Positions 1 through 20,714 of a stretch of DNA of 20,714 bases are shown here, piece after piece. Origin of the DNA: a virus. The stretch is from positions 1-20,714 of the IMG/VR virus record IMGVR_UViG_3300020214_000153; one strand, given 5' to 3'. The notes under the pieces are model-generated. The model worked only from the letters and a program-made list of their open reading frames with translations, ran no database searches and was not told the DNA's origin. A program made the translations under genes and the position numbers. The number at the start of each line of letters is the position of its first letter. The stretch's first letter is position 1.

Positions 1-96
1 ACCCATAAAGTATGTTGCCGTATCTCAAAAATACTTCGTTTGTAGAAGATGTGCAAGAAATTGTTGTTGAAAACACTAATAATTTTTTCTAAAATA

Positions 97-834
97 CTAA
101 TATTTTCTTTTATGCATTTTTATAGTGGTTAGTGATACACCATACTTTTCACTCAGCTGATTATTACTAAAATTACCACTTTTCAAATCATCAACAAATT
201 CAACTTTTCTAAGCACAAAGTTTCTCTTTTGTTGACTAATCTTAGTTTTCATTTCATCACTCATAGCACCACGCTTTTTGCCTTTTAAGCCGTTATCATA
301 ACTATAATTGATATTACGATTAGCCAATTTCTCATTTCTCTCCTTATACTTAAGTGTACCATTCTCAACTCCATACTTTTCAATAAACCACTCCAATGTA
401 TAACGTCCTACAGCACGTTCTCGCTGTCTCTCCTTAGCCTCATCACTATGTTTTTTACCATGCATATGACCCACATTATTTGCAGCAGTCATATTTTCTA
501 AGATTTTTTCTTTATTAGGATTATATGTAAAATTATCTCCACCGTTAGCTATTGGACTGATATTATAACCAATATCACGCATATAAGGTTTAAATATATC
601 TAAATAAAATTGTTCTCGTTTAAATAATTCACTTTCATTCACATTCTCCAAAATAACAAATTCAAAACCAGACTCTCCATAAAAATCCCACGCATGTTGC
701 AGCTTAGGATTGATATGTTTATTTTGCTTTAAATCGTTTTTGTGTTCCCACCAACGACGGTCAATATCTTTAGCAGAGCCAATGTAAAACTTACCATTTT
801 TAATATTTGTTATTTTGTATACACCACTTTTCAT
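97..834 (-). CDS. GIY-YIG free-standing homing endonuclease
   Basis: This 245-aa protein is predicted to be a site-specific DNA endonuclease of the GIY-YIG class, of the kind that spreads by cutting intron-like sites in related phage genomes (T4 Seg proteins are the model). The N-terminal nuclease domain (about residues 1-95) shows G4-V-Y, Y17-I-G, R26/R27 as candidate catalytic arginine and E74 in REQFYLD as candidate metal-binding glutamate. Two NUMOD3-like DNA-binding segments follow (about 122-140, GKKHSDEAK; about 183-204). The middle has a KYGVENGTLKYKE segment of a type seen in other homing nucleases. Residues 221-245 look like a small helix-turn-helix (LSEKYGVSLTTIKMHKRKY). The gene lies just past the capsid gene terminator, a common place for such elements. 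No Shine-Dalgarno sequence is visible before the ATG; a sigma70-like promoter lies so close that the transcript would be nearly leaderless. Confidence 0.93.
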   Translation of the reverse strand: MKSGVYKITNIKNGKFYIGSAKDIDRRWWEHKNDLKQNKHINPKLQHAWDFYGESGFEFVILENVNESELFKREQFYLDIFKPYMRDIGYNISPIANGGDNFTYNPNKEKILENMTAANNVGHMHGKKHSDEAKERQRERAVGRYTLEWFIEKYGVENGTLKYKERNEKLANRNINYSYDNGLKGKKRGAMSDEMKTKISQQKRNFVLRKVEFVDDLKSGNFSNNQLSEKYGVSLTTIKMHKRKY

Positions 835-842
835 ATAATATA

Positions 843-871
843 AGTATATACAAATTCTATGGTAATGTCAA
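843..871 (-). promoter_or_regulatory. sigma70-like promoter for the homing endonuclease
   Basis: On the minus strand TTGACA (871-866) is followed after exactly 17 nt by TATACT (848-843), a perfect -35 and a five-of-six -10 match to the bacterial sigma70 consensus. Transcription would begin around 836-837, two or three bases before the ATG at 834. This would free the endonuclease from the late capsid transcript and allow early expression by unmodified host RNA polymerase. The match is direct; use in vivo is inference. Confidence 0.6.
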
Positions 872-891
872 ATATTTTATTTATGTGCAAC

Positions 892-919
892 AAAAAACCC
901 CAACTTTCGTTGGGGTTTT
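892..919 (-). terminator. Intrinsic terminator after the major capsid gene
   Basis: A perfect 11-bp stem (894-904 pairing with 909-919, core CCCCAAC/GTTGGGG) with the loop TTTC is followed on the minus strand by TTTTTTG. It lies 25 bp past the capsid stop codon, so it should end the strongly expressed late capsid transcript. The plus-strand side also carries a short T-run, so it could act in both directions. Confidence 0.88.
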
Positions 920-943
920 GAGTTATTTTAATTGAACCAAGAA

Positions 944-2710
944 TTATACGGTGTCAAGATCACTGATAAGAACTTTTCCATAGAATTCGGGGCGCACTAC
1001 CTTCTTAGCGTAGCGGGTCATTACGCCTCTACGTGGTGTGAAGTTAGTTGGGTCATAAACCAATGGAGTTTGGATTAGTGGAATATATGGAGCATATACT
1101 GCACCGGTTTCTAGGAAGTTGCTTCCACGGAAACCAACCAAGATTACGTTATCAGTCATGTATGGGTTCTTGTAAACTTGGAAGCGACTTGCGAAGCTAC
1201 CAACACGACTTACACCCATTGCGAACTTAGCTTGATCACCATCTGTGTTAACAACATAACCTGGGATTGATTCCAAGATAGTTGCTACGTCTGGTGAACA
1301 TACTAGGAAGTTTGCACCACCACGTAGAGTCAATTGGTGAATCTTGTTTGAGACCTTTTGGATCTTGTTACCAAGAGTTTGGAACCAAGTGCTCTTAACG
1401 TAAGCAGTACGATTTGGTGAGCTGTTAACTACACGGGTGAAGTTAGCAACCGGAGTACCTGTTGTACCACCACCTGCAAAGCTTAGAGTCTTAGTGAACT
1501 CAGTACCAATTTGGGCTGACCAAGCTTCGGTAGTAGTACCAGTTACGGACTCGTTCAACATGTCTAGGATTTCGAGGTCGATTTCCATAGATACATATTC
1601 ACTCAATAGAGCAGTAAGTTCTGCTTCTGCATCGATGGAATGATATGCGTTCAAGTCTTGAGCCAATTCTGGAGTCCAGACTGCTTTCAACTTACGGGTC
1701 TTAGCAACTATTGGTTCGCTGTTTAGTACCAAGTTTACTTCAGGAATACTGATATCGTCACCGATAGGTTGTGTAGCGGTACCAGCAGCATTACCAGAAC
1801 CTTCACCTGCGGTCTTACCAGCTTCAAAGTCACCACGGCGATTATCTGTAGGTTGAATTGTGTAGTTCAACTTTGGAGTTTGTGCTGGGGTAGCAGCGGT
1901 ACTTGATTGACTTACGAACAAGTTAATTACGTAGTTTGGTGCAGCAATAGTACCTGTATTTACTACGTTGGCGTAGGTGTTTAATACAGTTAGGCCTACG
2001 TTACCCGTAGTTTGCAGACCAAATGAACGTACTGCGTTCAAGTCAGCATTCCATACATAACCAGCAGCGGCTAAAGATCCGTTTGTGGCTTGAGTATTGT
2101 CGTTAATATCTAGAGCAATCTTGAAGACACCCTTAACATTAGTGCCTGACAATGAGGAGCTAAATGCTGAATCAAATTGTAGATCTTTCCAGCTTGCGGA
2201 AGTTACAGTTGCGTTTGCGGATGTGAATGCTGAACTCGTTACTACACGTTCAGAGTAAGCAAAACGACCTTGACCGTATAGACCATTTACTGCTGCATCG
2301 GTTGAACCGAACTTAGCAGAATTGGTACCACCGAACAAGCTAGTGCCTGGGGTTTGACCCAACTTACCAGTACCATACTTAAAGTCTAAGTAAAATACTA
2401 GACCGGATGGTAAATTCATTGGTTGAACGCTTACGAATTCCTTAGCAGCAATTTCAGCGAATACACGGCGAACTAATGGTAGAGCAACGCCAGCCCATTG
2501 TTCTGAACTGGTTGATGTACCAGTTGTAGAAGCTTCATCTAGCAATTGCTTTGCTTGGTTTTCTAATAGGATTGACATGTGTGCCTTTTCAACACCAGTT
2601 ACGCCTTCAAGAAGGCCTGTCTTTTCCCACTTAGTTTGTAATCCACGGGTTTCGGCCATCAATTTGGCTTGTGGATTCATATTATTTGTTAATAGACTTT
2701 TTACATCCAT
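944..2710 (-). CDS. 23: Major capsid protein (T4 gp23-like)
   Basis: This 588-aa protein forms the hexameric shell of the head. It matches T4 gp23 along its length: LVRRVFAEIAAKEFVSVQPM (about 79-98) corresponds to the T4 segment LVRRAIPNLIAFDICGVQPM; KLKAVWTPELAQDLNAYHSIDAEAEL (about 343-368) is the conserved P-domain stretch; and YAPYIPLIQTPLVYDP with MTRYAKK near the C-terminus is diagnostic. It is longer than T4 gp23 (521 aa). The extra length is mostly a Gly/Ala/Thr-rich region around residues 190-320, where T4 has its surface insertion domain. Residues 1-59 look like a prosequence ending in LLDE59-A60, which fits the [LI]xE site cut by the gp21 protease. A good Shine-Dalgarno (AAGGA, 2724-2720) sits 9 nt before the ATG. 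It is the last gene before the hairpin terminator. Confidence 0.96.
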   Translation of the reverse strand: MDVKSLLTNNMNPQAKLMAETRGLQTKWEKTGLLEGVTGVEKAHMSILLENQAKQLLDEASTTGTSTSSEQWAGVALPLVRRVFAEIAAKEFVSVQPMNLPSGLVFYLDFKYGTGKLGQTPGTSLFGGTNSAKFGSTDAAVNGLYGQGRFAYSERVVTSSAFTSANATVTSASWKDLQFDSAFSSSLSGTNVKGVFKIALDINDNTQATNGSLAAAGYVWNADLNAVRSFGLQTTGNVGLTVLNTYANVVNTGTIAAPNYVINLFVSQSSTAATPAQTPKLNYTIQPTDNRRGDFEAGKTAGEGSGNAAGTATQPIGDDISIPEVNLVLNSEPIVAKTRKLKAVWTPELAQDLNAYHSIDAEAELTALLSEYVSMEIDLEILDMLNESVTGTTTEAWSAQIGTEFTKTLSFAGGGTTGTPVANFTRVVNSSPNRTAYVKSTWFQTLGNKIQKVSNKIHQLTLRGGANFLVCSPDVATILESIPGYVVNTDGDQAKFAMGVSRVGSFASRFQVYKNPYMTDNVILVGFRGSNFLETGAVYAPYIPLIQTPLVYDPTNFTPRRGVMTRYAKKVVRPEFYGKVLISDLDTV

Positions 2711-2761
2711 AATATTTTTTCCTTTTTTTATCTTTTTGGTTTGTTAATACTCGCAAACTAA

Positions 2762-3883
2762 TTACTTCTTAATTCCTGCGAGCTTTTGGAATCTTGAAGC
2801 CATCACATCAGCTTGAGGTTCTACAATGGTAGATTCAGGCTTTGTGCTGGATACTGGTTTGCTTGCCAAACCTTCGGTGATAGTACTTACAGTTGCATTT
2901 GTCTTCTTTTTAACAACTGATCCACCTCCATTAATTGATTCGGCCAAAACTGTATATGCCAACTTGACTTCACGAATATTTTTAGTCAAGTCGAAAGTGT
3001 TAATAATCTTCAACTTTTGTTCTTCGGTCAAAGTCTTGCCCTTGAACAACTTGTTGGTGTATAGCAACTTAGCATTTAACAAATTGGTTTCTGATAGAAC
3101 ACCTTTCAAATACTTGACAGTTTCTACGTGTTCACTCAATTGGTTCTTCAATGCTTCGTTTTCTTCATTAATAGCTACTAGAGCTTCTGCCATTTCTTCA
3201 CAGGTTACATCCCCTTCAGATGGTGATGGAACTTGACCTGGGGCAGGAGCTGCGGATGCGGCTGGAACTGCTTCTGGAGCAGCTGCAGCTGGAGCAACAG
3301 GAGCGGCTGGAGCTGCTGGAGCTGCTACGGCAGCAGCGGCTGGATCGACGTTTTCTTCTTCAGTTTCTAGTTCTGCTAGAAGTTCATCTAAATTTACTGT
3401 TTCATCCATATCATCCATTTCCTCCAGGCCATCCGCATCTTTATTGATGCTTTCGTCTTTCTCTGGTTTGTCTGTGTCATCATGTCTGTGTCCGACCTCA
3501 CCTTCTAGCTCTGCTAGAATTTCTTCAAGTTCTTCGCTGGTTACTTCGGCACCCTCTTCTTCTTCAAGCTTAGCAACTTCAGTTTCGTTACCACTTGTTT
3601 CGGTTGATGTCTTGTTAGCCGAAGCAGATGGAGATTTTGGATGTTGCGTATCAGCAGTATTACCCTTTTCACCGCCGATACCGGATGAAGCTAACTTTTC
3701 TTCAACTTTACCTTCTTTAGTTTCGGTGTTTTCTTCTTCAACCATTTCTTTCTTGAGTTGGTCTGCGAACATTTCTTTCATGCTCTTAGCAAAATTTTCC
3801 TCAAGAAAAGTTTTTGCATTAGCAATTGCAGTTTCACGAACTGCCTTTGCGTCTGCGATGCTTTCCTTTAATAGATCGCTCAT
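2762..3883 (-). CDS. 22: Prohead core scaffolding protein (gp22-like)
   Basis: This 373-aa protein lies immediately upstream of the capsid gene, where T4 encodes its main scaffold gp22, and has the expected character: highly charged, helical and very acidic in the middle. The N-terminal third is helical and Lys/Glu-rich (LLKESIADAKAVRETAIANA). Residues about 95-180 are strongly acidic. Residues about 180-215 are an Ala/Pro linker. Residues about 225-330 form a second helical part, and the chain ends in a basic SRFQKLAGIKK. Scaffold C-termini commonly contact the capsid protein, so that tail may be the functional end. Many LxE tripeptides are present, as expected if gp21 degrades it during maturation. 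A Shine-Dalgarno AGAAAGGT (3900-3893) lies 9 nt before the ATG. The assignment rests on position and composition more than on residue identity. Confidence 0.8.
   Translation of the reverse strand: MSDLLKESIADAKAVRETAIANAKTFLEENFAKSMKEMFADQLKKEMVEEENTETKEGKVEEKLASSGIGGEKGNTADTQHPKSPSASANKTSTETSGNETEVAKLEEEEGAEVTSEELEEILAELEGEVGHRHDDTDKPEKDESINKDADGLEEMDDMDETVNLDELLAELETEEENVDPAAAAVAAPAAPAAPVAPAAAAPEAVPAASAAPAPGQVPSPSEGDVTCEEMAEALVAINEENEALKNQLSEHVETVKYLKGVLSETNLLNAKLLYTNKLFKGKTLTEEQKLKIINTFDLTKNIREVKLAYTVLAESINGGGSVVKKKTNATVSTITEGLASKPVSSTKPESTIVEPQADVMASRFQKLAGIKK
3230..3347 (-). repeat. Ala/Pro low-complexity coding repeat in the scaffold gene
   Basis: This stretch consists of degenerate GCN/CCN codon repeats (repeated GCTGGAGC-type units on the plus strand) and encodes an Ala/Pro linker in the scaffold protein. 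Its G+C is visibly higher than in the surrounding DNA. It probably arose by codon-repeat expansion and separates the acidic middle from the C-terminal helical part. Confidence 0.6.
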
Positions 3884-3964
3884 ATTAATTTTACCTTTCT
3901 TATATTGTTTGTGAAGTTATTATAGAACTCCAAAGAAGATTGATTTTTTGTAGACATCAAATGA

Positions 3965-3991
3965 TTGACGTATTTAATAAATAAATATAAT
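3965..3991 (+). promoter_or_regulatory. Possible sigma70-like promoter for the plus-strand gene pair
   Basis: TTGACG (3965-3970) and TATAAT (3986-3991) are separated by 15 nt, slightly shorter than the ideal 17. They lie about 40 bp before the ATG at 4033 in the divergent gap between the scaffold gene and the plus-strand genes. The gap is so AT-rich that chance matches are likely, so the call is tentative. Confidence 0.35.
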
Positions 3992-4032
3992 TAAAATGCA
4001 TAATATATTAAAAAAAATCATATTTATTGTAT

Positions 4033-4644
4033 ATGCCTGCTAAAAGTGAAAAACAAGCAAGACTATTCAGATTAGTACGTGGATTACAAAAAGGTGATAT
4101 ATCACCAAATAAAGTATCTCCACAAATTCTTAAAATGGCAAAAACAATCAAACCAACTAGTGTGAATCATTTTATCAAAATTAAAGAAATACTTCACAAA
4201 TTAAAAGAAGGATACAAAGAAAGTGGATCTGAATATACTCTTAGTAAGGCAAAAGAAATCATTGATAAACCGTTTGACCAAGTATTAAGAGAAAATGTTG
4301 GTCTACCATTTAATCAAAAAGAATTATTAGTATTTCAATCCAAACAAAATGGATTTGCTGGGTTTGGAAAAACAAATTTTATACACAAAAGAAGCACCGG
4401 TGAAATCATCGCGGATATACATAGTAATGATTCTTCAAAAAAATTTGTCTTCAAAAAGTTAGCCAATAATCAAAATAAAGGTCTTTATAACTATGCTTGT
4501 TTTATCAGAATTATGTCAGATGATACAGATAAACCTGAAGATAAAGTGTTTTATACACTAAGTAATATTTTTGAAGATGATGAATCTGGGAAAACCAAAG
4601 TCTTATCAGACTTTATTGATAGAATTAACTCATATGGCCTATAA
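4033..4644 (+). CDS. Hypothetical protein, DUF3008-like N-terminus
   Basis: This 203-aa protein is counted from the ATG at 4033; a TTG two codons upstream is the only longer option. It begins MPAKSEKQARLFRLVRGLQKG, which resembles the small phage/bacterial family described as DUF3008 (typically MPAKSxxQ-hydrophobic-G). Function is unknown. A basic helical N-terminal part (about 1-90) is followed by a more mixed part with KFVFKKLANNQ and a C-terminal acidic stretch (DDTDKPEDK). No signal peptide or membrane segment is seen. It is on the opposite strand to the whole head module and reads away from the scaffold gene. It overlaps the next gene by 11 bp, so the two are probably co-expressed. No clear Shine-Dalgarno is visible. 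Confidence 0.78.
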   Translation: MPAKSEKQARLFRLVRGLQKGDISPNKVSPQILKMAKTIKPTSVNHFIKIKEILHKLKEGYKESGSEYTLSKAKEIIDKPFDQVLRENVGLPFNQKELLVFQSKQNGFAGFGKTNFIHKRSTGEIIADIHSNDSSKKFVFKKLANNQNKGLYNYACFIRIMSDDTDKPEDKVFYTLSNIFEDDESGKTKVLSDFIDRINSYGL

Positions 4645-5065
4645 TTATAATCCAAAATTTAAAAATTACATTGAATCACAAGATAGTAATTTGAAATTTA
4701 TTATTAATAAAGATAGAGATAATCATGATTTTAACTATAGACCTACAACTATGAAAATGAAAAACTTTCTTAATGTAGAAACTGAAGATAATCCTAAATA
4801 TAAAATAATGGATATCGATAATCCAAACGGATGGTCATTTAATGAACTTGATACATTAGGTCACATGGGGTTCAAAATGGATAATGACTATGATATGACC
4901 TGCGAAGTAGAGATTCCATCACTTGAAATGGAAAATGAAAAACAATTTGTTAAGATTTATAAAGAAGAAGACGGATATGTTTTAGAAACAACTCGTCGTT
5001 ACGTATTTGAAAGTTTTAATAAACTATTGGAATTTATTGATAATATTCCAACAAAGATATTTTAA
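4634..5065 (+). CDS. Hypothetical protein, plus-strand pair member
   Basis: I do not recognise this 143-aa protein. The ATG at 4634 (MAYNYNPKFKNY) is preferred: the frame can be extended to an ATG at 4571, but that part lies wholly inside the preceding gene and reads like an out-of-frame translation of it. The protein is acidic and rich in Asn, Asp and aromatic residues, with no evident motif, signal peptide or membrane helix. The C-terminal half (VKIYKEEDGYVLETTRRYVFES) looks like strands followed by an amphipathic helix, suggesting a small globular domain. Its stop codon overlaps the stop of the convergent minus-strand gene, so the two transcripts run into each other without a visible terminator. 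Confidence 0.72.
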   Translation: MAYNYNPKFKNYIESQDSNLKFIINKDRDNHDFNYRPTTMKMKNFLNVETEDNPKYKIMDIDNPNGWSFNELDTLGHMGFKMDNDYDMTCEVEIPSLEMENEKQFVKIYKEEDGYVLETTRRYVFESFNKLLEFIDNIPTKIF

Positions 5066-5526
5066 TTAGGTTGGTCGATATCTCTTGAAGAAACAATGCT
5101 AACTGAATCAGGTCTACCTTGTACTTGATACGATTGAGGAGATTCCGTAATTGGATCCGCAATCTCAAAATAACGTTCTAGTTTCATACCGATTTCTTCA
5201 TAAAGCATTTCAAGTTTGTGTTCTATTTCTTTAATCTTTTGTGATTCTTCGTAAAGTTTACCGGCCATCCTCTTTACTTCTTTCATATCACGTTCAACCA
5301 TCTTAGCTTCCATCCAATCACCACACTCCTTTAGTGTGTAACGCTCGGCTAAATTAATCACATCAATAATTTTATGTGCTGTTTCATAAATAGATTCAGC
5401 CTTTAAGCTCTTGCGATATTCATTATAAGCTTTGATGGTTTCATATAGCTTTACTTTTTCTTCTTTTGTAAGAGGAGTATAAGCAACTTCGGTTGAATTC
5501 TCTACTAGATGTTTTAGCTTTATCAT
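5062..5526 (-). CDS. Hypothetical helical protein with capsid-targeting-like N-terminus
   Basis: This 154-aa protein of unknown function lies just downstream of the prohead protease gene (22 bp gap). Most of it is predicted helix with heptad-like spacing (about residues 20-120), rich in Glu and Lys, and includes KEVKRMAGKLYEESQKIKEIEHKLEML. This suggests a coiled coil. The last 30 residues are less structured. The start MIKLKHLVEN resembles the starts of two other proteins in this window and the T4 internal-protein capsid-targeting sequence, with a possible gp21 site after LVE9. It could be a prohead core or internal head protein, in line with its place between gp21 and gp22. Its stop overlaps that of the convergent plus-strand gene. 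Confidence 0.75.
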   Translation of the reverse strand: MIKLKHLVENSTEVAYTPLTKEEKVKLYETIKAYNEYRKSLKAESIYETAHKIIDVINLAERYTLKECGDWMEAKMVERDMKEVKRMAGKLYEESQKIKEIEHKLEMLYEEIGMKLERYFEIADPITESPQSYQVQGRPDSVSIVSSRDIDQPN

Positions 5527-5548
5527 ATGAATATAAATATTAGTTAAA

Positions 5549-6151
5549 TTACAATTCGGAAAGAATATTATGAATTAATCTTTCTGCATTTGTATAAGGA
5601 TTTACGATAATTTTATTATCTACACTTTCGTTGATTTTACCTTGTGGATACATGAATGCACCTTGTGTGCTTGGATTGCTTACAAAGTCAAAAGCAATTA
5701 AATCAAAATCATCTTGTACAATATCAGCACCTTCACGCATATCTTTCTTTACACTACCTAGACCACGACTACTAATACCCAATAGAATACCAGATTGTAA
5801 TAGATCTTTTAAAATATTACCACTGGGTGTAGGAAGAATTTCTACAGTACCAACCAAATCTTTACCATCCCATCCCATGTCAACAATGTTATGGCTAACA
5901 TTCTTTAAATTAACAACGGACGATTCTGGATGGTCAAGTTCGCCCATAGCACGACGTTGCTTTACAAAGTTTTCCATATACTTGTCAGCTTCACGTTTTA
6001 ATACGTCTTCTGGATATAAACGACCATTTTGGTTCTTTGCGTCAGCACGTTGTAATACTCCACTAACTAATAATTTGCCGTCTTTTAAAGACTCATTTAA
6101 TGAAGTTTTTTTAAATTTGAATGGTAATACATCAATTAATATTTGTTTCAT
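5549..6151 (-). CDS. 21: Prohead maturation protease (T4 gp21-like)
   Basis: This 200-aa serine protease of the prohead core (T4 gp21 family, herpesvirus-assemblin-like fold) cleaves scaffold, capsid protein and internal proteins after [LI]xE before DNA packaging. The catalytic histidine is probably H74 in GELDHPES and the nucleophile S127 or S128 in LLGISSRGLGS; both surroundings are typical of the family. The length matches T4 gp21 (212 aa). The ATG at 6151 is chosen over one 18 codons upstream, because the latter would overlap the preceding gene by 53 bp while 6151 leaves one base after its stop. Possible self-cleavage sites are SLNE20-S and INE175-S. It follows the 362-aa gene and precedes the 154-aa gene, in the T4 order portal, core proteins, protease, scaffold, capsid. 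Confidence 0.94.
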   Translation of the reverse strand: MKQILIDVLPFKFKKTSLNESLKDGKLLVSGVLQRADAKNQNGRLYPEDVLKREADKYMENFVKQRRAMGELDHPESSVVNLKNVSHNIVDMGWDGKDLVGTVEILPTPSGNILKDLLQSGILLGISSRGLGSVKKDMREGADIVQDDFDLIAFDFVSNPSTQGAFMYPQGKINESVDNKIIVNPYTNAERLIHNILSEL

Positions 6152-6152
6152 A

Positions 6153-7241
6153 TTAAGCAGTAGGTTGAGTTCCTGGTGGCTTTTCACCAGCGGTTTGTTT
6201 AGCAACTGCAGGCTCGTCAGATGTTACAACATTTGATGGTTGTGTAACAACTTGTTTATTTGGATCAACCAAAGCCTTTGATTTAGCAATTTGATATTGA
6301 TCTTTAGGTTTCACATCTGCCTTTCCTAAAATTCTGATTTTAAATCCTGGTTTAATAAAGAACTTAGCAACTTTTTGTTTACTTTCTTCACGACCCGTTA
6401 TTACAATTACATATCTATCATAATAATAATCAATATTTACTCCTGTAACGTTGATTGTATAATCTGCTTCTGGTTGTTTATATCCCTTACTAGCACGCAC
6501 AACTATCTTTTTATCCAAAATAGCATCTTGAATTTTTCTTTGTAAATTAGTCTTTAATTGTTCAGTACTATCCTTTAATTTTGAATCAAAATCTGTAAAA
6601 TCGGTTTGTACATTATACGATTGAACATTTATATCTACATTTGATGTTTTTGGTTTTGTTGCGACTGGATTAGGTTGAGCTGTTGACGCAGCGGTTGCTG
6701 GTTCCGCAACTGGTTGACCTTCAACTTCATGTTGTAATTTATAAATTAAACCACCAACGCCTTCTTTACGTATTTTTTTGACAAGTTTAATAGCTTGTTC
6801 GGTCATTGGCAATTGACCTTGTTCATGACCTGCTAAACCAGGATCCAATTCAGGATCACCATGTTGTACTAAACCATTTTGATCTCTATAGGTAGATACT
6901 GGTTCAATATTTTGAGCAGGTGTTACATAAGCTGGTTCACTATACATTTGATTTTCCAACTTATAATTTTGACTTTTTTTAACTTTCTTAGTAGGTGTAA
7001 ATCCGGCTTGATGTACAACGCTTGGTCTAGCACCTTTTCTATTAAAAGCAAATGGTGTAGTACCAATATCACCACCCATATGCGCTCCGCCTGTAGCAAC
7101 GCCCATAGTGCCCGTTGTACTAGCCTCATTCTTCTTTAACTCGGCATCTACCTGATTTTCTATTTTTTCACGATAAATTTGAGCATATTTTTTTACAACT
7201 TCTCCAAACGAATCGCTAGACTTTTTAAGATGATTTTTCAT
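6153..7241 (-). CDS. Hypothetical prohead-region protein, 362 aa
   Basis: I do not recognise this protein. It lies between portal and protease genes, where T4 encodes small core proteins gp67 and gp68, so a prohead or internal head role is plausible. The N-terminus is basic and helical (MKNHLKKSSDSFGEVVKKYAQIYREKIENQ). Residues about 40-190 are disordered-looking, Gly/Pro/Thr-rich with GVATGGAHMGGDIGTTPFAF. Residues about 210-320 form a compact mixed alpha/beta part with DYTINVTGVNIDYYYDRYVIVITGR. The C-terminus is again Pro/Thr/Ala-rich. There is no signal peptide or membrane helix. Its start overlaps the preceding gene by 17 bp and its stop is one base from the gp21 start, so the three genes are almost certainly translated from one message. 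Confidence 0.82.
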   Translation of the reverse strand: MKNHLKKSSDSFGEVVKKYAQIYREKIENQVDAELKKNEASTTGTMGVATGGAHMGGDIGTTPFAFNRKGARPSVVHQAGFTPTKKVKKSQNYKLENQMYSEPAYVTPAQNIEPVSTYRDQNGLVQHGDPELDPGLAGHEQGQLPMTEQAIKLVKKIRKEGVGGLIYKLQHEVEGQPVAEPATAASTAQPNPVATKPKTSNVDINVQSYNVQTDFTDFDSKLKDSTEQLKTNLQRKIQDAILDKKIVVRASKGYKQPEADYTINVTGVNIDYYYDRYVIVITGREESKQKVAKFFIKPGFKIRILGKADVKPKDQYQIAKSKALVDPNKQVVTQPSNVVTSDEPAVAKQTAGEKPPGTQPTA

Positions 7242-8100
7242 TTTGAATCTTATTCAGTTCCTCAATTAATTCATATGCAGTTAAGAGTGATGTCAATTGG
7301 TTTTCTTTTACCAATCCATTTATGGTTTTATTTGAAAGTTGTGTAATAGTCTCGTTTAATTTAATCTTAATAATATCATTATTAACAATCTTAGATGAAC
7401 TTTCTTTCAATATACCAGATACTCTTTTGTATTCAAGATTCACAAATTCAGTAAATTTATTTGTATTTGATACATTTGTGATATATTCTTTCAACAAACG
7501 TTTTTGGTCAGGTAGTAAATTACTATACTTTTTGTTGAAGTTTTCAATTAGGAACTTATAAGCAATCAAACGAACTTCAGCAGTTTGAGAACTATACAAA
7601 TCAAGTGGTTGTGATTCATTCTTTTTTATCTTAGTCAAATTCTCAACAACATATTCTCTTGATTCGATTAATTCTTCCACCCCAAACTTTACCTCATTAA
7701 CATTTTCATTTTCAAACAATTTATATATTGATGCATACAACTTATAATTTGGAATCTTATTCTTTAGGAACTCATCGATATTATACTTTTCTTTTATTTC
7801 TTTTACCAAATTATACTTTTGTTTATTTAATTCACGACTATTAATCTTAGAACGAGTCTGCAAAACAACATCTAAAATACGATCTGCCGATTCTGGATTC
7901 CTAGAAGATTGTGATGATATAAAGTTGTATAATTGGAACTCTTTACCCAACTCCTTTGACTCGTTGAAATAATTGAACATTAGATTTTTCGTGAATGTTT
8001 CATCACGTCCGGCAAGAATATCAGACGTTATTTGTCGGGTAAGTAATTCAAATAGCACTCCGCTATTTTTAAACTTAGAATGTTTCGCTTTCTTATGCAT
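7225..8100 (-). CDS. Hypothetical prohead-region protein, 291 aa
   Basis: This protein of unknown function is encoded directly after the portal gene. The ATG at 8100 (MHKKAKHSKFKNSGVLFELL) is chosen; a TTG three codons upstream is possible but weaker, and GGAA just before the ATG can serve as a weak ribosome site. The protein is almost all helical and Lys/Asn/Glu-rich, without cysteines, membrane segments or recognisable catalytic motifs. The basic N-terminus (KKAKHSKFKNSG) suggests contact with nucleic acid or an acidic partner. By position it replaces T4 gp67/gp68 but is much larger. A TATAAATA octamer 47 bp upstream suggests its own late promoter. The last 17 bp overlap the start of the next gene. 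Confidence 0.82.
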   Translation of the reverse strand: MHKKAKHSKFKNSGVLFELLTRQITSDILAGRDETFTKNLMFNYFNESKELGKEFQLYNFISSQSSRNPESADRILDVVLQTRSKINSRELNKQKYNLVKEIKEKYNIDEFLKNKIPNYKLYASIYKLFENENVNEVKFGVEELIESREYVVENLTKIKKNESQPLDLYSSQTAEVRLIAYKFLIENFNKKYSNLLPDQKRLLKEYITNVSNTNKFTEFVNLEYKRVSGILKESSSKIVNNDIIKIKLNETITQLSNKTINGLVKENQLTSLLTAYELIEELNKIQNEKSS

Positions 8101-8146
8101 AAGTTCCAATTAAATATAAATATATGTAAAGATTAAAATTATTCGC

Positions 8147-8154
8147 TATTTATA
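8147..8154 (-). promoter_or_regulatory. T4-type late promoter octamer
   Basis: The minus-strand octamer TATAAATA is identical to the T4 late promoter -10 consensus recognised through gp55. It lies 46 bp before the ATG at 8100, in the gap after the portal stop. The reverse form TATTTATA occurs 24 nt further on. In AT-rich DNA single matches are weak evidence, but its intergenic position supports it. Confidence 0.5.
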
Positions 8155-8162
8155 CTTTTCTT

Positions 8163-10040
8163 TTATTCTTTTATATTATTTTCGTCCATAAAAGATGGTT
8201 TTTTTACAGACTCTTTCAAAACTTCCTTGGTTTCGAAATCTTTTAACAAAACCGACAATGACTCTAGCGACAACGGTGATTTATTTTTATATTTGTGCGT
8301 TGGTGATAAATCGCTAACTCTCTTGTTTTCTAAATTACCAAATGGGTCTTCTCCGAATGGGTATTTACTAGCATCCTTTCTACCAGTTTGATCTCTTTTC
8401 TTTTCAGTTAATTTTGGAGTTTCACTTCCACCACCAGATGATTCTGGGGGTGTACCACCAGCCTCACTGCCAGACTCAGTTCCTCCAGTTTCGCCACTAC
8501 CCGCATCTCCACCAGTATCAGTGCCTCCAGATTCTTCTCCCTTTGATTTTAAGAATGCTAAAGCTGGATCATTACCATCTTCTTCAATTTGTTTAAATCT
8601 ATAAATTCCTTTAGCATCATCGATTAATTGTTTTTGTAAATTAATCATATCTTGCTCAGACATGCTAAATACGTTATCATAAATCCATTTTTTGCTGAAC
8701 AATTTTTGTTCTTGCATGTCTTTGGCTACTTCTACTTTGCTTTTCCAAACATCAATCTTTTCCTTTTCAAAGATAGTAGATGGGTTTGTTAATTGTAAAC
8801 TAAAGTCTACCAACGATTCATCTCTATATCCTTGACTATACAAATGAATTACCGCAATCTTGTTCAATTCACTAACAATAATACGTTGTACACGTTGAAT
8901 TGTTCTAGCAAAACGAATATCTTCAGCCGCCAATGTAGCCTTACCAGATAATGATTCATCATACCCCAAGAATGCCTTTGGAATCTTAAGTGCTGACATC
9001 ATCTTATTGCGTAGATATTCAATATCATCTGTACCTGTCCATTCTAGTCCAGGCAAATTATCAATACTTGTACCACTATCGCCACCACGAACTGGTAGGA
9101 AAAAGTCTTCAACCATGTTTTGAAGGTTAAAACGTAAATTATAGTCACCAGTTTGTTGATCCAAATATGGAGTCTTTTTCATTTGCGCAATAATTCGTTC
9201 CATGTGATTATCAACTTCATTTGGAGGAATATTACCAATATCGACTTTAAAAATACGTTTTTCTGGAGCACGCATGATGCGATGAATCAACATTGCATCT
9301 TCCATTAAACTCAATTGTTTCCAAACACGGCGAGCACCTTCTAACATACTCTTACCATAAGGTAAGAAGTTACTATCACTCAGTAAACGAAAGTGTGCAA
9401 TTTGATAGTTCTCAAGATCTTCAATTTTATTACCATATGGAAGATTAACTTGAAACTTAACAAAATTCTTATTTTGTAGATGTGCATTTTCAATACGAGT
9501 AACATAATATGAACTAAGTGGTTCAACCATGTATACGCCATATTCTGGACTGATATGTAACCTTAAATAAAAATCGCCATACTTGACCATGCTACGAGTC
9601 CAAGACCAAAGATTAAACTCAATATTAAGAATATCATAAAATAAATTGTTTAATATTTGTTTGATATCATCATTCGAAGATTGAACAGAGATAATGTCAC
9701 CCAATTCATTTTTACTTGTACATTCATCCGAATAAATGTCTAATGCAGATGCGAGAATTGGATCCATATCCATTGTATCATAATCGCGAAATAGTTCTAC
9801 ACGACTACTTTGATAGCTAAGATTAAAGTCACGGGTATATTGATTATATGCGGTAGTTCTAAGACGATTAAAACGATCTCTTAAACTATTACGATCTGTA
9901 GCATATTGAATTTCATCAGTGTCAATTACCTTTAATTTCTTACCACCAATATTACGTACAATAACATCATTACTAAAAAGACGTTTTAATCTTGCAAAAA
10001 GCGATCTATTCTTTAATTCTTGAAATGATTTATCAGTCAT
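8163..10040 (-). CDS. 20: Portal vertex protein (T4 gp20-like)
   Basis: This 625-aa protein forms the dodecameric ring at one head vertex through which DNA enters, and it nucleates prohead assembly. Family features are clear: MDMDPILASALDIYSDECT (about 90-108), the core segment with GKSMLEGARRVWKQLSLMEDAMLIHRIMRAPEKRIF (about 230-265), and LRNKMMSALKIPKAFLGYDESLSGKATLAAEDIRFARTIQR (about 343-384), the typical helix leading into the channel. T4 gp20 has 524 aa. The surplus is a C-terminal tail, which starts with a Gly/Ser/Glu/Thr low-complexity stretch (about 498-545) and ends in a more normal helical segment (about 585-615). The start has GGTAAG as a modest ribosome site and a TATAAATA octamer 23 bp upstream inside the end of the terminase gene. 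Confidence 0.95.
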   Translation of the reverse strand: MTDKSFQELKNRSLFARLKRLFSNDVIVRNIGGKKLKVIDTDEIQYATDRNSLRDRFNRLRTTAYNQYTRDFNLSYQSSRVELFRDYDTMDMDPILASALDIYSDECTSKNELGDIISVQSSNDDIKQILNNLFYDILNIEFNLWSWTRSMVKYGDFYLRLHISPEYGVYMVEPLSSYYVTRIENAHLQNKNFVKFQVNLPYGNKIEDLENYQIAHFRLLSDSNFLPYGKSMLEGARRVWKQLSLMEDAMLIHRIMRAPEKRIFKVDIGNIPPNEVDNHMERIIAQMKKTPYLDQQTGDYNLRFNLQNMVEDFFLPVRGGDSGTSIDNLPGLEWTGTDDIEYLRNKMMSALKIPKAFLGYDESLSGKATLAAEDIRFARTIQRVQRIIVSELNKIAVIHLYSQGYRDESLVDFSLQLTNPSTIFEKEKIDVWKSKVEVAKDMQEQKLFSKKWIYDNVFSMSEQDMINLQKQLIDDAKGIYRFKQIEEDGNDPALAFLKSKGEESGGTDTGGDAGSGETGGTESGSEAGGTPPESSGGGSETPKLTEKKRDQTGRKDASKYPFGEDPFGNLENKRVSDLSPTHKYKNKSPLSLESLSVLLKDFETKEVLKESVKKPSFMDENNIKE

Positions 10041-10062
10041 ATCTTACCGCCATATATATAAG

Positions 10063-10070
10063 TATTTATA
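10063..10070 (-). promoter_or_regulatory. T4-type late promoter octamer before the portal gene
   Basis: TATAAATA on the minus strand overlaps the last codons of the terminase gene and ends 22 bp before the portal ATG at 10040. It matches the T4 late promoter consensus exactly. The RNA would have a leader of about 10-15 nt, enough for the GGTAAG ribosome site. Confidence 0.5.
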
Positions 10071-11679
10071 ACAACCAAGTTAAACTTTCTTTTTTACTGT
10101 TTATATTAGCATTTGGGTTGAAATCCCACCCTTCTGTAGGAGAACCAAATGGTTTTGTTAATATAGGAGAATTATGAACGCTGGATACTTTACTAATGCC
10201 TGCTAACATTTGTCTATTGTAAGCAATCTGATCATTTCTAAGTCTAAGTGCAGTTTCACGTACCCATAATCCTATTCCCATAGACATTACCAAATCATCA
10301 TTGTAGCCACGTAGTGCTTCTGCTTTTGGTCCATTCCAAATAAAAACATTCAACTCTTCATATAATCGTTTCGATTTAATAATTACTTGTTTTTGTCTAA
10401 AAAATAACTCCAAATTACTTACAACTAATGGTCTGTTTTTAGTAGTTGTAGTAAATCCAGCAACCATCTTTTTATCTTGTGCATGTAATTTGTTGCTATA
10501 TGTTTTTTCCACATCCACAATTGTGAGATCACTTGAACTATAAAACGTATGAGGATAATTTCTGTCAATAATCTGTTGAAGTGTACCCCAACCAACGTTA
10601 TTGTTTTCTACAACTAATAGTGCATTATTATATTCAGTAGCAATAGTTACTAATAGATTGCCATAATCTTTTGTAGTTAATTGCCCTTTATATTCTGCAA
10701 CTTGTTCCATAGTATCAACATCTATAACATGAAAAGCGCTGAAATCTGCACCATCGCCTCTAGCACAATCAGCTGTCACTAAATAATTCTTGCTATAATT
10801 TGGGTAATCCCATATCCATAAATCTTGATTATTACCTCGCCTTTCTATAGGATCTTTTATGTATGTTTGTTTATAAAATTCCAATACATCAACACTAACT
10901 ACTTGATTGCCTGATGTACTAAAATCACAATCACATTCTTGCGCAGCACCCTTTACACCTGATAATTCTGTCTGATTATCTCTCCACGATTGATCTCTTT
11001 CTGGATGTAAATGCCATGGCAATTTTATTGTTTTGAATCCTTTTTTACCAGACTTTTCGTTTTCTTCCGATTCAATCCATGTTTTATGAAAAAAGTTACC
11101 AACGCCGTTCGGTGTACTTAATATAATCGATCTACCACCAGTAGATAAAGTATATTGTGATGATAACCAAATTTCTTCTATACCATCAATAAACGCAGCT
11201 TCGTCTATAATTAACAATGATAATGCTGATGAACGACCTGCTGTGCCAGCCGATGAGACAGCTTTAATTTGTGATCCATTCTTTAATCTCAGTGACAATC
11301 TATTATCTTCCACACATGGCACTTTTAACCAACTAGGAAGATTATCATTAGCAAATCTTACCTTGGTAACGATTTCCTTTGCGGTTTCCTGTGTTATACT
11401 AATACATAAAATATTCTTATCATTATGGAATGTCATTAACCATAAACTATAAGCAGCAGTAAGAGTGCTAATACCCATCTGACGACTTTTAAGAACAATG
11501 TTCAATTGATTATCAACAAAGTCTTGTAATGCCTTCTCTTGAAATGGATACAATTCAAATCCAACTGTACCACGTATGGGATGTTGAATCTTTACATACT
11601 TCTTTATGAAGTATATAGGATTTTCAATACATTTTTTATATTCTTGCTTTATTATCTCTCTTAAGTTTTGCTGACTCAT
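10066..11679 (-). CDS. 17: Terminase large subunit (T4 gp17-like)
   Basis: This 537-aa ATP-driven DNA packaging motor and headful nuclease docks on the portal. The N-terminal ATPase has an adenine-binding-region segment FELYPFQEKAL (41-51), a deviant Walker A KSRQMGIST (64-72, with the lysine at the front of the loop and Ile where T4 has the usual Lys), Walker B LLIIDEAAF (155-163, D159/E160) and the coupling motif STPNG (188-192). The C-terminal RNase H-like nuclease shows D304 (VTADCARGDGADFS), E358 (VVENN) and D461/D462 (GYNDDLVMS). All core elements are present, so it should be active. The ATG at 11679 overlaps the preceding gene by 44 bp, yet the N-terminal residues (NPIYFIKKYVKIQHP) are family-like, supporting this start. 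Confidence 0.96.
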   Translation of the reverse strand: MSQQNLREIIKQEYKKCIENPIYFIKKYVKIQHPIRGTVGFELYPFQEKALQDFVDNQLNIVLKSRQMGISTLTAAYSLWLMTFHNDKNILCISITQETAKEIVTKVRFANDNLPSWLKVPCVEDNRLSLRLKNGSQIKAVSSAGTAGRSSALSLLIIDEAAFIDGIEEIWLSSQYTLSTGGRSIILSTPNGVGNFFHKTWIESEENEKSGKKGFKTIKLPWHLHPERDQSWRDNQTELSGVKGAAQECDCDFSTSGNQVVSVDVLEFYKQTYIKDPIERRGNNQDLWIWDYPNYSKNYLVTADCARGDGADFSAFHVIDVDTMEQVAEYKGQLTTKDYGNLLVTIATEYNNALLVVENNNVGWGTLQQIIDRNYPHTFYSSSDLTIVDVEKTYSNKLHAQDKKMVAGFTTTTKNRPLVVSNLELFFRQKQVIIKSKRLYEELNVFIWNGPKAEALRGYNDDLVMSMGIGLWVRETALRLRNDQIAYNRQMLAGISKVSSVHNSPILTKPFGSPTEGWDFNPNANINSKKESLTWLL

Positions 11680-12283
11680 ATTTTGTTTCTAATTCACTAA
11701 TCTCAGCATCTATATTTTCTAATCTTTTTACTACGGCTGTTAAGTCTAACTCTATATTTTCACGGATTTTTGACATATCTGGCACTCCTTCCCAATGTTC
11801 TATAGATCCATCTTCTTCAAGAAATTCAACTGGTTTATTATGATTTTGGTCACACCAGTTTTTAGCCTCTTCAAATTTATTCTTATAATCCAACAATGCT
11901 GATTTTATATTCTTGAGTTCACGGATTTTGTTGAATGTATCCCAAATACCCAATTTTTTAAGATGAGTTTCTTCATTTATAAAACATTCATAACATAATC
12001 CAGACTTTGGCCATGTTCTATCATCCAAATAACTACCCCATCGAACATCCATATTGCAGTGTTTACAACGTTGTTCCACAACGATTGATGCTCGTTTTGA
12101 AACACGGCGTTTACTACCATTTTTCCAAATCCACTTCCGTCCCTGCCCATCCTCCCACTCATCACCTTCTTTGCGTTTACTATTTTCAAGATTAGAATCA
12201 TAACCAACTTGCACGAATGGACGATTACCATCCACGTAATCTTTAATAATATTGAGATTGCTTTTACCTAATGCTCTTTTCAT
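11636..12283 (-). CDS. Four-cysteine protein in the small-terminase position
   Basis: This 215-aa protein is not recognised by family. It lies directly upstream of, and overlaps, the large terminase gene, where T4 has its small terminase gp16. A zinc-ribbon or treble-clef-like motif is visible: C73-x2-C76, then 20 residues, then C97-x2-C100. The N-terminal part is basic with RKWIWKNGSKRRVSKR (about 49-64), suitable for binding DNA. The C-terminal part (about 150-215) is predicted helical with a likely coiled coil, which could mediate oligomerisation. T4 gp16 is also helical and oligomeric but lacks a zinc site, so a small-terminase role is only a positional inference; an HNH-like nuclease accessory or regulator is also possible. 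No Shine-Dalgarno is evident. Confidence 0.8.
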   Translation of the reverse strand: MKRALGKSNLNIIKDYVDGNRPFVQVGYDSNLENSKRKEGDEWEDGQGRKWIWKNGSKRRVSKRASIVVEQRCKHCNMDVRWGSYLDDRTWPKSGLCYECFINEETHLKKLGIWDTFNKIRELKNIKSALLDYKNKFEEAKNWCDQNHNKPVEFLEEDGSIEHWEGVPDMSKIRENIELDLTAVVKRLENIDAEISELETKYESAKLKRDNKARI

Positions 12284-12301
12284 AACAAATATGTATTTAT
12301 T

Positions 12302-13354
12302 TTATTTACCAAAACCACTTTGTAGTCCCCTAATAATGAAACTACCAGTTATTTTAAATGGCTTACTATGAATACTTGGATCTCTTACAACAATGCCTTC
12401 ATGTTTTTCTAGATCACCAATTTCACTAGTAGCATTCTTGAGAATTTCATCGCCCAACTTGATTGTAGTAATATAAACAATAATATCATTAACTATCTTG
12501 TCTATGTCTTGACCCTCAAAATCTTGCGTAATATTTTTACTTGCAGCTGCTTTCTGAAATTGTTCACGGGTAATTAACGGTGTTTGAATAGTTACATTAG
12601 TCAACCAATCTTTCAAACTCTTGGTTACTGGTTTTCCTTGAGGATACAATGTAACTTTTTCGCCCAATGGTTTTGAAAGATTTGGACGAGTTTTGAATTT
12701 AGTATCAACACTTCCTAATACTTTAAATCCATATTTCTTAGCAACCAAATTCAACTTATTGATATAAGATTGCATTGCGGTTTTATCATAAGAAATTTCA
12801 GTAGCTACTCTTGATTTGACACTACCGTCTTTACCAAATGTCTTTGGCTTTATTTCTTTTAAACCATGAATTGCCAAAAAGTTACCAATGTCTTCGTATC
12901 CAAGAACGTTTGTTTGTCCTTCAACATATTCAATGTTCAACAAAATGTTTGGATTGTTCAATAACCCAAGAGCTTTCAATTCGTTTTGAGTTGTTGGTAT
13001 AGCTTCATCAAATATTTGAATGACTCTGGTACCAATTTTAATGAACCCATGTTCTGAACCTGTTTCTTGATTTGGTAAAAATCTAGCACTTAGATCTTGT
13101 GGGCGCATTCCCTTAATGTCTAGTGGTTTCGCACTACCACGGTCCATCACAAATTCTCCATTGACTAAACGAATACTAGCATTGACACCATCAATCTTGA
13201 CACTACCAGTTCCTTTCTCCAACGATGCGATTGACTTTTGAAAAACGTTTATAAATTCTTTTGCAGTAGATGTAAAATCAAATGGATGCTCCATATGACC
13301 ACCAGCACCACCTTCTTTGAGAACTTCCGACAAAATATTACTTAGCTTTATCAT
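12302..13354 (-). CDS. Nucleotidyltransferase/nucleic-acid-ligase-like protein
   Basis: This 350-aa protein has signs of the covalent nucleotidyltransferase superfamily (DNA/RNA ligases and capping enzymes), which transfers AMP or GMP through a lysine. Candidate motif I is VKIDGVNAS with K53 as the nucleotide-accepting lysine. An arginine-containing strand with NGEFVMDRGS (65-74) follows. LNIEYVEG (139-146) fits motif III/IIIa, EGIVVRD (319-325) fits motif IV, and SKPFKITGS (330-338) fits motif V with K331 and K334. Spacing between motifs is longer than in minimal ligases because of a lysine-rich middle part (about 165-300). There is no OB-fold after motif V, as in some RNA ligases. The N-terminus MIKLSNILSEVLKEGG resembles a capsid-targeting sequence. 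The gene is joined to its upstream neighbour by a 4-bp ATGA overlap. Superfamily placement is fairly secure; substrate is unknown. Confidence 0.78.
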   Translation of the reverse strand: MIKLSNILSEVLKEGGAGGHMEHPFDFTSTAKEFINVFQKSIASLEKGTGSVKIDGVNASIRLVNGEFVMDRGSAKPLDIKGMRPQDLSARFLPNQETGSEHGFIKIGTRVIQIFDEAIPTTQNELKALGLLNNPNILLNIEYVEGQTNVLGYEDIGNFLAIHGLKEIKPKTFGKDGSVKSRVATEISYDKTAMQSYINKLNLVAKKYGFKVLGSVDTKFKTRPNLSKPLGEKVTLYPQGKPVTKSLKDWLTNVTIQTPLITREQFQKAAASKNITQDFEGQDIDKIVNDIIVYITTIKLGDEILKNATSEIGDLEKHEGIVVRDPSIHSKPFKITGSFIIRGLQSGFGK

Positions 13355-14118
13355 GGTTTAATAAATGTTTTTTCAAATGTAGACACACCCTTCAAATAAG
13401 AACGAGCAGTTTCATCAAGCGCGTTATCTGTAAATTGCCAATTCCAAAATAATTGATCAGGCGTTTTAAATCCAAAAAATTCTAGAACATTTTTTTGAAT
13501 TTCTGCTACATCTTTACCATTCCAATTTTGTCCCACAGCAATAAATCCGGCGTCAATATCTTTTACAATATTTTTTTCTCCTAGAGTTGAATGTCTATTT
13601 TCAATCCAAGTTAGTCTTTCTATAAGTTTTTGATAATAACTGTTAGCTTGACCCCATCTTATACTAGCAAAAAATACTACACAATCGCTTTCAAATAATT
13701 CTTTACTAATTTTCCATAATTCATCACTTTTATCATTGTAACTTGCCCAACAACGATGATATCCACTTGGATTCTGATCTTTGTTTTTTAATAAAGAACC
13801 AATCGTTCCACAATGATTACCACCAAACTCTTTGTTACTACTTACGTTACCTTCACATGGAACAATATGCAACTTAGTAGTGTCAATTAAGGTTACCTTT
13901 TCTTTGCCAAGTAATTCTTGAATTTTGATAGCTAGTTGGCTACTTTTTGGAACGTCTTCTTTGTGTTTGACCCATCTGTTGCTAGTGGTTAATAATAAAA
14001 TTTTGTTTTTACTACGTAAATAATCTATGGTTTTCTTGTATTTTTTGGCATACAAGTCCATATCTTGCTCGCTAATTGGTAACTTAGCTTCTATTAGTAG
14101 GTCTGAAAGACTAATCAT
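13351..14118 (-). CDS. Flavodoxin-fold (NADPH-dependent FMN reductase-like) protein
   Basis: This 255-aa protein looks like a flavodoxin-like alpha/beta protein. After a 35-residue N-terminal extension, a strand and loop KILLLTTSNRWVKHKEDVPKS (39-59) would bind the flavin phosphate. CVVFFASIRWGQANSYYQKLIERL (146-169) matches the second flavin-contact loop of FMN reductases, where a strand is followed by a P/S-x-W/Y-x-G-x segment and a helix ending in a bulky acid/arginine pair. Cysteines 88, 103 and 123 do not form the compact cluster of iron-sulfur flavoproteins. Role is unknown; NAD(P)H:flavin or quinone reduction is an inference. The first residues MISLSDLLIEAKLP resemble a capsid-targeting sequence with a gp21 site after LIE10. 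The stop overlaps the next start (ATGA). It is the first gene after the sheath terminator. Confidence 0.75.
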   Translation of the reverse strand: MISLSDLLIEAKLPISEQDMDLYAKKYKKTIDYLRSKNKILLLTTSNRWVKHKEDVPKSSQLAIKIQELLGKEKVTLIDTTKLHIVPCEGNVSSNKEFGGNHCGTIGSLLKNKDQNPSGYHRCWASYNDKSDELWKISKELFESDCVVFFASIRWGQANSYYQKLIERLTWIENRHSTLGEKNIVKDIDAGFIAVGQNWNGKDVAEIQKNVLEFFGFKTPDQLFWNWQFTDNALDETARSYLKGVSTFEKTFIKP

Positions 14119-14161
14119 CGCTTATAAATATGTAAATTATAATAAAAATAATATATATAAA

Positions 14162-14192
14162 CAAAAAACCCCCGGCTTTTTAGGGCCGGGGT
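14162..14192 (-). terminator. Intrinsic terminator after the tail sheath gene
   Basis: A GC-rich stem (CCCCGGC 14170-14176 with GCCGGGG 14185-14191, one base bulge extending it outward) closes an 8-nt loop and is followed on the minus strand by TTTTTTG. It lies about 20 bp past the sheath stop and should limit read-through into the flavodoxin-like gene. It stands out sharply from the AT-rich surroundings. Confidence 0.88.
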
Positions 14193-14210
14193 TCTTGTTT
14201 AATTTATGCT

Positions 14211-17200
14211 TTATTCACCGAAACTAGCACCAGTTGGTAGAATGTTGAAGTCAAGGATAATGAATTCAGCAGTTCTAGCTGGTTGGATGAAGATTTGACC
14301 ATAAAGGATATTTCTATCAATTAGGTCAGGTGTATTGTTTTGTTCATCCATCTTAACTTGGTAAGCATAGATACCATTACGTTGTTGTACAGATTCTAAA
14401 TATGGATTTACGATACTCAAGAATCTATTACGTGTAGCAGCTACGTTTTGTTCGAATACCAAGTATTTGCTTGAACTTGCGATAAACTTCTTCAAGTTAA
14501 TCAACAAGCGACGAACATTGATACGATCCAAAGCGCTTGGAGCAATTTGTAGAGTCTTTTGACCCCACACACAGATACCTTGACCTGGAAAGGCTGCGAT
14601 TGGATTTACACGACCTTCGTACAATTCATCACGTTCACTATGTGTAGTTCTATCCAGAACTTGTACAGCGATTGGAATACCACCACGATTTAGACCAGCA
14701 GGAGCATACCATTCAGCAGATGCATTATCGTTAGCAGCATAAACTGCTGGTAATACCACTGAAGGAGGTACACTAATAATCTTGTTGGTATTAGTATCTA
14801 GAATCTTTACCCATGGATAATATGTAGCAACATAGTTACTATCAATTGTAGCGACTGAGTTGACGGCGGCATCAATCAATCCGACAGTTTGGTTACTTGC
14901 TGGGAACACGACGTTATCCATGATATAGAAACAATCACCACGAGCTTCGCACATATCGATTGTAATTTCAGTTACGTAGCTGTGTTGTTCACGGAAGATG
15001 CCAGGCAATACAATCAAGTTGATATCAAATTCATCCGCATTACCTAGAGCAGCGATACATTGTTTGTATGCAATACTACCTGGACTATTGATATTTGTAC
15101 AATCTAGACCTTGTGTATTACCAGCGGTAATATCACTTCCTAGAGCGATTGGAATTGATGGCCATTTACCATCAAATCCACCTTGGAATCCCACTAGGAA
15201 CTTACGTAGTTTTACGTATGTAGATTCATTAACTGGATCATAGTTACTTGGAATACTACCACTCAGGGATGGATCTAGTAGTGAACCAGTACCATTTGCA
15301 TAGAACTTGGCGTTTTGAGTACCTCGAGTCTTGTCTTCCAAGTCAAAGTCAATATTTATACCATTTACGCTACTTGGCAATGGTTTGAAATATTCGTCGG
15401 TATCGTTATATACACCAACATTTGCTGAAGAAGTTGGATACAAAGATACCAATTCATCGTCGGCTTGAGGTACGTCGTTGAATACTGTACCACAACTATA
15501 TTTACCAGGCGCTAGAGACCAGATACTTGCTTTGCTATATCTGACCGGAGGAATAATATCTGCTAAAGTACCAGCGACTGGAGTAGAATATGATTCAAAT
15601 CCATATGGTACAGATACTTCTGGATATAAACCATCAGCCATTTCAATTCTGATGAATTGACTCAAGTTAACATATGTACCAAATTCGATGATTTTACCAG
15701 CGAATGTGATGTATGCGTAACGATCACCAATTCTACGTGCAATGAAGTTTGCACTATCAGGATTTAAATTCAAGTTTTGATAAATTTCCAAATACTTTGG
15801 ACGTTTATCTGTGTCACTATAAGCACGAACTGCAAGTGAGAATGAACCCCAATCACTACCTGGGACTGTACCAGCCAACTTAACGTTGCTGATTTCAATC
15901 TTGTATTTCTTGTTACTCAACGTACCATCACTTAGTGTATGTATCTTGAACAATTGATACTTGGTTGGTACTGCGGATTCATTTGCACTACCTCTAAATG
16001 GAGCAATCTTTTGTGAGTAGATCCATGGAGTATATGCATTAGTGATACTAAATTGACTATCACCCGCAGTAAGATTTGTGCTGTATTGGTCAACAAACTT
16101 TAATGGTTCACCAATTGCAAATCCAGCTTCTGGAGCTGTATTTGCTAGCAACTTCCAACCACCGCCTTCAGCACTTGGACGAGTCTTTTCAGCGACAAAT
16201 CTTTGAATACTATCTTGGAACAACATGTAGTTGTAAGCAGCTTCTACTTTTTGACCAGCAACTTGTTTTGCTGGGTTACCAGCGGTTGGATCAAATCCAA
16301 ATACATTTCCAACGAAATTATTATCACTCTCATTTAGGGTGAAGTCATAATAACCATATGTTCCTGCACTTGTGGTACCATCATCATTTGCGAAGCTATA
16401 CTTTAAGATTAGTTGATATGCATTTTCATTTGGATTAATCAATCCCTTATATGGGAATACTGAACTTGTTAGTTGACTTAGTGTTGATGTATCAAAACCA
16501 TATACTTCATATCTATTGTTGAATTGTGAAGAAGCATTTTGAGTATTATTCAATACTGCCAATACCATCTTGCTTCTTGCAGATGAATTTGGGTTACATG
16601 GATCACCACCAGATGTGTCTTGATTTGTGAATGTACCATCAAAATCACCATAAGCACCAGCTACTAGACCCAAGAATTGTAGACTTGATCCACAGGTGCT
16701 TGCACCTCTAATAGACTTGAAACTTGCACTATGTAGTGATAATGTACCATTTACATCAAATGTGGTTGTATCATAATCCAAACTTACCTTCGCACTTGAA
16801 GTCATAGATGCGGACAAATAAGCTACCGTTTCAGAGCTTTCATTAAATGCCGTAGCAATCTTAGTCTCGGGTGTTACGTTTTGGTTTTGTACACTAGAGG
16901 TCAAATAATAGTATCCAGCAAAAATTCCTGCTGTTGGCGTTGTACCGGTGATCTTTCTTAGCAAATATGTATTTGCGCCCGATGAATTGGTGGTGCTAAC
17001 AGTACCCAGTGTTACTTGTTTACCCGCGTATAGTACTGATCCACTCAAAAATCCACCCGTACCATTATAATTACTATAATAAACCGCTGTTGCTGCTTTT
17101 GGTGCGAACTTACCACTTACAATACCATTTACTCTTAAACGTGATGTATCATGTCTGTATGTAAATACTGCGTCTGACTTTGAACTGCTAATACTAGCAT

Positions 17201-18146
17201 TGCTAAAGTCTAAAGCGCAATCAGCTGGATATCTACCGAAGACTAATCCAAATGTAACATTATTACTATTCAATGTATAAGATTGAGTTAAATAATTATA
17301 ATATGCACTAGGTAAAAACGAAGATGAGAATGCAATTGAATATTTGGTGGCACCTATAGAAGCAGATATATTTCCTGCTATTTTGTATTTTTGATAATCA
17401 AAGTTTGCTAGGACATATTCAGAAGATCCACCTGATGGTTGAACTTTGTATCCTTGTTGCACTACAGATGCGCTGAAGATATAAGAATTGTTCGTTGTAG
17501 TAATTTTAAACAATTTACCTTTACTACCAGACGATGCTAATGAGGCTGACAACGTATTACTATTTGCGATAGTTGGCCAACCAATTGATACTAGGAATTG
17601 TTGAATTTCCAAATTAGTAGCGCGGGTTACACTTAATGATGATGATATTCTACCAGTAGTACCAGCTAATCCTTTAATACCTGTTGTACTTGACTTAAGT
17701 TCTGATGAACTATATTCTAGAATTAAATTTGAAGAATAATTATCACTATCCAAAAACATGAATGATGCGGTAGTCAATGCACCCAAATCACTATTTCTGT
17801 TCCAATAACCTGGCTGAGCATAGATGACCAATGGGTTTTTTTGCCAGTATCCGGTCAAACCACCAACACGAACAACAGTTACCACACCTTGTTGTAACAA
17901 GTATTCTTTAGCGGTATATGGACCATAATATACCCCATCTGCTAATCCAAATCGTTGTTCAAGCTCCGCAACCTCTGTAATTCTGGCTGGGAAAAATGCG
18001 GGTCCGTCTGAAAACGGTGCTACTATAGCACCTCCGATATTGGCTACACCTTGGGCTAGCCCCGATAGATCATTTTCTCTAGTAAATACACCAGGACTTA
18101 CTATATTTTGTACTGGTGAAAATCTCCCACCTTCTGTTATTGGCAT
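14211..18146 (-). CDS. 18: Tail sheath protein, oversized (T4 gp18-like)
   Basis: This 1311-aa protein is the contractile tail sheath subunit. The N-terminus (about 1-115) has the family pattern VSPGVFTRENDLSG, GPAFFPARITEVAELEQRFG and TAKEYLLQQGVVTVVRV. The C-terminal 310 residues carry the core sheath domains, with EFDINLIVLPGI, YYPWVKI (about 1110), RVNPIAAFPGQGICVWGQKT, INVRRLLINLKKFI and DRNILYGQIFIQPARTAEFIILDF. T4 gp18 has 659 aa, so about 600 extra residues are inserted between these ends. Residues about 165-480 of the insert are rich in Ser, Thr, Asn, Gly and Tyr, with a beta-like pattern suggestive of surface-exposed domains. A strong Shine-Dalgarno GAAAGGA (18160-18154) lies 7 nt before the ATG. 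G+C is visibly higher than in the unknown genes, consistent with high expression. No tail tube (gp19) gene follows in this window. Confidence 0.95.
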   Translation of the reverse strand: MPITEGGRFSPVQNIVSPGVFTRENDLSGLAQGVANIGGAIVAPFSDGPAFFPARITEVAELEQRFGLADGVYYGPYTAKEYLLQQGVVTVVRVGGLTGYWQKNPLVIYAQPGYWNRNSDLGALTTASFMFLDSDNYSSNLILEYSSSELKSSTTGIKGLAGTTGRISSSLSVTRATNLEIQQFLVSIGWPTIANSNTLSASLASSGSKGKLFKITTTNNSYIFSASVVQQGYKVQPSGGSSEYVLANFDYQKYKIAGNISASIGATKYSIAFSSSFLPSAYYNYLTQSYTLNSNNVTFGLVFGRYPADCALDFSNASISSSKSDAVFTYRHDTSRLRVNGIVSGKFAPKAATAVYYSNYNGTGGFLSGSVLYAGKQVTLGTVSTTNSSGANTYLLRKITGTTPTAGIFAGYYYLTSSVQNQNVTPETKIATAFNESSETVAYLSASMTSSAKVSLDYDTTTFDVNGTLSLHSASFKSIRGASTCGSSLQFLGLVAGAYGDFDGTFTNQDTSGGDPCNPNSSARSKMVLAVLNNTQNASSQFNNRYEVYGFDTSTLSQLTSSVFPYKGLINPNENAYQLILKYSFANDDGTTSAGTYGYYDFTLNESDNNFVGNVFGFDPTAGNPAKQVAGQKVEAAYNYMLFQDSIQRFVAEKTRPSAEGGGWKLLANTAPEAGFAIGEPLKFVDQYSTNLTAGDSQFSITNAYTPWIYSQKIAPFRGSANESAVPTKYQLFKIHTLSDGTLSNKKYKIEISNVKLAGTVPGSDWGSFSLAVRAYSDTDKRPKYLEIYQNLNLNPDSANFIARRIGDRYAYITFAGKIIEFGTYVNLSQFIRIEMADGLYPEVSVPYGFESYSTPVAGTLADIIPPVRYSKASIWSLAPGKYSCGTVFNDVPQADDELVSLYPTSSANVGVYNDTDEYFKPLPSSVNGINIDFDLEDKTRGTQNAKFYANGTGSLLDPSLSGSIPSNYDPVNESTYVKLRKFLVGFQGGFDGKWPSIPIALGSDITAGNTQGLDCTNINSPGSIAYKQCIAALGNADEFDINLIVLPGIFREQHSYVTEITIDMCEARGDCFYIMDNVVFPASNQTVGLIDAAVNSVATIDSNYVATYYPWVKILDTNTNKIISVPPSVVLPAVYAANDNASAEWYAPAGLNRGGIPIAVQVLDRTTHSERDELYEGRVNPIAAFPGQGICVWGQKTLQIAPSALDRINVRRLLINLKKFIASSSKYLVFEQNVAATRNRFLSIVNPYLESVQQRNGIYAYQVKMDEQNNTPDLIDRNILYGQIFIQPARTAEFIILDFNILPTGASFGE

Positions 18147-18208
18147 AATTTAATCCTTTCAAATGTTATTTAATTTATAAATAGTGCCAAAAAAACTGAA
18201 CACGTTAC

Positions 18209-18216
18209 TATTTATA
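18209..18216 (-). promoter_or_regulatory. T4-type late promoter octamer before the tail sheath gene
   Basis: TATAAATA on the minus strand lies in the 76-bp gap between the 175-aa gene and the sheath gene, 62 bp before the sheath ATG. It matches the T4 late consensus exactly. A reverse copy TATTTATA is found 25 nt downstream at 18183-18176, an arrangement nearly identical to that at 8154-8115. Confidence 0.55.
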
Positions 18217-18222
18217 TAACTT

Positions 18223-18750
18223 TTAAATTTTACCAACTAATTTTTTTATTATATCAATTGACGGAATTTTCTCCAACTCATTTTTTAGAAATGAGTATTT
18301 GAGGTTATATTTTTGTCTGGAGATTTCATAATTATCATAATTTTCATTAAAAAAAGTTAAATTTATACCATATTTGAAACGTGTGTTATTTACTTTATTA
18401 AATAAATCAATATACTTAGTCCACACGTTTGCTTCATCAATATTATCGGTCTTCAAGTTAAACATAAAATTGAAATCTGATATTTTAAAATTATACTCAT
18501 CTATACATTCTACACCAGTATCCATATCAAACGCATATAATTTTATAGAATCAAATTCTAAAGGAATGAATTCTGGTTTTGTATACCAATATCCAAATTT
18601 TATATTTTCTGTGGAATAGTATTGATTTGTACTACTTTTCATTACATAGTGTAATGCATGGTTGATATATTTTTGGGGTACATTATAGAAGTTTAACCTC
18701 TGTACGGAAGTGATATAATCTATTTTAAAATAACCATTTTTAGAATTCAT
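18223..18750 (-). CDS. Hypothetical protein coupled to the carbamoyltransferase gene
   Basis: I do not recognise this 175-aa protein. It is rich in Tyr, Phe, Asn and Lys, with alternating patterns that suggest strands (about 40-115: IKFGYWYTKPEFIPLEFDSIKLYAF) followed by C-terminal helices (about 140-175). No signal peptide, membrane segment or cysteine cluster is present. Its ATG overlaps the carbamoyltransferase stop (ATGA), so it is translated with the two upstream modification enzymes and is likely to serve the same pathway, perhaps as an adaptor, an acceptor or a sugar-processing partner. The sheath gene begins 76 bp further on under a separate promoter-like octamer. Confidence 0.78.
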   Translation of the reverse strand: MNSKNGYFKIDYITSVQRLNFYNVPQKYINHALHYVMKSSTNQYYSTENIKFGYWYTKPEFIPLEFDSIKLYAFDMDTGVECIDEYNFKISDFNFMFNLKTDNIDEANVWTKYIDLFNKVNNTRFKYGINLTFFNENYDNYEISRQKYNLKYSFLKNELEKIPSIDIIKKLVGKI

Positions 18751-20387
18751 ACTAATTTATAAATTTTATTGTTAATAATTAAAAGATCTACAGTACCTTC
18801 AGCCAAATGTTTTAGTGCGTGATTTGGTGAATTGATAATAGGCTCTCCATGACCATTAAAACTTGTATTCATTAAAACGGGTATTTTAGATCGATGATTA
18901 TAAGCGGAAAGTATCTTATGAAATAGAGAATGTCTATATTTATTTACAACTTGTGGTCTAGCTGTATTATCATAAAAATTTATAACCGCCGGTATTTTAT
19001 TGGCCCATTGTTCTTTTACGGTATAACATAAAGTCATAAACTCTGCAGTTCTTTTAGATTTATATACATAGCATACATCCTCAATGTATTCTTCCATGAC
19101 TATAGGTGCGAATGGCATAATATCGTCACGTTTTAATCTTTCATTTATATATGCATGAGTTTCTTTTCTGGTTGGCTCTACAACAATAGAACGTGAACCT
19201 AAAGCTCTTGGACCATATTCTGTAGCACCATCAAATATACCAATAACTTTACCATCAACCAGATAGTCTCCAATTTTATTAAAATCTAAATCTTCGGATG
19301 CTAGTGTCTTTCCAAAATTGGATTGGAAATTATCAATATCAATTTGTGTGTCTTGATATGATGTTTTATTACCAAGAAATACATTATCAATTCTTCTATT
19401 TGTAAACACACCCAATTCTACAGCATATGCAATTGCTGATCCAAGAGATAATCCTTCATCATTCATAGCAGGATATACCCACATCTCTTTAAATGGTAAT
19501 AATTCGTTTATCTTTTGGTTGATTTTAACATTTGCAAAAATACCACCTGCTAAACATAGATTATCAAATGGTCCATACTCATCGTAATATTTCTTTATAA
19601 AATTAAGAATAGTAATTTCGCTGATATATTGTAGATTGTATGCTAAATCTCTTTTTAGATTCAAAGCATCTTCTTTTGATAGTGTTTTCAACAATGTGGT
19701 GTACTTTTCCTGAATCATACACGATGCTTTTAACATATCGTTTTGCACAAAGAAATTCAATGTATCAAATATCTTTTGATTGAATTTTCCCTGCGCAGCA
19801 AGACCCATAATCTTACCCTCGTCTTTAATAGGAGTAAGACCAAATATCAAACACATCAAAAACCAAAGATTAGCAACGCTTCCATTTTTAACACGTTCAC
19901 CAATTTCAATTAGTTTACCATTTTTAACAATATAACATGCAGTTTGACTATCGTTTTTTGCCTTCCACGGATTATAACGATCATAATTTTCTTTATTCAA
20001 TATTGTCCAATCATCATCGCCACAATCGCCACCATCATATGCAACGATTAATGTATTTTCGTTAAAGCCGGATGTATAATAAGCACCGCATGCGTGTGCA
20101 TATTCGTGTCCAATAGTTCTAAGTTCTCTGTTATTTACAATATCACGCAAAAATTTATGTTCTGTAGCTATAGGTTTAGCACAAGCAAATTTTACGTTTG
20201 GATCGTTAATATCAAAATTAAAGTTTTTTTGTAAAGCATCTAGACTATTGATTGGGAATATACAACCTGCGTGTGCTGATTTAACTCTTGTGAATCTTTC
20301 TTCGGAATAACAAGCTAATATTTGATTATTCTCAATTAAAGCAACGCCAACATCATGTGGTCCTATGTAGCTACCTACTATTTTCAT
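18747..20387 (-). CDS. Carbamoyltransferase, NodU/TobZ family
   Basis: This 546-aa enzyme is predicted to move a carbamoyl group from carbamoyl phosphate, by way of carbamoyl-AMP, to a hydroxyl of a sugar or similar acceptor. The N-terminal Kae1-like domain shows SYIGPHDVGVALI (6-18), SEERFTRVKSAH (28-39), the metal-binding HEYAHACGAYY (94-104), the ATP-site DGGDCGDD (118-125), EGKIMGLAAQG (190-200) and LAGGIFANVKIN (in the region of 280). The C-terminal domain has the signature EYGPRALGSRSIVVEP, then INERLKRDDIMPFAPIV and PVLMNTSFNGHGEPII. Length and motif order match the complete family, so it should be active. It overlaps the heptosyltransferase fragment upstream and the 175-aa gene downstream by 4 bp each (ATGA). 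Its acceptor is probably the sugar added by the neighbouring glycosyltransferase; that is inference. Confidence 0.95.
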   Translation of the reverse strand: MKIVGSYIGPHDVGVALIENNQILACYSEERFTRVKSAHAGCIFPINSLDALQKNFNFDINDPNVKFACAKPIATEHKFLRDIVNNRELRTIGHEYAHACGAYYTSGFNENTLIVAYDGGDCGDDDWTILNKENYDRYNPWKAKNDSQTACYIVKNGKLIEIGERVKNGSVANLWFLMCLIFGLTPIKDEGKIMGLAAQGKFNQKIFDTLNFFVQNDMLKASCMIQEKYTTLLKTLSKEDALNLKRDLAYNLQYISEITILNFIKKYYDEYGPFDNLCLAGGIFANVKINQKINELLPFKEMWVYPAMNDEGLSLGSAIAYAVELGVFTNRRIDNVFLGNKTSYQDTQIDIDNFQSNFGKTLASEDLDFNKIGDYLVDGKVIGIFDGATEYGPRALGSRSIVVEPTRKETHAYINERLKRDDIMPFAPIVMEEYIEDVCYVYKSKRTAEFMTLCYTVKEQWANKIPAVINFYDNTARPQVVNKYRHSLFHKILSAYNHRSKIPVLMNTSFNGHGEPIINSPNHALKHLAEGTVDLLIINNKIYKLV

Positions 20388-20714
20388 AAATTATTATCTT
20401 TAATTAGACGATCAATTGTTTCTATAACCATTTGTGGGGTGATAGATTTTGTACATTCAAATATTTCCTTTTTCTCGGACTTCGGACACCACATCCAATT
20501 ACCCCTATCAAAATAATTATCATTCCAACAACCAGTACATACATTTTTATTTTGCACACGATATGGAGTTTCAAACTCTGTATAATCGTATGAAAATCCA
20601 CTAATCAATATGGTTGGCTTTTCTAATGCCCATGACAACCACGATAATCCCGATGGTAAACCTATAAAAAATGAGCTGTGATATATTTGATTCATACGAT
20701 CACTCAATGGATGA
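20384..20714 (-). CDS. TibC/Aah-type heptosyltransferase, C-terminal part (cut by window edge)
   Basis: Only about the last 110 residues are present, and the frame is open to the window edge. The segment FFIGLPSGLSWLSWALEKPTIL followed by SGFSYDYTEF is the nucleotide-sugar-binding end of a GT-B glycosyltransferase related to family 9 heptosyltransferases. VCTGCWND, then WMWCPK and FECTKSIT, supply four cysteines spaced C-x2-C-x13-C-x10-C. They match the iron-finger of the bacterial autotransporter heptosyltransferases TibC and Aah, which attach ADP-heptose to serines of adhesins. Family placement is therefore good although the N-terminal part is missing. The apparent TTG start at 20707 is not the real start, because the reading frame continues upstream in family-like sequence. 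Its stop overlaps the carbamoyltransferase ATG. The acceptor protein is unknown. Confidence 0.85.
   Translation of the reverse strand, partial: HPLSDRMNQIYHSSFFIGLPSGLSWLSWALEKPTILISGFSYDYTEFETPYRVQNKNVCTGCWNDNYFDRGNWMWCPKSEKKEIFECTKSITPQMVIETIDRLIKDNNL

Follow-up and report, generated by a model that had tools for sequence, protein, structure and literature searches.

A conserved N-terminal leader suggests T4-type capsid targeting of enzyme-like proteins in an aquatic phage

The window analysed here is a 20,714-nt stretch of viral DNA (IMG/VR record IMGVR_UViG_3300020214_000153), and all genes discussed below lie on its minus strand. The gp23 major capsid protein (944–2710; phrog_138, 9.8e-70) has, by inspection, a likely maturation site at LLDE/ASTTG. 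Next to it lies a gp22-like scaffold gene (2762–3883), which has no PHROG match and was assigned by position and composition; its product starts MSDLLKE/S. As the initial annotation had claimed, the window also encodes a gp21-type prohead protease (5549–6205; PF03420, E 2.9e-29), the likely start of which, by inspection, is MKQILID at about 6151. Between gp21 and gp22 sits the gene for a 154-aa protein (MIKLKHLVENSTE, 5062–5526), a probable prohead core component. Two further genes encode an RNA-ligase-like protein of 350 aa (MIKLSNILSEVLKEGG, 12302–13354) and a flavodoxin-like, FMN-reductase-like protein of 255 aa (MISLSDLLIEAK, 13351–14118). A TATTTATA box precedes the starts of both the 154-aa protein (5532–5539, 5 nt upstream) and the flavodoxin-like protein (14123–14130, 4 nt upstream).

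The initial annotation had pointed out that three of these proteins start alike, and all three N-termini are encoded where it placed them: MISLSDLLIE/A in the flavodoxin-like protein (14089–14118), MIKLSNILSE/VLKE/GG in the ligase-like protein (13313–13354) and MIKLKHLVE/N in the 154-aa protein (5500–5526). Each is an N-terminal peptide of 10–20 residues with hydrophobic residues at 4, 7 and 8 and a Glu at about 10. The likeness stands with a correction of detail, as the Glu of the 154-aa protein is at 9, not 10, and is followed by N. R1, a rule that asks for an initial M, hydrophobic residues at positions 4, 7 and 8 and an E at 9 or 10, was derived from the T4 mutational data in PMC9026906, with the three window starts known beforehand. 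R1 was matched by 3 of the 17 window ORFs, against a mean of 0.06 when residues 2–15 were shuffled (0/300 shuffles reached 3), and by 0 of 86 internal Met positions. A looser rule, R2, fitted 3/86 internal Met positions and is thus weak on its own within the window. ORF calling weighted by Shine-Dalgarno (SD) sites missed the ligase-like start.

The predicted fold suggests that the flavodoxin-like protein is an FMN-reductase-like enzyme with the fold of NAD(P)H:FMN reductases (Foldseek E 1.4e-4; VIA Z 13.1 to RosB and 12.7 to ArsH), in a model with a pLDDT of only 65. The VIA alignment covers 180 residues (rmsd 3.7) and begins at residue 37, and AlphaFold gives residues 1–14 a pLDDT below 50, although low values occur elsewhere in the same model too. 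When 19 sequences including the window's were aligned with no rule filter, M1, I2, L4, L8 and E10 of the leader were invariant and D6, L7 and A11 nearly so; positions 3, 5 and 9 varied. None of 21 loci of cellular relatives has the leader (printed ORFs, judged by eye), so for this protein the leader appears to be an added element missing from cellular homologues. Within the family component, 57 of 67 members keep the pattern; the component is impure, including a 173-aa protein apparently joined via a fused ORF. The ten exceptions comprise four members longer by a single residue (LLLQEA), three caller-chosen upstream ATGs, one truncated gene and two copies of the 173-aa protein.

Members of the RNA ligase/covalent nucleotidyltransferase superfamily carry a KxDG nucleotidyl-lysine motif followed by a conserved E and K. 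The ligase-like protein has this arrangement: K53-I-D-G56, E142, E319-G320 and K334 are invariant in 18 sequences including the window's. Its predicted fold tentatively suggests an RNA-ligase-like enzyme. The best VIA match has Z 8.1, with 187 residues aligned from residue 13 on at an rmsd of 4.2, and in this second look at the Foldseek matches all 50 VIA matches listed are RNA or DNA ligases. In Foldseek itself no match reached E 0.001; the best was T4 Rnl2 at 8.6e-3, with methyltransferases at ranks 3 and 4. Pfam RNA_ligase (E 0.073) and a single PHROG match (E 0.0097) fell short of their cut-offs. Residues 1–19 have a pLDDT below 50. A second, more canonical site, LKE-14/GG, follows the first, with E14 nearly invariant and G15 and G16 invariant (18 sequences). 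Of 51 family members, 4 break the leader rule: two starting MIKISKLLVSLFENKK, one MIKLNDILNK and one with a caller-chosen upstream start.

HxxH and KxDG occur in the same order, by eye, in the ligase-like protein and in DUF6267 (PF19782). Kinship between the two was considered and is unproved at hhalign probabilities below 10% (0.8–7.9%, E 0.0044–0.07). There was no Pfam match to DUF6267 up to E 0.1, and hmmsearch gave 1.2e-4 for one protein only, in a ten-sequence set with Mel-JY01 in the profile; the reverse search gave nothing below 0.15.

The three leader proteins match no PHROG or Pfam family over cut-off, and for the two enzymes a PDB sequence search returned nothing useful. A tblastn search of 50,697 phage records with both enzymes found no homologue at 1e-5; at E 10 the ligase-like protein matched only Mel-JY01 (E 1e-3, covering 25% of the query) and a single further record at chance level. 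An IMG/VR rescan with alignments recovered close relatives only. PADLOC assigned none of seven leader proteins to a family at E 0.01. In two relatives (G007 and G008), leader proteins of 155 aa (VYRGVNPAYG) were considered as ADP-ribosyltransferases, which Pfam, PHROGs and a PDB sequence search did not support.

Could the like starts simply reflect biased codon use at the beginning of genes? Where a genome is AT-rich and poor in Shine-Dalgarno sites, starts in the style of ATG-ATA-AAA-CTA might aid initiation; a strong SD (at least 4 bases) precedes only 16–26% of ORFs in clade contigs, and MI and MK starts do use A/T-rich codons. However, the pattern is a family-level trait in the relatives: among 88 protein families of the same genomes, 77 never show it, in 8 it is present in half of the members or more, and three show it rarely (1/62, 2/48 and 1/7). 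When one random member was drawn from each family, R2 was matched by 7.4 of 88, against 0.81 after shuffling (0/2000 reached 7) and 0.67 families expected from the internal-Met rate. This family-level test makes codon bias scarcely credible as an explanation. Moreover, shuffles of residues 2–15 that keep composition fail to reproduce the pattern, which is also seen in head proteins of T4. In the alignment of the flavodoxin-like protein made without a rule filter, L4, L8 and E10 never vary, while their codons do among rule-positive members. Matches in six relatives' contigs numbered 9/119, 8/124, 5/105, 6/125, 8/96 and 8/92, where shuffling gave means of 0.7–1.2; these contigs share homologues, so that the counts are non-independent.

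The leaders of the window occur in the same phage as a gp21 (S77) protease, and PF03420 is also present in 10/10 relatives' contigs, T4, immuto, Mel-JY01, Syn9, S-SM1 and the L418 contig. It gave no match in SPO1, crAss001 or the L413 contig (145,707 bases, perhaps a fragment). The two control phages are not enriched in leader starts (SPO1 2/198, shuffle 2.2; crAss001 1/101, shuffle 1.4). A 303-kb contig (G001) shows no clear enrichment either (5/389 vs 2.1; 19/300 shuffles reach the count), and in Mel-JY01 10/300 shuffles reach the observed count. Only 3 of the 6 rule matches in Syn9 are annotated genes with that start. In T4, R2 matched 10/265 ORFs (shuffle 3.4), among them IPII, IPIII, Alt and gp24; the rule is loose there, since only these 4 of the 10 are head proteins with documented processing, while IPI, gp22, gp23, gp67, gp68 and gp21 escape it. 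Among distant DUF6267 proteins the starts are MITFKNFLTEA, MFAFASFLTEQ or MITYQDYLTES, and the L413 member has a clear leader though its contig lacks a PF03420 match. The Microcystis phage Mel-JY01 has proteins that start MIKLKSLLQE, and gene 184 of the Flavobacterium phage immuto encodes a 5'-nucleotidase-like protein with the annotated start MKKVMGNLADLLLEES.

In one relative (L037), five consecutive genes between sheath and terminase have such starts, one of them encoding a J-domain protein (PF00226, 2.1e-9 in the L030 homologue). The leader is thus found on otherwise unrelated proteins, and the folds known, for some of them only, are predicted as FMN reductase, RNA ligase, J-domain and Mom-like. 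As several leader genes adjoin the tail sheath gene, the leader could serve for docking to some other structure of the phage (the tail, the baseplate or the replication compartment) or as a membrane anchor. We regard this as very unlikely: the pattern fits the T4 gp21 substrates IPII, IPIII, Alt and gp24, the 154-aa leader gene adjoins gp21, and the peptide is short and Glu-ended, unlike a usual membrane anchor.

In T4 IPIII, residues 4 and 7 are important for targeting, and processing involves residues 8 and 10 (PMC9026906). The leaders fit these residues. This fit, the lack of enrichment in SPO1 and crAss001, in which no gp21-type protease was detected, the absence of the leader from the cellular homologues of one protein, the run of different leader-bearing proteins and the virion detection of another leader-bearing enzyme in a T4-like cyanophage (PMC3037559) together argue for capsid targeting of the flavodoxin-like and ligase-like proteins. 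Judged from the sequences, the shared N-terminus is thus very probably a T4-type capsid-targeting leader (CTS) on enzyme cargo. Several points count against this reading: the P1' residues, V in the ligase-like protein and N in the 154-aa protein; the looseness of the rule; the homologues that break it; the low pLDDT elsewhere in the flavodoxin-like model; and the G001 and L413 contigs.

How would such a leader act? With its hydrophobic residues at 4, 7 and 8 and its Glu at 10, the amphipathic peptide, roughly ten residues long, would dock the protein on the prohead core; the gp21 protease would cleave after the Glu as the head matures; and the trimmed enzyme would remain in the head with the DNA and then probably enter the host. 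For this phage we infer core binding, leader cleavage, virion presence and delivery. The initial annotation had proposed this fate for all three proteins, and comparison supports the capsid targeting well for the flavodoxin-like and ligase-like proteins. The 154-aa protein, with the same kind of leader (pattern kept in 47/47 family members), is better read as part of the core itself because its gene sits between gp21 and gp22, a place that suggests a gp67/gp68-like role and makes cargo the less likely reading.

The same gene position would also suit an alternative in which proteins attach through the leader to the prohead core or scaffold as assembly helpers, which are expelled or kept in the head with no injection. 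The enzyme- or chaperone-like folds among the leader proteins speak against it, and we know of no scaffold with such folds. In its favour, most core fragments of T4 leave the head (PMC9026906); against it, S-SM1 virions contained a cytidylyltransferase (PMC3037559). On balance we think assembly helpers unlikely, though by some way the most serious alternative to targeted cargo.

To our knowledge, little is known of the non-DNA cargo injected by T4-like phages of lakes and seas. Since a T4-like tag stands on several different enzymes of this freshwater virus of bacteria, such viruses are likely to contain, and may inject, preformed enzymes. Because the leader is recognisable from sequence, candidates for injection can be listed for each genome: FMN-reductase-like, RNA-ligase-like, J-domain, Mom-like and others. 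We recognised no description of such leaders on aquatic-phage enzymes among the matches listed in searches of openly accessible journal papers. A broader proposal is tentative, and we stop a little short of favouring it: aquatic T4-like phages might run a general enzyme-injection system, with interchangeable leaders on unrelated enzymes, several of them in a cassette-like tail sheath-terminase block. A ligase-like protein and its cytidylyltransferase partner might then be widespread cargo, either partner being tagged, that repairs or rewires the host at DNA entry.

The closest known system is T4 itself. Loading of various proteins by T4-like phages via CTSs has already been proposed (PMC9026906), and in T4 the injected Ip1–Ip3 block host restriction enzymes (PMC12373910). 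T4 IPI–IPIII and Alt, as described in PMC9026906, share with the present proteins an N-terminal leader of some ten residues, in which 4, 7 and 8 are hydrophobic and 10 is Glu, its occurrence on unlike proteins and a gp21 in the same genome. The leader here resembles MI[KSR]Lxx[LI]LxE, whereas that of T4 is MKTYQEFIAE. The cargo here is enzyme-like and larger, 255 and 350 aa against 100 for IPII and 193 for IPIII, and so falls outside the T4 IP class of small basic proteins (~8–20 kDa) by size; up to five leader genes stand in a row. In S-SM1, the cytidylyltransferase detected in virions is SSM1_190 (T4-GC190), which starts MKKFSAFLNEA (PMC3037559), so that the idea of enzyme cargo can be checked in an existing cyanophage. 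It and its Syn9 counterpart (gp184) carry an IPIII-like leader, MKKFSAFLxEA, on a nucleotidyltransferase; SSM1_190 is not homologous to the window's enzymes, which counts against the comparison. In these two phages it is the cytidylyltransferase that bears the leader, and the DUF6267 protein next to it does not; the distant phages L413, L418 and L420 show the reverse arrangement. Phage P1 DarA and Hdf, compared by description only, are head proteins with propeptides, targeted and trimmed by a head protease. Head proteins of the giant phage SPN3US, compared in the same way, are likewise targeted and trimmed by the head protease, but several of their propeptides exceed 100 residues.

The initial annotation claimed that three window proteins start alike, and these starts are present as described: MISLSDLLIE-A in the flavodoxin-like protein (13351-14118, minus strand, 255 aa), MIKLSNILSE-V in the ligase-like protein (12302-13354, minus strand, 350 aa) and MIKLKHLVE-N in a 154-aa protein (5062-5526, minus strand). 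In T4 IPIII, residues 4 and 7 are reported to be chiefly needed for targeting, and residues 8 and 10 for processing (PMC9026906). We used two rules to detect such leaders: R1, derived from T4, takes M, a hydrophobic residue at 4, 7 and 8 and E at 9 or 10, and R2 also permits the first hydrophobic residue at 3. R1 matched 3 of the 17 window ORFs compared with 0.06 by shuffling; at internal Met positions of the window, R2 fitted 3/86 and R1 0/86. Because both rules were drawn up with the window starts known, the tests on other genomes are those that count.

In T4, R2 matched 10 of 265 called ORFs (shuffle 3.4). Processing is documented for four of these, all head proteins (IPII, IPIII, Alt and gp24), and the others include gp2 and 61.1. 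T4 IPI, gp22, gp23, gp67, gp68 and gp21 have no R2 match, and the rule is therefore neither complete nor clean. R2 starts were also found in Syn9 (6/208, shuffle 1.5; in three cases the start agrees with an annotated gene), immuto (8/222, shuffle 2.4) and Mel-JY01 (6/240, shuffle 2.2, a count attained by 10/300 shuffles). Enrichment was absent in SPO1 (2/198, shuffle 2.2) and crAss001 (1/101, shuffle 1.4), neither of which gave a match to the gp21-type prohead protease PF03420; T4, immuto, Mel-JY01, Syn9 and S-SM1 all did. On six contigs of the window's clade, which are not independent because they have homologues in common, R2 matched 9/119, 8/124, 5/105, 6/125, 8/96 and 8/92 ORFs against shuffle means of about 0.7-1.2, with internal Met rates of 7/513, 6/480, 3/326, 1/296, 4/344 and 1/282. 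The 303-kb contig G001 gave 5/389 (shuffle 2.1; 19/300 shuffles attain the count). A first-ATG caller returned nearly identical counts. G001 (loci L146-L161) has a GC of 0.41, the same head genes and few leader starts.

Is the leader a trait of particular families? We clustered 1414 distinct proteins, drawn from 305 loci and contigs, on sequence similarity past residue 16. Among the 88 families with at least three members, an R2 start never occurred in 77, was rare in three (1/62, 2/48 and 1/7) and was carried by at least half of the members in eight: the 154-aa protein (47/47), a 96-aa protein (20/21), the ligase-like protein (47/51), the flavodoxin-like component (57/67), a GP88-like protein (5/5), a 155-aa protein (3/3), a J-domain protein (3/4) and a 200-aa protein (4/6). 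When one random member was drawn per family, 7.4 R2 matches were obtained versus 0.81 after shuffling, and 0/2000 shuffles attained 7. In the unfiltered flavodoxin-like alignment (19 sequences), positions 1, 2, 4, 8 and 10 are invariant and positions 3, 5 and 9 are not; leader codons also vary among the R2-positive members. The cut position in the 200-aa family of relatives is E or D (LMEND, LMDNQ); in T4, Asp at position 10 is reported to permit targeting and inhibit processing (PMC9026906).

The flavodoxin-like model (19 sequences, pLDDT 65) resembles FMN reductases (Foldseek E 1.4e-4, VIA Z 13.1); in 49 of the 50 VIA rows listed the alignment begins at residues 36-40, and in the remaining row at residue 4. 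Starting from residues 11-19, the ligase-like model (18 sequences, pLDDT 77) resembles RNA and DNA ligases, with a middling best VIA Z of 8.1 and a best Foldseek E of 8.6e-3; K53-IDG, E142, E319 and K334 are invariant in the 18 sequences. pLDDT falls below 50 at residues 1-14 and 1-19, respectively, the flavodoxin-like model also having other such stretches. Two conserved peptide patterns retrieved 21 cellular loci (50-61% identity) from 84,980 bacterial and archaeal genomes. In 20 of them the match to the flavodoxin-like protein starts no earlier than phage residue 13 (residue 9 in the other one), and reading by eye showed an upstream leader at 0/21. Judged by sequence, the leader on the flavodoxin-like protein is an addition. 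A ligase-like homologue (L098:3225-4577) has a C-terminal extension of ~100 residues joined by FKLKE-SYDSN, another gp21-like site.

Virion proteomics of cyanophage S-SM1 is reported to have detected a putative cytidylyltransferase, T4-GC190 (PMC3037559), the cluster label borne by SSM1_190 in the S-SM1 record. SSM1_190 starts with MKKFSAFLNEAERS, where F4, F7, L8 and E10 resemble Y4, F7, I8 and E10 of T4 IPIII, and its Syn9 orthologue (68% identical) starts MKKFSAFLSEA. The neighbouring SSM1_189 matches phrog_455, as does Syn9 gp183, a DUF6267 protein (PF19782 1.1e-98). Syn9 gp183 has HxxH followed by KxDG, as does the window ligase-like protein, and the two may be homologous. Across 45 IMG/VR loci, 21 of 24 distinct cytidylyltransferases, identified by sequence pattern rather than domain search, carry a leader; at the three others (L413, L418 and L420) it lies on the DUF6267 protein instead. 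Among the 13 of 45 loci listed, R2 leaders occur on all eight distant DUF6267 proteins (L413-L420, e.g. MITYQDYLTES; L413 and L414 have the same leader and L416 is truncated where its contig ends) and on 0/5 of the cyanophage type. The L418 contig has a gp21-type protease. The L413 contig (G011, 145,707 bases), with leader-bearing proteins, gave no PF03420 match; its head protease may have diverged, or may lie outside this fragment. In Mel-JY01, cytidylyltransferase-like and ligase-like parts (the latter a weak match, E 1e-3) are fused with IIAE-GGLGGHM between them. Tagging one of the two partners might suffice to carry in both enzymes.

Leader genes can also stand together. Between sheath and terminase, the relative L037 has five consecutive ones (MILLTRIVED, MISLNNILNE, MISLNDLLLE, MIRLNNILKE and MIRLNNILSE), of which the window holds two, the flavodoxin-like and ligase-like genes; of the 39 distinct neighbourhoods compared, many have fewer. 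The fourth gene encodes a J-domain (PF00226 2.1e-9 in the L030 homologue). Elsewhere in relatives, leaders are found on a GP88 protein (L192; PF17338 7.4e-32) and on a Mom-like protein (L162, 12018-12767, MIKLKELILEG; PF25680 1.1e-24). A leader on this DNA modification protein is odd if DNA is modified before packaging. Near the immuto head genes (L199 7294-30468), other N-termini recur, MKKSQLRQIIKEAL-like and MENFDLKKFLVENKLTTNSKILKEN-like, which may be additional leader types missed by R2. Three nearby Mel-JY01 genes (60276-62718; L200:10276-12718) have near-identical starts (MIKLKSLLQEIISDRVWHLTT and similar) and look like paralogous cargo; the one examined had no Pfam match.

The window, itself a separate virus record, carries a T4-like phage head block on the minus strand: terminase large subunit (10066-11679), gp21 (5549-6205) and gp23 (944-2710), together with sheath (14211-18146), portal (8163-10040) and gp22-like (2762-3883) genes named by position and look of sequence. 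Among 50,697 phage records, its terminase is closest to those of Microcystis phage Mel-JY01 (55.5%) and Flavobacterium phage immuto (50.3%). The 362-aa protein preceding gp21 (6153-7241, minus strand) and gp23 have EASTTGT in common (KKNEASTTGTMG and LLDEASTTGTST), a pattern that would fit one mature N-terminus for both once gp21 has cut. An insert of two plus-strand genes (4027-5065), the first containing MPAKSEKQARLFRLV (phrog_28725 2.4e-5), separates the 154-aa protein from gp22, and a similar one occurs on contig G003. A GIY-YIG homing-endonuclease-like gene follows gp23 (97-834, minus strand; PF01541 4e-10), and a carbamoyltransferase gene lies near sheath (18747-20387, minus strand; PF16861 2.3e-50). 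In the clade (contigs G001-G008), TATTTATA on the sense strand often precedes genes, ending 2-7 nt before ATG (in the window at 14123-14130 and 5532-5539, minus strand). On six contigs, 85/247 such sites precede an ATG in sense orientation versus 1/247 in the opposite sense; T4 instead has TATAAATA 8-40 nt before ATG (22/32). TATTTATA may be a late promoter variant yielding almost leaderless mRNAs.

How would the tagged enzymes reach the head? Most likely, the leader docks cargo onto the prohead core, gp21 removes it and the trimmed enzyme stays in the head; by analogy with T4, injection would be its likely fate. Of the three window proteins originally proposed to be packed and injected, the 154-aa one, judged by its place between gp21 and gp22, probably belongs to the core itself. 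Among the literature matches listed, we found no description of enzyme cargo, of the leader block or of tag exchange between partner enzymes. Capsid targeting itself is an established T4 mechanism, and broader use of it among T4-like phages was suggested earlier (PMC9026906).
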